Position numbers and translations under genes: made by a program. This document shows, piece by piece, positions 1 through 64,000 of a DNA stretch of 64,000 nt. The stretch comes from Periplaneta americana. Its lineage: Eukaryota; Arthropoda; Insecta; Blattodea; Blattidae. The notes under the pieces are model-generated. The model had not been told where the DNA came from, did no database searches, and worked only from the letters and a program-made list of their open reading frames with translations. The stretch spans positions 16,114,800 through 16,178,799 of the forward strand of contig NC_091131.1 in NCBI RefSeq assembly GCF_040183065.1, given 5' to 3'. Within the stretch, counting starts at the first letter, position 1. Every line of letters starts with the position of its first letter.

Positions 1-106
1 AAGATCCATGCCTCCGTCAAACCTCTTTGACTCCTCTACACTTATGTCCATGTCTCCGTCCTCCGGAGCTGCAAAATAACAAGTCTAATGTATCATATGT
101 AAGAAA

Positions 107-290
107 ATGGCAGTAGTAGCAGAAGCAGAAGTAGTAGCAGTAGCAGCAGTACTAGTAGTAGCAGTAGCAGCAGTAGTTGTAATATTAGTAGTAGTAGTAG
201 TAGTGGTAGTAGTTGTAATAATAATAGTAGTAGTAGCATTAGTGGCAATAGCAGCAGCATTAGTAGTACCAGTATTAGTAGTAGCAGAGC

Positions 291-328
<38 letters not shown>

Positions 329-406
329 AAGTAGCAGCAGTAATAGTAGCAGCAGCAGTAGTAGTAGTAGCAGCAGTACTAGTAGTAGTGGCAGTAATTG
401 TAATAA

Positions 407-447
<41 letters not shown>

Positions 448-1889
448 TTAGCAGCAGTACTAGTAGTGGCAGTAGTTGTAATAGTACTAGTAGTAGCAGT
501 AGGGGCAGTAGTTGTAATAGTACTAGTAGTAGCAGTAGGGGCAGTACCAGTAGCACTAGTAGTAGCAGTAATAATAGTACTAGTAGTAGCAGTAGGGGCA
601 GTAGTTTTAATAGTACTAGTAGTAGCAGTAGGGGCAGTAGTTTTAATAGTACTAGTAGTAGCAGTAGGGGCAGTACCAGTAGCACTAGTAGTAGCAGTAA
701 TAATAGTACTAGTAGTAGCAGTAGGGGCAGTAGTTTTAATAGTACTAGTAGTAGCAGTAGGGGCAGTAGTTTTAATAGTACTAGTAGTAGCAGTAGGGGC
801 AGTACCAATAGCACTAGTAGTAGCAGTAATAATAGTACTAGTAGTAGCAGTAGGGGCAGTAGTTTTAATAGTACTAGTAGTAGCAGTAGGGGCAGTACCA
901 GTAGCACTAGTAGTAGCAGTAATAATAGTACTAGTAGTAGCAGTAGGGGCAGTAGTTTTAATAGTACTAGTAGTAGCAGTAGGGGCAGTAGTTTTAATAG
1001 TACTAGTAGTAGCAGTAGGGGCAGTACCAGTAGCACTAGTAGTAGCAGTAATAATAGTACTAGTAGTAGCAGTAGGGGCAGTAGTTTTAATAGTACTAGT
1101 AGTAGCAGTAGGGGCAGTACCAGTAGCACTAGTAGTAGCAGTAATAATAGTACTAGTAGTAGCAGTAGGGGCAGTAGTTTTAATAGTACTAGTAGTAGCA
1201 GTAGGGGCAGTACCAGTAGCACTAGTAGTAGCAGTAATAATAGTACTAGTAGTAGCAGTAGGGGCAGTAGTTTTAATAGTACTAGTAGTAGCAGTAGGGG
1301 CAGTACCAGTAGCACTAGTAGTAGCAGTAATAATAGTACTAGTAGTAGCAGTAGGGGCAGTAGTTTTAATAGTACTAGTAGTAGCAGTAGGGGCAGTACC
1401 AGTAGCACTAGTAGTAGCAGTAATAATTGTACTAGTAGTAGCAGTAGGGGCAGTAGTTTTAATTGTACTAGTAGTAGCAGTAGGGGCAGTACCAGTAGCA
1501 CTAGTAGTAGCAGTAATAATTGTACTAGTAGTAGCAGTAGGGGCAGTAGTTTTAATTGTACTAGTAGTAGCAGTAGGGGCAGTAGTTTTAATAGTACTAG
1601 TAGTAGCAGTAGGGGCAGTACCAGTAGCACTAGTAGTAGCAGTAATAATTGTACTAGTAGTAGCAGTAGGGGCAGTAGTTTTAATAGTACTAGTAGTAGC
1701 AGTAGGGGCAGTAGTTTTAATAGTACTAGTAGTAGCAGTAGGGGCAGTACCAGTAGCACTAGTAGTAGCAGTAATAATAGTAGCAGTAGCACTAGTAGTA
1801 ACAGTAGTGGCGGTAGTTGTAATAGTACTAGTAGTAGCAGTAGTAATAGCAGCAGTGGCAGAAGTTGTAATAGTAGTAGTAGTTTTTAC
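107..1889. repeat. AGT-based minisatellite with two-monomer higher-order structure
   Basis: The whole stretch is built of AGT-like triplets. From about 474 to 1786 it resolves into a 36-bp monomer A (containing GGGGCAGTAGTTTTAAT) and a 57-bp monomer B (containing GTACCAGTAGCACTAG). Twelve B monomers begin GTACC at about 544, 673, 802, 895, 1024, 1117, 1210, 1303, 1396, 1489, 1618 and 1747. The spacing is therefore 93 bp (A-B) or 129 bp (A-A-B). Because every triplet lacks a stop in two frames, ORFs of about 500 codons run along both strands. They encode only Leu/Val/Ala repeats and are not genes. The outer parts (107-470 and 1790-1889) are plain degenerate AGT/AGC repeat. Confidence 0.95.
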
Positions 1890-1946
1890 TAGGTTATTTA
1901 ACGACGCTTTATCAACTACTAGGTTATTTAGCGCCGAAGCAAAAAT
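1890..1946 (-). mobile_element. 3'-end fragment of the tRNA-derived SINE family seen complete at 41577-41830
   Basis: The stretch GTTATTTAACGACGCTTTAT and the following 'aggttatttagcg' match the 3' part of the complete SINE at 41577-41830. The tRNA-like head is absent, so this is a truncated copy abutting the AGT array. Confidence 0.6.
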
Positions 1947-1959
1947 CTAACACTACTCG

Positions 1960-2375
1960 AGCGGAGCTTGGGATCTTCAGTCAAACGCTCCTTTCGTCAG
2001 AGCTACGTCGCTGCACAGTGTGTATTTTTGCCAATCTCGGTGGACAAAAAACAAATTTCAACTTGTCTAGTTAGGCACAGATGAATGTGAATTCATGTTC
2101 TTTAACATTTGGGTAATGCTTTTACTGTTTTATCAGTAGCAAGTTATTTTTAGAAGGTTATGTACAAGGGGGCATCTGTTACATGTTTGGCTAACAGCAG
2201 AAAAGGATCATGGAATGGGGGAGTTTTTAATTACTGGGTGAATGTTTTAGGCTTGCAAAATTATTCACATGACATGAAGCATCAGGTAAAAATTCATTGG
2301 ACACATTTTTATCTAACCTTAACAAACTCACCGTGGATGAGAACGCAGATCTAGTAGCTGGACAAAATTAGCAAA
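1960..2375. other. No gene or recognised repeat
   Basis: AT-rich sequence with only short incidental ORFs. No splice-bounded exon, RNA gene or repeat family was recognised. Confidence 0.5.
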
Positions 2376-2495
2376 GTATCCCTTTATAGTAGTGCATTAA
2401 GGCAAAATGAATAACTTCTCTCCTATCTAACAGATTTTTATGAAATAATGTACGAAAGTTACAGTTAGCATATATTTTTGTGTACAAACTGCATT
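2376..2495 (+). repeat. Dispersed ~115-bp repeat, copy 1 of 3
   Basis: The segment starting TCCCTTTATAGTAGTGCATT, with 'aataacttctctcctatctaacag' split over the next 60 bases, recurs at about 4365-4475 and 4498-4610. The latter two are in tandem about 133 bp apart. It is non-coding and of unknown class. Confidence 0.6.
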
Positions 2496-3074
2496 TATGC
2501 TCGACCGTGCCGAAATGTAGTAATTATACACCTGGTAGCAGCCCTTTAATGGACCTCATTAAAGTACACCTATTCATTAAAGTTCAGGTGTTCCACCAAT
2601 CAGAAAACGCCATTGCAGCAATATGAAAGCGTAAGTATCGATTATTCTCGGATATGCAATCGAAAGACAACTAGCGAAACGTCACGGAGGCTGGAAATCC
2701 AATACTGTCGCAGAAGGTTATGTTCTGTTACTATAATAATAATAGTTAGAGTAAATAATATTCAAATAAATTCAATTTGTCATCTCGTTTTTCAATGTCT
2801 AAATCAATTTTAACATTATATCAAGGTTAACGTTTCTTTTACTCTCTAGATTATATCAAGGTCAATATGGACATTTGTTCCTCGGAAAAAATCAATACTT
2901 TCGCGTCTGCGCGCATCTCGCAATTTACGAGCTATTGCACATGGTCAGTTCCGCTCCTCAGTCAGATAAGAATAAAATGAATACTTCTGAATAATTTCAA
3001 GTTAGAAATATGGTCGAGCATAAAAAGTCCTATGAAACTTGACTATAATGGTAATTAAGACGCTCGTATGAAAA

Positions 3075-4265
3075 TTATGAAACTCGCAATGCTACATCTC
3101 TTCCCGCTTAGACCGAGTAAATGACGCTATAGATAAATTGAACGAAGACATTGACTCGATTGTGACATGGACAAAGAAACTCCGTCTTAAAATCAATCCT
3201 GGAAAGACACAAGCAATTATATTAGGACACAAACGACAAACCGACGCTGTAAAACACCTCGACATTTCCCCCGTTAAAGTAAGAACAATGCATATCCCTT
3301 TCAGTTCTTCAGTAAAAAATCTTGGCATTCACATGGATAATAATCTCAACTGGGACATGCAAATCACAGAAACCTGCAGAAAAGTATATTCTATTATCCA
3401 TGTGCTAAAAAGGATAAATGTTCATCTCCCCTCTTGCTTAAAAAAGTCCCTTGTGCAGACACTTGCATTTCCCTATTTCGACTATGCGGACATTTTACTG
3501 ACTGACCTCTCCAGCGACAACAAAATGAAACTTCAACGTGCTCATAATTTGTGTGTACGTTTTGTAAGCAATGTTCGTAAATATGATCATATTACCCCAT
3601 CCCTGGAAGCAATAGGTTGGCTTAAACTAGATAAGAAAAGAAATTTACATTCACTTCTCTTTCTCTTCGAAATCTTGAACTCTTCTATTCCTTCGTACCT
3701 GTCGTCTCGCTTCACTTACCTTTCTTCCCACCATAATCTGAACACACGCTCTCTCCATGAAACAATACTAACAATACCATCCCATCGCACCTCCTCATAC
3801 TCATCCTCTTTCACAATAGCCCTGCCAAGACTCTGGAATTCGCTACCTGCTAGCATCAGGGACTGTCGAAATAAAATTGAATTCAAACGAAAACTTACTA
3901 GGCACTTGGTCAGTAATTGATTACTTGTAAATATTTTCTTTAATCTATGACAAAATATTTCAATATTCAGTAATTTCATCACTATAGAATTTTGTTATTC
4001 TACATTTAATTTGTAATCCAGTAAATATAAAATATTCTTTGTTTCTCTATGATAAATTATCTAGCTTTAATTATTCAGGTAATCTTTTCGTACTTTGATT
4101 TTATTGTAATTGTAAATTTAATACTAACTGTAATATTATTTGTAATTGTAATTGTAAATTTAATACTAATTGTAATTTTATTGTTGATATTGTTGTTGGA
4201 ATCTCCTGGTAGAGGGGCAGAGAAGGCCTGACGGCCTTATCTCTACCAGGTTAAATAAATAAATA
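3075..4265 (+). mobile_element. CR1-like LINE, 5'-truncated, C-terminal part of reverse transcriptase ORF plus 3' UTR (copy A)
   Basis: An open frame from about 3138 to 3920 encodes 260 residues that match the end of a CR1/jockey-type non-LTR polymerase. It starts just after the YADD box, at the thumb. Visible signatures are KLRLKINPGKTQAIILGHKR, 'VKNLGIHMDNNLNW', 'HFDY'-like 'PYFDYAD', 'LQRAHNLCVRFV' and the terminal 'LPRLWNSLPASIRDCR'. The catalytic RT core and the endonuclease are missing, so it is dead. The 3' UTR ends with a hairpin (CCTGGTAGAG at about 4206 pairing with CTCTACCAGG) followed by an AAAT-type tail. That ending is shared with copies at 11597, 44562, 46205 and 59110. Copy 46205-47040 is its closest relative in this window. 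Confidence 0.9.
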
Positions 4266-4364
4266 CTACTAATACTACTCTTTCATAAACATCCTCGCGT
4301 CTTAATTACTACCATTATAGGCTCGTTGCATAATGTATTATTACGGTTCCATAAGAGAAAATAC

Positions 4365-4610
4365 CCCTTTATAGGAGATGCATTTAAACAAAATTATTAC
4401 CTTATCTCCTAACAGATTTTTATGAAAATGGATACAGAAGTTAGAGGTAGTATATATTTTTTGTCTACAAAGTCTGATTATGTTTCTATATGAGAAAGTG
4501 TCCCTTTATAGTGGTGCATTAAGACAAAATTAATAACTTCTCTCCTATATAATATACTTTTTATGAACCTTTGTACAACAGTTAGGCCTACAGGTAGCAT
4601 AAAGATTTAA
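4365..4610 (+). repeat. Dispersed ~115-bp repeat, copies 2 and 3 in tandem
   Basis: Two diverged units related to the one at 2376-2495, with starts about 133 bp apart ('cccctttataggagatgcat' and 'tccctttatagtggtgcatt'). No coding potential. Confidence 0.55.
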
Positions 4611-4614
4611 TCAG

Positions 4615-5175
4615 AGTTTGTACACAAAAATACTTCATATGCTACCTGTGACTGAGGGAAGTAATTATAAACTTCATTGAGGTTGGTCGGCCACGGGATT
4701 TGAGCCCGGGATCTCCCTATGTGAGTCTAGTGCCACTGAAACATTGTTGTTTCCTAAGATACTTGAAATAAACTAAAGGTAACATGCAAACGGAATAATT
4801 AAAAATTACCAAAAAAATAAATAAAATAAAATTACTCGCGGGGTCACAATGTTATACAAAGCAGGAAGATATTTCTCCTCAACTTGTAACACAGTAATAC
4901 CCATGACAAGCTTTCTCTGAGTCCCGAACTTTGCCTGGAATCTCCTAAAGGGAAAAAAATACTAAAGTTTACGTTTCACTCCTTATTTATAGATTGACAA
5001 ATCGAACTGAAACCCTGACCGAGTTACTACGTGAGCGCTGGCTGTCTTGGGGAGGAGCAAGTGAGAAAGCACGGGGGGAAGGGAGAGAGCACTATGCACT
5101 TGCAGGTCCACTCACAGTCTGTCAAACCTGCTAACAAAAGCATTAAAAGGTTGACTAGTTGCCTGAAATGCTAGC
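4615..5175. other. No gene recognised; short tRNA-like B-box relic
   Basis: Around 4690-4712 the segment GGGATTTGAGCCCGGGATCT resembles the T-arm (B box) region of a tRNA or tRNA-derived SINE, but no A box or tRNA fold could be assembled. The remainder is unassigned. Confidence 0.35.
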
Positions 5176-5178
5176 ATA

Positions 5179-5945
5179 AGGTTCGTTCCAACAAGCGGTT
5201 CATGGATCAGTTCATGTACGGTTCCTGTACCATCTTATGCGCATGCGCTATTTGAGCATCTGCTATGGGATTGAAACTGGACTGGACGCTGTTGGAACGC
5301 TTTCGCGGATCGTTATGTACTAAATCCAGAGATGCTATAACTGTGATCATCTTTGCTAAGAACGGGATGCTTAATTATTTTCGTTTCGCAGCTAATTCTA
5401 ATTGCAGAAAATAGAATTTCGATCATTTTCAATAAAAATATGACAAAAAAAATGGAAGGCAAGAATTCCGATAATTGACTTCAATAGTTATTTTTTTAAT
5501 TATTAATGTATGTACGTTATTTATTATATTTTTAATCAAAGCTCCATGTTGAAATTGTAATTAACTGTTTCAATAACCAAATAATTTCCATTCCCTTTTT
5601 TTTTTTGGCGAAAATTTAAATTAAATCTCTAGTTTTATTATTCGTCTGTACTGTCACTTTTCATCTTTAACCTCAATGATGCGAACAGTCGATCATGTCT
5701 TTCTTCAGTATCCAGGAGACGTTGGTGAGCTTATGCGCATGCGCGTCTCGCGTACTCTTCCGTACATGCCTCAATCCACGGACTATTTCTGACCGTTCCG
5801 AACCCGTGTCAAAAGCTTGTTGGAACGCCCGACTGCAGTACATGTTCCCGGTTCAGGACTGGTTCGGATTGTGTTGGAACGCTTTTTTTGTACTGCGCAT
5901 GCTCACGATGGTTACGGACGGTTCCTGACTTGTTGGAACGAACCT
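5179..5945. mobile_element. MITE with 17-bp TIRs (AGGTTCGTTCCAACAAG)
   Basis: The left end AGGTTCGTTCCAACAAG is matched by its reverse complement CTTGTTGGAACGAACCT at the right end. Both sides are flanked by ATA (5176-5178 and 5946-5948), consistent with a 3-bp target duplication. Subterminal GTTGGAACG motifs recur at about 5292, 5820 and 5873. There is no transposase; short ORFs inside are incidental. The superfamily is unassigned, although a 3-bp duplication would fit a PIF/Harbinger type. Confidence 0.8.
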
Positions 5946-6249
5946 ATAATGGAACCTTCCTAGCCGACAGTCGAGGCAAAAATGAAGAATCCGTTATTGT
6001 GGTAATACTGGAGAGTGGTTCTTCTATTGGTCGCGATGCCCACACACACCCTCTCAGATATTTACGTGGTGATTGTGACTGAATGACGAGGAGCGAGGGA
6101 GAGAGAAGGAAGAAAGGGAGAGATTCCAGAAGTTGGCGTGTATTATGGGGTTTCACTTAAAGTTGTCAAACTATAGTTCTCTCAATACATAAGCTTGTGT
6201 GCACACTAATACATAACAGGTGTCGGAAGGTATGAGCTGGTGGACTTAC

Positions 6250-6504
6250 CTATGCTTACGTAGACGGGCCATTTCAACACTTCGGTTAGAATATCCCCTT
6301 TCAGCCAGTAGCGGATCGTCCAAGTGCCTTCGTCTGCTACTGTGACTGGATTCCTTAGAATCGAACATGTAAGGGGCGTTTTTAGCACAGTTGTCTCGTT
6401 GCTGGGGTTTGTTATTTCACAGTAATCACTGTCGTCTCTAGTTGCATCCAGCTTTCCAGTCTTTCCAATATACCAAAACGATGACGTATTGGTAGCAGTA
6501 TCAC
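6250..6504 (-). CDS. Exon d of a split glycoprotein gene (Ig-like, 85 codons)
   Basis: Read on the minus strand, the segment follows a consensus acceptor (CAG before 6504) and ends at the donor GTAAGT (6249-6244). It is open throughout, 255 nt long, and begins with the last two bases and ends with the first base of a codon (phase 1-1). It encodes a beta-rich, extracellular-looking domain with two cysteines (DYCEI, LTCSI), two N-glycosylation sequons (NTS, NET) and an Ig-type F-strand signature around 'ADEGTWTIRYW', followed by a G strand ending WPVYVSI. It joins in frame to exon c (8680-8796). The open frame needs at least one more exon downstream (below 6250), which was not found. The protein family is unrecognised. 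The Ig-like assignment is inference from cysteine and D-x-G-x-W/Y spacing and from phase-1 symmetry. Confidence 0.75.
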
Positions 6505-6714
6505 CTGAAACATTGTAAAATATACGAGTACATGTAGATACATCTAAATAACTGAAACATTGAGTGTATAATTTACGTCTTAATAGATGGACAATTGTAT
6601 GTAGGATGTAGGTAACTCCAAGTAGCTACAATATTGGACATCGAATTAAATGAATGGGTGAATTCAAATAGACCTACATTCTCTTCTCCACCAAGACTCC
6701 GGTATTTCCAAACA

Positions 6715-7621
6715 TCTATATATATAATTTGAACTGGTAATGGAAATTGCGGGAAAACAGCTGAAGGGATTTTAATAAATGACGCATCATTTTGAAGCTT
6801 GGAACCCAAAATTTTTAGAAAAATAGTAGTTTTCAGTGAAATATCAATTTTCCTACGTTATTTTCCTATTCTTCAAAATCCATCTTTCTTCAGTTTTGAG
6901 AACTAATTGCATTTCAGCACGGCTGTGATTTCAGAATAAAACAAAACACACACTACAATAAACAATAGCTATTACACGAAGGCCATGACCTGCAGGATTG
7001 CTGACATATTTAGAGTTCAAATTCAATTGGTTATTAAAAACAAGTGATTTGCAGGTCTGATTGTGTGGTGTATAATTTTCTAAGTACAGCTGTGTATTGG
7101 ATATTGAAATCTACGAAACTTGACGAGGTTTTTTTGGCATTATTACCATTAGAAATGAAATTGCATTACAGTTAATGCCATGATGTGGCTATTTTTCATT
7201 AATTATACATATTAATGCTACACTGATGATATGAAAGTGAAACGTTTTGGGAATATATAAGTAGATATAGAGAATGTGTTAAATTAGATCTTCATTTCTG
7301 TAATTTACTGAGTGGCAGCTATTCTATATATAAAACTACAAAACTTACGTAAGGTAATAATACTATTATTAAAAATCAAATATTTTTATAGTTTTTAATC
7401 AAGTGGGGTTGGGTCTTTTTCATATATTTAATGGCGGTGTGGTGTAGATACTTCTATGCGTCATTCTCTTCAGTATTGGCTCGAGAGAGAGTATCTTTCA
7501 TTGTTATGGAAGCAAATAACTTTCAGAATGTCTGGTATTCTTCATTGAAAATAAATTTGAAAAATGTTTATTTGAACGTCTAATGAACTTAGTTTGCAGC
7601 ATTTGCTGCACAAGCTACTAG
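6715..7621 (+). mobile_element. Non-autonomous Helitron, first unit of a head-to-tail dimer (H1)
   Basis: It starts TCTATATATATAATTTGAAC after an A and ends with the hairpin GCAGCATTTGCTGC followed by ACAAGCTA and CTAG. These are the 5'-TC, hairpin and CTRR-3' hallmarks of Helitrons. There is no coding capacity. Its 3' CTAG abuts directly the start of a second copy (7622). It lies in the host intron between exons c and d. Relatives in the window are at 33253-34501, 35264-36243 and 37221-37989. Confidence 0.85.
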
Positions 7622-8602
7622 TATATATATATAATTTGAACTGGTAATGGAAATTACGGGAAAACGGCTGGACGGATTTTAATAAATAACCCCTCATTTT
7701 GAAGCTTGGAACTCAAAGTTTTTCGGAAAAATAGTAGTTTTCAGTGAAATGTCAATTTTTAAACATAATTTTCCTATTTTCCAAAATCCATCTGTCGTCA
7801 GCTTTGAGAACTAGCTAATAGCATTCACGGCCGACTTGATATTCCCTTCGCTGTTTTGTAAAGGAGAAGCGAAGCGAGATCAAGTCGGCCGTGTTGAATT
7901 TCAGAATAAAATAAAACACATACTACAGTAAACAATGTTACACGAAGGCCATGATCTGCAAGAATGCTGACATATTTAGAGCTCAAATTAAATTGGTTAT
8001 TAAAAACTTAACTTACTAAAAATAATTTACAGGTTCGATTCTGTGGTTTGTAATTTTGTGGGTACAGCTGTGTGTTGGATATTAAAAACTACAAAACTTG
8101 AGGAGGTTTGATGACATTATTACTATTAGAAATAAAATATTATTGTAGTTAATGCCATGATGTGACTATTTTTCATTAATTATACGTATATTAATTCTAT
8201 ATTGATGATATGAAAGTGAAACGTTTTGGGGTTATATAAGTAGATGTAGACAATAACTGAAATTAGGTTTTGATTTCTATATTTTACTGAGTGGTGGCTA
8301 TATAGTATATATAGTGTATGTTACTGAAAGCTATAAAACTTACGTAAGATAATAATATTATTAAAAATCAAATATTTTTATAGTTATTAATCAAGTGGGG
8401 TTGGGTCTTTTTGATATATTTAATGGCGGTGTGGTGTAGATATTTATATACGTGGTTCTCTTTAGTATTGGCTGGAGAGAGATTATCTTTCATTGTTATG
8501 GAAGCAAGTAACTTTCAGAATGTCTCGTATTCTTCATTGAAAATAAATCTGAAAAATGTTTATTTGAATGTCTAATGCAGCATTTGCTGCACAAGCCACT
8601 AG
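7622..8602 (+). mobile_element. Non-autonomous Helitron, second unit of the dimer (H2)
   Basis: This begins immediately after the CTAG of the preceding copy and ends in the same hairpin (GCAGCATTTGCTGC) plus ACAAGCCA and CTAG, followed by T at 8603. Compared with the first unit it carries an extra palindromic segment (7829-7892), with arms beginning ACGGCCGACTTGAT and ending ATCAAGTCGGCCGT. It ends 78 bp from host exon c. Confidence 0.85.
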
Positions 8603-8679
8603 TATGTTTTATTTCCGATCGCGGAAGTATGAATGGAGAAGTAGTATTGTAAGTTAGGAGTTCAACTGTAGTCACTTAC

Positions 8680-8796
8680 TCATCTCAGTGATCTGGACCT
8701 CACTGGCCAGCGCGTATGTTTGATTGTAGTACACCATTTTAAAATGCGTCTCGTTATTAGGTTTGTAGACGACCTCTGCGCCACATTCAGCTACAC
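8680..8796 (-). CDS. Exon c of the split glycoprotein gene (39 codons)
   Basis: Minus-strand exon with acceptor CAG before 8796 and donor GTAAGT after 8680. The length of 117 nt is divisible by 3, with phase 1 at both ends. It encodes a short segment with one cysteine (VAECGAEVVY) and two sequons (NET, NQT), ending in EVQITEM. This is typical of half of an extracellular beta-sandwich domain. The split codon with exon b is G-GT (Gly) and with exon d A-GT (Ser), so both joins keep the frame. It most likely completes a domain begun in exon b (18350-18550). No family was recognised. Confidence 0.7.
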
Positions 8797-8945
8797 CTGT
8801 AACACAAAACAGAGATCATACATAGGCCAGAAGTGTAGGAAAAAATGGAGAAAATCCTTTTTTTGTGGAGTGCATTTTAATATTAAAATGTTGAAATACG
8901 AACCTTTAATATTAATACATAGTGGATTAACCGAAGATTTGAGTA

Positions 8946-10250
8946 CAGTAAAACCTCGTTAATCCCGACCCCGATAACCCGGACTTCGCTTAATCCGGAC
9001 AGGCAAAAAAACTATGAGTGTGGGAAAATTAAAGAACTTTGTTTTAAGAGGAGAGGATGGTATTTTTTAAAACTTTTTTCCTATTTGGTGTAAATTATTA
9101 ATTTTTTTGTATGTAGAGAGCTCATACCTGTTGAAACTCAACCAAATAAAAATATTTTGAAAAAAAAAAATATATTTAGGGGCCCAAATTTGAAAAAAAT
9201 ATATACCCAATGCAGGATTGTACTAAAACCGATATATCTAAACCGTTTTTAAAGATAGATTCAAACAGTTTTTGCAATGTATTTGCAAAAGTATGTTCTA
9301 CAAACTGTCTGTAACAGAATTTTGATATTAGTCCCTATGTTTGTAAAATAAACAATTAAAATTTAGTAACAATTTTCTGATTTCCTTTCTTGCAAACAAA
9401 CGGACGTATTTTTTAAATGAAATCGATTAACAAAATTCTGTTACAGAGAAAAGTTTCCCAATAGTCTAAAGAATGTGTGTTCTAAATTTCATGCATGTAT
9501 CTTTAATAGCTCGGAAATTATATTCATTTGTCTGGCAATGTAGCAAAAAAAAAAAAAAAAAAAAAAATGAAGTTACTGGAAACCGATAAAAGCGGGCGTG
9601 TGATTTAAAAATCCATAGCGCAGGAAGTTTAAAAATGACGTCTCAATATCCGATAAGGGCACAAATACCCACAAAATGTTATGCAATGCATTCCACACAT
9701 ATGAAAGCGTATTTTAAAGAAAAAATTTTTTTTTTGAAAATTTAATTTACCGGAAACAACAATAAAAGTGGGGAAGTGATTTAAAAATCCATAATGCAGG
9801 AAGTTTAAAAATGCCATCCACACATATCACAGAGTATTTTAAAGATTTTTTTTTTTAAATTTAGTAATTTTTCATAAAAAATACCATCCTCTCCCCTTAA
9901 GACTTACTTTTATACATTAGAACTATGGAATTACGAAAGAATATAGACATGTAATTCAAACCAACTTCCGCAGCAAGAATTTGAACTGATGCAGAGCCTG
10001 GTCCGTTCGCCACATCATCATAATTTCATTATGGGTACTGCATTGTATATATTGCTTTACGTTTTACTGTACTGTATAGTGTATTTAGACCTATACTCTT
10101 TAAATACACCGTAATAAACGTGTTTTGTTGCTATAAACGGAGTTTCAATGCACTTTCTACTGTTCTTGTAGGTTATTTCAGTTAATCCGGACTTTGGTGA
10201 AACCAGTCAACCTATCCTTGCAATTGTTCCGGATTAACGAGGTTTTGCTG
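8946..10250. mobile_element. pogo/Tigger-like non-autonomous transposon (outer element of a nest)
   Basis: The terminal inverted repeats are CAGTAAAACCTCGTTAATCC at the left and the reverse complement of CAGCAAAACCTCGTTAATCC at the right. The left flank is TA; the right flank is CA, probably a mutated TA. The TIR resembles pogo/Tigger-type ends of the Tc1/mariner superfamily. No transposase is present. A separate TTAA-flanked element is inserted at 9044-9900. Confidence 0.8.
9044..9900. mobile_element. TTAA-flanked MITE nested in the pogo-like element
   Basis: TTAA at 9044-9047 and 9897-9900 flank inverted ends: GAGGAGAGGATGGTATTTTTT at the left and the reverse complement of GGGGAGAGGATGGTATTTTTT at the right. 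A TTAA duplication is typical of piggyBac-superfamily elements, although the ends do not begin with the usual CCC. The interior is AT-rich with two similar sub-blocks (about 9590-9640 and 9770-9815, 'aaaatccataatgcaggaagttt'). No coding capacity. A single related end is at about 25124. Confidence 0.8.
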
Positions 10251-10635
10251 CATTTCTGTACCATTTTTAAAGCACAGCAACGCATCTGATTGTAATACAG
10301 TAACATTATAGCAGTTCTAATCTTTCTTCAAACTACGACTTTCAGTTAGTTAATTAGTTGATAGCCGTCCCAACCGGGGTTTAATAATCGGTCTCCTAAT
10401 CAATTCTAAATGAATATTTATATTTCATTCAATTTTTTCTTTAATATAAACCCTAGTTAGGTAGGCTATCATTGAACAATTTATTGGAAACGTAACAAAC
10501 AATTTAGGCTACAAGGCAAATTACATTTTATAATGAATATAGGTGATGATTAATTATGCTAATCGATGACTTGAGTGCAGTGGAGGATATGATATCCATG
10601 GTGCTGTCAGGAACTTTTAATCATCGGAAGACTTC
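10251..10635. other. No gene recognised
   Basis: AT-rich intronic sequence between the pogo-like element and the R2-like fragment, with no recognised feature. Confidence 0.5.
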
Positions 10636-11105
10636 TAAGACTCCCGTGGGATTGTGACTCTAGCCCCAATCATAATTCCTACAACGTCCCATGTCTTGAT
10701 CTTATATTTGGTCCACAAATCACTGCAGCATGGCAGATAAATTGCCCGTTTTTCTTTGCAGACTTCTCTAGGTTGTTCCTCGCTGTTCTCAAAACGGACT
10801 GTGGGATCGAAAATGAGTCCACAATTTTTTTTTTCGGTCTATAATAATAATATCTGCTCTTCGAGTTGAACCTCAGCAGAAAGGCACCCAATTTCCTCGT
10901 ACATCTCATACTTATCAGGCCGGCGAAGTTCATTGGCAATCATGGAGCGAATTTTATTATGACGGTCAATTCTCAGTAATTCTCCCTTCCTGCAAAAACC
11001 CAGTACATGGGCTAAGGTTTCTTGCTCATCGCATCTTCTGCAATGGGCAGTACCAAGGCTTGTGCCTGGGAGGCTTCTGACTGGAATAACGTTGCAGCTC
11101 ATACT
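10636..11105 (-). mobile_element. R2-like LINE, C-terminal CCHC and restriction-like endonuclease remnant
   Basis: The minus strand encodes CRRCDEQETLAHVLGFC, matching the C-x2-C-x7-H-x4-C finger of R2-clade elements. It is followed by 'GELLRIDRHNKIRSMIANELRR' (split here as GELLRIDRHN and KIRSMIANELRR), then after a 1-nt frameshift GSTRRADIIIIDRKKK with the acidic residue of the restriction-like nuclease core. After a second frameshift near a run of A it gives IFDPTVRFENSEEQ and VVGIMIGARVTIPRES and a stop. Only this C-terminal end survives; the RT is absent. It sits in the intron between exons b and c, not in rDNA. Two frameshifts make it a pseudogene. Confidence 0.85.
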
Positions 11106-11596
11106 TACCTTTAGACATAACGTTTTACCTTATTATTGCATCACATATACCGAAAATGCTTAAACACTTAAAATGCCCTAGTATATTTAGCAATATTTGA
11201 GTCTATAATTAGATATGATACTTTGGGAAGAAAGTGTTAAATCACTTCTTAATCTGTTGTCTTTGCTTCAAAAAAAGAATAATTTGATATTCATTATTTA
11301 TTTATACCAAATTAATTTTACGTACAAAGCATAAATAATTAGGAACACCCGTATGATCAAAGCTCGTGTTTATAATATAGACATACAAAAAATAATGCAC
11401 ACAAATAATATTATACTGTATATGTGCAAAACAAAACAAAAAAAAAAACAAAAAAAAACAAGAAAAACAAATAAAAACATGAAAGAAAAAACTTAAATGT
11501 TGTTTGTCAGAACCTCTTGATCATTCATTTGATTTTTTTTTAGTATTTCTGCCACTGAACAAATTGATAATTTAACTCTGTTGAACATTTCCATAA
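11106..11596. other. No gene recognised
   Basis: Very AT-rich, with an A-rich low-complexity patch at about 11420-11490. No exon or repeat family was identified. Confidence 0.5.
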
Positions 11597-11600
11597 AAAT

Positions 11601-11643
<43 letters not shown>

Positions 11644-13045
11644 TTCTGGTGTAGTTAAGGCCATCAGGCCTTCTCTTCCACAACACCAGGAATACAAATA
11701 CAATAACAGAAATAAAAAGGAAAAAAAAAACACTATAAACGAAGTAAAGTCACACAAAAATATACACAGGTTGCAGTCACACAAACTTTAAATGAGTGAT
11801 TAAGTATAATTAATTGTATCCTAATTAACTAACACAAACAAGAAACTTGCGATTTTAATCTGGAGTAAAAAAACACAAATCAACACTTCTAGCAATATCT
11901 AAAACGCATTAAACAAGACAAAATTTTCCAATTTAATTTTGAATTGTGATCAAGTCCGGCAGTCCCTGACATCATTAGGTAGCGAATTCCAGAGACGAGG
12001 TATTTCTACAGTGTAGGAGGATGAGTATAGAGACGTTCTATGATGAGGGATAGAAAGAAGTGCTTGATATCGGTTTCGAAGAGTTGTAAGAAATTGAAAG
12101 CGCGATAAGAGATAATTCGGAGTAGAAGTATGCATGATTCTAAATAGAAGAGACAGTGAATGTATTGTTCTTCGTTCCTTCAGACGCACCCATGAAAGTA
12201 ACTGGAGGGAAGGTGTTATATGGTCAAATTTACGAGTATTGCAGATGAATCGTATGCACACATTATGAACACGTTGTAGTCTCTCAGCTAAGAGTGAACT
12301 TACATTAGTTAGTAAGGAATCGCAATAATCAAAATGGGGCATTACAAGCGTCTGAATAAGATTCTTTTTTAGACTAAGTGGTAGAAATTCTTTCATATGA
12401 AACAAAGAGTGAAGTTGAGAAAATATTTTTTTGCAAGTGTGTGTTACTTGGGTGTTCCAATTTAGATCGCTATCCATAAAAATGCCAAGATTTTTAACTG
12501 TTTCACTGTATTTAACAATAATCCCATTCAATGTTATATGTGGTGTAGTACCACTATCAAGAGTACTTCGTAGACGATTATGTCCCATTACGATTGCTTG
12601 CGATTTCTCTGGATTTAACCTTAATCCAATTTGTGTGACCACAGTGAAATCGAATTTAAGTCTTCGTTTATTTTATTTACTGCGTCACTAGTCTCGTCAG
12701 GGTGGAAATGCAAATAAATTTGCAAGTCGTCAGCATACATATGGTATTTGCAGTGTTTTATCATTTTAGGCACGTCATTAATATAAATCATGAAGAGTAA
12801 AGGTCCGAGAACTGATCCTTGTTGAATTCCAGATTTCACGACACACCATCTTGAAGAATAATCGCATGCAATGACACATTGTTGACGTTCGCGAAGGTAG
12901 GATTCAAACCAAGTAACAGAACTTTCAGAAAGATTCAGAAGTCTTAATTTACATAATAGAAGGTCCGTGTCAACTGTATCAAATGCCTTACTGAAGTCAA
13001 GTAATGTCAGTAATGTTAATTTACGTTCATAAGTTGACATAGTAG
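11597..13045 (-). mobile_element. CR1-like LINE with RT core, 5'-truncated and frameshifted (copy B)
   Basis: Two overlapping minus-strand frames (13040-12621 and 12642-11950) form one polymerase broken by a single frameshift near 12630. The first holds the RT core: LLDFSKAFDTVD, then GIQQGSVLGPLLFMIYINDV and the catalytic YADDLQIY. The second holds the thumb and C-terminus: LRLNPEKSQAIVMGH, 'VKNLGIFMDSDLNWN', 'MPHFDYCDSLLT', 'LQRVHNVCIRFICN' and EIPRLWNSLPNDVRDCR. The endonuclease and upstream ORF are missing. The 3' end is a variant of the family hairpin (11645-11692) followed on the minus strand by an AAAT tail (TTTA repeat 11600-11644). Intronic to the host gene. Confidence 0.92.
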
Positions 13046-13594
13046 CCTAACATTTCATAATACTGTATGACACAGAAGTCAGTTGACGAATGGAAAAAAA
13101 TACTAATGGTACAACTGAAATAATTATTGTACAAAGTAACGTAATGACGTGTTCCTTCCAAGATGTTCGTAACCTGAATGACCTTTTTCATTTATACTGC
13201 ATGTTCCCCTTTTTGTACCACTAGAATTATCCATCTTTTGTCTCCATATCAGTTTTCTTGAATTAGTTTCAGTGGAATACGTAAAATGAATACAGTACAG
13301 GCCAAATTTTGATCTCCACTACTGATGATCATCGTTGCACTACTTATTTGCGTCAACGTTTAAATATTGCAATTCAAAGCGGAAATGCAATGAGCGTTTT
13401 AGGTACTCTTCCAGAGTCCAGACCTTTGGACGAACTCTTTCTCATGTAAAATTTTATTAACTATTCCGTATGTAAATATTTGTATTTTTTATACAGTACA
13501 TAAATTGAAGTAGGTCATGGTAAGGCAAACAACAATGCTACAGTTATTGTGTGTTTTGCTACGTTTTCACCCCTTCAAATTACAGCATTTACAC
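13046..13594. other. No gene recognised
   Basis: Mixed AT-rich sequence leading into the mariner remnant. It may contain degraded 5' mariner sequence, but no motif is convincing. Confidence 0.4.
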
Positions 13595-13871
13595 ACAATG
13601 CAAGAAGAAGATCCACTCAAGAGGCGAACATATTGCAACTGGATCACATAGGATTTGCGTACTGTTCGATCCTTCCTTCAGCATGTTCTGTTCAGTGACG
13701 AATGCTTATTCTTTCTGAATGAGCATACTCATACACAAAATGGACGAAACTGGTCCAAAGAGAACACAAGATGGATGCGTGAATCTAACAACCCTGGTGC
13801 TCGAAAAGTTATGGTGTGCTGTAGAATACTATGTGATATTGTTGTGGGACTATATTTCTTTGATGGAAATA
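13595..13871 (+). pseudogene. Mariner-like transposase remnant (central part)
   Basis: After a stop-containing N-terminal stretch (QEEDPLKRRTYCNW) the frame gives VLFSDECLFFLNEHTH, then NGRNWSKENTRW, KVMVCCRILCDIVVGLYFFD. The FSDE box, RxWxxENP-like motif and VGPYFFD-like strand are characteristic of the mariner DDE/D transposase around its first and second catalytic acids. The reading stops where the MITE at 13872 is inserted after 'FFDGN'. It is degraded and non-functional. Confidence 0.8.
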
Positions 13872-14965
13872 CAGGGACATCATTTTATTTTTACTAACAT
13901 TTTTAATATTAACCTGGCTATACCTTTAGAAAACTGGAAACACCGTTCGCTACCCCTTTCCACTACTGGAGTTCGATGATACTGGCGTAAAACACAAACA
14001 AATCACTTTATTAGTTATAGGAGGGAAGAAAAGTAGTTCATCCATTTACGTAAACTAGGAAATATCGCGATTTTGAGTTCGATAATTTTCATTACGTTTT
14101 TGTTTAATCAAAATGCAGTCCTGTATTAAGAATAAGTGTTTTTACACACGAACTGAGTAATCCATGCGAACGTATTCATTATGCACTGCATATTATACTG
14201 TCTACAGCACATTAGCGTACAATATAGAGAATGAAGTTAAATTGAAAAATAATCATAATATGGATATTTAAACACATTTTTCAAAATGGTGGCCGTTCAT
14301 TTCGATACAGGCTTCAGTTCTTTTGTGTATATTATCGCACTATAGACTATTGCATCTAATTCCAATTACCAGTTTCGTCCTTCGTACTAGTAACTCATGT
14401 TGAAATAATTCTGTACCTACTCTATAAAAGAGTAACTTACGTACTGTAAATTCAATCTTCATTTCTGCCCGATCCGAAAAGATAAAATTACTCAGACATG
14501 CTATCTACTGTCCGTCCATGTGGTTATGCCGCAGGATCGTAGAAAGGGGGGAAATCACGTGACAGTTAATTACTTAACGAGGCCCTTTTATTTAAGTTAA
14601 ATTAAACAGTTGTATAATATTACGTAAACGTCCAATTCCTAAGAGAAATTAATGTTTTCAGAAAAGAGCTAAGACAGTCCAGCTTTTACAGAGGAGCGAG
14701 CAGAAGCAGGTGGGGGAAATCGGGATGCGACGTAGGCAAACGGACAGTACCTGTGTGAAAATATGATTCAATATTGAAAGCTCTTTCGTCACTGTAAAAC
14801 GCGAACATATTTCTGGAACGTACTATACTCACTAACTCAGTGCTGTTTACTATATGCGGCCTTGGTTCTGTGTGGAGGACAGTTGGAACTTAATTAGTAG
14901 AAGGGGTGGGAGTGAAGTACATTCAAAAACTTAGGTACAATAAAAATTTAAGAATAAACAAAAAA
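13872..14965 (+). mobile_element. ~1.1-kb TA-flanked MITE, copy 1, right end degraded
   Basis: It begins CAGGGACATCATTTTATTTT right after TA (13870-13871), inside a mariner transposase remnant. The body is colinear with the copies at 27944-29027, 40266-41241 and 62387-63482. The right TIR is lost: the expected AAAATAAAATGATGTCCCTG is replaced by A-rich sequence at about 14950. No coding capacity. The TA duplication points to Tc1/mariner-superfamily mobilisation. Confidence 0.85.
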
Positions 14966-15170
14966 AATACACTTATTAAAAAATACTCGGATTCGAACCA
15001 CTACATGACCCAATTAAAGGAATGCTTAGCGGAAAATGTACCTCTGCGCCTCAGCACATACACAATTCCCTTTCTTGTCCATTGGAAAGTTATTGCTGCC
15101 TCAATCGGAGGTAACCGGAGGTCTCCGACTGAAAGCGTGCAGACAACCGCTCCGGAGACTACCTAGACTA
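14966..15170 (-). other. Possible tRNA-derived fragment (B-box like)
   Basis: The reverse complement of 14988-15003 reads GTGGTTCGAATCCGAG, a good tRNA B box (GGTTCGAATCC). Upstream on the minus strand an A box is only weakly suggested. Probably a SINE head relic; the fold was not verified. Confidence 0.35.
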
Positions 15171-15779
15171 GACGACATTTCGGAAGGCGGTCAGCTACTA
15201 CATGCGCCGTAGCAGTTCTGGTATGTGACGTCATAAACTTGTACAGTAGAACCAATCAGAATCAGTCTATAACAAGTACTTCCCGAGTTCGTTTGTTCAC
15301 GTGTGAGTGTTTCAATACATTGAATAAGTAAAACTAACATCTACTGTGTGTGTGTAAGATAAATAAATGGAAGGAGAGACTGTAAAAAGACAAGTATTGC
15401 ACAGGCAGGCGCGGAAAATAGTGTTTAAGGTGTATAATTATTTTAAAAACGTTGACGAGCAGAACGCTGCCGGACATCTTGATGCTGACTGCAACGTTGC
15501 CAACGCGCAAGAAACGAAGCACAGAAGCATGTGGTGTGGGATTGAGAACCGTGCAAAGAATATTGTTAGTGAAGGAAAGAGGGTTTGTTTAGTGTCATGC
15601 TTACAGTAATCAACGGCTAAGGTCATTATTGTCTTTTGATAATTTAAATTCTCTCCTGAGCTATTTGTATTGCACGTGCTCGTGAAGTACGATGTGGCAA
15701 TGTTGTACGCTGCCTTGCTCTCTCTATCTGTCTCTCTCGACGCAAACGCTAGCAGACTACCGCCTTCCGAATTGCCGTC
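15171..15779 (+). mobile_element. TIR transposon deletion derivative carrying a transposase N-terminus
   Basis: The ends are inverted: GACGACATTTCGGAAGGCGG at the left and the reverse complement of GACGGCAATTCGGAAGGCGG at the right. Inside, an ORF from 15367 to 15609 (80 codons) starts MEGETVKRQVLHRQARKIVF. That resembles N-termini of insect transposase-like proteins of the 'RQAR-KIVFKVYNYFK' type, with a helix-turn-helix-like region. The rest of the transposase is missing. A CCAAT-containing stretch at about 15249 and GT-rich sequence precede the ORF and could be its old promoter. The family is unassigned. Confidence 0.65.
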
Positions 15780-16000
15780 GACTCTAATCATGCGCAGAAC
15801 TAATGAGACACTGAATACTTACGACGTTGTTCACTGTATATAGTAATAACAACCTAATGATTCGTAAGTTGTTGCTGAGAAGTGAATTGTGAGTTCCTGA
15901 GAGAAATTACTCGTTGAGTTAGCAAACATCACATATAAAATATGCCAAGATAAGTTATCAGAGTTAAAATTTCAATGGACATAGTAATAAAAATAAAAAC

Positions 16001-16032
<32 letters not shown>

Positions 16033-17170
16033 TAATAATAATAAATTAATTTCTAATTTGGGAAATTGCTATTTAACTTCCAAGATGAAGAGAATGTTCC
16101 TGATAAAGACAATATATCCAATTGTGACTCAGATGAGAACTGGCTTTCTGAGATATCAGATAGCTCAGAATATGTACCAAGTAGCTATGAAAGTGATAAA
16201 TACTTCCAAAGAGACGCAAAACCAACAAAAAGTGTCAGACTCTTGCTAGTAAATCAAAACCAGTGAAACAAATTATATCTACTGTAACTCTATCAATAAA
16301 CAAAGATCTCATATTTGTAATCACAAGGGGTACAATTAACATTATAATTGCAACAAATAAATCTAGTAACAACATATACTTCAGCCCGAAGGACGAGGGA
16401 ATTTAACATCCAGGTTTGACTCTACGTTTCAAAATACACTGCTAGTCAAAACTTGTTTATGTAATTAATTATTTTCTAAAACAATCATTAATAATACAAA
16501 TGATGTAATATTACTTGTGTTTTATTTAAAAACTGTTTACAAACAAAAATTAAATTTTCAAATTACTAAGAGCATGAATTGATTTTTGGTAGCTTCCGAA
16601 CTTCCAAAACCTTTTCTTGTAAAGTTACGAACATGCACTTATCAACCTATGGCTCTCTGCCACAGACTTTTCTTACAATTTCGCGTATAATTTTTAAACA
16701 TCTGTTTTATGGTGTTCAGTAAAGCATACATTTTTCGCTGTAATGTCGCAGTAAAATAATGTATGTGTCATTGGTGTAAATATTCAACCTAACATTTTAT
16801 ACAGTTCCTTTGCCTAACGATCGCGTACTAATTTACATACTTTGACATTCGACGTACAATTTATTATAGCAATCAGAAGTAATAGTACATCATCATCTCT
16901 ATTTCACTTAATCCACTTATATGTGCCTTCAACAATTAACTTTCTTTTTTTCTTTAATGTATCACATCACATTATATTGTATATGTTTATTGTATTCAGG
17001 ACCCTTGTGGTCACTCAAATTCTTTGAGCTGATGTCTATAATTTAGAAAATATATATTTAAAAATTTCTGAAATATCAACGATAAATTCCAATTTGCGGT
17101 TTTAGCCATCTTTTGGATCTCGAAATAGCTGTAAAGTCCTACTTGCCTTTCAATCCGGCATTGGAACTAG
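15780..17170. other. No gene recognised; AAT microsatellite and an acidic ORF of unknown nature
   Basis: An AAT/AATA run lies at 15998-16044. It is followed by a 66-codon frame (16066-16266) encoding an acidic, serine-rich peptide (for example DSDENWLSEISDSSEY). There are no splice sites in a convincing arrangement, no family match and no start context, so it is not called as a gene. The rest is AT-rich and unassigned. Confidence 0.4.
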
Positions 17171-17174
17171 AATC

Positions 17175-17228
17175 CGATGTGGCTTAGTGGATAAAACGTC
17201 GGCACGGGTTCGGGTCCCGGTGCTGGAG
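17175..17228 (+). mobile_element. tRNA-like head of a SINE
   Basis: 'gtggcttagtggataa' resembles an A box and ACGGGTTCGGGTCCCGGTGC contains a strong B box, within about 50 bp. There is no proper acceptor stem, anticodon arm is not resolvable, and there is no 3' CCA-ready end, so it is a SINE/tRNA relic rather than a tRNA gene. Confidence 0.5.
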
Positions 17229-17239
17229 AGAATTTTTTC

Positions 17240-17565
17240 TTCGTTCTATCCATCTTTCACTACATGGTAACGCAAAATTCCTGCACGGAAATATCATATG
17301 TACTTTGGTAGATAATAGTAATGCGCTTAAAAGTGTTGCAGGTGGGATGTGCTGAATAACATGGGTGATCCTTTGTTTCAAGTCTTCTAAAGATGTAGAC
17401 TCTATCTGAAAAACGTGCTGTTTCACAAATCCTAATAGGAAAAAAAATCAAGGGATGTGAGGTCTGGTGATCGTGCAGGCTATATCTGAGATCCACCTCG
17501 TCCAACTCAGTGTACACCCAATATCTCATTTAGTTTCTAGCGAACTGTTAGAGCATAATGCACCT
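17240..17565 (-). pseudogene. Mariner-like transposase C-terminal remnant
   Basis: The minus-strand frame gives LLGFVKQHVFQIESTSLEDL followed by KQRITHVIQHIPPATLL. This matches the 'LWGYVKDxVY... LxDLKxRI...' C-terminal region of mariner-type transposases, after the third catalytic acid. A degraded 'TRPHIP' corresponds to the usual RSPDLTP. Frames are interrupted by a poly-A expansion. It starts next to the SINE head at 17175-17228. Confidence 0.65.
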
Positions 17566-18349
17566 TGATCGTGTTGAAACCATGTTCTTATCCGTTTCTT
17601 CACTGGCAAATCATACAGGACCTCATTTGCAATGCTCTCAGACAATTCCCCATATGTGTGTTGGTTTATACAGGGACACGATGATCCACATTAAGAGAAG
17701 ACTACTCTAACAACATGTCATCGAAATGATCACGTGAACTATTGTTAACATATGTATTTTATATATTTTATCCTTAAGTTGTGTTTTATGTAGTTTTATC
17801 AACAGCATCCATAATGTTCATGAATGTTCCAATCCCACAGTTATGCAGACCTATTTAAATGTAACAGGCATTCGCATTTGAAAATGGTACACATGTACTG
17901 AAAACGTTAATGCTATAAATGTAATACTAGATAAGGACAGACTGTTTAATTTATTCAATATACTTAAGATTATAACTTGCTTATCGGAAACTTCTTACAT
18001 AATGAAATTACTAATCGATTTAGTTTAACGTAAAATATATCTTTAAATCGAATTTCAGAATGAAACGAAAGAACAACAAAATCACAACAAAATTCGGTCG
18101 TCCTTGAGATCTGCGTGCTCCGATTGTCGCTTCCCTCCAAATATCCGCATCCCTCAGTATATCCCCTGTACCACAGACGGTAGTACCGGGCATCATCGGA
18201 GGAGAGCTTTACTCGTAACCTCCGATTCCTCCGCCGGTTGTAGTCGCTCCGCTGAGCAGCACTAATTGTCATACGAGCCACGAAAATGCTAGAGAAAATA
18301 CTGCAGCTAGATAAGCTGTTACATTATTTCTTCTCAGCAGAAAACTTAC
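17566..18349. other. No gene recognised
   Basis: A 103-codon minus-strand frame (18281-17970) has an arginine-rich start (RRRNRRLRVKL) but no family match and no splice context. It sits immediately downstream of host exon b and is treated as intronic. A TE origin is possible. Confidence 0.4.
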
Positions 18350-18550
18350 CTTCATCGCCCCAGTAAGAGACATAGAAGAACGGATCTTCTGAGCCACTGC
18401 TCGGAGGAGGATATAACACTTCTTCTTCTATAGGTTCTGTTATCGTTTGGATGACACACCCCTTCACATTGAGAATAATATCCTGGAATCTGAAGAAGCC
18501 ACTCTCATCTGGCAACAGTTGCACCGCTTCCTTGGGAAAGAAATCATTCG
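18350..18550 (-). CDS. Exon b of the split glycoprotein gene (67 codons)
   Basis: Minus-strand exon preceded by a polypyrimidine tract and acceptor (TTTTTCTAG before 18550) and followed by donor GTAAGT. The length of 201 nt is divisible by 3; phase 1-1. It encodes one cysteine (VKGCVIQT) in a beta-type stretch (LPDESGFFRF), an acidic/proline linker (EEEVLYPPPSSGSEDPF) and a strand FFYVSYWGDEG. It joins exon a through A-CG (Thr) and exon c through G-GT (Gly) without breaking the frame. It probably forms, with exon c, the second extracellular domain. No sequons in this exon; family unrecognised. Confidence 0.72.
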
Positions 18551-18589
18551 CTAGAAAAAGGGAAATAAATTAATAAGATGTTTGGTACA

Positions 18590-18840
18590 TACACAAGGAG
18601 TTAAAAAAAACATTCAGTATTTTGAGAAGTGGTAGTATTAGGCCTAATAAGAACAAGAAAAATGATATAAACATGCGTCCTAAAATCAATATCATCCAAA
18701 ATATGGGTACTTGTTGATCAACATCATAGTAGACGCTCAGTATGATTTTCATTAAACAAAAAAGAGCATTCAGTATTCTGAGGAGTGCCAGTACTCGTGA
18801 AAATAAGAAAAAGGTCTAGTAAACATGCGTCCTAAAATTA
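18590..18840. repeat. Dispersed tandem-like repeat ('aacatgcgtcctaaaatt' family)
   Basis: Two diverged units, each with ATTCAGTATTYTGAGRAGTG followed by AACATGCGTCCTAAAATYAA. The same family appears at 39850-39935 and in several units at 50740-51140. Non-coding. Confidence 0.6.
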
Positions 18841-19035
18841 ATATCTTTCATGTCCTGGAAGCCTGCCCTTATGGCGAAACATTGCGTATACATAGGCACC
18901 ATGCAATTAGAACTAAACTGGCCGATGCCCTTAGAAAACTAAAATACACCGTCTATGAAGAAGTCCACGGAACTGCCGACAATGGCAGTAACAGACGAAT
19001 TGACATAATCGCTATTAGCGAATCCCTGTCTCAGG
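18841..19035 (+). mobile_element. R2-like LINE C-terminal remnant, left half (split by a LINE insertion)
   Basis: The plus-strand frame encodes HVLEACPYGETLRIHRHHAI, then RTKLADALRKLKYTVYEEVH and NGSNRRIDIIAISESLSQG. This corresponds to the H-x4-C half of the CCHC finger, the RHN-I motif and the D of the restriction-like nuclease core. The reading continues at 20191 after a reverse-oriented LINE inserted at 19036-20190. Confidence 0.8.
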
Positions 19036-20190
19036 GTATGATAATTGTATTGTATTGTATTTATTACACTCCATGGTATTCATACATACTTACAGCTAGA
19101 ATATGGGACAAGTCAAAAAACTTGATACTATTATAAAATCTTAATTTATAGTCACAGTCTAGATGAAATATATACAGATGAGATTTACAATATAGTCTAC
19201 TAGTACAACACAATATTTTAGTATCAATTTCATGAAGTGTTATTGAATGTCATGAATTCACCTACAGAATAGAAGGCGTGAGAAATTAGGTACTTCTTTA
19301 ATTTGGCCCTAAATAATTTTATGTTTTGAGTTTCATTTTTTATATCGATAGGGAGGCTATTAAAAATTGTTACTGCCATATAACGTACTCCTTTTTGATA
19401 GCACGATAGACTTGCCGATGGAGTATGAAAGTCATTTTTTGACGTGTATTTATGCTATGAACTGTTGAATTAGTTATAAAGTTTTCACGATTACATACGA
19501 GGAAGGTTATTAATGAAAAGATATACTGACAAGCCAAGGGCATTATTTGTAGCTTTTTGAAAATAGTCCTACACGATTCCCTAGATTTGGCACCTACTGT
19601 TATTCTAATTACTCTTTTTTGTAATAGAAATATACTGTTACTATCTGTGGAATTTCCCCAGAATATTATTCCAAAACTCATTACCGAGTGGAAGTATGCA
19701 AAGTATATTGTTTTTAAGGTATTGGTATTTACTATCTTTTGCATAGATGTAATAGCAAAACAAGCCGAATTTAGTTTGGGGGTAATTTCTTTAATATGAT
19801 TTTTCCAATTTAACACATTATCGATTTTTAAGCCAAGAAATTTGGTTGTTGTTGTTTCTAATAGGGATCTATTATTAATTATTGCGCTAGAAATTTGCGA
19901 CGTTGAATTTGGACATGATTTAAATTGAATTATGTTAGTTTTGTTACAATTTAATACCAATTTATTGACTGAGAACCAGTCACATCTTTTGAATAGAATT
20001 TCCTCTGTTCAAGATTGGAATGTGTTGGAGTTATTGGCTGTAATTACTATATTTGTATCATCTGCAAATAATATGGGCTGACCTACATCTTTTATTAGGG
20101 GGGCAAGATCATTTATAAACACTAGAAAAAGTAGGGGACCTAATATTGATCCTTGAGCAATTCCATTATTAATAGTTCCCCATGTCGATA
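19036..20190 (-). mobile_element. CR1/Daphne-like LINE inserted into the R2-like copy (5'-truncated)
   Basis: The minus strand carries part of an RT: GIAQGSILGPLLFLVFINDL and LFADDTNIVI, then after a frameshift/deletion near 19970 a 196-codon C-terminal frame (19960-19370) with TTKFLGLKIDNVLNWKNHI and LQKRVIRITVGAKSRESCR. The 3' UTR ends with a 'tacaatacaat' tail at about 19037-19060. Upstream domains are missing. Confidence 0.85.
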
Positions 20191-20425
20191 CAGATTTCAT
20201 AGAATCGACCCCACCAGCAGGTTTGAAACGTATGAAGACGTACATGAGGAGAAACGAGCAATCTACGTTCCAACCATCCCGTATTATAAAGATAAATACC
20301 AACTTCACGATATCAGTGTTACGGGATTGATGTTTGGAGCAAGAGGAACGATACCTAACTTCTCTTCTCAATTGAAGGGTACACTGGAAAAACGATCAAG
20401 GTCCATCAAAAATCGAAATTGAGTT
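20191..20425 (+). mobile_element. R2-like LINE C-terminal remnant, right half
   Basis: This resumes the R2-like frame with IDPTSRFETYEDVHEEKRAI and DISVTGLMFGARGTIPNF, the conserved end of R2-type polymerases. Joined conceptually to 18841-19035, the order of motifs is uninterrupted, so the intervening LINE is a later insertion. Confidence 0.82.
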
Positions 20426-21156
20426 AATAATGCTATCTTATAGTGGAAAAGAAGTACTATCATGTGGTGTAGCTAGTAATAAGAAATCGTCATTCTTACG
20501 TCAATTTCTGTTAAATACACACATAACAAAGCATTAAGTGCTTAAACTTTAAAATTAGTTTTTCTCGAAATTTCTAAAATGGACCTTGATCGTTATTCCC
20601 GTGTACCCTTCAATTATGTAAGACCCTAGGACTGCACAAATCGTTTCTGAATGAACTGGCCCTCCTCATAATTAGAGAGTCAGTCAAACTTTTACGAAAC
20701 CACCTATATTGACTCTAATTCAGTGTTCTGAAAAAACTAACGCAACATTATCTCTTTTCTTTCTCTTATTAGCTTTCATTGCTTCTTTACTTGTAACTTT
20801 TTTTTATTCTGTAAATTGCCATTGTTTGTTTGTTTGTGTACTTGTTTACTTTTTTCCTACTCTGTTATCTTTCATCATTTATATTGTTTTGTATGCTTTG
20901 TCTAATGGCAGCCTCTAATTTGAGGAAGCACAATAAAATAAAATAAAATGAGTAGATACTCTACTTCATTCTAGTGCCGAGGTCTAAAAAGCATGGGGCT
21001 CTATCTCCATGCCCCTCAAGTGCCATCATGGCATGTAAAGGGGATACTTCGTCAACAGCATACTTGGGTAATGTTATATCCATTAAAAAAAGAACATTCT
21101 GTATTCTGGAAGGAGAGCACTACCTCAATATTAAACGCTTTTTTTAACACCCTGTT
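20426..21156. other. No gene recognised
   Basis: Intronic sequence. Around 20930-20945 there is an AATAAAATAAAATAAAA stretch that may be an old LINE/SINE tail. No exon found. Confidence 0.45.
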
Positions 21157-22193
21157 TATATATCGTCGTTGAGTTTATGAAACCTCCTATGTGACACTAC
21201 ACAACATAATTTTTCAGGAGGAAGAAAAATTAATTAAAATCAATGGGTCTGCATAAGAATATGAAATAATTCAGTAGAAAACGTTGGTGAATATGATGAA
21301 CATAAATTACATCATCGAGGATCAGTGTAGGCCTATTGATGTTTAATTAATTTTAGAGGGAAACAGATTACGAAATATAAAGAATACTGTTAGAGTTTGG
21401 GATCCGTCTACAAGAGCTTCGCGACACGAGGAGGTTTTACTCACCCGGTTGAGGATTGGCCATTGTCATCTGACACACGGCCATCTCCTACGTGGCGAAC
21501 CTCAGCCGGAGTGCGATATGTGCCATGTTCCACTTACGGTGGAACACTTTTTATTGCGTTGCAGGAAATATGACCATGCACGGAGGCAATATGGAATTCG
21601 GCCGACATTACGTGACGCTGTTGGAAATGATTTTAATTGTGCAAATGCAGTTCTGAGATTTTTATCAAATACAGGTTTGGATAAGGTGATTTAGTTTTTT
21701 ATTGATCCGTTTTACTCATCCTCCGGACCCTTTACATCCGGAGGTTACATTTGTTGTTTTATATTTGATTTTACATTGTTGACATTTCGGACTTTATACA
21801 TCCGAATATTTTATAAAATTTTATGGTTTTAAAATATGATTGACAAGTTATCTCTGGTGGCCTTAGTTTTATTGTTTTATTTGTTCGTTTTGAATAGTGT
21901 GGTAGAATTGCTCACTTTTATGATTCTGTAGAAATCACCTTATGTATACTGCATTTGTGTGGCTCGTTTTATCGTGACAACGCTTTTTAGTTCTTTTAGC
22001 ACTCTGATTATTATATTATTTATGTATTTGTTACATTAAGAATTTCAGATAAGGGCGCAAATAGCCATAGTAGCTGACGCGCCCTTCTTAAACCCTACTC
22101 TTGAATTAATTAATTTTTTCTTGCTCCTGAAAAATTATGTTCTGTACTGTCACATAGGAGGTTTCATAAAATCAACGGCAATATATTCCTTTC
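21157..22193. mobile_element. Element with ~80-bp terminal inverted repeats, carrying a LINE fragment
   Basis: 21157-21240 and 22107-22193 are inverted copies; both contain TTATGAAACCTCCTATGTGA or its close variant, and CATAATTTTTCAGGAG. The segment between holds about 145 bp of unique sequence and then a LINE 3' end (21385-22106) that runs directly into the right arm. No transposase. Confidence 0.75.
21385..22106 (+). mobile_element. R1/jockey-type LINE 3' end (RNase H / CCHC tail)
   Basis: The frame encodes LLTRLRIGHCHLTHGHLLRG, then CDMCHVPLTVEHFLLRCRKY. This is the hallmark 'RLRIGHTxLTHGYLL...C-x2-C...H-x4-C' end of jockey/R1-type LINEs, followed by a stop at 21692. The 3' UTR ends with the stem AAGGGCGC/GCGCCCTT at 22051-22086, a common terminus of such elements. 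Only the 3' end remains. Confidence 0.85.
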
Positions 22194-22199
22194 TTTGTG

Positions 22200-22295
22200 A
22201 CCAAGATCTATTGCGCTAATCCTGAAGCTAGGCGCATCCCCAAACCCATACTAAGGTTCGCTGCGTACCCAGGTTTCGTACCGTATCTTACAATG
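22200..22295 (-). mobile_element. SINE-related fragment shared with 60330-60720
   Basis: GATCTATTGCGCTAATCCTG, CTAGGCGCAT and 'taaggttcgctgcgtaccca' match the body of the SINE-like repeat at 60330-60720. The tRNA-like part is absent here. Confidence 0.55.
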
Positions 22296-22421
22296 TAAGC
22301 AGAATTGTAGAAAAAAGGCTCAAGCAAGGACATAAAGCGTTTTCAGACCAGTGTTCACATAGACTAACATTTTTTTCATTAATTTGCAGTTCATTTTTGT
22401 TCAGATAAGTCTAGTAACATA

Positions 22422-23039
22422 GTACAAAATATATATATAAGTTCAATCATAAGACATATCTCTTTGCAAATATTTATTTGCTATTAATGTTTTAGCCTTA
22501 TTTGGCATCATCAGATATAATAAAATACATGATCTGAAACTTGAGTAAATTGATAAACAAACAGTATAATATACATGATAAATGAATCTTCATGAGTTTT
22601 ATGTATGAAGCTATATATAAGGTTGTTATAATTGATTTTAATACAATACAAGTTTCAAAGAATTGAAAGTAATTGTATATACATATAACTCATGTTACAG
22701 GTATACATACAAGATTAAATAGTGAGCAATTGAATTATGCAAAATATCGGCGGTGTCAAAAACATCAATTAAAAATTTGATTATGAATGAAAATGAAGAG
22801 ATCGTAGATTTAAAATTTGCGAAAGGTAAAATGTGTTAAAATACAATATAATTAGTGTAATACTATGTTACAAATCTTGTGTTTTATGTTGACAATTAAT
22901 CATTATCAAGAACATATGCTTGTGATTTCTGCTGTGATGTAGTATGTGTACGCTTGGATTTTGGGCATGAATATTCTATTTGATATTAAATATTTGCAAA
23001 GAGATATGTCTTATGATTGAACTTACATATATTTTGTAC
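22422..23039. mobile_element. TA-flanked MITE with ~60-bp TIRs
   Basis: The left end GTACAAAATATATATATAAG... and the right end are inverted copies sharing TTCAATCATAAGACATATCT and CTTTGCAAATATTTA, over about 60 bp. TA occurs on both sides (22420-22421 and 23040-23041). 618 bp, non-coding, in the intron between exons a and b. Confidence 0.85.
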
Positions 23040-23183
23040 TATATTTTTCATTCTCTGTATGAGAGGAATATGCCCCTAAAGTTTTGACATCAATTTTAAT
23101 TACATCCTATATATTTCACGAGTAATGTAAAAATAAAATGTAACTCCTTAAATAATTTATTCTTTTTATAAAAGGATACTTAC

Positions 23184-23474
23184 TTTGCCCAGCAACAACA
23201 TAATCCAGGGTATCCTTATGCTTTGGGAACTCGGAGGTAAGTTTATAGAGTCCAAGGCTTTCTTCCGTGTTGCAATCTGTCATCCGTATCTCGCAAAAGT
23301 TATCTTTCTTTACGAATTCTACATTGTCTGTTTGCTGTGACCCAGAGCTCGCTTCAAAGAAGTATGTTGTTCCATTGGATATCGTCAGAGAGCAATTGGT
23401 TAAAGTGTCTTCGAGATCCGGGGCACCTAGGAAGGTACAACTCTGTGCAGACAAGATGACGTTGACGCCATAGA
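23184..23474 (-). CDS. Exon a of the split glycoprotein gene (Ig-like, 97 codons)
   Basis: Minus-strand exon with a polypyrimidine-type acceptor (TTTATTGTTTCAG before 23474) and donor GTAAGTATCC after 23184. The 291 nt are open throughout, with phase 1 at both ends. It encodes four cysteines (AQSC, TNCS, NFCEI, TDCN), two sequons (NCS, NGT) and an Ig/FN-type strand 'EESLGLYKLTSEF', ending DTLDYVVAGQ. It is the most 5' exon found. An upstream exon must exist because the exon starts in phase 1 with no initiator or signal peptide. Codon use and lack of stops contrast with the TE remnants around it. Product: unrecognised extracellular glycoprotein; the Ig-like assignment is inference. Confidence 0.78.
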
Positions 23475-23790
23475 CTGAAACAATAAAGGCGCTGTGTTAG
23501 ACTTCTTGCATGGAGACAAATCAAAGTACTAGGACGTTTCATTTCATCTATCGTATTCAGTAGAATAGATCACATAATCATTATAGCTTTCACATCCTTA
23601 TATTTATTAATTTGATTTTTTTAAAATTTAACATACATTCAACATTCAAGATTAACTAGCGAGAGACCAATAAATTCAAATGTAGTTACAAAAATGCCAG
23701 CAGAATAAAAGTTGGTCTACTTAAGCATAGGCCTATGCAGTGCACGCGTTTATAATGTGTTACTAATCTGATATGATAACCCATTAATAA
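23475..23790. other. Presumed 5' intron; nothing recognised
   Basis: Should belong to the intron upstream of exon a. No further exon with GTAAGT-type donor was found on the minus strand nearby. Confidence 0.45.
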
Positions 23791-23794
23791 CTTA

Positions 23795-24055
23795 CAAATG
23801 GCTTTTAAAGAGCCCGGAGGGTCATTGGCGCCCTCACATAAGCCCGCAATCGGTCCCTGTCCTGAGCAAGATTAATCCAGTCCCTAACATCATATTCTAC
23901 CTCTCTCAAATTCATTTTAATATTATCCTCCCATCTACATCTCGGCCTCGCCGAAAGTCCTGTTCCCTGCGGTCTTCCAACTAACACTCTATACGCATTT
24001 CTGGATTCACCCATATATGTGCTACATCCTCTGCCCATCTCAAACGTCTGAATTT
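23795..24055 (-). mobile_element. RTE-like LINE, 3' fragment
   Basis: The minus strand encodes [16 protein letters not shown], then [20 protein letters not shown] and [15 protein letters not shown]. This is the C-terminal end of the RTE-like family seen most completely at 29545-31080. Confidence 0.85.
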
Positions 24056-24116
24056 AGTGTTCCTGATTATGGTTATTAATATCTAACTCCTTGTCAACTT
24101 CGTCGTGCCTTTCCCA

Positions 24117-24198
24117 CCTAACCTAACCTAACCTAACCTAACCTAACCTAACCTAACCTAACCTAACCTAACCTAACCTAACCTAACCTAACCTAACC
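24117..24198. repeat. Interstitial telomeric-type repeat (CCTAA)n / (TTAGG)n
   Basis: About 16 perfect units of CCTAA, i.e. TTAGG on the minus strand, the canonical arthropod telomere repeat. It lies between an RTE-like LINE fragment and a repeat shared with 26085-26280. As it is internal and short it is an interstitial telomeric site, not a chromosome end. Confidence 0.93.
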
Positions 24199-24289
24199 TC
24201 CTGTACTCCCACAAAGTCTATTCTATACGTAAGTAATTTTTTTACTACTAATGTTACCCCTCCTATTCTATAAAGACTCATGGCATTAC

Positions 24290-24660
24290 AAGTACCAAAT
24301 TTCATAACATTATTGCTTTGCTTGGTCACGCCAAAGAATCAGTCCCATTCCGAGGCTAATGTTGGGGTCTCGTAACAAGATTTTTTTTACGGTGATGGGT
24401 TGTTAGTCCTTCGTCCAACCCCCAAACTGAAGGACCGCCTCTTATCATCTGTAAGCAACTGCTTATTCAATATATTCGCAGCTACTCTCCATATTCATCC
24501 TCTTTTACTGCCTCAGTTCCCCGTGAATGGAATTCTCTACCTCAGAAGATTAGGGGCTGCCAGACAATAACCACTTTCAAGAAAAGGCTAAACGATTTCT
24601 TACGGGCGCAGTCAAATTGAAGTTATAATTGTGATCGAGTTTAATAATTTAATTTAATTT
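24290..24660 (+). mobile_element. LINE-type 3' fragment (C-terminal coding plus flanking repeat)
   Basis: The plus-strand frame gives SFTASVPREWNSLPQKIRGC followed by TITTFKKRLNDFLRAQSN and a stop, a typical CR1-like C-terminus ('PRxWNSLPxxIRxC'). The first part (24290-24480) is repeated in inverted orientation at 26085-26280. An ATT microsatellite follows (24666-24710). Confidence 0.65.
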
Positions 24661-24667
24661 AGGTATG

Positions 24668-24711
<44 letters not shown>

Positions 24712-24912
24712 GGGTATAGGGTGTTAGTTGGGAGACAGAGGGAAAAAGACCTTTGGGGAAGCCGAGACGTAGATGGGAGGATATGATGATAGAGGTGGGA
24801 TATGATGATAGAGACTGGATTAATCTTGCACAGGACAGGGACCGATGGCGGGCTTATGTGAGGGCGGCAATGAACCTTCGGGTTCCTTAAAAGCCATTTG
24901 TTAGTAAGTAAG
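24712..24912 (+). mobile_element. RTE-like LINE, 3' fragment with AAGT tail
   Basis: This matches the end of the RTE-like family (LVGRQRE-like start, '[27 protein letters not shown]', read as [20 protein letters not shown]), followed by the TAAG tail 'gttagtaagtaagtaagta'. An internal duplication ('atatgatgatagaggtggg') disrupts the frame. Confidence 0.8.
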
Positions 24913-25123
24913 TAAGTACGAGATGAAAAGCATGAGATGAAGCTCCTGGGAAAAGTATGTTACTGATAGGAATGCTTACAATAGGCCTATGTGAGACAAT
25001 AGTGATATTGTTCATTACAAAATAAGCAGACTTCATCAGTTGCTCTTGTGCTTAGGAAGTGAGAAGATAAGCATTTAATTACGATTCGTACTAGATTAAT
25101 CAATTATTAATCAATTAGTATCC

Positions 25124-25145
25124 GTTAAGGGGAGAGGGTGATATA
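25124..25145 (+). mobile_element. Single end of a TTAAGGGGAGAGG-type MITE
   Basis: TTAAGGGGAGAGGGTGATAT resembles the terminus of the TTAA-flanked MITE at 9044-9900. The opposite end was not found, so it is probably a solo or truncated end. Confidence 0.4.
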
Positions 25146-26084
25146 GGCCTAGGCGATAAGTTGAATTTTTCTCCTAGCAAGATAAAGTACAATCATCGCT
25201 CTTAAGAAAATCTTGTTCGGGTTCTTGAGAGCACCGACATCTCTGTTTTAGAGAATAAAAATATAAACATTTTAACACAAAAACGATCCTCAAACCACAA
25301 AATGGGAAGGCTTGTCCCTTCAATGTAAAGTGTTCATTATGACATGAGATTCCGTTTAGCAACTGTGACTGAACTATAAGACGTTTCTGCCATCTAATGT
25401 TTAAATATGCAAATAACAGAACATTTAATTTTTAGAAACTATACCAATGAAAAGAGATCAACAAAAATAAGGAAATAAATATTTATAACATGGAAAAAAA
25501 AAAAAAAAACAACAACAGCAGAAAATAAATATTTTTGACATGAACTCAGTTTTTGAGCTCACCTGTATAATTTAGTTTCGGAGACAAGAGGTTCCTTTTT
25601 CCTTCGCGCATCAGACTTATATAATATGTAGAAAATGTACTGTTCTCCAACCAGGAGATCAACCGTGAAAGGAATGTGCTTACTATTGTCTCATCTATTG
25701 GAACGAAGTAGATAAATAATATTACCGTTATAACGCCAGTTTAAAAACCATGCGCTCTCCTGCATATGTTATTTCCTGTATGAAGAGATTAAAAGACCAG
25801 GAGATTAACTGTGATCTAATTTTGTAACTAGGATAGTGTCAATATGTCTGTATCAATGTTATGGTTTGTGCTGTGAGAGCTAGCCAATAGAGATAAGAGT
25901 ACCCACGTGTGTGACCTTATGACATCTTATGACATCAACATTCATTCACAGCATTACCCTCCTTCGTCTCATCTGGCGGAGACTTTCTCGTGGTTGGAGC
26001 ACAGTACATAATAGTTATTGTGGGTCCCTATCACCACGGCATGGCGCGTCCTCAGGTTGCGGATAGAGAAGACGGACTCCAGAT
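25146..26084. other. No gene recognised
   Basis: Mixed sequence with an A-rich patch at 25494-25512. No exon or repeat family was recognised. Confidence 0.45.
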
Positions 26085-26280
26085 ATGGAAGATAGCTACG
26101 AATATATTGAATAAGCAGTCGTGGACAGCCGATAAGGGATAGTCCTCTAGCTTGGGAGGTTGGGCGAAGGGCTAACAACCCATCACCGTAAAAAAAAAAA
26201 AAAAAAAAAAAAAACATTGTTACGAATCCATACAATAAGCCTCGGAATGGGACTGATTCTCTGGCACGACCACAGCAAAG
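26085..26280 (-). repeat. Inverted partner of 24290-24480
   Basis: The reverse complement shares AATCAGTCCCATTCCGAGGC and TTACGGTGATGGGTTGTTAG with 24340-24400. An A-run (26191-26214) marks a homopolymer-expanded site within it. Confidence 0.65.
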
Positions 26281-26455
26281 ACCTTCAGGGAGGCCGAGAC
26301 GTAAAGCGAGGATAATATTAAAATGGATTTCAGGGAGGTGGGATGTGATAATAGATACTGGATTAATCTTGCACAGGATAGGGACCGATAGCGAGCTTAT
26401 TTGAGGGCGGCAATGAACCTGCGGTTTCCTTAAAAGCCATTTGTAAGTAAATAGA
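26281..26455 (+). mobile_element. RTE-like LINE, 3' fragment
   Basis: Encodes a degraded 'GRPRRK-RGNIKMDFREVGCDN' and '[10 protein letters not shown]' (split by a stop), then 'NLRFP' and a short TAAG tail. It is a remnant of the family at 29545-31080. Confidence 0.75.
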
Positions 26456-26612
26456 AAAGAGAATTTTAGTAATTTCATTTTATTTTACGTCTGTTTCCCT
26501 TAAAATCTTATGCTCGTTTCTCGATTTGATGTACGATATCGATGGTATCGTGCCAGAAGTGCGTATCAACAAAACTGCAGCTTTACATTTGGGATATTTA
26601 AATATAAAATAT

Positions 26613-27414
26613 TGTGACAGCTGCAACGGGGTTTGAACACGCGTCCGACAGGGCGCGCGGCAGACGAAACGCTGGTACGGTGAGCATCTGCATGCTGAAG
26701 GGCAGAGGGGGTGTATTACGTCAACGCGACGAAGGAGAGGCTAAGTCGGCCGTCTCTGGGCGGGTTGCGCGCGCATCTGCCTCCTGGGGCATGGCCACTC
26801 GTGGTGAAAGAGGGGAGCAGCAGCGTGCGAGATGATTCGAGAATGGACACACGCGTCGAAATATCGAGAACTATCCAGAACTCGTACTTTCTCGCAACGA
26901 TAGTTTAGCTATAAAAGAAGAAACGCGAGCGAACTTGAGCAGTTTCAGTTGATTAGTCAGTCAGTGAGTAAGCCAGAGTTCGACTCGAGTGTGCGTCCGC
27001 AACTGTGTCAGCATCCGAAGGCCTGAGTTCGAGTGCAGTGGACCGCAGTTGGAGGGACCTGAGTTCGAGTATAGTGGACTGTCTCTGAAGGTCTGTGGGT
27101 CGAGATACTGTGAACTCGAGTGACTGAGCTAGAAGAACTGTGAACTGAGAACTGACAGTTCTGATGTGTAAATAGTGCTTTGTGAATATTAGTTAATATT
27201 AACAGTTCATTCTTGTTAACAGTCCAAGTAAATTGTCATTGTCGTCTGTGGAGTGCACTAACGAATACTGTGTTGCTGTGCGGAGAGCAAATCCCATTGT
27301 TGACGGGAGTGAAGTTAAATTGTAGATAGTGAAGAGTTATTGTTGTGACATTAAATTACATTGTTGTTGAGTAGTAAATAAAATTCACAATATTTTTTCT
27401 TATCATTGTCTACA
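26613..27414 (+). mobile_element. LTR-like repeat (putative solo LTR), copy 1
   Basis: An 802-bp block starting TGTGACAG and ending CTACA. A reverse-oriented homologue lies at 47707-48529. It has promoter-like and terminator-like features in LTR order: TATAAAAG at 26910-26917, a TCAGTCAGT stretch about 45 bp downstream, and AATAAA at 27377-27382. Between these lies a tandem ~36-bp subrepeat (for example GACCTGAGTTCGAGTATAGT). No matching target duplication was found at these ends, so the exact borders and the LTR identity are inference. Confidence 0.6.
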
Positions 27415-27607
27415 TAACAGTGTACTGTCTTTGTTTCTTCCTCATGCCCATTTTAATTCTTAAACGTTTGTTTTCAGACATAAATAGCTTTCATTAAGGT
27501 ATTTCAATAACGCTGCTTTTATTGATACGCCCTTCTGATATGATATTCTCGATATGATTCAGATAATTACGTGGAAGTTAGAATTATAAACGATGGCATG
27601 TTAATAG

Positions 27608-27612
27608 GCCTG

Positions 27613-27666
<54 letters not shown>
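27608..27666. repeat. AAT microsatellite
   Basis: Perfect (AAT)n run of about 19 units. Confidence 0.95.
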
Positions 27667-27670
<4 letters not shown>

Positions 27671-27943
27671 TCACATAAAGAAAACATTATAACCATTCAT
27701 ACAATTGAGTCGCATGTGATAAAATTTGAGAGGAACTTGTCGTAGTATTTCTACACCAAATCGCCGTGAAATATTGATTTCGATGAATGTATGGCTTATC
27801 GTGAACTTGCAACTAACCCTACCGATGTTGAAAGTCCGAGAGAACTCTGAATTGATGAATTTTTAAATCAGGAACCGATGTCGCATAATTATCGAAAAAG
27901 AGATTGATGACAATGATGATGTTGTTGATAAGAGGTGATAGTA

Positions 27944-29027
27944 CAGGCACTTCATTTTATTTTTGCTAATATTTCTAATATTAACCTGGCTATACCTTTG
28001 GATTAACGGTTGAAAACAGAAAATACCGTTCGCTACCCCTTCCACGAACGGAGTTCGATGATAGTGACGTAAAATACAAACAAATCACTTTACTAGGTAT
28101 AGGAGGGAAGAAAAGTAGTTCATCCATTTACGTAAACTACACAATGTCGCAAGTTTGAGTTTGATAATTTTCATTAGGTTTTTGTTTAATCAAAATACAG
28201 TACAGTATTAACAATAAGTGTTTTTACTCACGAACTGAGTTACCCATACGGACGTATTCATTATGTAGTGTATATTATACTGTCTACAGCACATTAGCGT
28301 ACAATATAGAGAATGAAGTCAAATTAAAAAATAATCATAATATGGATATTTAAACACATTTTTTTTAAATGGTGGCCGTTCGTTTCGATACAGGCTTCAG
28401 TTTTTTTGTGCATATTATCGCACTATAGACTATTGCATCGAATTCCAATTACCAGTTTCGTCCTTCGTACTAGTAACTCATGTTGAAATAATTCTGTACC
28501 TACCCTAAGTACTGTACATTCAATCTTCACATCTGCCCGACCCGAAAATATAAAATTACTCAGACATGCTATCTACTGTCCGTCCAAGTGGTTATGCCGC
28601 AGGATTGTAGAAAGGGAGGAAATCACGTGACAGTTAATTACTTAACGAGACCCTTTTATTTAAGTTATATTAAACAGCTGTATAATATTACAACAGAAAT
28701 TAATGTTTTCGGGAAAAGAGCCAAGACAGCCCAGCCACAAGCTTTACAGCGGGGCGAGTAAAAATAGGTGGGGGAAATCGGGATGCGACGTAGGCAAACG
28801 GACGACAGTACCTGTGCGAAAATATGATTCAATATTGAAAGCTCTTTCGTCACTGGAAAATGCGAACATATTTCTGAAACGTACTATACTCACTAACTCA
28901 GTACTATATGCGACCTTGGTTCTGTGTGGAGGACAGTTGGAAGTTCATTAGTAGAAGGGATGGGAGTGAAGTACATACAAAAACTCAGGTAAATGAAAAT
29001 TGAAGTAAAAATAAAATGATGTCCCTG
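27944..29027 (+). mobile_element. ~1.1-kb TA-flanked MITE, copy 2 (both ends present)
   Basis: It starts CAGGCACTTCATTTTATTTT and ends AAAATAAAATGATGTCCCTG, inverted ends of about 24 bp. TA lies on both sides (27942-27943 and 28028 bases later at 29028-29029). 1084 bp, no transposase; colinear with 13872, 40266 and 62387 (the last in reverse). Conserved internal sequence includes GTGGCCGTTCRTTTCGATAC. Confidence 0.92.
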
Positions 29028-29029
29028 TA

Positions 29030-29544
29030 GTTCTGGTGGTAGGCCTATTGATAGTGGACTGCAAATGGCACACAAAGCGGAAGGAGAAAACCGTTTAATC
29101 CACCACAAATCTCACAGCGTCACTGTTCCGTGTGTGCACTATTTCACAGACTCCACTTGAAATGTGTTGCACCTACCATACTGGAAACTGACGGCTGCAA
29201 ATATCGCTGCGAAGAGCAAGCGGCTGACGGAGCACTCGAGAGTCATGGCGAAGTATCCAATGGAGCCGCCACCGACTGCGCGAGCTTTTATAACGTGATG
29301 GTGTCACGTCGCGATTCCTAGAAGTATCTTATCTGGCTATCTGCGTCCGTTGACGAACCTGTTTACGTCAAGTAATTACTCTTCTGTTCGGGTTTAGCTG
29401 ACAGGCACTAAGTTCTAGATTTTAGAAAGATTAAGACGAATCAGATATGTTAGCTTAAAAGAGCTAGACCTACAGTGCAGCCATTAAGCGGGCGTGTATG
29501 ATAAAATTGCTTCAATTTTGTTTTGTCAACGAAAGTGCTACTAC
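29030..29544. other. No gene recognised
   Basis: Relatively GC-balanced sequence without a recognised exon, RNA gene or repeat. Confidence 0.45.
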
Positions 29545-31080
29545 TCTGTAATTTTGAAGTACAAGTCTCCAGGTATTGATCAAATTCCAGCAGAATTAAT
29601 ACAAGAGGCTGGAAGCGTATTATCTAGCGAAATTTATAAACTTGTACTTGCAATTTGGGAAAAGGAAATTATACCAGAACAATGGAAGGAGTCCATAATC
29701 GTACCTATTTTTAAGAAGGGGGACAAGACTAACTGTAGTAACTTTCGAGGAATATCACTTTTGTTGACGTCGTACAAAATTTTGTCCAATATTCTTTTGA
29801 GAAGATTAACTCCATATGTAGATGAAATTATTGGGGATCATCAATGTAGTTTTAGGCGTAATAGATCGACTATTGATCAGATTTTTTGTATTCGACAGAT
29901 ATTGGAGAAAAATGGGAGTATAAGGGTACAGTACATCAGTTATTCATAGATTAAAAAAAAAAGGCGTATGACTCGGTTAAGAGAGAAGTTTTATATAATA
30001 TTCTTATTGAATTTGGTATCCCCAAGAAACTAGTTCGATTAATTAAAATGTGTCTTAGTGAAACTTACAGCAGAGTCCGTATAGGCCAGTTACTATCTGA
30101 TGCTTTTCCAATTCACTGCGGGCTAAAGCAGGGAGATGCACTATCACCTTTACTTTTTCACTTTGCTCTAGAATATGCCATTAGGAAAGTTCAGGATAAC
30201 AGGGAGGGTTTGGAATTTAACGGGTTACATCAGCTTCTTGTCTATGCGGATGACGTGAATATGTTAGGAGGAAATCCACAAACGATTAGGGAAAACGCGG
30301 AAATTCTACTTGAAGCAAGTAAAGAGATAGGGTTGGAAGTAAATCCCGAAAAGGCAAAGTATATGATTATGTCTCGTGATGAGAATATTGTACGAAATGG
30401 AAATATAAAAATTGGAAATTTATCTTTTGAAGAGGTGGAAAAATTCAAATATCTTGGAGAAACAGTAACAAATATAAATGACACTCGTGATGAAATTAAA
30501 CACACAATAAATATGGGAAAAGCCTGTTATTATTCGGTTGAGAAGCTTCTATCATCCAGTTTGTTGTCAAAAAATCTGAAAGTTAGAATTTATAAAACAG
30601 TTATATTATCGGTTGTTCTGTATGGTTGTGAAACTTGGATTCTCACTTTGAGAGAGGAACATAGGTTAAGGGTATTTGAGAGTAAGTTGCTTAGGAAAAT
30701 ATTTGGGGCTAAGAGGAATGAAGTTACAGGAGAATGGAGAAAGTTACACAACACAGAACTGCACGCATTGTATTCTTCACCTGACATAATTAGGAACATT
30801 AAATCCAGACGTTTGAGATGGGCAGTGCTTGTAGCACGTATGGGCGAATCCAGAAATGCATATAGAGTGTTAGTTGGGAGGCCAGAGGGGAAAAGACCTT
30901 TGGGGAGGCCGAGACGTAGATGGGAGGATAATATTAAAATGGATTTGAGGGAGGTGGGATTTGATGATAGAGACTGGATTAATCTTGCTCAGGATAGGGA
31001 CCAATGGTGGGCTTATGTGAGGGCGGCAATGAACCTCCGGGTTCCTTAAAAGCCAGTAAGTAAATAAGTAAGTAAGTAAG
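29545..31080 (+). mobile_element. RTE-like LINE with nearly complete RT and C-terminus, frameshifted (copy D1)
   Basis: The first frame (29545-29949) holds the RT fingers: KYKSPGIDQIPAELIQEAGS, 'PIFKKGDKTNCSNFRGISLL', 'YKILSNILLRRL' and 'IIGDHQCSFRRNRSTIDQIF' (each read separately). A frameshift in an A-run near 29952-29962 hits the [12 protein letters not shown] catalytic box. The second frame (30048-31049, 333 codons) continues with [20 protein letters not shown], the YADDVNML catalytic box, [20 protein letters not shown] and the C-terminal [20 protein letters not shown]. The 3' UTR is only 'ggttccttaaaagcc', followed by a TAAG/AAGT tail to about 31080. The APE endonuclease end is missing. 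Confidence 0.92.
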
Positions 31081-31334
31081 TGAAATTTTGTTCATTTTCA
31101 GCCAAAATTCTCATTTTCTTTTTCTTGTAAAAATTAATCAGCAGTCTCTTATTTATATGTTCAACTAGTTCAATGCTCTGCGGCGTTCGAAAGCAATATA
31201 TAAGTGACTGCTCCCTTGAACTTCCATTCGACACAAATTTTACAAGCTGTTTTCTCACACTTTTTTTCAGCACATCAGCACATCTATTCCACCACCACTG
31301 TGGACTAACGATTAGCATGCCTTCTTGGTCACTC

Positions 31335-31770
31335 ATTCAGTTTCACTTTCACTCATTCACCCATTTCCCTCGGCCACTCATTCATCTCCTCGACCACTCA
31401 TTCACCTCCATGGCCGATCATTCGACTCGATCACTCATTCACCGCCACGGTCACTCATTCATATCCTCTACCACTCATTCACATCCTCAGTCACCCGTTT
31501 ATTCTCTCGGCCACTCATTCATCTCCTCGACCACTCATTCACCTCCTTGGGCACTTTTTCATCTCCTATATCATTAATTTACTCCCTTGGTCAACTTATT
31601 TATCTCCACGACCACTCATTTATTCTCTTGGTAATTTATTCATCCCTTCGGCCACTCCTTTATTCCCTCTACTAGGCATTCATCCCCTCGGCCATTCATT
31701 TATCCTTTCAGTCATTCATTTATTCCTTTGGTTACTCATTCACTCCCTCCGTCACTCGCACATTTCCTTG
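31335..31770. repeat. 20-bp minisatellite (CACTCATTCATCTCCTCGAC)n
   Basis: About 20 imperfect units with a 20-bp period (CACTCATTCAYCTCCWYGRC consensus). They produce spurious Ser/His/Pro-rich ORFs. Confidence 0.88.
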
Positions 31771-31849
31771 GCCATTTTCTCGATTACACACACATTTATA
31801 TTTTGATTATTCCGATTTCCTACTGACCGTACAGAACATAAACCTATAT

Positions 31850-32012
31850 CAGATATTACAACGTGTTCATAATTACTGGATTCCACTTAATGAACGTAGA
31901 AATGTTCATTCTCTTTTTTTCTTTCCTTTTCGAGTCCCTCACACTTCTACACCGAATTATCTTGTACCCAGATTCAGTCGCCTGTCTACATATGCACGCA
32001 AAATAGCCGCAT
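31850..32012 (+). mobile_element. CR1-like LINE fragment with internal deletion
   Basis: The frame reads LQRVHNYWIPLNERRNVHSL, then HTSTPNYLVPRFSRLST. It aligns to the C-terminal region of copy B (11597-13045), with the segment encoding 'VCIRFICNTRKFDHITPSLQ' deleted between LQRVHN and W. Confidence 0.75.
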
Positions 32013-32745
32013 ACTAAAGGCTGTGTGATGTATCTTGTCTCACTGTGAAAAGAGAGAGAAAGGAGATATGTCTTACTTCGTCTATGTTGTTATGGCGATG
32101 GGGGAGTGGAGCGGTGCCGTCCATCCATCCAGTGGCGGAAGGGACTAGTTGATACATTCTGTAGCGCAAAATAAAATAACAAAATATCTCTCTTCGTACT
32201 GTGTAGTTCCGTCACTGAGCTTGTCTTTCAAGAAACTGAGTTCCGGCAGCCTGTACAATAACAAGGTTTTGAAAGGAATCCTGAAAATTTACAACCCTCC
32301 TATAATCTCCACCCTCATTTGAAGGGACTTGGTTTTATTGCTACTGAGACAAGATAAACAATTGAGACTTAGGCCTAATAGTATTAAAAACGAGCTTTAT
32401 AAAAATCTTCTTAATGAGTACAATACAATGCAGTCAACTGAAAATTTGTAACTTTATTGTAAATGTTTCTATTTTTTTTTATTCCTCTTGAAAATTGATA
32501 CAATCAGTTATTTGCTTATCTTTATATAGTTAGTTACATTAACCACTAAATATATTATACAATGAAATATGTGGTACTTTCTTTATTTATATCTATTGTG
32601 ATTTCATTTCTCTATAGGTCTATGTGTTTTTTTCTTTTCTTCCTCTCTTTTTACATTCGCGTTTTTACATTTTTTTTTCTTATTTCCTATCTCTGCATTC
32701 ATTCATTGCGTTCTATCCGAGGGCAGGTCTTTCATTGCAAACTCA
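32013..32745. other. No gene recognised
   Basis: T-rich sequence with incidental Phe/Leu-rich ORFs; nothing identifiable. Confidence 0.45.
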
Positions 32746-32895
32746 GCTTTCTCCAATCTTCCCTATTTTCCGCCTTCCTCTTAGTCTCTGCATACGATCC
32801 ATGTGTCTTAATGTCGTCTATCATTTGATATCTTTTTCTGCCCCGAACTTTTCTTCCGTTCACCATTCCTTCCAGTGCATCCTTCAATACTCTCT
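32746..32895 (-). mobile_element. LINE C-terminal fragment (GRKVRGRKRYQM type)
   Basis: The minus-strand frame gives ALEGMVNGRKVRGRKRYQMI, then DDIKTHGSYAETKRKAENRE and DWRKLSLQ and a stop. This is the arginine-rich C-terminal tail typical of RTE/jockey-like insect LINEs, of a family different from the one at 29545. Confidence 0.7.
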
Positions 32896-33252
32896 GCATT
32901 TTCTGTTTGAATTTGTATTTCTGGTGTTGTAGTAGAGAAGGTCTAATGGCAAATTAGTGAAACGCTACGACAAATAATTTCCCAATTTGTTCGGAGGCCA
33001 TGTTGGAAAATAATTTAATGTTGTAGTTTCTAGTTGCATATAATAAAAATCTACAACTGTATGATGACTAGGGACCGGATCTATAGGTTTTTATCTATTT
33101 TTTTCTTAATTTGTAAACTCATAATTTCTCAGATAATCATCCGAATCACTGTCATATATGTAAATTCTGTTAAACTTAACAGAAGGAACTAAAAAAAATC
33201 TAAACCACTTATTTATATGTATTTTTCTATATTACTGTGTTTTATATAAATA

Positions 33253-34501
33253 CTAGTGGCTTGTGCAGCAAAAGCTGCAAACTAAGTTCATTAGACATAT
33301 TTATTTTCATTGAAGATTACCATACATTTTGAAAGTTATTTGCTTCCGTAATAATGAAACATAAATGGTTTTTTAATGCCAAATACTTTTTCTTCAACCT
33401 ATCCACCTTCAGGTTTTGAGTTTCAACGCGAAAACGCAAGTAACAATATCAGGACGATCAGTGGGCTTTTCATGTGGGACTAAAGCAATAGCTATTTCAG
33501 GTCATTGTGGATTGTAGGTGAAAGTTAAAAAAATGTCAGATTTGCTATGCTTTCGAACAATAGGCATAGCATCTTGGTATAGCTGCTGTATGTAGAGCTT
33601 GAAATATAGAGGGTAAAATCATTTTATCCTGCTAAGAGATCTTGCTGAAATGATAGGGAGACCACATACTTTTGTAGGCTTCTTATTTTATCAGTAAGTA
33701 ATACCTTTTGGTCTTTCCTTATAAACTATAATTTTTGCGCTCTCTCGAGCCAATACTGAAGAGAATGACGCATATAAGTATCTACACCACACCGCCATTA
33801 AGCATATGAAAAAGATCCAACCCCACTTGATTAATAGCTATAAAAACATTTGAGTTTAATAAAAATATTATCTTACGTAAGTTTGGTAGCTAGTTATATA
33901 TAGCCACCACTCAGTAAATTATAGAAATGAAGATCTAATTTAAGATATTCTCTATATCTACTTACATAATCCCAAAACGTTTCGCTTTCATATCATCAAT
34001 ATAGCATTAACATGAAATGAAAAATAGTCACATCATGACTTTAACTATAATAATATTTCATTTCTAATGGTAATAATGTCATCAAACCATCTCAAGTTTT
34101 GTAGATTTTAATATCCAATACACAGCTTTATTCAGAAAATTGCACATCGCAGAATCAGATCTGTAAATTATTTTTAGTAAGTCTTGAAGTTTTTAATAAC
34201 CAATTGAATTTGAGTTCTAAATATGTCAGCAATCCTGCAGGTCATGGCCTTCGTGTAATATCCTATTGTTTATTAAAGCGTATGTTTTGTTTTATACTGA
34301 AATGCAATTAATTCTCAAAACTGACGAAAGATGGATTTTGGAAAATATGAAAAATATGTAGGAAACCTAACGCTTCACAGAAAGTTACAATTTTTCTGAA
34401 AATCCTTGGATGCCAAGCTTCAAAATGACGGGTCATTTATTAAAATCCGTTCAGCCGTTTTCCCGTAATTTCCATTGCCAGTTCAAATTATATATATAAG
34501 A
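33253..34501 (-). mobile_element. Non-autonomous Helitron (H3)
   Basis: On the minus strand it starts TCTTATATATATAATTTGAA and ends GCAGCTTTTGCTGC, ACAAGCCA, CTAG. The flanks are A (33252) and T (34502). Body homologous to 6715-8602. Confidence 0.85.
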
Positions 34502-35263
34502 TATTAAGAAATTTCAATACATCTTATAATTTTTATTCTCTTCTGTACTGGAGAAAGCGACCCAATCTGCGGTGTTTACCCCTTCAGTCGTCTGTTGTTT
34601 TGGATAAAATGGGAATTCCGTCTTTCTTTATATTATAGCAGGCCATCCTTCAGTGGCTTCACCTCTCAAGGTCACTGAGTGGGACTGTATGTATTTTTGA
34701 ATTTCCACTGATCGCAGATATGACATGCCAGGAGAAGGGTATGAAGTGACTGAACCTTCTCTTGAGGTGAATGAGCTGCGAAAAAGTCGTATAATTGACA
34801 TTCGTGAAGGTTTGGGCATGTTCCCAGGTAGAAGGCTGTGATCTTGCATGTGCGGGTACAAGCTGTGAACTTTTCTGAGGTCTCTGTGCAGTCTGTCTTA
34901 TTCTGGTGTTAACATTGAATTTTTGTATTTTGTTTTGTTAAGCTACGCCAAAATAAGAGAAATCACTTTTATTAAAACAGTGGATTGGAATTGATTCCAA
35001 CTTTACCACCGAGGAAAAAGTTATGTTATTTAAAACTGACTGTAAGCTTACATTTTTAACAATTGGGCAATTTTTGATAAATTCTTTCACAGTTTGGGCA
35101 AGAAATCTAAAAAAACCTATTTCACCTATTCCAATAACCTAAGAAACTGGATTTAAAAACCCAAAAATCCGGTCTCTAATGACCTAAGGGAATTTACTTT
35201 CCGTGTAGCCTTCGTAGATAATTTTTCATGTATTTTTTACGTGATGTTTAAGATTAGATTATA
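34502..35263. other. No gene recognised
   Basis: Between two Helitrons. A 77-codon minus frame (34861-34628) has no family match and no splice or start support. Confidence 0.45.
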
Positions 35264-36206
35264 ATAGTGGCTTGTGCAGCAAATGCTGAAAACTAAGTTC
35301 ATTACACGTTCAAATAAACATTTTTCAGATTTATTTTCAATGAAGAATACCAGATATTCTGGAAGTTATTTGCTTCCATAATAATGAAAGATACTCTCTC
35401 TCTCTCGAGCCAATACTGAAGATAACCACGCATATAAATATCTACATCACACCGCCATTAAATATATGAAAAAGACCCAACCCCACTTGATTAATAACTA
35501 TAAAAATATTTGATTTTTAATAATATTATTATCTTACGTAAGTTTTATAGCTTTCAATAACATATACTGTATGTACTATATAGCCGCCACTCAGTAAAAT
35601 ATAAAAATCAAAATCTAATTTAAGTTATTCTCTACATCTACTTATATAACCCCAAAACGTTTCAATTTCATATCATCAATATAGCATTAATATGTATAAT
35701 TAATGAAAAATAGTCACATCACGGCATTAACTACAATAATATTTTATTTATAATAGCAATAATGTCATCAAACCACCTCAAGTTTTGTAGTTTTTAATAT
35801 CCAACACACAGCTGTACCCACAAAATTACAAGCCACAGAATCGAACCTGTAAATTATTTTTAGTAAGTTAAGTTTTAATAACCAATTTAATTTGAGCTCT
35901 AAATATGTCAGCATTCTTGCAGATCATGACCTTCGTGTAATATTGTTTACTGTAGTGTGTGTTTTGTTTTATTCTGAAATGCAACACGGCCGACTTGATG
36001 CTCGCTTCGCTTCTCCTGAATGCAATTAACTAGTTCTCAAAAATGACGACAGATGGATTTTGGAAAATAGGAAAATTATGTAGGAAAATAGACATTTCAC
36101 TGAAAATTACTATTGTTCCGAAAAACTTTGGGTTTCAAGCTTCAAAATGAAGGGCTATTTATTAAAATCTGTTCAGCCGTTTTCCCGTAATTTCCATTAC
36201 CAGTTC

Positions 36207-36243
<37 letters not shown>
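35264..36243 (-). mobile_element. Non-autonomous Helitron (H4), 3' terminus mutated
   Basis: Same family as H3. The 3' terminus reads ATAG-complement instead of CTAG, and the hairpin is imperfect (GCAGCAAATGCTGA on the plus strand). The 5' end is blurred by an expanded AT microsatellite (36207-36243). It carries half of the palindromic insert seen in H2 (CACGGCCGACTTGATGCTCG at about 35986). Confidence 0.8.
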
Positions 36244-36246
<3 letters not shown>

Positions 36247-37150
36247 TTCTTTGTGTATTTTTCGAAGGAGAAAGCTCTCTCGCATGTTTTCGATTGTTTT
36301 TAGTTCTACAAACATGTTTTAAAAAACACGACGATTAAAGTTTCGTCTTAAGGATCCTTTCTATTGTAAATAGCAGTACGGAATATCTGAGCGCAATTAC
36401 AAAATATAGTTACCATGCTATAGCAATAATGGAGCAAGTTAATTATGTGTATTTAACAAGAATTTGATAACAGCTCCAGATTCATCTTACTGCGTTCTCG
36501 CCCGCACTCTTTACCTAGATCTCAACAAGAAATCTTATCTGTTGTGGCATTAGAATGTTGAATTTTTTAAACTGAAGCATTATTGCGATCGATAGGTTTT
36601 AATGACGTAAGTTCCGTTTTAAAAATCAATACAACATCAGCAATTTCTCGTGAATTTTAGCTCTAAAATTTGAGGATGTCTGAAGATTTGAAACTCCGCA
36701 GTCAGTTGCATAAATAATTAGTCTCACATTAAGACTAGAAATGAATCTTCAATTAAACTTAACTGCGAATTTTTGGTTGTATTCTGTTACCAAAATTTGT
36801 GGTGGAAGAACTTGAAACCAAGGCTACGTCCTTAGTTATAACAAAATCATGCTCTGAATCTGATGCTCATGATTCTCTTCACATGTACTGAAACACATAT
36901 TCAGAAGACGGCGATGATTATGTTGCTCTCTCATTGATAAATCATTAAAAGGATACTGAACTAAAAATTACATTCTTGGATGATAATTATATTCTAACAG
37001 CATGCATTTGGTCATGCACAAAATGTCGTTAACTAGACTTTTCTACTAGTAATTTTTCCAAGTAACATACTCTGCCTCTAAACGTGGATATTGGCAATGT
37101 CTGTGACGTCACACAGCTACGACGCATCGCCTCAGTCATTTATTGCTTTA
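36244..37150. other. No gene recognised
   Basis: AT-rich sequence, no exon or repeat family recognised. Confidence 0.45.
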
Positions 37151-37220
37151 GTTAATGATGTTCGAAAATAAGGTGCTTAGGAAAATGTTTGTGGCTAAGA
37201 GGGATGAAGTTATAGAAGAA

Positions 37221-37989
37221 CTAGTGGCTTGAATAATTTCAAGAGAAAAATTGTTCCGGGGCCGTGTATCGATCCAGGGGCCTCTGGTTGAACGTACCAG
37301 CGCTCTACGAACTGAGCTACCGGGGAACTCCACCCGACACCGTCTCAACTTTTCCCTTTATATCCACACAACTCGCGTGGGCTGACGAAACGCCAGAGAC
37401 CCACATCGAGTGCACACAATCTCTGTGTGACTTGGAATTGTGGTTTTCTGTTAACGTTCACAGTGACGTGTATATTATGCAAATCTAGTCTTTCAGGTAA
37501 AGCTCCCTGTTAGCAGATTTGAATAATTTCAATGGAAAAATTGTTCCGGGGCCGGGTCATCAAACCACCTCAAATTTTGTAGATTTTAATATCCAATACA
37601 CAGCACTACTCAGAAAATTACACACCGCAGAATCAGACTTGTAAATTATTTTGAGTAAGTCTTGAAGATTTTGATAACCAATTGAATTTGAACTCTAAAT
37701 ATGTCAGCAATCCTGCCGTTTATGGCCTTCGTGTAATAGTCTATTGTTTATTGTAGTGTGTGTTTTGTTTTATTCTGAAATGCAATTAATAAGTTCACAA
37801 AACTGACGAAAGATGGATTTTGGGAAATAGGAAAATGATGTAGGAAAAATTGACATTACACAGAAACTACTATTTTTATGAAAAACTTTGGGTTCCAAGC
37901 TTCAAAATGAGAGGTCATTCATTAAAATCCGTTCAGCCGTTTTCCCATAATTTCCATTACCAGTTCAAATTATATACCTATATAGAAGA
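37221..37989 (-). mobile_element. Non-autonomous Helitron (H5) inside an RTE LINE, itself carrying a SINE-like block
   Basis: On the minus strand it starts TCTTCTATATAGGTATATAA and ends CAAGCCACTAG. It sits between host A (37220) and T (37990) with no duplication, as Helitrons do. The part corresponding to the hairpin and the next roughly 470 bp is replaced by the block 37230-37556. Confidence 0.85.
37230..37556 (-). mobile_element. tRNA-derived SINE-like block flanked by 35-bp direct repeats
   Basis: The minus strand of 37258-37325 reads 'ccccggtagctcagttcgtagagcgctgg' (A box TAGCTCAGTTCGTAGAGCG) with a tRNA-like continuation 'ttcaaccagaggcccctgg' and a weak B box. TTGAATAATTTCAAGAGAAA... 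at 37229 recurs as TTGAATAATTTCAATGGAAA at 37521, both continuing 'aattgttccggggccg'. This suggests a composite or tandem SINE. Confidence 0.6.
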
Positions 37990-38135
37990 TGGAGAAAGTT
38001 ACATAACGCAGAACTGCACGCATTATTTTCTTCACCTAACATGATAAAGGTATATTAAATCCAGACGTTTGGGATGGGCAGGACATGTAGCACGTATGGG
38101 TGAATCTAGACATGCGTGTAGACTGTTAGTTATCC

Positions 38136-38462
38136 TAGGGCGAGATAAGTAGGCCTATTAATCTTCACGTCGGCGACCTCCACTTCGAACTACTTGGTAA
38201 TAAGATGAAGAAAAATATCAGACAGGAATTTGGAACTGAGGATATATGAAACACGGTCGAGGGATTTAGATGTCATTTGAGAGATCATCTGCGATTAAGA
38301 TATGATTAGGATCGTCATGTTACCACATCTATATGATCCTGAAGGACAATAACAATTGCTGAGATCATGGAAGAGATGAAACAGCCTTGCGAATTCGAAA
38401 CAGACCAATAGCTCTAAGCTTTTTGCGATCGATTGAAGTACAGAATGTTTCAGAAATTATGG
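38136..38462. other. No gene recognised
   Basis: Unassigned sequence between two RTE-like remnants. Confidence 0.45.
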
Positions 38463-39845
38463 TTAACAATTTACTTACTTACTGGCTTTTAAGGAACCCG
38501 GAGGTTCATTGCCGCCCTCACATAAGCCCGCCATTGGTCCCTATCCTGAGCGAGATTAATCCATTCTCTATCATCATATCCCACCTCCCTCAAATCCATT
38601 TTAATATTATCCTCCCATCTACATCTCGGCCTCCCTAAAGATCTTTTTCGCTCCGGTCTCCCAACTAACACTCTAGGCCAGTATGCATTTCTGGATTCGC
38701 CCATAAGTGCTACATGCCCTGCCCATCTCAAACGTCTGGATTTAATGTTCCTAATTATGTCAGGTGAAGAATACAATGCGTGCAGTTCTGTGTTGTGTAA
38801 CTTTCTCCATTCTCCTGTAGCTTCATCCCTCTTAGCCCCAAATAATTTCCTGAGCACCTTATTCTCAAACCCCTTAACCTATGTTCCTCTTCCAAAGTAA
38901 GAGTCCAAGTTTCACAACCATAAAGGACAACCGGTAATATAACTGTTTTATAAATTCTAACTTTCAGATTTTTTGACAGCAGACTGGATGATAGAAGCTT
39001 CTCAACCGAATAATAACAGGCATTTCCCATATTTATTCTGTGTTTAATTCCCTCCCGAGTATCATTTATATTTGTTACTGTTGCTCCAAGATATTTTGAA
39101 CTTCTCCACCTCTTCAAAAGATAAATTTCCAATTTTTATATTGCCATTTCGTACGATATTCTCGCCACGAGACATAATCATATACTTCGTCTTTTCGGGA
39201 TTTACTTCCAAACCTATTTCTTTACTTGCTTCCAGTAAAATTCCCGTGTTTCCCCTAATCGTTTGTGGATTGTTTCCTAACATATTCACGTCATCCGCAT
39301 AGACAAGCAGCTGATATAACCCGTTCAATTCCAAATCCTCTCTGTTATCCTGGACTTTCCTAATGGCATATTCTAGAGCAAAGTTAAAAAGTAAAGGTGA
39401 TAGTGCATCTCCTTGCTTTAGCCTACAGTGAATTTGAAACGCATCTGACAGAAAATGATCTATACGAACTCTGCTGTACGTTTCACTGAGACACATTTTA
39501 ATTAATCGAACTAGTTTCTTGGTAATACCAAATTCAATAAGAATATCGTATGAAACTTCTCTCTTAACCGAGTCATATGCCTTTTTGAAATCTATGAATA
39601 ATTGATGCACTCTACCCTTATACTTCCATTTTTTTCTCCATTATGTGTCGAATCCAAAATATCTGGTCAATAGTTGATCTATTACGGCAAAAACCACACT
39701 GATGATCCCCAATAATTTCTTCTACATATGGAGTTAACCTTCTCAAAAGAATATTGGACAAAATTTTGTACGACGTCAACAAAAGTGATATTCCTCGAAA
39801 GTTACTACAGTTAGTTTGTCCCTCTTCTTAAAGATAGGGACGATT
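38463..39845 (-). mobile_element. RTE-like LINE with RT core, multiple frameshifts (copy D2)
   Basis: On the minus strand: a degraded 'NFRGISLLLTSYKILSNILL' and 'IIGDHQCGFCRNRSTIDQIF' near 39820-39650, then [51 protein letters not shown] and [20 protein letters not shown] (39610-39062). After a frameshift comes 39132-38755 with YGCETWTLTLEEEHRLRG. After another comes 38857-38489 with [20 protein letters not shown] and [20 protein letters not shown]. The tail is AAGT on the minus strand. Closest relative in the window: 29545-31080. Confidence 0.92.
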
Positions 39846-39849
39846 AAAA

Positions 39850-39935
39850 ATTTAAGGATGAGAAATAAAAACGAAAAGATGCAAGAAAATGTTCAGTAAA
39901 CATGTGTCCGAAAATTAACAGTTTACGAGATAATG
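39850..39935. repeat. Fragment of the 'aacatgcgtcctaaaatt' repeat family
   Basis: CAGTAAACATGTGTCCGAAAATTAACAG resembles units at 18590-18840 and 50740-51140 (core AACATGYGTCCTAAAATTAA). Truncated. Confidence 0.45.

Positions 39936-39939
<4 letters not shown>

Positions 39940-39995
<56 letters not shown>
39940..39995. repeat. Poly(T) run of 56
   Basis: An uninterrupted T homopolymer. It could be a retroposon poly(A) tail on the minus strand or an assembly-sensitive site. Confidence 0.9.
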
Positions 39996-39998
<3 letters not shown>

Positions 39999-41375
39999 AG
40001 TTGGGGCCGCCAGCGATCCAAATGCCTGAATACGGTAAAGCGGCAATATTCACGCTTCGCATTGCCACACTTTCTCCATCCAATTTCCTTCCAAATGTGA
40101 GACCGTATCTGAACAGACGTTATGGTGAACGGTGGATAGGTAGAGGAGGATCTGTACCTAGACCACTGGTTTTAAATCCCTTGCATTTTTTGTAAGGGTT
40201 TATGCAAAGGTCTAGTTTACACGACAGACATCACCACACCTGAAGAATTGCAGCATTGGATTCTACAGGGACATCATTTTATTTTTACCAACATTTTTAA
40301 CATTAACCTGGCTATACTCGGAAACACTGTTGCCCCCTTCCATTACAGGAGTTTGGTGTTACTAGTGCAATATGTAAACAAATCATTTTACTAGGTATAG
40401 GAGGAGAGAAAAAGTAGTGTATCCATTTATGTTGTAGGGAAATACGATATTACGATTTTCATTTTGATCATCACTTTTACGGAATTTATCAAAATACAGT
40501 AGAGTAGTAACATTCTTTTTTCAAAAACTCAACTTTTCAGGCGGCTATGTTCGTTATGCAATATCTACTTTATTTAGCATATTAATTATTGGTCTTAACA
40601 TACAATATAGAGAGTGCATTTAAATTGAGGGGGTCATAAGTAAAGGGCTGTAAGTGCACTTAAGTTACTTTTGAAAAAATGGGGTTTAAATATTTAAGCT
40701 TTCGTAAAATCGGTGAAATTTTTATTTAAATTTTAATGTGTGATGCGATTAAAATATCCCCTTGCCACTAAAATTTTAGATACTTTAGCTTACACTGGAT
40801 GCACTTAACTCATGTTATTACAAATGTCACTAGCATTCCTTTGCTTCTAGCCACCTCAATTCAAAAAAAGCTAATCTGAATTTTTAAACAAGTTGCTGAA
40901 AATGGTTGCCGTTCATTACAATGCAGGCTTCAATTCAGTACGCATATTATTAAAAACATTTTGAAGCATATTCTCTGAAATTGAATTTATCGTTTCTTGA
41001 ATATAATTTTAGTACGATATTATTAATATAGGTTCTTTCTTCTATAGAAAACGCAACCATATTTATGAAACACACTATACACTGCAGTATTTACTTCACT
41101 GCTTGAAGACTTCGACTGCAACAGCGGCCGTAATTTTGTGTGTCTGACGGGAGCAAGGACATTAGTGAAGGGGTGGGGGTGAAGTACATTCAGAAATGCA
41201 GGTACAATAAAAATGCAAGAAAAAATAAAATGATGTCCCTGTAGATGCCTTCCAGCAAATGAAGAATGACCCATGATGCTGGAGCGCTTCCTTTGCTCTT
41301 TGCAAAGAAGACTAGACAGATGCCTTCAAGTGCGTGGTCAGCATTTTGAACACTGCTCTAAAATTCTTCAATTAA
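39999..41375 (+). pseudogene. Mariner-like transposase remnant split by a MITE
   Basis: The left part (39999-40265) includes SNFLPNVRPYLNRRYGERWI and GRGGSVPRP (the usual WIGRGG..WPPRSPDL block, with the third catalytic region degraded), then 'DITTPEELQHWI'. After the MITE (40266-41241) it continues TAGATGCCTTCCAGCAAATG ('DAFQQMKNDP') and, one frame over, MMLERFLCSLQRRLDRCLQV followed by RGQHFEH, the mariner C-terminus. Frameshifts and missing N-terminal half make it dead. Confidence 0.8.
40266..41241 (+). mobile_element. TA-flanked MITE, copy 3, inside a mariner transposase
   Basis: It starts CAGGGACATCATTTTATTTT and ends AAAATAAAATGATGTCCCTG with TA on both sides (40264-40265 and 41242-41243). 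976 bp. Insertion interrupts the mariner reading between ELQHWI and DAFQQMK. Confidence 0.93.
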
Positions 41376-41561
41376 TGTGTTCATACTGTACTGTACCTTG
41401 TTTATCCACAAACGTTACTGTTGTTTAAACAAACAATTTTTATGTATGTTCAATCACATTGATGTTGAAGCCAAAATTATGAATTTTACTATCTCGTTGT
41501 TGATAAATTAATAGAATAAAATTGTTATTGTTTTTGTTGGAATTAGTGCTTAGTATTCAGC
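41376..41561. other. No gene recognised
   Basis: Short unassigned stretch between the mariner end and the SINE target site. Confidence 0.4.
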
Positions 41562-41576
41562 GGACCCCAGCCATTA

Positions 41577-41830
41577 TTTTTATTTTTTATTTTAGTATGT
41601 TATTTTACGACGCTTTATCAACAGCTTAGGTTTTTTAGCGTCTGAATGAGATGAAGGTGGTAATGCCGGTGAAATGAGTCCGGAGTCCAACAACATATGA
41701 GCATTTGCTCATATTGGATCGAGGGAAAACCCCGGTAAAAACCTCAACTAGGTAACTTGCCCCGACCGGGAATCGAACCCGGGCCACCTGGTTTCGCAGC
41801 TAGACGCGCTAACCGTTACTCCACAGGTGT
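41577..41830 (-). mobile_element. Complete tRNA-derived SINE with perfect 15-bp target duplication
   Basis: The minus strand begins with a tRNA-like head containing GTGGAGTAACGGTTAGCGCG (A box) and the perfect B box GGTTCGATTCC (within CGGGTTCGATTCCCGG). It continues with a body ending 'gataaagcgtcgtaaaataac' and an A-rich tail. GGACCCCAGCCATTA flanks it at 41562-41576 and 41831-41845. About 254 bp long. Confidence 0.93.
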
Positions 41831-41845
41831 GGACCCCAGCCATTA

Positions 41846-42540
41846 CAAAATGGCATTATTTCGTAAACGATTAATATTCGAACCAACCCATTTTTACTGG
41901 AATATTTTTGTTTCTCTTCGTTTTTACTTATCATCCGTAAATTTTTGACCATCACTTTTCAAACACCCTGTATAAATTTTAATGTTGTAGAACGTATTCA
42001 GTACTGACACTAATAATTAAAAAAATATATTTATTGTGTTAAAATGGTATTAGTTCAGGGTTAGAAAACTTATGAATAGAGCATTTTTATAATTTATCTT
42101 TCGTTGATTCATTCATTCGTTCGTTGGTTCATCCGTTTCATTCGTTCACTTGTTAGTTTATTCATTCATTCATGCATTTATTCATTTTTCTTTCATATAT
42201 TTATTCCTTCGTTTTTCATTTATTTCTGTATTCATTTATATTTATTTAATTAAATTTAGCTTCCCTTATGAAAAGGTTGCCAGATTTGACAAAGCGTATT
42301 ACATATAATTTGGAAACACACCTAAAAGGTAAAATGATATACATTTGAAACGGTTATGAATCGAATATACAAAATGTCAGAAAAATTTACACCTAATTAG
42401 CGCTTGTGCTCATTTACAGTTAAGAAAGGGGGGGGGGGGAAATATCATCAGATAGGTTAGAATGATTTGAATACCATATACCGTGAGAAAAATAATAGTA
42501 CGGATTTATTGGCATTTATATCTAAACCAATGAACAGCCA
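41846..42540. other. No gene; degenerate TTCA-rich low complexity at 42105-42240
   Basis: 42105-42240 is a degraded (ATTC)n tract ('ttcattcgttcgttgg', 'tttattcattcattcatgc'). The rest is unassigned. Confidence 0.6.
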
Positions 42541-42830
42541 TCGGTTAAGATAACTTGAAATTTCTATTATCACTCCCATACAAGCGATTTCTCAATATCT
42601 GAACCGATCTTTTGAGGGCACTAATGGCTATTTCCTTCACAATGCTGTGTGTTAGCCCCAGGTTTTTACATTTGTCGCCAAAGAAGGAAGGTATGGTACC
42701 TCGTGCTCCCACCATCAGACCTATTACATCAATGTGGGACAGGCTATATTTATCTTTATAGAACAGGATCATAGATCCGTTTCTTTTCACTGTCCACCTC
42801 ATGCGGTTGATCCTTATTTATTTATTTTGA
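42541..42830 (-). mobile_element. R2-like LINE C-terminal remnant
   Basis: The minus strand encodes, across a frameshift, HEVDSEKKRIYDPVL, then YKDKYSLSHIDVIGLMVGAR, GTIPSFF and SIVKEIAISALKRSVQILRN. This is the same ending as the copy at 20191-20425, here extending through the last helix to NRLYG. A third R2-like 3' end in this window. Confidence 0.82.
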
Positions 42831-42907
42831 CAGACGTAAGGCTATGAAATCTACTTTTCGACACTACCAGATGCGACACAAATAATAACAGTAGTAATAT
42901 TAATAGT

Positions 42908-43042
42908 TCTTCTTCTTCTTCTTCTTCTTCTTCTTCTTCTCACATTAATAGGCCCAAAACTGTTTCAACCATAAATCAAGAGTTTTACACCTTTTCTTCG
43001 GTCTTCCAGGTATCCCCTTCTACGTCTTGGGATGTTATTCTT
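42908..43042 (-). mobile_element. Possible LINE 3' end with GAA-type tail
   Basis: The plus strand has (TTC)n at 42908-42940. Upstream on the minus strand is a degraded GIPGRPKKRCKTLDLWLKQF, resembling GRPKKRW-type LINE C-termini. Weak evidence. Confidence 0.35.
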
Positions 43043-43045
43043 TAA

Positions 43046-43648
43046 CGGTCTTACTAATAAAAACTCTATATACAGACGTTTAACTGTCTTATACTTATAC
43101 AATGAGTAGCTCGTTTATAAGTCGTGTGTAAATTCCTTACTAATAATCACTACATACGTCGTGTATATCAGTACAACTGTTACACAGCTACGTCATAGTT
43201 TCGTCATTACTTCGTTACGAAAGGTAATAGAATATCTGAGGTTCTCTACTGCATCCGGTAGAGCGCTCTAGTGTGGCATGTTAAATATCGATAGTACAAC
43301 TGGCTCTAATCGATTACCACACTACATTTTGGTCAAAGAGTACAAGCTACAGCAATATTATTCTAATAATTCTATAATCTTTGGTTTGTTCTTCTGTGGT
43401 TACAAGGTAAACATCATCATAAAATGACAGTCGATACGAACAGCTGTTAGAGGGGCGGCCATTTTTTCCCTATATACAACGCTTAAACAAGGGGTTTCGT
43501 GTATATAACTACTGCAAAGCAATTCCCATTGTATAGTTACAGCCTGTTTATACGTCCATAGCTTATTCACGGTTTATTAGTAACATTTTCTGTCTCAACT
43601 CTGCATAAGTCTCGTATAAAAACTATACACGGTTTATTAGTAAGACTG
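43046..43648. mobile_element. Harbinger-type MITE (TAA-flanked)
   Basis: The inverted ends are CGGTCTTACTAATAAA and CAGTCTTACTAATAAA. TAA flanks both sides (43043-43045 and 43649-43651), matching the TWA target of PIF/Harbinger elements. 603 bp, no ORF of note. Internal copies of 'ggtttattagtaa' occur near the right end (43576, 43631). Confidence 0.85.
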
Positions 43649-43738
43649 TAAATCAATTGGTCTCTCTTAATTTCTAGTACTTTGAGCATACAAAACACAC
43701 CGACTTTTATGGATTTTACTTTGGGGTTTTCCTTCTTC

Positions 43739-44094
43739 TAGATCAGTGTTCCGCAACCGGTGTGCCTCCACAAGGTGAAAGGTGTGACGCGAACTTTTAC
43801 CTATTATTGTAAGAAATTAATAAAATTAATTAAAATTAAATTCCTCTCTCTGCTGACGCAATTAACCGCCCAATTAGTGACATGGCCAATGACATCCAAG
43901 ACATTATGAAGGATAAAGTAAAGAGCAGTCAGAAGTTCTCACTTCAGATCGACGAGTCCACCGATATTAACGGTCATGCACAACTTATTTTCTGCATTAC
44001 ATTGATGAGGTATAATTGCAATTTTTTTGTGTGCAAACTTTCCGAGCGAGTAACCGGTGAAGAAATGTTTCGTACAACCAATGAATATGTGGTC
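43739..44094 (+). mobile_element. hAT (ZBED5-like) transposon remnant
   Basis: It begins CAGTGTTCCGCAACCGGTGT, resembling hAT termini of the CAGTGTTYCYCAAC type. A frame from 43882 encodes MANDIQDIMKDKVKSSQKFS, LQIDESTDINGHAQLIFCIT and VTGEEMFRTTNEYV. This is the 'FSLQxDESTDxxxxAQL' region of ZBED5/GTF2IRD2-type hAT transposases around the first catalytic Asp. It is cut short by the SINE that follows. Confidence 0.8.
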
Positions 44095-44421
44095 CTGCTT
44101 AGGACTCACGTTACGAAATGTGCGCTGGTTCGAGTCCTCATGGAGGAAAAATTTTTCTTATGAAATTTCGACCAGTGCATGCGACCGGTGCCCACCCAGC
44201 ATCGTGATGCACTTGAGGATCTACGATAATTAGCGAAATCCGGTTGCGAAAGCCAGCTATAACGTTTAGGGGGATCATCGTGCTAACTATACGACACCTC
44301 CATTCGGGTTGGATGATCGTCCACCTCTGCTTCGGCATGTGAACGTGAGGTCAGCAGCCGGCTGGTCGATCTAGGCCCTCCAAGGGCTGTGGCGCCACGG
44401 ATTATATATTTGAGTCCTATC
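44095..44421 (+). mobile_element. tRNA-related SINE
   Basis: CTGGTTCGAGTCCTCATGGA carries a B box (GGTTCGAGTCC). The body (TGCCCACCCAGCATCGTGAT, GATGATCGTCCACCTCTGCT, CAGCCGGCTGGTCGATCT) is a repeat recalled from other insect sequences (recognition from memory). It ends near 'gcgccacggattatat'. It replaces the continuation of the hAT ORF. Confidence 0.65.
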
Positions 44422-44479
44422 ATTAAAGAGGAGTAAGGTTGTTGATACGAACTTGTTTACATTGTTGCTATAGTATTTT

Positions 44480-44521
44480 TCACTATTATTACTTATAATA
44501 ATAATAATAATAATAATAGTA

Positions 44522-44563
<42 letters not shown>

Positions 44564-45525
44564 GCTTTATTTAACCTGGTAGAGTTAAGGACGTAAGGCC
44601 TTCTCTTACACTCAATCAGGATTAAAACTTGCTTACACAGTTGAACATAAAACTGGATCGGAATTAAGTAATTATATACTGATACAATTTAGGTACATAA
44701 TGAGATCAAAAAAGGTAGTTACATAAAATTTACCTCATAAAATAAAAATAAACATAGCGAAATACATATTAATGTTGTTAGAATCAAATACGAATCACAT
44801 AAAAACAGAAGCCTTTAATTCAATAAAAAATGTACACAGTAAAAATAAAAATAAACACATTAGTATACATATTAGTATTAGATTACAATTAAGTAAGATT
44901 TACATAATTAAACCAGAAACCGGCAATTGAATGAAATTTACACACAAAAAATAGATTAATAATAGAAAAACAACACCTGATTTAGATAATAAAAAACATG
45001 ATTTAGATAATAAAAATAAGAAACAAAAAAAAAATAAATACAATGGAACACATTCCATTAAATATTTGCAACGCGTTAGGTCTGGCAACTCATCATAAGA
45101 TATTTTTCTAATTTACATTTAAAGGAAATTAAAGTTCAGCAGCCCTTGACTTCAGGCGGCAGAGAATTCCAGTGACGAGAAGTAGCAACAGTGAAAGATG
45201 AAGATTAAAGAGATGATGTGGGGAGTGGTATTTCTAGCGTGTTATATTGTGACCGAGTATTTAAGTTATGATGCCGAGAAAGAATGTGGAATCAGACAGA
45301 TAAGTAAGAGGGAGTAGAGGTGTGCAAAATTCGGTTTAAGAGAGAAAGGGAATGTAACTTTCTCCTCTCATTTAACCTGAGCCACAATAATTTATCGAAA
45401 GAAGGCGAAATGTGATCGTAGTAGCGGACATTACAAATGAAACGAACACACGCATTGTGAACACGTTGCAGTTTCTGGGATGAATCCACCCTGAGATCAC
45501 TGAATAAAGCGTTGTAAAAATGTTA
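44480..45525 (-). mobile_element. CR1-like LINE, 5'-truncated (copy E)
   Basis: An (AAT)n tail at 44486-44560, then the 3' hairpin variant (44566-44612, AACCTGGTAGAG...GGCC). The C-terminal frame is broken: LQRVHNACVRFICNVRYYDH, then LLWLRLNERRKLHSLSLLNR and HTSTPSYLS (45489-45292). Between 45240 and 45120 is a degraded 'RHWNSLPPEVKGC' region. Only the last part of the polymerase remains. Confidence 0.85.
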
Positions 45526-46204
45526 CATTTAAAGGGTTGGCGGTGATGAAGACTATGATATTTTCGTGCCACAGAATGTATTGGATGAAGCTAGGCGTGT
45601 TCTCTCAAATTTATTACCCGAAAGATCCAAACCTATATACGAAAAGTAGTATACCTTTTTTTTTTTCTGAATTGATAAGATTTAAAAACATTAGAGTCGT
45701 TAATGAGGATGTATTGTTAACCAATTTTTTGGAAAAATCCAAAAAGATAAGAGTTTCAGATTTATGGTCACACTTTGTATTCTGTACTAAAGGCTACTTT
45801 ATTTACTAGTAGTTCAAATAAAATTTCATCCATCCTTGTTATTAAAGATTTCTTTTAGTTAGAAGATTTCAATTATTAAATTGCAACTTCATAGGTAAGT
45901 GTTAGAAAGCAGCATCACATTTTATGTGGTGGAAATTATGTTCATTCTCAGGCGAAGGCGAGCATATGGCTAATTGAAGCTATGAACTCATGTCAGATGA
46001 TAGCAAGATAAATAGACTTTATCACTTCATGCATTTTCATCAGCGCACTTTATCTGCTGCTCGGGTCTGTTGCAAGGCCGTCCAGAATCCTGCGGCGGTA
46101 TCTACTGGTACTAAATTATTTTACAGTAACTTTAAAAGTCGATAAGTTCACAACGAAATTTCATACGAAAATTTTGTACATGATTTTTTCTTACATTACC
46201 CCTT
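45526..46204. other. No gene recognised
   Basis: A 90-codon frame (45537-45809) has no family match, no promoter and no splice context; not called. Confidence 0.4.
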
Positions 46205-47045
46205 ACCCGCAGGAAAGTGTATTGTATTATCCATGTGCTAAAAAGGATAAATGTTGATCTTCCCTCTTGCTTAAAAAAAGTCTCTTGTGCAGACGCTTGT
46301 ATTTCCCTATTTTGACTATGCTGACTTTTTACTGACTGACCTTTCCAGCGACAACAAAACGAAACTTCAACGTGCTCATAATTTGTGTGTACGTTTTGTA
46401 AGCAATGTTCGTAAATATGATCATATTACTCCATCCCTGGAAATCTCTTCGAAATCTTGAACTCTTCTATTCCTTCGTACCTGTCGTCTCGCTTCACTTA
46501 CCTTTCTTCCCACCACAATCTGAACACACGCTCTCGCCATGAAACAATACTAACAATACCATTCCATCGCACCTCCTCATACTCATCCTCTTTCACAATA
46601 GCCCTGCCAAGACTATGGAATTCGTTACCTTCTAGCATCAGGGACTGTCGAAATAAAATTGAATTCAAACGCAAACTTACTAGGCACTTGGTCAGTAATT
46701 GAGACTCGTTCAGACATGGTTTCTTGTAAATAGTTCTCTTAATCTATCGCAAAGTATCTCAATATATGGTAATTTCATCACTATAGAATTTTGTTATTCT
46801 AGGTTTAATTTGTAATTCAGTAAATACAAAACTATTCTTTGTTCTTAACTTCTATGATAAATTGTCTAGCTTTCATTAATCAGGTAATCTTGTGGTACTT
46901 TAATTTTTATTATAATTGTAATTGTAAATTTAATATTAATTGCAATTTTATTGTTCATATTATAGTTGTAATCCCCTGGCAGAGGGGCAGAGAAGGCCTG
47001 ATGGCCTTATCTCTACCAGGTTAAATAAATAAATACTACTAAATA
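46205..47045 (+). mobile_element. CR1-like LINE, 5'-truncated, near-identical to copy A (copy F)
   Basis: This aligns to 3380-4265 with high identity. It has a frameshift near 46270 and a deletion of about 70 bp after CCATCCCTGGAA (46435). The frame 46457-46702 gives SSRFTYLSSHHNLNTRSRHE and ALPRLWNSLPSSIRDCRNKI. It ends in the same 3' hairpin (46976-47020) and AAAT tail. Confidence 0.9.
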
Positions 47046-47706
47046 GTACTAATACTCTTTCATTATAATTAATTGCTATTATGGTTTTCCGCATGATCCG
47101 TCTCCCTCCTTTTTCTTTCTGCCACAGTAACCTCCATGAAGTGTATTCAGTCGTCAGAATGAGCTGACAATCATGAGCATCCCCAATCTGTTATTAGTGC
47201 TTTTTTTGCAGAGAAACCTCGATTTTTACTTCGGTCAATACTAACGGTCCAGTTAGCTGTGTCTTCTAAATTGAGACCACTCATCCTGCCTGTGATTTTC
47301 CGTGGCTTCCCTAAGGCATTAAGATAGATGTCAGAATGAGCTCTTGAAGAAATGGACCAAAGACCTGTCACCCACTACTATTCATTTCCGAATTTCCAAA
47401 TTTTGTCGTTCGCTTATCGCAGTGATGTCAAAGCAAGCGCAGTTTTCTGACCTTGACGTCATGCGCGGGCATCAAGCGCTAAGTATGGAAAGAGGAAGGG
47501 TTGTGTATATGAATAAGCAGCCTGTTGGGTTAAGAAAACAGTGGTGCACAAACTTCAAACGGAATGTGAAATTTGATGTCGTTATTTTTATTTGACTTCT
47601 TTCAATTGTATAATAATTTTACAGAGCAAAATTATACGAAACAAAATTTTTTGTATGTAAAGGTGTACATATACCTTAAATATTTGAAAAAAAAAATTTT
47701 TTTCTC
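47046..47706. other. No gene recognised
   Basis: Unassigned. The first ~70 bp resemble the sequence right of copy A (4265-4330). Confidence 0.4.
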
Positions 47707-48529
47707 TGTAGGCTTTCACCAATATGGTATTGTGAATTTTTTTTCAACTCAACAATGGAATTTTATTCTTCCAACAATAATTCCTTTCTACAATTCGCCT
47801 TAAACGCTCTCGTCAACAATTGGATTTTCACTCAACACAGTATTCGTTATAGCACTCCACCGACGACAATGACAATTTACTTGGACTAGTACGAACAACA
47901 ATGAACTGTTAATCTTAACTAATATTTACAAAGCACTATTTACAAATCAGAACTATCAGTTCTCAGTTCACAGTTCTTCTAGCTCAGTCACTCGAGTTCA
48001 CAGTATCTCGAACCACAGACCTTCAGAGACAGTTCACTGTACTCGAACTCAGGTCCCTCCAACTGCGGTCCACTGCACTCGTACTCAGGTCCCTCCAACT
48101 GCGGTCCACTGCACTCGAACTCAGGCCTTCGGATGCTGGCACAGTTGCGGACGCACACTCAAGTCGAACTCCGGTACACAAGACTGGCTAGCTTGCTCTG
48201 TTCACTGGCTTACTCACTGAACTAATCATGAATCACACAGTCACTCCTTCGCGTCCGTAATTTATAACCACAGCAACGTAACCGAGAAACTTCGAATTCG
48301 CGATTTTTCCACTTCGACGGGCTTCTGGAAGAGTCGGGAAGGTCCGTTCCCCCTTCACTCCGTAAGCAGCAGCTGCGGCCGCAGCCTCCCCTCGCGCGTA
48401 GGCCATTTCCCCTCTCTTCTCTCCGCCGCGCGCCGTCCCATAGTGCTCCATGGAGCCGTGTCGGCTCACGCGCGGTCTGCTCTCTTGCGGGACGCTGGTC
48501 GTGAGTTCGAATCTCACGTCGCTGTCACA
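47707..48529 (-). mobile_element. LTR-like repeat (putative solo LTR), copy 2
   Basis: The minus strand starts TGTGACAGCGACGTGAG and ends CCTACA; colinear with 26613-27414. It has TATAAATT at about 48260 and the ~36-bp subrepeat (two GGTCCACTGCACTCG units). The first 20-50 bp contain a perfect tRNA T-arm-like hairpin (GTGAG TTCGAAT CTCAC on the plus strand at 48501-48517). Confidence 0.6.
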
Positions 48530-49734
48530 GTATTACACTTTTTACGTACAACATGAGCTATTCCCTCTGAATATCTGCAGGGTTATTTCACTTGCATTCT
48601 GTATATCCTTAAACTTCTTGAATTGCTTACCAGTTTTAAAAATTTGCCTTATGCTCGCAAAACCTCTTTTTATATTTATAGTGTCCAAGAATTTAATATT
48701 ATTTTATAACTTAAATGTTAATATTTATTTTTTGACATTAGTAGAGATTGTAACATGTCTGTGGCAATAACATTACTATTACCATTGCTATTTCTTCTGC
48801 CATTGCCCTTTTATTTATTGTCATTGTCATTGTCAGGCATGACTCTGTTCTTCTGGTGACTAGTCGTGTTGCGACACTCGACATTCCTCCCCCTTATGTG
48901 TTAGCTACTCAGTTACGTCCATTTTAGGTTGATTTTCTTCAGAATTTTCTCAAGTTCTTCCAACGAAATGGTGAAACGCGGAGTAGTGAGATAAGTGGCC
49001 AACGGGCTTGGAGCTCACATAGATTCTTTTATAGTCATTAGTTTTCATAGTGATTTTTGATGAGGTCCATCTCATTCCATTCTCTAGTCAATGGATAGGG
49101 TGTATATGGACCATTACGGTTCAAAATTTGATAGTTAAACATTATAAACCATATATGATAATTTTTACGTCTGTTTCGAAGAGTTTCTAGAGGAATCTGG
49201 GTGAAGGAACTGAGAAAAGGAATCAGGAAATGAAAAGACATTTTTACGTCAAACTCTTTGGAACCAAAATTCTACTGAATATATTATTTTATTTTCATCT
49301 AAATGTTATTTTATAATACAAGAACACAAACAGATATTCGCTAAGTTAGCAGGAGAAGAAAACTTGTTACAAAAATTTGTATGATAATACCTTATCTTGA
49401 AATAAATTTAATCTGCTTTATGTGCAATTAGTGACGATAAGTACACAAAAATTCAAGCAGATATGGAATATCGTATATCTCTTTACCAGCATATTTTAGA
49501 TAAATAATAGGAATTAAAATAACACTTAGCTGTATGATATGGGGAATATAAATGTTAAATAAGTATGTTCAAATTATTAAAGCTGCAACAACTTGATTCG
49601 TATTAAAATTATATTTAAGATCTCTGGATACAACTTTGTCGGTCCTTCCGGGTTTAAGCCATGCAAACATAATTATGAGGAAATTCTTGAACTGCCGTTC
49701 ATTCTGAAGAGAATATTCGTTTTATAAGTGTATG
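48530..49734. other. No gene recognised
   Basis: Unassigned AT-rich sequence, including a CATTGC/ATT-type low-complexity patch at 48770-48835. Confidence 0.45.
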
Positions 49735-49881
49735 TATGTATGTATGTATGTATGTATGTATGTATTCACACTGCAATGGGTATATACCCGGTGGCAATGG
49801 TAACTAATTACACTCAATAAAGACAATAATAAACACAATTAATAAAAAATACAATTAATAATAATACTAATGATTAATACT

Positions 49882-49931
<50 letters not shown>

Positions 49932-50575
49932 TAACAGGGAACATCCTAAATTAAATGAAGCACGATCAGTTAAAATAACATTTAAAGTAAATCTAATTTG
50001 TACCTTAAACCTACTGTATGTTCGAACTAAAACCTACGAGTATGATATGTTCATATCTGCACAAGTACCTTTCAACACTACACTCATTTCGCTGTGAACT
50101 CACTCACTGCACTGGAATTACGACACATTTCACTGATTCTATCCTGATTTCACTAACACTTCAAAAACATTTCACTGTTCAAATACTTTGCACTGCCACT
50201 ATCAACTATAAAGCTTCACTGACAGGAACACGTTTCACTTACTCAACACACTTCACTGACACAACATAATTCTTCACTGATAGAACACTTCAATAACAAA
50301 ATATCAATTACACCCTTTACATTCAGTGTATAATTATCGTCTATTAGTAAAGTCCTTAAGCCTATTTTTAAATGCATTTTTGGTTGTTGGTAAAGCCTTT
50401 AGTAAATCTGCAGGTAAAACATTCCAGTCCCTGATAGTACGATTGAGAAAAGAAAACTTTCCAGTGTCCGAACTCTGTCTTCTTTCGCTCAATTTATATG
50501 AGTGGTCGTTCCTTGAAGAGTAATTTGGCGGTTGCAACCTATATTTTATTTCTCTCCAGGCAGGCTCACCTCGGA
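49735..50575 (-). mobile_element. LINE 3' end (CR1-like) with ATAC tail
   Basis: The minus-strand frame 50537-50334 encodes SDTGKFSFLNRTIRDWNVLP followed by LLKALPTTKNAFKNRLKDFT and a stop. The 3' UTR (49765-50330) contains a degenerate TTTCACTG-type tandem region, an (AAT)n run (49892-49930) and ends in a TGTA/TACA tail at 49735-49763. Upstream domains are missing. Confidence 0.75.
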
Positions 50576-50699
50576 CTAAGTATAGTATATAAGCAGGGAA
50601 CGGATTTACTATGCATGTTTTGGAAATCTATTAATCAAAATATTAAATTTAAATTATAAAAAATAGCTTCTTCTCAAAGAAAAGGTTTTCTATTTTGGC

Positions 50700-51140
50700 A
50701 AGTAGTAGTATTAATTAAAAGAAGACAAAAGTATCTCATAAACACTGATCATAAAATTAATATCTTCTGAGATATGAGTACTTCTACATCAACGTCATGT
50801 AATTTATATTACGTAATGAGCATTCATTATTCCGAGAGATGGTAGTGTTCATCACAACAAGATAAAAATGTCTTATAAACATGGGTCCTAAAATTAATAT
50901 CTGTCAAGATATGAGTTCTTGTTCATCAACGTCATAGACGATGCTCAATGCGATTCTCGTCTTAAGGCGTATTTAGCATTCTAAGAGGTGGTAATGTTCA
51001 TCAAAACAAGGTAAAAAAAGTCTAATATACTTGCGTTTAAAGATATGTTGTTCTTACAGCACCATTTTCAAAGGCCTTGTTTCGTACAATATTAATTTTA
51101 GAACCTATGGTTATTAAGCCTTTTTTCTTGTTTTGATGAA
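50700..51140. repeat. Tandem units of the 'aacatgcgtcctaaaatt' family
   Basis: At least two full units (period about 160-180 bp) sharing TAAAATTAATATCT, GATATGAGT, TTCATCAACGTCAT and GAGAGGTGGTARTGTTCATC. Related to 18590-18840. Confidence 0.6.
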
Positions 51141-51169
51141 TACTACCACTGCTCAGAATATTTAATGCT

Positions 51170-51368
51170 CTTGATTGATTTTGGACGATTAAAATCTATT
51201 CCATTGAAGGAAAAATTTGTCTATTTTTTTCGAACTAGATTAGGGAAAAGGAAAAGAGGTCGGCTACATCACAGATGGTCCGATAAATTTTTGACTGAAG
51301 TAGGAGTAAAGTGGGCGAATAATAGCCAGAATTTTGACAAAAGTGGAAGGTCGTTGGAGCAGTAAGTA
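51170..51368 (+). mobile_element. LINE C-terminal fragment
   Basis: The frame gives RTRLGKRKRGRLHHRWSDKF and TEVGVKWANNSQNFDKSGRS, resembling the 'GKRKRGRPxxRWxDD..G..W' tails of insect LINEs. Isolated fragment. Confidence 0.55.
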
Positions 51369-51514
51369 ATTAATTGCTTATCATTCTTAGTACGTCTAGT
51401 GACGGAGCTGGATTATTGCTTGCATTGGTGTCTGTTAGTGATTTATTAGTATGGATTTTAATACGGAACGCTGTTAGAAATATCGCAGAATGTTCAAGCA
51501 GCAGTAAAGTAAAG

Positions 51515-53273
51515 ACTATGAGTGATCACTCGAACATCAAATTCGAATCTTGATGACTGTGAGTGACAACTCGAACATCAAGTTCAACTTTTAATTACTA
51601 AAAGTTACCATTCAATATTAAGTTCAAATTCAAATCTTGCTCATTATGAGTGACAATTCGGACATCAAGTTCGAATCTTGGTGACTGTGAGTGACAACTC
51701 GAAGATAAAGTTCAAATTTTAATAACTAAAAGTGACAAATATTAAGTTCAAATTCAAACTAAAAGTGGATATTGAATATGAAGTTCAAATTCAAATCTTG
51801 CTCATTATGAGTGACAATTCGGACATCAAGTTCGAATCTTGGTGACTGTGAGTGACAACTCGAATATAAAGTTCAAATTTTAATAACTAAAAGTGACAAA
51901 TATTGAGTTCAAATTCAAATTAAAAGTGACAATTGAATATTAAATTCAAATTCAAATCTTGCTCACTATGAGTGACCACTTGGACATCAAGTTCGAATCT
52001 TGGTGACTGTGAGTGTCAACTCCAATATAAAGTTCAAATTTTAATAACTGAAAGTGACAAATATTAAGTTCAAATCCAAATTAAAAGTGGATATTGAATA
52101 TGAAATTCAAATTCAAATCTTATTCACTATGAGTGGCCACTCGAATATCAAGTTCGAATCTTGATGACTGTGAGTGACAACTCGAATACAAAGTTCAAAT
52201 TTTAATAACTAAAAGTGACAAATATTGAGTTCAAATTCAAATTAAAAGTGACAATTGAATATTAAGTTCAAATTCAAATCTTGCTCATTATGAGTGACAA
52301 TTCGGACATCAAGTTCGAATCTTGATGACTGTGAGTGACAACTCGAATATAAAGTTCAAATTTTAATAACTAAAAGTGACAAATATTGAGTTCAAATTCA
52401 AATTAAAAGTGACAATTGAATATTAAGTTCAAATTCAAATCTTGCTCACTATGAGTGACCACTCGGACATCAAGTTCGAATCTTGATGACTGTGAGTGAC
52501 AACTCGAATATAAAGTTCAAATTTTAATAACTAAAAGTGACAAATATTAAGTTCAAATCCAAATTAAAAGTGGATATTGAATATGAAGTTCAAATTCAAA
52601 TCTTATTCACTATGAGTGGCCACTCGAATATCAAGTTCGAATCTTGATGACTGTGAGTGACAACTCGAATACAAAGTTCAAATTTTAATAACTAAAAGTG
52701 ACAAATATTGAGTTCAAATTCAAATTAAAAGTGACAATTGAATATTAAGTTCAAATTCAAATCTTGCTCATTATGAGTGACAATTCGGACATCAAGTTCG
52801 AATCTTGATGACTGTGAGTGACAACTCGAATATAAAGTTCAAATTTTAATAACTAAAAGTGACAAATATTGAGTTCAAATTCAAATTAAAAGTGACAATT
52901 GAATATTAAGTTCAAATTCAAATCTTGCTCACTATGAGTGACCACTCGGACATCAAGTTCGAATCTTGATGACTGTGAGTGACAACTCGAATATAAAGTT
53001 CAAATTTTAATAACTAAAAGTGACAAATATTAAGTTCAAATTCAAATTAAAAGAGGATATTGAATATGAAGTTCAAATTCAAATCTTGCTCACTATGAGT
53101 GACCACTCGGACATCAAGTTCGAATCTTGGTGACTGTGACAACTAGAACATCAAGTTCAACTTTTAATTCTTAAAAGTCACAATTGAATATGAAGTTCAA
53201 ATTCAAATCTTGGTCACTATGAGTGACCACTTGAACATCAAGTTCAAATTTAATGACTAAAAAGTGACAATTG
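51515..53273. repeat. 161-bp satellite with 483-bp higher-order period
   Basis: The marker GACTGTGAGTGACAACTCGA recurs at about 51683, 51844, 52004, 52166, 52327, 52488, 52649, 52810 and 52971, i.e. every 160-162 bp. Each unit contains four diverged ~40-bp subunits built around AGTGACA...AAGTTCAAAT. Variants such as AAATTAAAAGTGGATATTGA recur every 483 bp (for example 52071, 52554, 53037), showing three-unit higher-order repeats. Non-coding. Confidence 0.93.
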
Positions 53274-54016
53274 GGTTTCGAAATAAATTCAGAAAAGACA
53301 AAGTATATGATTATGTCTCGTGACGAGAATATTGTACGAAATGGATATATAAAAATTGGAAATTTATCTTTTGAAGAGGTTGAAAAATTCAAATACCTAG
53401 GAGCACCAGTAACAAATATAAATGATACTCGGGAGGAAATTAAACACAGAATAAATATGGAAAATGCCTGTTATTATTCTGTTGAGAAGCTTTTATCATC
53501 CAGTCTGCTGTCAAAAAAATCTGAAAGTTAGAATTTACAAAACAGTTTTACTACCGGTTGTTATTTATGGTTGTGAAACTTGGACTCTAACTTTGAGAGG
53601 GGAATATAGTTTAAGGGTGTTTGAGAATAAGGTGCTTAGGAAAATATTTGGGGTTAAGAGGGATGAAGTTACAGGAGAATGGAGAAAGTTACACAACACG
53701 GAACTGCACGCATTGTATTCTTCACCTGACATAATTAGGAACATTAAATCCAGACGTTTGAGATGGGCAGGACATGTGGCACGTATAGGCGAATCCAGAA
53801 ATGCATATAGAGTGTTAGTTGGGAGGCCGGAGGGAAAAAGACCTTTGGGAGGCCGAGACGTAGATGGGGGGATAATATTAAAATGGATTTGAGGGAAGTG
53901 GATTATGATGATAGAGACTGGATTAATCTTGCTCAAGATAGGGACCAAAGCGGGCTTTTGTGAGGGCGGCAATGAACCTCCGGGTTCTTTAAAAGTCAGT
54001 AAGTAAGTAACTAAGT
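53274..54016 (+). mobile_element. RTE-like LINE (5'-truncated) inserted in the satellite, with 14-bp target duplication
   Basis: It encodes [20 protein letters not shown], then [20 protein letters not shown], a 1-nt frameshift in an A-run at 53513, YGCETWTLTLRGEYSLRVFE and [21 protein letters not shown] further frameshift occurs near 53850. It ends in the AAGT tail. AAAAGTGACAATTG (53260-53273) is repeated as AAAAGTAACAATTG (54017-54030). Confidence 0.93.
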
Positions 54017-54430
54017 AAAAGTAACAATTGAATGTTAAGTTCAAGTCTTCGTCACTGTGAGTAACCACTTGAACATCAAGTTCAAATTTTGGTGACTGTG
54101 AGTGACAACTAATACATAAAATTCAAATTTTAATGACTAAAAGTGACAATTGAATATTAAGTTCAAATCTTGGTGACTATGGGAGACATTTCTAACGTAA
54201 AGTTCATGTCCAAATCTTGGTCACTATGAGTGACCACACGAATATCAAGTTCATGTCTTGGTGACTGAATGGCAACTCAAACGTCAAGTTCAAATTCGAA
54301 TGCTTATGAGTGGCAGCTTGAACGTTAAGTTCAAATCTTCGTGACTATATGAGTGAGCACTCGAACATCGCATACAAATCATGACTATGAGTGACCACTC
54401 GAACATCAAGTTCGTATCTTGCAGCTATGA
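54017..54430. repeat. Distal, more diverged part of the 161-bp satellite
   Basis: Continues the AGTGACCAC..AACATCAAGTTCAAAT motif after the LINE, with irregular spacing and higher divergence. Confidence 0.8.
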
Positions 54431-54789
54431 ACAATTAAGTGTCGACATCCTGCTCCTGGATTCTGGTCGAAGACAATTGAATTTTGGTAGTGATAAATAA
54501 TTTATCTATACTTATTTCAGAGGAATATAGAGCGAAGTCTCAAAAAATTATTTCACAATACCTGTTTATCATCCCGTTATCGAGATTAATGGAATTTAGT
54601 TAATGAAAGGAATCTTGAACACGGCATTGTATTTGCGTTCAAACCTTGCAACTGTTATCTTTCCTGGAAATCACAGAATTTTAAGTTTTATTAGCACATC
54701 TGCTTATGCACTAAAAACATTAGTCACGAATATTTTAAGTTCTCCAATGTTAAAGGCCATGAATAATTATTATATAAATACATTACGCT

Positions 54790-55080
54790 GATTTAAGTAT
54801 ATTGTACACACCCAAACAGCGATTAAAGAGGAAAACACATACTTTCTATTTATAACCCATGTATTCCTCACTTCAGTGAGAGATAAAAAATGAATATTAA
54901 TGCATGGGAAGTGAAAGGACTTCTTTTTGGCTCTAGGGGAACTTCATTTAAGTTAACCAAAACCATTCTCCTTTCTCTTAAATTTTCTAATGAGGACATT
55001 AACAAAATTTGTCTAATGGTATTGAGAGATTCATTATCCATTTTACACAATCACTTGTATAATACTATGTAATTTTTTAC
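54790..55080 (+). mobile_element. Diverged R2-like LINE C-terminus
   Basis: The frame from 54889 encodes INAWEVKGLLFGSRGT, then NEDINKICLMVLRDSLSILH and NHLYNTM and a stop. The 'W-V-GLL-G-RGT' block followed by a terminal 'L..S..ILHNHLY' helix parallels the ends at 20191 and 42541, but from a different family. Upstream a degraded KEENTYFLF corresponds to the 'EEK..Y' motif. Confidence 0.6.
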
Positions 55081-55890
55081 CTCATTTCATATATTTTCAT
55101 ATCATGTTTCTTCAAAATCAAATTTCACTTTATTTTTAAATTTATCATTGCTCCGTATTCTCTCCGCAATCATATTGTATTTTTAATTTAACCTCTGCTT
55201 TGTATTCTGGATCCTAGTGATCAGCCGTAGATTTCGGCCAGATGTCCTGAATTGTGGAATTTGTGTGTGCACGTTTTAGCGTTTCACAATTTTTTTTTAA
55301 CTTTGAATAATGTTATTATTCGAGGATCACTTTGAATGAAACGAACAGATTTTCGCGTAACAGTGATGCAACTCCATCATTGAATGCTAATAAATTAAAA
55401 GCTATGGAGTATTTATATAAATATATTATATGTAAGTGGAAGAGTAAAGCCTGGTCTATTCAAAAATGATGTTTACTTTATTCCCACAATAAAATAAAAA
55501 GTTTGCCGCGCAGAGTTGTGGATGTTATTAGAGAAAAAGGAGGAACCATAAAATTTAAGGACTTCATATGAGGTTAAAGGAACCGGGCAGTGATTAGGGG
55601 TCAAAAATTCGAATTTTTATTTTGTGTTTTAAAAGAAGTATAAAACTTGCACTTTAAAACAATATAAATATTGTGGGGGGGGTGTATTTTTGCAGATAAC
55701 CTTTTTAAATAACCTCTTTAAATTTGGCTGTGCATGCATCTTTCTTTTTTTTTTTTTAAATGCAGTTTTCCATGAGTTGACATTTTTCAAACTTAAGTAT
55801 ATTTTTTTCTGAAACTACTGAATCAATTTACACGAAATTTTTACAGTGTTTTCTGCAGCATATATTCTACATAGTATACCTACCGGTTTA
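55081..55890. other. No gene recognised
   Basis: AT-rich, unassigned; G-run (TGTGGGGGGGGTG) at about 55670. Confidence 0.45.
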
Positions 55891-55892
55891 AT

Positions 55893-56300
55893 ACGAGGCG
55901 CGTCCATAAAGTAATTTTCCCACTCGTACCACCATATGTTGCGCGAAGCGACTGCATGTACGTGATAAGAGTAATGTTGCATGCACTAGCAGAACTTCCC
56001 GAGTGCTCTTAGTAGCTTCGTTGCATTGGTTGAAGATGGACGTTCCTATTCCAGCTCCCGCAGCATGCATTGCGGTCATTGATAAATGTTTTGAATGCAC
56101 AGGGCATAGCGCCGATTGAAATTGATCGTCAGCTGTGCCAGGTCTATGGGCAAGCAGATGGTGCGTTGCTCCACAAGGTCGTCTGTGATGATGGTTGGCC
56201 TCCCACTGCGCTCCTCGTCATGCACCTTTTGGCGTCCTGCTGAAAATTGTCTGCAGCAGCAACGCACCATCTGCTTGCCCATAGAACAAACCATAATGAA
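55893..56300 (+). mobile_element. Mariner (SETMAR-type) remnant with an inverted internal segment
   Basis: The left part (55893-56170) starts GAGGCGCGTCCATAAAGTAA, a mariner-type terminus, and reads plus-strand LNAQGIAPIEIDRQLCQVYG, the HTH start of the transposase. The next part (56171-56284) carries the following transposase segment on the minus strand (RQFSAGRQKVHDEERSGRPT, IITDDLVE). Perfect 27-bp inverted arms at 56144-56170 and 56258-56284 bracket the switch. The catalytic domain is absent. Confidence 0.85.
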
Positions 56301-56514
56301 CAAACCAAATGGCTAACCTGTTTATTTTTAAAGACTTAATTCTATATCATAGCGATGGAAGCATTTATTTTAGCACGAAATAACTAAATTCCATTCTTCA
56401 CACATTCTATAGTCGCTTACTTCTTCTTGATTGCTCATTGTTTTTTAGATATTATTATATTAATTGAAACAATTGCCTCATTGATATATACAACTCAATA
56501 GACATTTACAGCTA

Positions 56515-57240
56515 GATTCATTACTTTTTGCAGACGATTTAGCTCTGGTGGCACCCTCAGAAGATGAATTACAACGTTCAATTTTTAATTTTAACAAAAT
56601 TGGAATTAAATATGATATAAAAATCAATAAAGAAAAAATTAAAAATTATGGCCTTCTGCGGAAAATACCCTGTGACTAGCAAAATATGTTTGGATTCAAA
56701 AATATTAGGAAGGGTAAATTATTTTACATATCTCGGTTGCACATTATCTTTTTTCGATGAAGTAGACATTTCACAGAAAACTTCTAAATACACCAAAACA
56801 ATGGGAATAATTAACACCATTATGAAACCTTCCCTAGTACAAAGGCATACTCGAATTCGCCTTTACAAGACCTTGGCGAGACCTGTACTTTGTTACGGCA
56901 GTGAGGCATGGACATTGAGGAAGAAAGACGAAAGCAGAATAACGGCCAACGAAATGAAATTTATGAGTTATACAGCGGGATATAGGAAAATGGGATCACA
57001 AATGCAATGAAGATGTAACGGAAGAATTACAACTAGAACCTGTAGTTAATCAGAACAACTGGAAAAATCATCTGCATCGCATGCATTGAGATAGAATCCC
57101 AAAAGTTATGCTCCACTATCGTCCAAACGGGAAGAGATCTCTCGGTCGTGCAAAGAAGCGCTGGATTGAAAATTCAACTGTGAGATCGTAACAGACCATT
57201 TGGCCTGATACTTGAAGGGAAGAAGAAGAAAAATAAGAAG
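56515..57240 (+). mobile_element. LINE, RTE-related family, 3' half with frameshift
   Basis: LFADDLALVAPSEDELQRSI gives the catalytic box; then 'NKIGIKYDIKINKEK' and, after a frameshift near 56645, 56648-57010 encodes MAFCGKYPVTSKICLDSKIL, VNYFTYLGCTLSFFDEVDIS and ARPVLCYGSEAWTLRKKDES. The remaining C-terminus is degraded ('GKRSLGRAKKRWIENST' near 57130-57175), followed by a GAAGAA tail to 57240. Confidence 0.87.
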
Positions 57241-57244
57241 AATT

Positions 57245-57885
57245 GAAACTAAATTACTTTATAAATAATAAAATTGCCATCTAGTTCAAGAATTATATAC
57301 AGGAACTGTTTTATTACGAAATGCGTATTAAAGAATCATGACACTCATTACTTCCTTGTTATACGTAATATTAAACTGTCTTCCTTACGAGAACAATGGA
57401 AGCCACAGCTCAAAGACTGCCGTCCCTGATCTAAAGAAAACACGATAAAATGCTTAATTTAATCATTATTTGTACAGTTACAATTTCAATTAATTGTTTA
57501 TCGAACCGGTATGTGACGTCATCTATGGCTATGTTATCACTCAAGACCCTTGTTGCCTCGTAGCATTCCTACCTGCCAGATACGTGACAGCCAGATAGAT
57601 GTGATGTGTTTGCTGATAAGACACCTTCACTCCATCAACTTTTAAGCAAAGAGACTTGCGTTTAAATCGCGAGAAGTCCTTCATTGTTATATTGGTTTGA
57701 AAATTATGAAGCATGTTTTTGTTTAACTTTACAGAACCGGGTTCGTCACTTGATAGGGATGGATTTTAAAGTATTTCTTTAATGCCGTAACAATGCATGA
57801 AATGTAGACTTTCTGAGTAAAACAACCTTTATTGTATGCAAATAAATTATCTTATTTACTTTTTTAAAATAATTTTTCTTACATT
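57245..57885. other. No gene recognised
   Basis: Unassigned sequence. Confidence 0.45.
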
Positions 57886-57907
57886 AATTAATTAATTTAT
57901 TTATTTA

Positions 57908-59109
57908 CTAGCCGTAACCGTGCGCTCCGCTGCACCCGTTAGATATAAATATAAAGTAATTACATAATTAAAATAGGACGTTTGATCCAGGGAACATTCG
58001 TGTTTGGTAGAAGGATAAATCGTTTAATATGTTACTTAATTTAAATTGCATCCAAATAATTAAAATGCGATCATTTTGGTCCAGACACACTCATTTGGTG
58101 CAATGATAATTCCTTTAACATGTTTCTAATTTTTATTACATGCATCCATAGTTTAATGAAGATTGACATCATTTAGATTTAATGTGTATATTTTATTTTA
58201 CTTGTTATAGGTTTCCATTGAATTATGGTAATAACTTAATTTTAACCCTTGTTTTCTACGTATTCAGTAAATGGCGCTTGGCCCACAATGGTTGTGAACC
58301 CTTCAAATAACTTAAATTATATTATATTATATCATATCATATCAGAAGTTACTGTAGTAACATTATAGCATTATGTCCATCTAGAGAAACTACACTTTCC
58401 AATGGTGAAATAATAATTAATTATACAAATCGGTTAATTTAGCTTCCGATATTACTTCATACAAACACAGAAACATTCTCTGTAGGTTATCTTTCATAGC
58501 TTTCGATTGTTGCTGTGCAAGGCCCTTATAGACGAAGTCATTTGTTTCTTAATTCATTACATGTTCTTAGATGGCAGTTATTTTAATTTTAAAACTCATT
58601 TATCTCATTAAATATCAGTCCTATCAAAATTTTTCAAGGAATAAAACTTATCGCAAATTATTTTTAAAGAAACTTTTGATTTATCTCATTAAATATCAGT
58701 CCTATCAAAATTTTTCAAGGAATAAAACTTATCGTAAATTATGTTTAAAGAAACGTTTGTTATGTAACTTTTTCACAAAAATCAATATTGAGCGAGATAT
58801 TTCGATTTATTTAATTCAGGCCTCCTTATAACCCTCCTTTTAAATAATGTATTTTGAATGCCATATAGCCTAAAATCTAAGTTACAACGAACTTAATTTA
58901 TATTCCAATTTTCATCGAAATCCGTTCAGCCATTATCGCGCATGAAAAGGTAACAAACATCCAGACAGACAGACAGACATACAAACAAAAATTTCAAAAA
59001 AGCGATTTTCGGTTTCAGGGTGGTTAATTATATATGTTAGGACCAATTATTTTTGGAAAATCGAAAATTACCAGAAAAATTTCGGCTACAGATTTATTAT
59101 TAGTATAGA
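57908..59109 (-). mobile_element. Non-autonomous Helitron of a second family, inserted in a LINE tail
   Basis: The minus strand starts TCTATACTAATAATAAATCT and ends with a GC-rich hairpin (GGGTGCAGCGGAGCGCACGG), then TTACGGCTAG. The flanks are A (57907) and T (59110), which lie within an ATTT microsatellite. Contains an 81-bp tandem duplication (58598 and 58679, ATTTATCTCATTAAATATCA). No Rep/helicase ORF. Confidence 0.88.
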
Positions 59110-59110
59110 T

Positions 59111-59175
<65 letters not shown>

Positions 59176-60205
59176 CTGGTAGAGATAAGGCCATTAGGCC
59201 TTCTCTTCCTCTCTACCAGGAGATTACAACTACAATATTAAGAAACCAATTACAATTATAATTACAATTAATATTAAATTTACAAATGCAATAAAAATCT
59301 AAGTACTAAAAGATTAACTGATTAATAAAAGCTAGACACTTTATTGTTAAAGTTAAGAAGAGAGAAACAATTTTTTTTATTAAGTAAAAATTAAACCTAC
59401 TCTACGCAGCAAGAAATATGCTTAATAAGTTTTCTTTTGAACGCTACTAAATTCCGACAGTCTCTGATGTCACTGGATAGGGTAATCCACAAGCGCGAGA
59501 GCGAGATTGTGTATGATGATGAATACGATGATGTCTTATGTGTTGGTATGGCTAGTATGCGGCTATTTTGCGTGCGTGTGAAGAGATTATGATATGATGA
59601 CAGGTAGCTGAAACGGGAGGCAAGGTAGGTAGGTAGGTGTAGAGGTGTGAAGGACTTGGAAAAGGAAAACAAAAGAATGAAAATTTCTACGTTCGTTAAG
59701 CCGTAGCCAGTTTAGAGTTTGTAAGGATGGGGTAATGTGGTCAGCGTGACGGACATCGCAGACGAAGCGAAGACAAGAATTATGAACACGTTGTAATTTT
59801 TACGACTGGTTGACATTGAGGTCAGTCAGTAGAAAATCACAATATAATCGAAGTGGGGCATTACTAGTGTTTCCACCAGTATTTTCTTGAGTGATAGCGG
59901 GAGGAATTTTCGAATGCTGTGTAAGGAATGTAGTATGGAAAGCACTTTTTTGGTAATATAGGTTACTTGGTTATTCCAGTTTAAATGAGTATCAAAGTAA
60001 ACTCCAAGGTTTTTAACACAGGAAGCAAAAGGGATTATTGTGTCATTTAAGTTGACTGGAAGAGCAGGAGTAATGTTGCATAATAGACGTTGATGTCCCA
60101 ATATGATTGCTTGTGATTTTCTTGCATTGAGAGTCAAACCAAACTTTCTGGCCCATGCAGATATAGATTCAAGGTCCTCATTAAGATCATGGTTCCCATT
60201 ATAAG
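59110..60205 (-). mobile_element. CR1-like LINE, 5'-truncated (copy G)
   Basis: The AAAT tail on the minus strand (59110-59171, continuing at 57887-57907 beyond the Helitron) and 3' hairpin (59174-59221, CCTGGTAGAGATAAGGCC...). Coding: LTLNARKSQAIILGHQRLLC, SCVKNLGVYFDTHLNWNNQV and VETLVMPHFDY (60137-59826), a frameshifted middle, then YLASRFSYLSSYHNL and SLSRLWITLSSDIRDCRNLV (59672-59397). Confidence 0.9.
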
Positions 60206-60329
60206 ACTAGTCACTGGGTACGCGTGACTTTTAAAATATTTCTGTAAGGTCATAATAAACAGTTTAAGTAAAACTAACTGTTTAGTTTTTGAAAATAACT
60301 TGTGTCACATGGCAGGTTGGAATGAAATG

Positions 60330-60720
60330 GAATGGAATTTACGGAAGGGGGGCACTATGGCCCAGAACTGCGACCTTTTACGATCTATTGCGCTAACTCT
60401 CAAGCTAGGCGCATTTCCAAACCCACACCGGCTGACTACACTAAGGTTCGATGTGTACCCAGGTTTCTAGCAAGCCAGCCCCCTCCGTGCAACATTAGCC
60501 GACGATCGGGAAATGCTATGAAATGATGACAAGATAGAGAAAATGGTGACGAAATATGTAGATGTTTAATGTGGGGGAAAAGGGTAGAACCCCGTAAAAA
60601 ACCCCAACTGCGACCTTGTCCACCACAAGTGTCACTATGGATTCTTCAATTAAAAATCCCAGACCTGACCGGGACTCGAACCCGGACCGCCTGCGTGACA
60701 GGCTGGAGGATTAGATAGGG
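60330..60720 (-). mobile_element. tRNA-derived SINE-like repeat
   Basis: On the minus strand GGTCCGGGTTCGAGTCCCGG contains a perfect B box, with an upstream 'ccagcctgtcacgcaggcgg' in the anticodon-arm position. The body contains CTAGGCGCATTTCCAAACCC and GATCTATTGCGCTAACTCTC, related to 22200-22295. Confidence 0.65.
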
Positions 60721-60945
60721 TGACTAATGGATACCAGCGGTTTTAGAGTTAGTTACACCATGTTTCAAAACGATGGTAACACTTTCATACGATTATTAAG
60801 CATTGATGAGAAGTAAGCACGGTACCTACATATCTTTGAAAGTACAACTCACAAAGTTTCAAGTTCTAGTTTCAGAAGTATTAAAAATATTATTTGTCTT
60901 GCCATGGGAGATATGGTTAAAAAAATGACAATCCCACAACATTAA

Positions 60946-61628
60946 GGCCCAAGTGTATAAAACTCCCTGACTAAAGATCAACTTTGATCGGAGAAAGTGA
61001 ACCGAGTTCAGACACTTCTATTGTATAAAACTTTTCCGCGATCAAATTACCTTGGTTCAAATGCAATCTAAGTTCACGTGAAAAGGATTTGGCAACATCG
61101 CATAGACAGGTGAAGTATCTAATGCGCGGGCCATGTTGTACAGGTTTGTTCAGTGTTGCTAATCTAGCGACTTAACTCTTTTTCAACGACAATTTCTTTT
61201 AACTGTTATATGGCTTAGCGACCTTTTTAGCACCCCATAGTGACGAAATTTAATCTTTCTTTGTTGATAATGAGAAATCTAGCGACTTTCCAACTATTTT
61301 TTCGCGACTTTCCGTACACTGTGTTTGAGACACTGGTTTGTTTTGTGCATTGTAAATAATGGCGAACAATAAGAAAAAGGTTGACTGTTCTCCAAATTGT
61401 TATGATGTTATGGTGTTTGATACTGCTAAACATAATAAAGCTTTATAAAACGACAATTTTCGTTTAGTAATACAGTTAATTGAAAATTTATGAATGTACC
61501 TATCATAGCCATTAATAATTAATGGTTGTTATAAACATAATATAATTATAGGTTATGTTATTTGATACTGCTGAACATGTTAGAGCCTTATAAAATTAAG
61601 TATGTTTGTGTATTGAGGCAAGAAATTG

Positions 61629-61671
<43 letters not shown>

Positions 61672-61939
61672 GTATCTTCCCTATCTATTAATATTAATAA
61701 TAATAATAATCGATATTTTATTTACACAATCTGTCACTCGTATATTTCAAACAGAAAAGAAATAACTGAACTTGGATCATGTAACTTAATCGGAGAAATT
61801 TCTTCAGTCAAAGTTGACTTTAGTTTGAGACAAATTAATCTCAGATTTGACTTTATACAACACAAAATTTCAAGTTCATCTAGAACGATGATCAATTTAA
61901 CCTCTGATCTAAGATTAAATGGTTTATACAATCGGCCCC
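60946..61939. mobile_element. TIR element, probably Harbinger-like, with internal duplication
   Basis: Inverted ends: GGCCCAAGTGTATAAAACTC at the left and the reverse complement of GGGGCCGATTGTATAAACCA at the right, continuing with similarity in 'taaagatcaactttgatc'. The left flank is TAA. Two similar blocks (about 61395-61450 and 61550-61600, 'gttatgatgttatggtgtttgatactgct') point to an internal duplication. A short ORF starting MANNKKKVDC at 61359 might be an N-terminal transposase/Myb relic. Confidence 0.6.
61631..61668. repeat. AT dinucleotide microsatellite
   Basis: Perfect (AT)n run inside the TIR element. Confidence 0.95.
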
Positions 61940-61944
61940 AAATG

Positions 61945-62386
61945 TTTTGCCTTCTGCAGCTTAATTCAGTAAAAGTTGTACAAAAGTTATTTCCTAGACA
62001 ATTTCGAATTGATCATCTACCAATTCTACCACATCGTTGGACTGGACGTGGTACCGCCTTTAATCTAGCCTATCGCTATGGATCTTCCAGGTCACGAGAC
62101 CTGACACTATGTGACTTTTTTCTTTGCGGATATGCCACTTCTACCCAAAGATGTTAAAGAATGAGTCATTTCTACAGCACCATCCATAAACAGAGATTTG
62201 TTGGAAGAGTGTGGCAAGAATTTCACTACAGTATCATGTTGATGTGTGCCGTGTAACAAGAGTTCTCACAGTGATTGTTTATAATGTGTCAACAAACGTT
62301 TGGGATTATCTTAAAAAATTACATGCACCAAGTTATTTTACCATTAAAACTTTCGTAATAATAGGTATATGAAAGTGTTTAAAGTA
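61945..62386 (+). pseudogene. Mariner-like transposase C-terminal remnant
   Basis: Reads 'HRWTGRGTAFNLAYRY', then SRDLTLCDFFLCGYA (the RSPDLTPxDFFLWG block; the third catalytic Asp region is recognisable) and, out of frame, LPKDVKE and INRDLLEECGKNF. The stop-ridden C-terminus follows. A MITE is inserted at 62387 in its 3' UTR. 'taaaaaggccctgta' at about 63557-63573 looks like the mariner's right terminus. Confidence 0.75.
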
Positions 62387-63482
62387 CAGGGACATCATTT
62401 TATTTTTACTTCAATTTTTATTGTACCTGAGTTTTTGAATGTACTTCACTCCCACCTCTTGTACTAATGAAGTTCAACTGTCCTCCACACAGATCCAAGA
62501 CCGCATATACAGTCATAGTAGCCTTACGGTCATAGTAAACAGTACGTTCCAAAAATATGTTCGCGTTTTCCTGTGACGAAAGAGCTTTCAATATTGAATC
62601 ATTTTCGCACAGGTACTGTCGTCCATTTGCCTATGTCGTATCCCGGTTTCCCCCACCAGCTTTTATTCGCCAGCTAGTGGCTGGGCTGTCTTAGCTCTTT
62701 TGTGAGAACATTAATTTCTGTTAGGAATTGGACGTCTACGTAATATTATACAACTGTTTAAAAAAACTTAAATAAAAGGGCCTCGTTAAGTAATTGTCAC
62801 GTGATTTCCCCCCTTTCTACGACCCTACGACATAACCACTTGGACGGACAGTAGATAGTATGTCTGAGTAATTTTATCTTTTCGGATCGGGCAGAAGTGA
62901 AGATTGAATTTACAGTGCGTAAGGTACTCTTTTATAGAATAAGTACAGAATTATTTCAACATGAGTTACTAGTTACGAAGGACGAAACTGGTAATTGGGA
63001 TTAGGTACAATAGTCTATAGTGCGATAAAATGCACATTAGAACTGAAGCCTGTATCGAAATGAACTGCCACCATTTAAAAAAAAAAAATGTTTAAATATC
63101 CATATTATGATTATTTTTCAATTTAACTTCATTCTCTATATTGTACGCTAATGTGCTGTAGACAGTATAATATACACTGCATAATGAATACGTACACATG
63201 GACAGCTCAGTGCGTGAGTAAAAACACTCATTGTTAATACTGTACTATATTTTGATTAAACAAAAACCTAATGAAAATTATCAAACTCAAAATCGCGATA
63301 TTTCCTAGTTTACGTAAATGGATGAACTACTTTTCTTCCCTCCTATACCTAGTAAAGTGATTTGTTTGTACATTACGCCAGTATCATCGAACTCCAGTCG
63401 TGGAAGGGGGTAGCAAATGGTGTTGTTCCAAAGGTATAGCCAGGTTAATATTAAAAATGTTAGTAAAAATAAAATGTCCCTG
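62387..63482 (-). mobile_element. ~1.1-kb TA-flanked MITE, copy 4 (reverse orientation)
   Basis: Starts CAGGGACATCATTTTATTTT and ends AAAATAAAATGTCCCTG (3-bp deletion in the right TIR), with TA on both sides (62385-62386 and 63483-63484). 1096 bp; interior is the reverse complement of copies 1-3. Confidence 0.92.
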
Positions 63483-63484
63483 TA

Positions 63485-64000
63485 TAAAGTTCACAATAAA
63501 TAAACTGTGTATGTAAAATCAACTTCATTGTATGGAATTTATTTATCTTGTTTATTAAAAAGGCCCTGTATCAAATCATCGTCACTATAGTATAGTAACA
63601 ATGCATGGACGAACTTCCTATTGTTTCGAATTCATTTTCGTGTTATGCAATTTGAGTTTCCAGGAAATCAGCGAACATTTTGTCTGGAAATCTTTTCAAA
63701 ACCGGAAGCATTGTACTTATCTGATCTGACTTGTAACGGCAGTTCGTACTCGTTCACCGTCCTCGGCCGTTACAACACAATGTGTAATATTGCTACGGAG
63801 TGATGGCACAACACTGCCGTATTATATGTAACAACTTTGGATGAGCAACTTATAAATTGTTATAAACCTTGTTTCTGTAATTTTCATAAGAGAGCTCGCA
63901 TATCCCATTGTTTCACAATATGGTTGAGACTTCTTCATGATTTTTATTCCGACCCCCCCCCTCCGTTAGCTAAGAACTGAATGAAGTGATATTCATAACC
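63485..64000. other. Probable mariner 3' flank then unassigned sequence
   Basis: Up to about 63573 it looks like the 3' UTR and terminus of the mariner remnant. Beyond it nothing was recognised. Confidence 0.4.

What the first reader, a model, noticed from the sequence alone, without database searches (positions are those of the whole stretch)
6250..23474. A split host gene hidden among transposons: four phase-1 exons of an unrecognised glycoprotein
Seen: four minus-strand open segments (23184-23474, 18350-18550, 8680-8796, 6250-6504), each bounded by a consensus acceptor and an identical GTAAGT donor, each a multiple of 3, each phase 1-1, joining without a stop into 288 codons with six N-X-S/T sequons and eight cysteines. 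Known: symmetrical phase-1 exons are typical of extracellular Ig-type modules. Inference: a rapidly evolving, lineage-specific Ig-like surface or secreted protein, whose first and last exons are outside or unrecognised.
Basis: partly seen in the sequence, partly recalled or inferred. Interest (0 to 1): 0.75.

Follow-up and report, generated by a model that had tools for sequence, protein, structure and literature searches.

The report
Cockroach multi-Ig cell-surface protein gene
The four segments are real exons of a ten-exon cockroach gene for a membrane protein with immunoglobulin-type domains; it sits in a row of duplicated copies, and public databases already list it, but only as an uncharacterized protein.

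Summary
All four minus-strand exons have the stated ends, phases and donors, and join into 288 open codons with six sequons and eight cysteines. The product spliced from the window matches residues 1-312 of a 686-residue NCBI "uncharacterized protein [Periplaneta americana]" (P0006). The signal-peptide exon is inside the window at 29177-29246 and was missed. The sixth coding exon begins at window 68; the other four lie outside.

The gene spans about 51.7 kb. It encodes a type I membrane protein: signal peptide, three distal modules (the finding's exons), three proximal Ig domains with two conserved cysteine pairs, a membrane helix and a very short basic tail. At least four tandem copies lie on the same strand.

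The proximal domains are Ig by profile search. Distal modules 1 and 3 resemble them above shuffled controls, module 2 does not, and direct profile-comparison probabilities are low for all three. Copies A and B show dN/dS of 0.41-0.47, so constraint and no sign of positive selection.

Function is inferred: cell-surface recognition or adhesion. New member of a known kind, moderate interest.

The parts
29285..29292 (-). TATA-like box (TATAAAAG) about 40 bases upstream of the start codon; inferred promoter element
   Evidence: Sequence printed; copies B and C have A/T-rich TATA-like stretches at similar places; A and B align over about 185 bases upstream of the ATG at 68.6 percent identity. Function not tested.
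29177..29246 (-).
   Evidence: homologous exon with the same donor in copy B; P0006 residues 1-23, 100 percent.
23184..23474 (-). Coding exon 2 (finding's first exon): distal module 1, four cysteines
   Evidence: copies B and C.
18350..18550 (-). Coding exon 3 (finding's second exon): first half of distal module 2
   Evidence: copy B 51 percent identical.
8680..8796 (-). Coding exon 4 (finding's third exon): second half of distal module 2
   Evidence: copies B and C.
6250..6504 (-). Coding exon 5 (finding's fourth exon): distal module 3
   Evidence: copies B and C.
1..68 (-). 5' part of coding exon 6 (first proximal Ig domain), cut by the window edge
   Evidence: P0006 residues 312-334, 100 percent; acceptor ...tgttattttgcag before window 68.

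Best explanation
The four segments are coding exons 2-5 of a ten-exon gene of the American cockroach, about 51.7 kb long on the minus strand. It encodes a 686-residue type I membrane protein: signal peptide, three membrane-distal divergent modules, three membrane-proximal Ig domains with two conserved cysteine pairs, one membrane helix and a tail of only a few basic residues. It is one of at least four tandem copies. Shown: gene, exon structure, tandem copies, Ig nature of the proximal domains, coding constraint. Moderately supported: distal modules 1 and 3 derive from the same Ig type and have lost the canonical cysteine pair while keeping an accessory one. Inferred: it works as a cell-surface recognition or adhesion receptor whose distal modules contact the ligand; since I see no signalling motif in the tail (own reading), it acts by adhesion, as a co-receptor, or through a partner in the membrane.
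For: Exact exons; spliced product equals P0006 residues 1-312; P0006 is named 'uncharacterized protein [Periplaneta americana]' and comes from a sequence of 186,716,782 bases, the length of the window's chromosome. Copy B gives an open ten-exon model from ATG to stop. Signal-peptide and membrane exons are conserved between copies (signal peptide A-B 60 percent, membrane exon A-B 81 percent). Nine proximal domains share four invariant cysteines, and their profile finds Ig domains: contactin-4 E 8.6e-7, JAM-1 1.4e-5, DIP-alpha 1.2e-4. Pfam Ig_3 hits the last domain at E 0.0036 in P0006 and 0.00042 in the B model. A against B: distal dN/dS 0.41, proximal 0.47, silent exceeding replacement divergence at Fisher p 1.1e-8 and 6.1e-6. 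Distal modules 1 and 3 against shuffles: 1 of 200 and 2 of 200.
Against: All Pfam Ig scores are below the curated cut-offs, and the distal modules have no Pfam match. hhalign probabilities of the distal modules against the proximal domains are 2.6, 0.4 and 2.3 percent for modules 1, 2 and 3; module 2 is not above shuffles (46 of 200); single-sequence scores are mixed. Distal modules do not match each other. Single-exon structure models have mean pLDDT 41 and 48 and no fold match at E 0.001 or better. Nothing here measures expression, surface location or binding. My B model may be two residues short at exon e3: the annotated P0005 uses an acceptor six bases upstream.
Confidence: 0.78

Rival explanations
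1. Chance open segments, a dead pseudogene, or relics of a transposon that happen to carry splice-like ends.
For: The window is rich in retrotransposon pieces: of 10 open frames scanned, 3 pass the Pfam reverse-transcriptase cut-off and 3 more match it weakly.
Against: Identity to P0006, matching exons in copies B and C, dN/dS well below 1, 0 of 40 simulations with four such segments, no transposon family match of the joined exons.
Confidence: 0.01
2. The protein is real, but the three distal modules are not Ig domains; they are another beta-rich fold joined to three Ig domains.
For: No library match; low profile-comparison probabilities; module 2 not above shuffles; the two cysteines of module 3 are only 18 residues apart against 33-40 in the other five modules.
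Against: Modules 1 and 3 score above shuffles (1 and 2 of 200) and align in the same register, with cysteines at the C-strand-like and E-strand-like places; the low-confidence model of exon 1 has nine strands, and its listed fold matches are mostly antibody, T-cell-receptor and other Ig chains, though at E 0.12 or worse.
Confidence: 0.27
3. A developmental or neural cell-adhesion molecule, not a defence or non-self recognition receptor. (This and the next are rivals for function within the best explanation.)
For: The best structural relatives by profile are adhesion molecules: contactins, JAM, DIP-alpha, NCAM, neurofascin, Dscam.
Against: Such molecules are usually conserved between insects (established knowledge), whereas only P. 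americana relatives turned up here (limited reach), and tandem copies with strong divergence are more usual for recognition receptors (general knowledge). No expression data.
Confidence: 0.35
4. A defence or self/non-self recognition receptor diversified by tandem gene duplication.
For: At least four tandem copies with 43 percent identity in the distal modules of A and B; only P. americana relatives found; the genome paper reports expanded immune families in this species (passages of PMC12774602).
Against: dN/dS 0.41 in the distal modules and equally raised silent divergence give no sign of positive selection. That paper does not contain the word 'immunoglobulin' in its main text. No expression data.
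Confidence: 0.35

Closest known systems
'uncharacterized protein [Periplaneta americana]', 686 aa (P0006)
   Same: It is this gene: residues 1-312 equal the product spliced from the window, and the rest matches the downstream exons.
   Different: No domain or function is attached to it in the listing seen.
'hypothetical protein ANN_07443 [Periplaneta americana]' (P0005, labelled Cubilin in UniRef)
   Same: It is the neighbouring copy B, from another sequence record: 92 percent identical to my B model over 64 percent of it.
   Different: The model stops after the first proximal Ig domain and reads the signal-peptide exon in another frame. It has no Pfam match, so nothing here supports the Cubilin label.
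Ig-superfamily adhesion molecules (contactin-4, JAM-1, DIP-alpha)
   Same: Profile of the proximal domains matches their Ig domains (E 8.6e-7, 1.4e-5, 1.2e-4).
   Different: Accessory cysteine pair, three distal modules without the canonical pair, very short tail, tandem copies.
Dscam and hemolin of insects
   Same: Multi-Ig arthropod proteins discussed in immunity (listing and abstracts; passages of PMC11999971).
   Different: Dscam diversifies by alternative splicing (start of abstract of PMC5775551) and hemolin is a single gene (passage); here there are whole tandem copies. No fibronectin domain was found in P0006, and P0006 has a membrane helix.

Membership tests
Immunoglobulin superfamily (proximal domains) | Sequence-profile match to known Ig domains | tested here: met
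   Profile of 9 proximal domains against the PDB: top matches contactin-4, JAM-1, CEA, DIP-alpha, NCAM. Pfam Ig_3 E 0.0036 and 0.00042, below the curated cut-off.
Immunoglobulin superfamily (proximal domains) | Canonical B-strand to F-strand cysteine pair with D-x-G-x-[YW]-x-C | tested here: met
   C22, D82 and C88 invariant in 9 of 9 aligned domains; the G-x-W part varies in copy C.
Immunoglobulin superfamily (distal modules, the finding's exons) | Sequence-profile match to Ig domains | tested here: inconclusive
   Modules 1 and 3 beat shuffles (1 and 2 of 200), module 2 does not (46 of 200); hhalign probabilities 2.6, 2.3 and 0.4 percent; no Pfam match.
Immunoglobulin superfamily (distal modules, the finding's exons) | Canonical B-F cysteine pair | tested here: not met
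   No cysteine at the F-strand place of modules 1 and 3 (GLYKL, GTWTI); an accessory-type pair is present instead. Some Ig-fold domains lack the canonical pair (recalled), so this does not exclude the fold.
Immunoglobulin superfamily (distal modules, the finding's exons) | Ig-type beta-sandwich | tested here: inconclusive
   Exon 1 and exon 4 models are all-beta with mean pLDDT 41 and 48; no fold match at E 0.001 or better.
Dscam | Ig domains followed by fibronectin type III domains (recalled) | tested here: not met
   No fibronectin match in P0006 or the B model at E up to 10.
Dscam | Arrays of alternative Ig-half exons within one gene (recalled) | not tested
   No second copy of a distal exon was seen inside gene A by tblastn of the fetched region, but splicing was not examined.
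Hemolin | Secreted protein of four Ig domains (recalled) | tested here: not met
   Membrane exon present and similar in A, B and Z; six modules.
Cubilin (label of P0005) | CUB and EGF repeats (recalled) | tested here: not met
   No Pfam family at E up to 10 in P0005.

The most novel reading that the evidence does not exclude
A cockroach-restricted tandem family of recognition receptors, diversified by gene duplication and not by alternative splicing, in which the three ligand-facing domains have dropped the canonical Ig disulfide and rely on an accessory one: a defence or self/non-self recognition locus of a kind not yet described for cockroaches.
Probability: 0.15. Interest if true: 0.65.

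Novelty: new member of a known kind. Interest (0 to 1): 0.4.

Why it matters
It turns an 'uncharacterized protein' (and a neighbour labelled Cubilin) into a defined family: tandem multi-Ig membrane proteins with a stated domain, cysteine and exon plan, in an insect of medical and neurobiological interest. That makes expression, knock-down and ligand tests straightforward. If the distal modules are Ig domains without the usual disulfide, they would also show how the fold tolerates a moved stabilising bond.

Tried and rejected
Candidate extra exon 15605-15799 (phase 1-1, GTAAGC): not part of P0006, rejected.

Chance and transposon origin: rejected (see rivals).

Homolog searches with the four joined exons and with exon 1 alone found nothing, nor did scans of bacterial/archaeal contigs, viral contigs or phages (exon 1). 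These collections say little about insects; a window retrotransposon scanned in the viral contigs also found nothing. Only the full model of copy B reached the annotated proteins.

Structure prediction: both jobs went to exons 1 and 4 alone before P0006 was known, so there is no model of the whole protein.

Similarity among the distal modules by pairwise alignment: none convincing.

'Distal domains evolve faster under selection': rejected as stated. Silent divergence is also higher there (dS 1.21 against 0.55, Fisher p 6.7e-5) and dN/dS is alike. An older split, or gene conversion of the 3' exons, fits better. The A-B comparison leaves out the first proximal domain (exon not fully readable in A) and the signal peptide.

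Not found in what was read: exon e2 and the membrane exon of copy C, and the 5' exons of copy Z. Genome-wide copy number: not obtained.

Literature: searches listed no paper whose title or abstract describes this locus; only open-licence papers are held. PMC12774602 (passages and part 1 of section 16) does not contain 'immunoglobulin' in its main text. PMC11999971 was seen in passages only.
Full report
What was checked. The four segments were cut from the window and translated. Their ends, lengths, phases and donors are exactly as written. A rule modelled on the finding returns these four on the minus strand and none on the plus strand; 40 simulated strands gave a mean of 0.3 and never more than 2. 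A general splice-plus-length scan put exons 4 and 2 first among its 8 rows and missed the other two because of its donor cut. The exons have 44-46 percent G+C in a window of 35 percent.

Where it lies. The only answered search of the window's own genome placed the window at bases 16114800-16178799 of one sequence in a 3.23-Gb genome. It also found three exons of a second set on the same strand, the two sets about 70 kb apart, at 36-51 percent identity; the fourth was found. Stretches around them were fetched.

The gene. Comparison of copies gave the missing exons. A signal-peptide exon lies at window 29177-29246 (MTLECSVSRLLFAAIFAAVSFQY). Its counterpart in copy B has the same donor GTAGGT, and the two copies align over about 185 bases upstream of the ATG. 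Downstream come three Ig domains (one starting at window 68, one in a single exon, one split over two exons with phases 1-2 and 2-1) and a membrane exon ending GIIFYIVRKKK-stop. Copy B gives an open model of ten exons and 703 codons; the annotated P0005 suggests that its e3 acceptor lies six bases further upstream, which would add two residues.

Independent confirmation. A search of 5.8 billion proteins with the B model returned two proteins with E up to 1 among 7994 scored candidates, both from P. americana. P0006, 686 residues, comes from a sequence of the same length as the window's chromosome. The product spliced from the window is identical to P0006 residues 1-312, the last codon being shared with exon 6, and the rest of P0006 matches the downstream exons except for the part of exon 6 that could not be read. 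The organism is therefore P. americana. The assembly size agrees with the 3.23-Gb, NCBI-annotated assembly of PMC12774602, for which existing RNA-seq was fed to the gene predictor (passages). I saw no reads.

Domains. Nine proximal domains from copies A, B, C and Z share invariant C22, C34, F36, P39, G41, C71, D82 and C88. Their profile finds Ig domains of contactin-4, JAM-1, DIP-alpha, NCAM and, more weakly, Dscam (E 0.018) in the PDB; 60 of 69 matches are shown. The distal modules, which are the finding's exons, have no Pfam match. Profile comparison with the proximal domains gives low probabilities: 2.6 percent for e1, 2.3 for e4, 0.4 for e2+e3, against 96-98 percent among the proximal domains. 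Against shuffled columns the same scores are reached by 1 of 200 (e1), 2 of 200 (e4) and 46 of 200 (e2+e3). Single-sequence scores against 1000 shuffles each, of which 782-959 were reported, are reached by 13, 1 and 29 for e1 of A, B and C; 67 and 8 for e2+e3 of A and B; 25, 118 and 162 for e4 of A, B and C. So e1 and e4 are probably related to the proximal domains, and e2+e3 is not shown.

Cysteines. In register, e1 and e4 keep the pair equivalent to C34-C71 and lack the canonical C22-C88 pair. All 8 distal cysteines are kept between A and B. In copy C the pair is kept in e1 and e4 and the e3 cysteine is kept, while the two extra cysteines of e1 are absent. In e4 the two cysteines are only 18 residues apart, against 33-40 in the other five modules, so the strand assignment there is uncertain. 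No disulfide was tested. Structure models of single exons are too poor to decide.

Evolution. A against B: distal part (282 codons) 43 percent identical, dS 1.21, dN/dS 0.41; proximal part without the first Ig domain (255 codons) 66 percent identical, dS 0.55, dN/dS 0.47. Both are constrained coding sequence. The lower identity of the distal exons goes with higher silent divergence, so it does not show positive selection; gene conversion of the 3' exons, or an older split of the 5' exons, would explain it. Several A-C, B-C and Z comparisons are saturated at silent sites.

How it probably works. Shown: it encodes a protein with signal peptide, multiple Ig domains and one membrane helix. Inferred: it stands on the cell surface; the distal modules bind a ligand or another cell; the short basic tail means that any signalling needs a partner. 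Copy Z has a longer tail and an acidic, threonine-rich stalk. A defence role and an adhesion role both remain possible; no expression evidence was available here.

Novelty. The gene is annotated but uncharacterised, and the kind is the Ig superfamily. The tandem array, the domain plan and the distal modules without the usual cysteine pair are what is added.

Noticed in passing
24116-24199: A perfect run of about 17 units of TTAGG/CCTAA, the arthropod telomere repeat (recalled), lies inside the first intron of the gene; it is the only run of three or more units in the window.
   Followed up: partly
51599-53208: Ten copies of a 161-base tandem repeat, 92 percent matches, upstream of the gene.
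   Followed up: no
112-1883: A 1.8-kb imperfect trinucleotide-type (AGT) array with longer periods of 93, 129 and 222 bases, in the intron just upstream of exon 6.
   Followed up: no
29488-31046; 12624-13046; 3081-3917; 20012-20395; 59829-60206: Broken non-LTR-type reverse-transcriptase frames; two pieces at 29488-31046 and one at 12624-13046 pass the Pfam cut-off, the others match weakly.
   Followed up: partly
copy B, bases 16071507-16052166 of the same chromosome (outside the window): The database model P0005 of the neighbouring gene is labelled Cubilin but has no Pfam match, reads the signal-peptide exon in another frame and ends early: a probable misannotation.
   Followed up: yes
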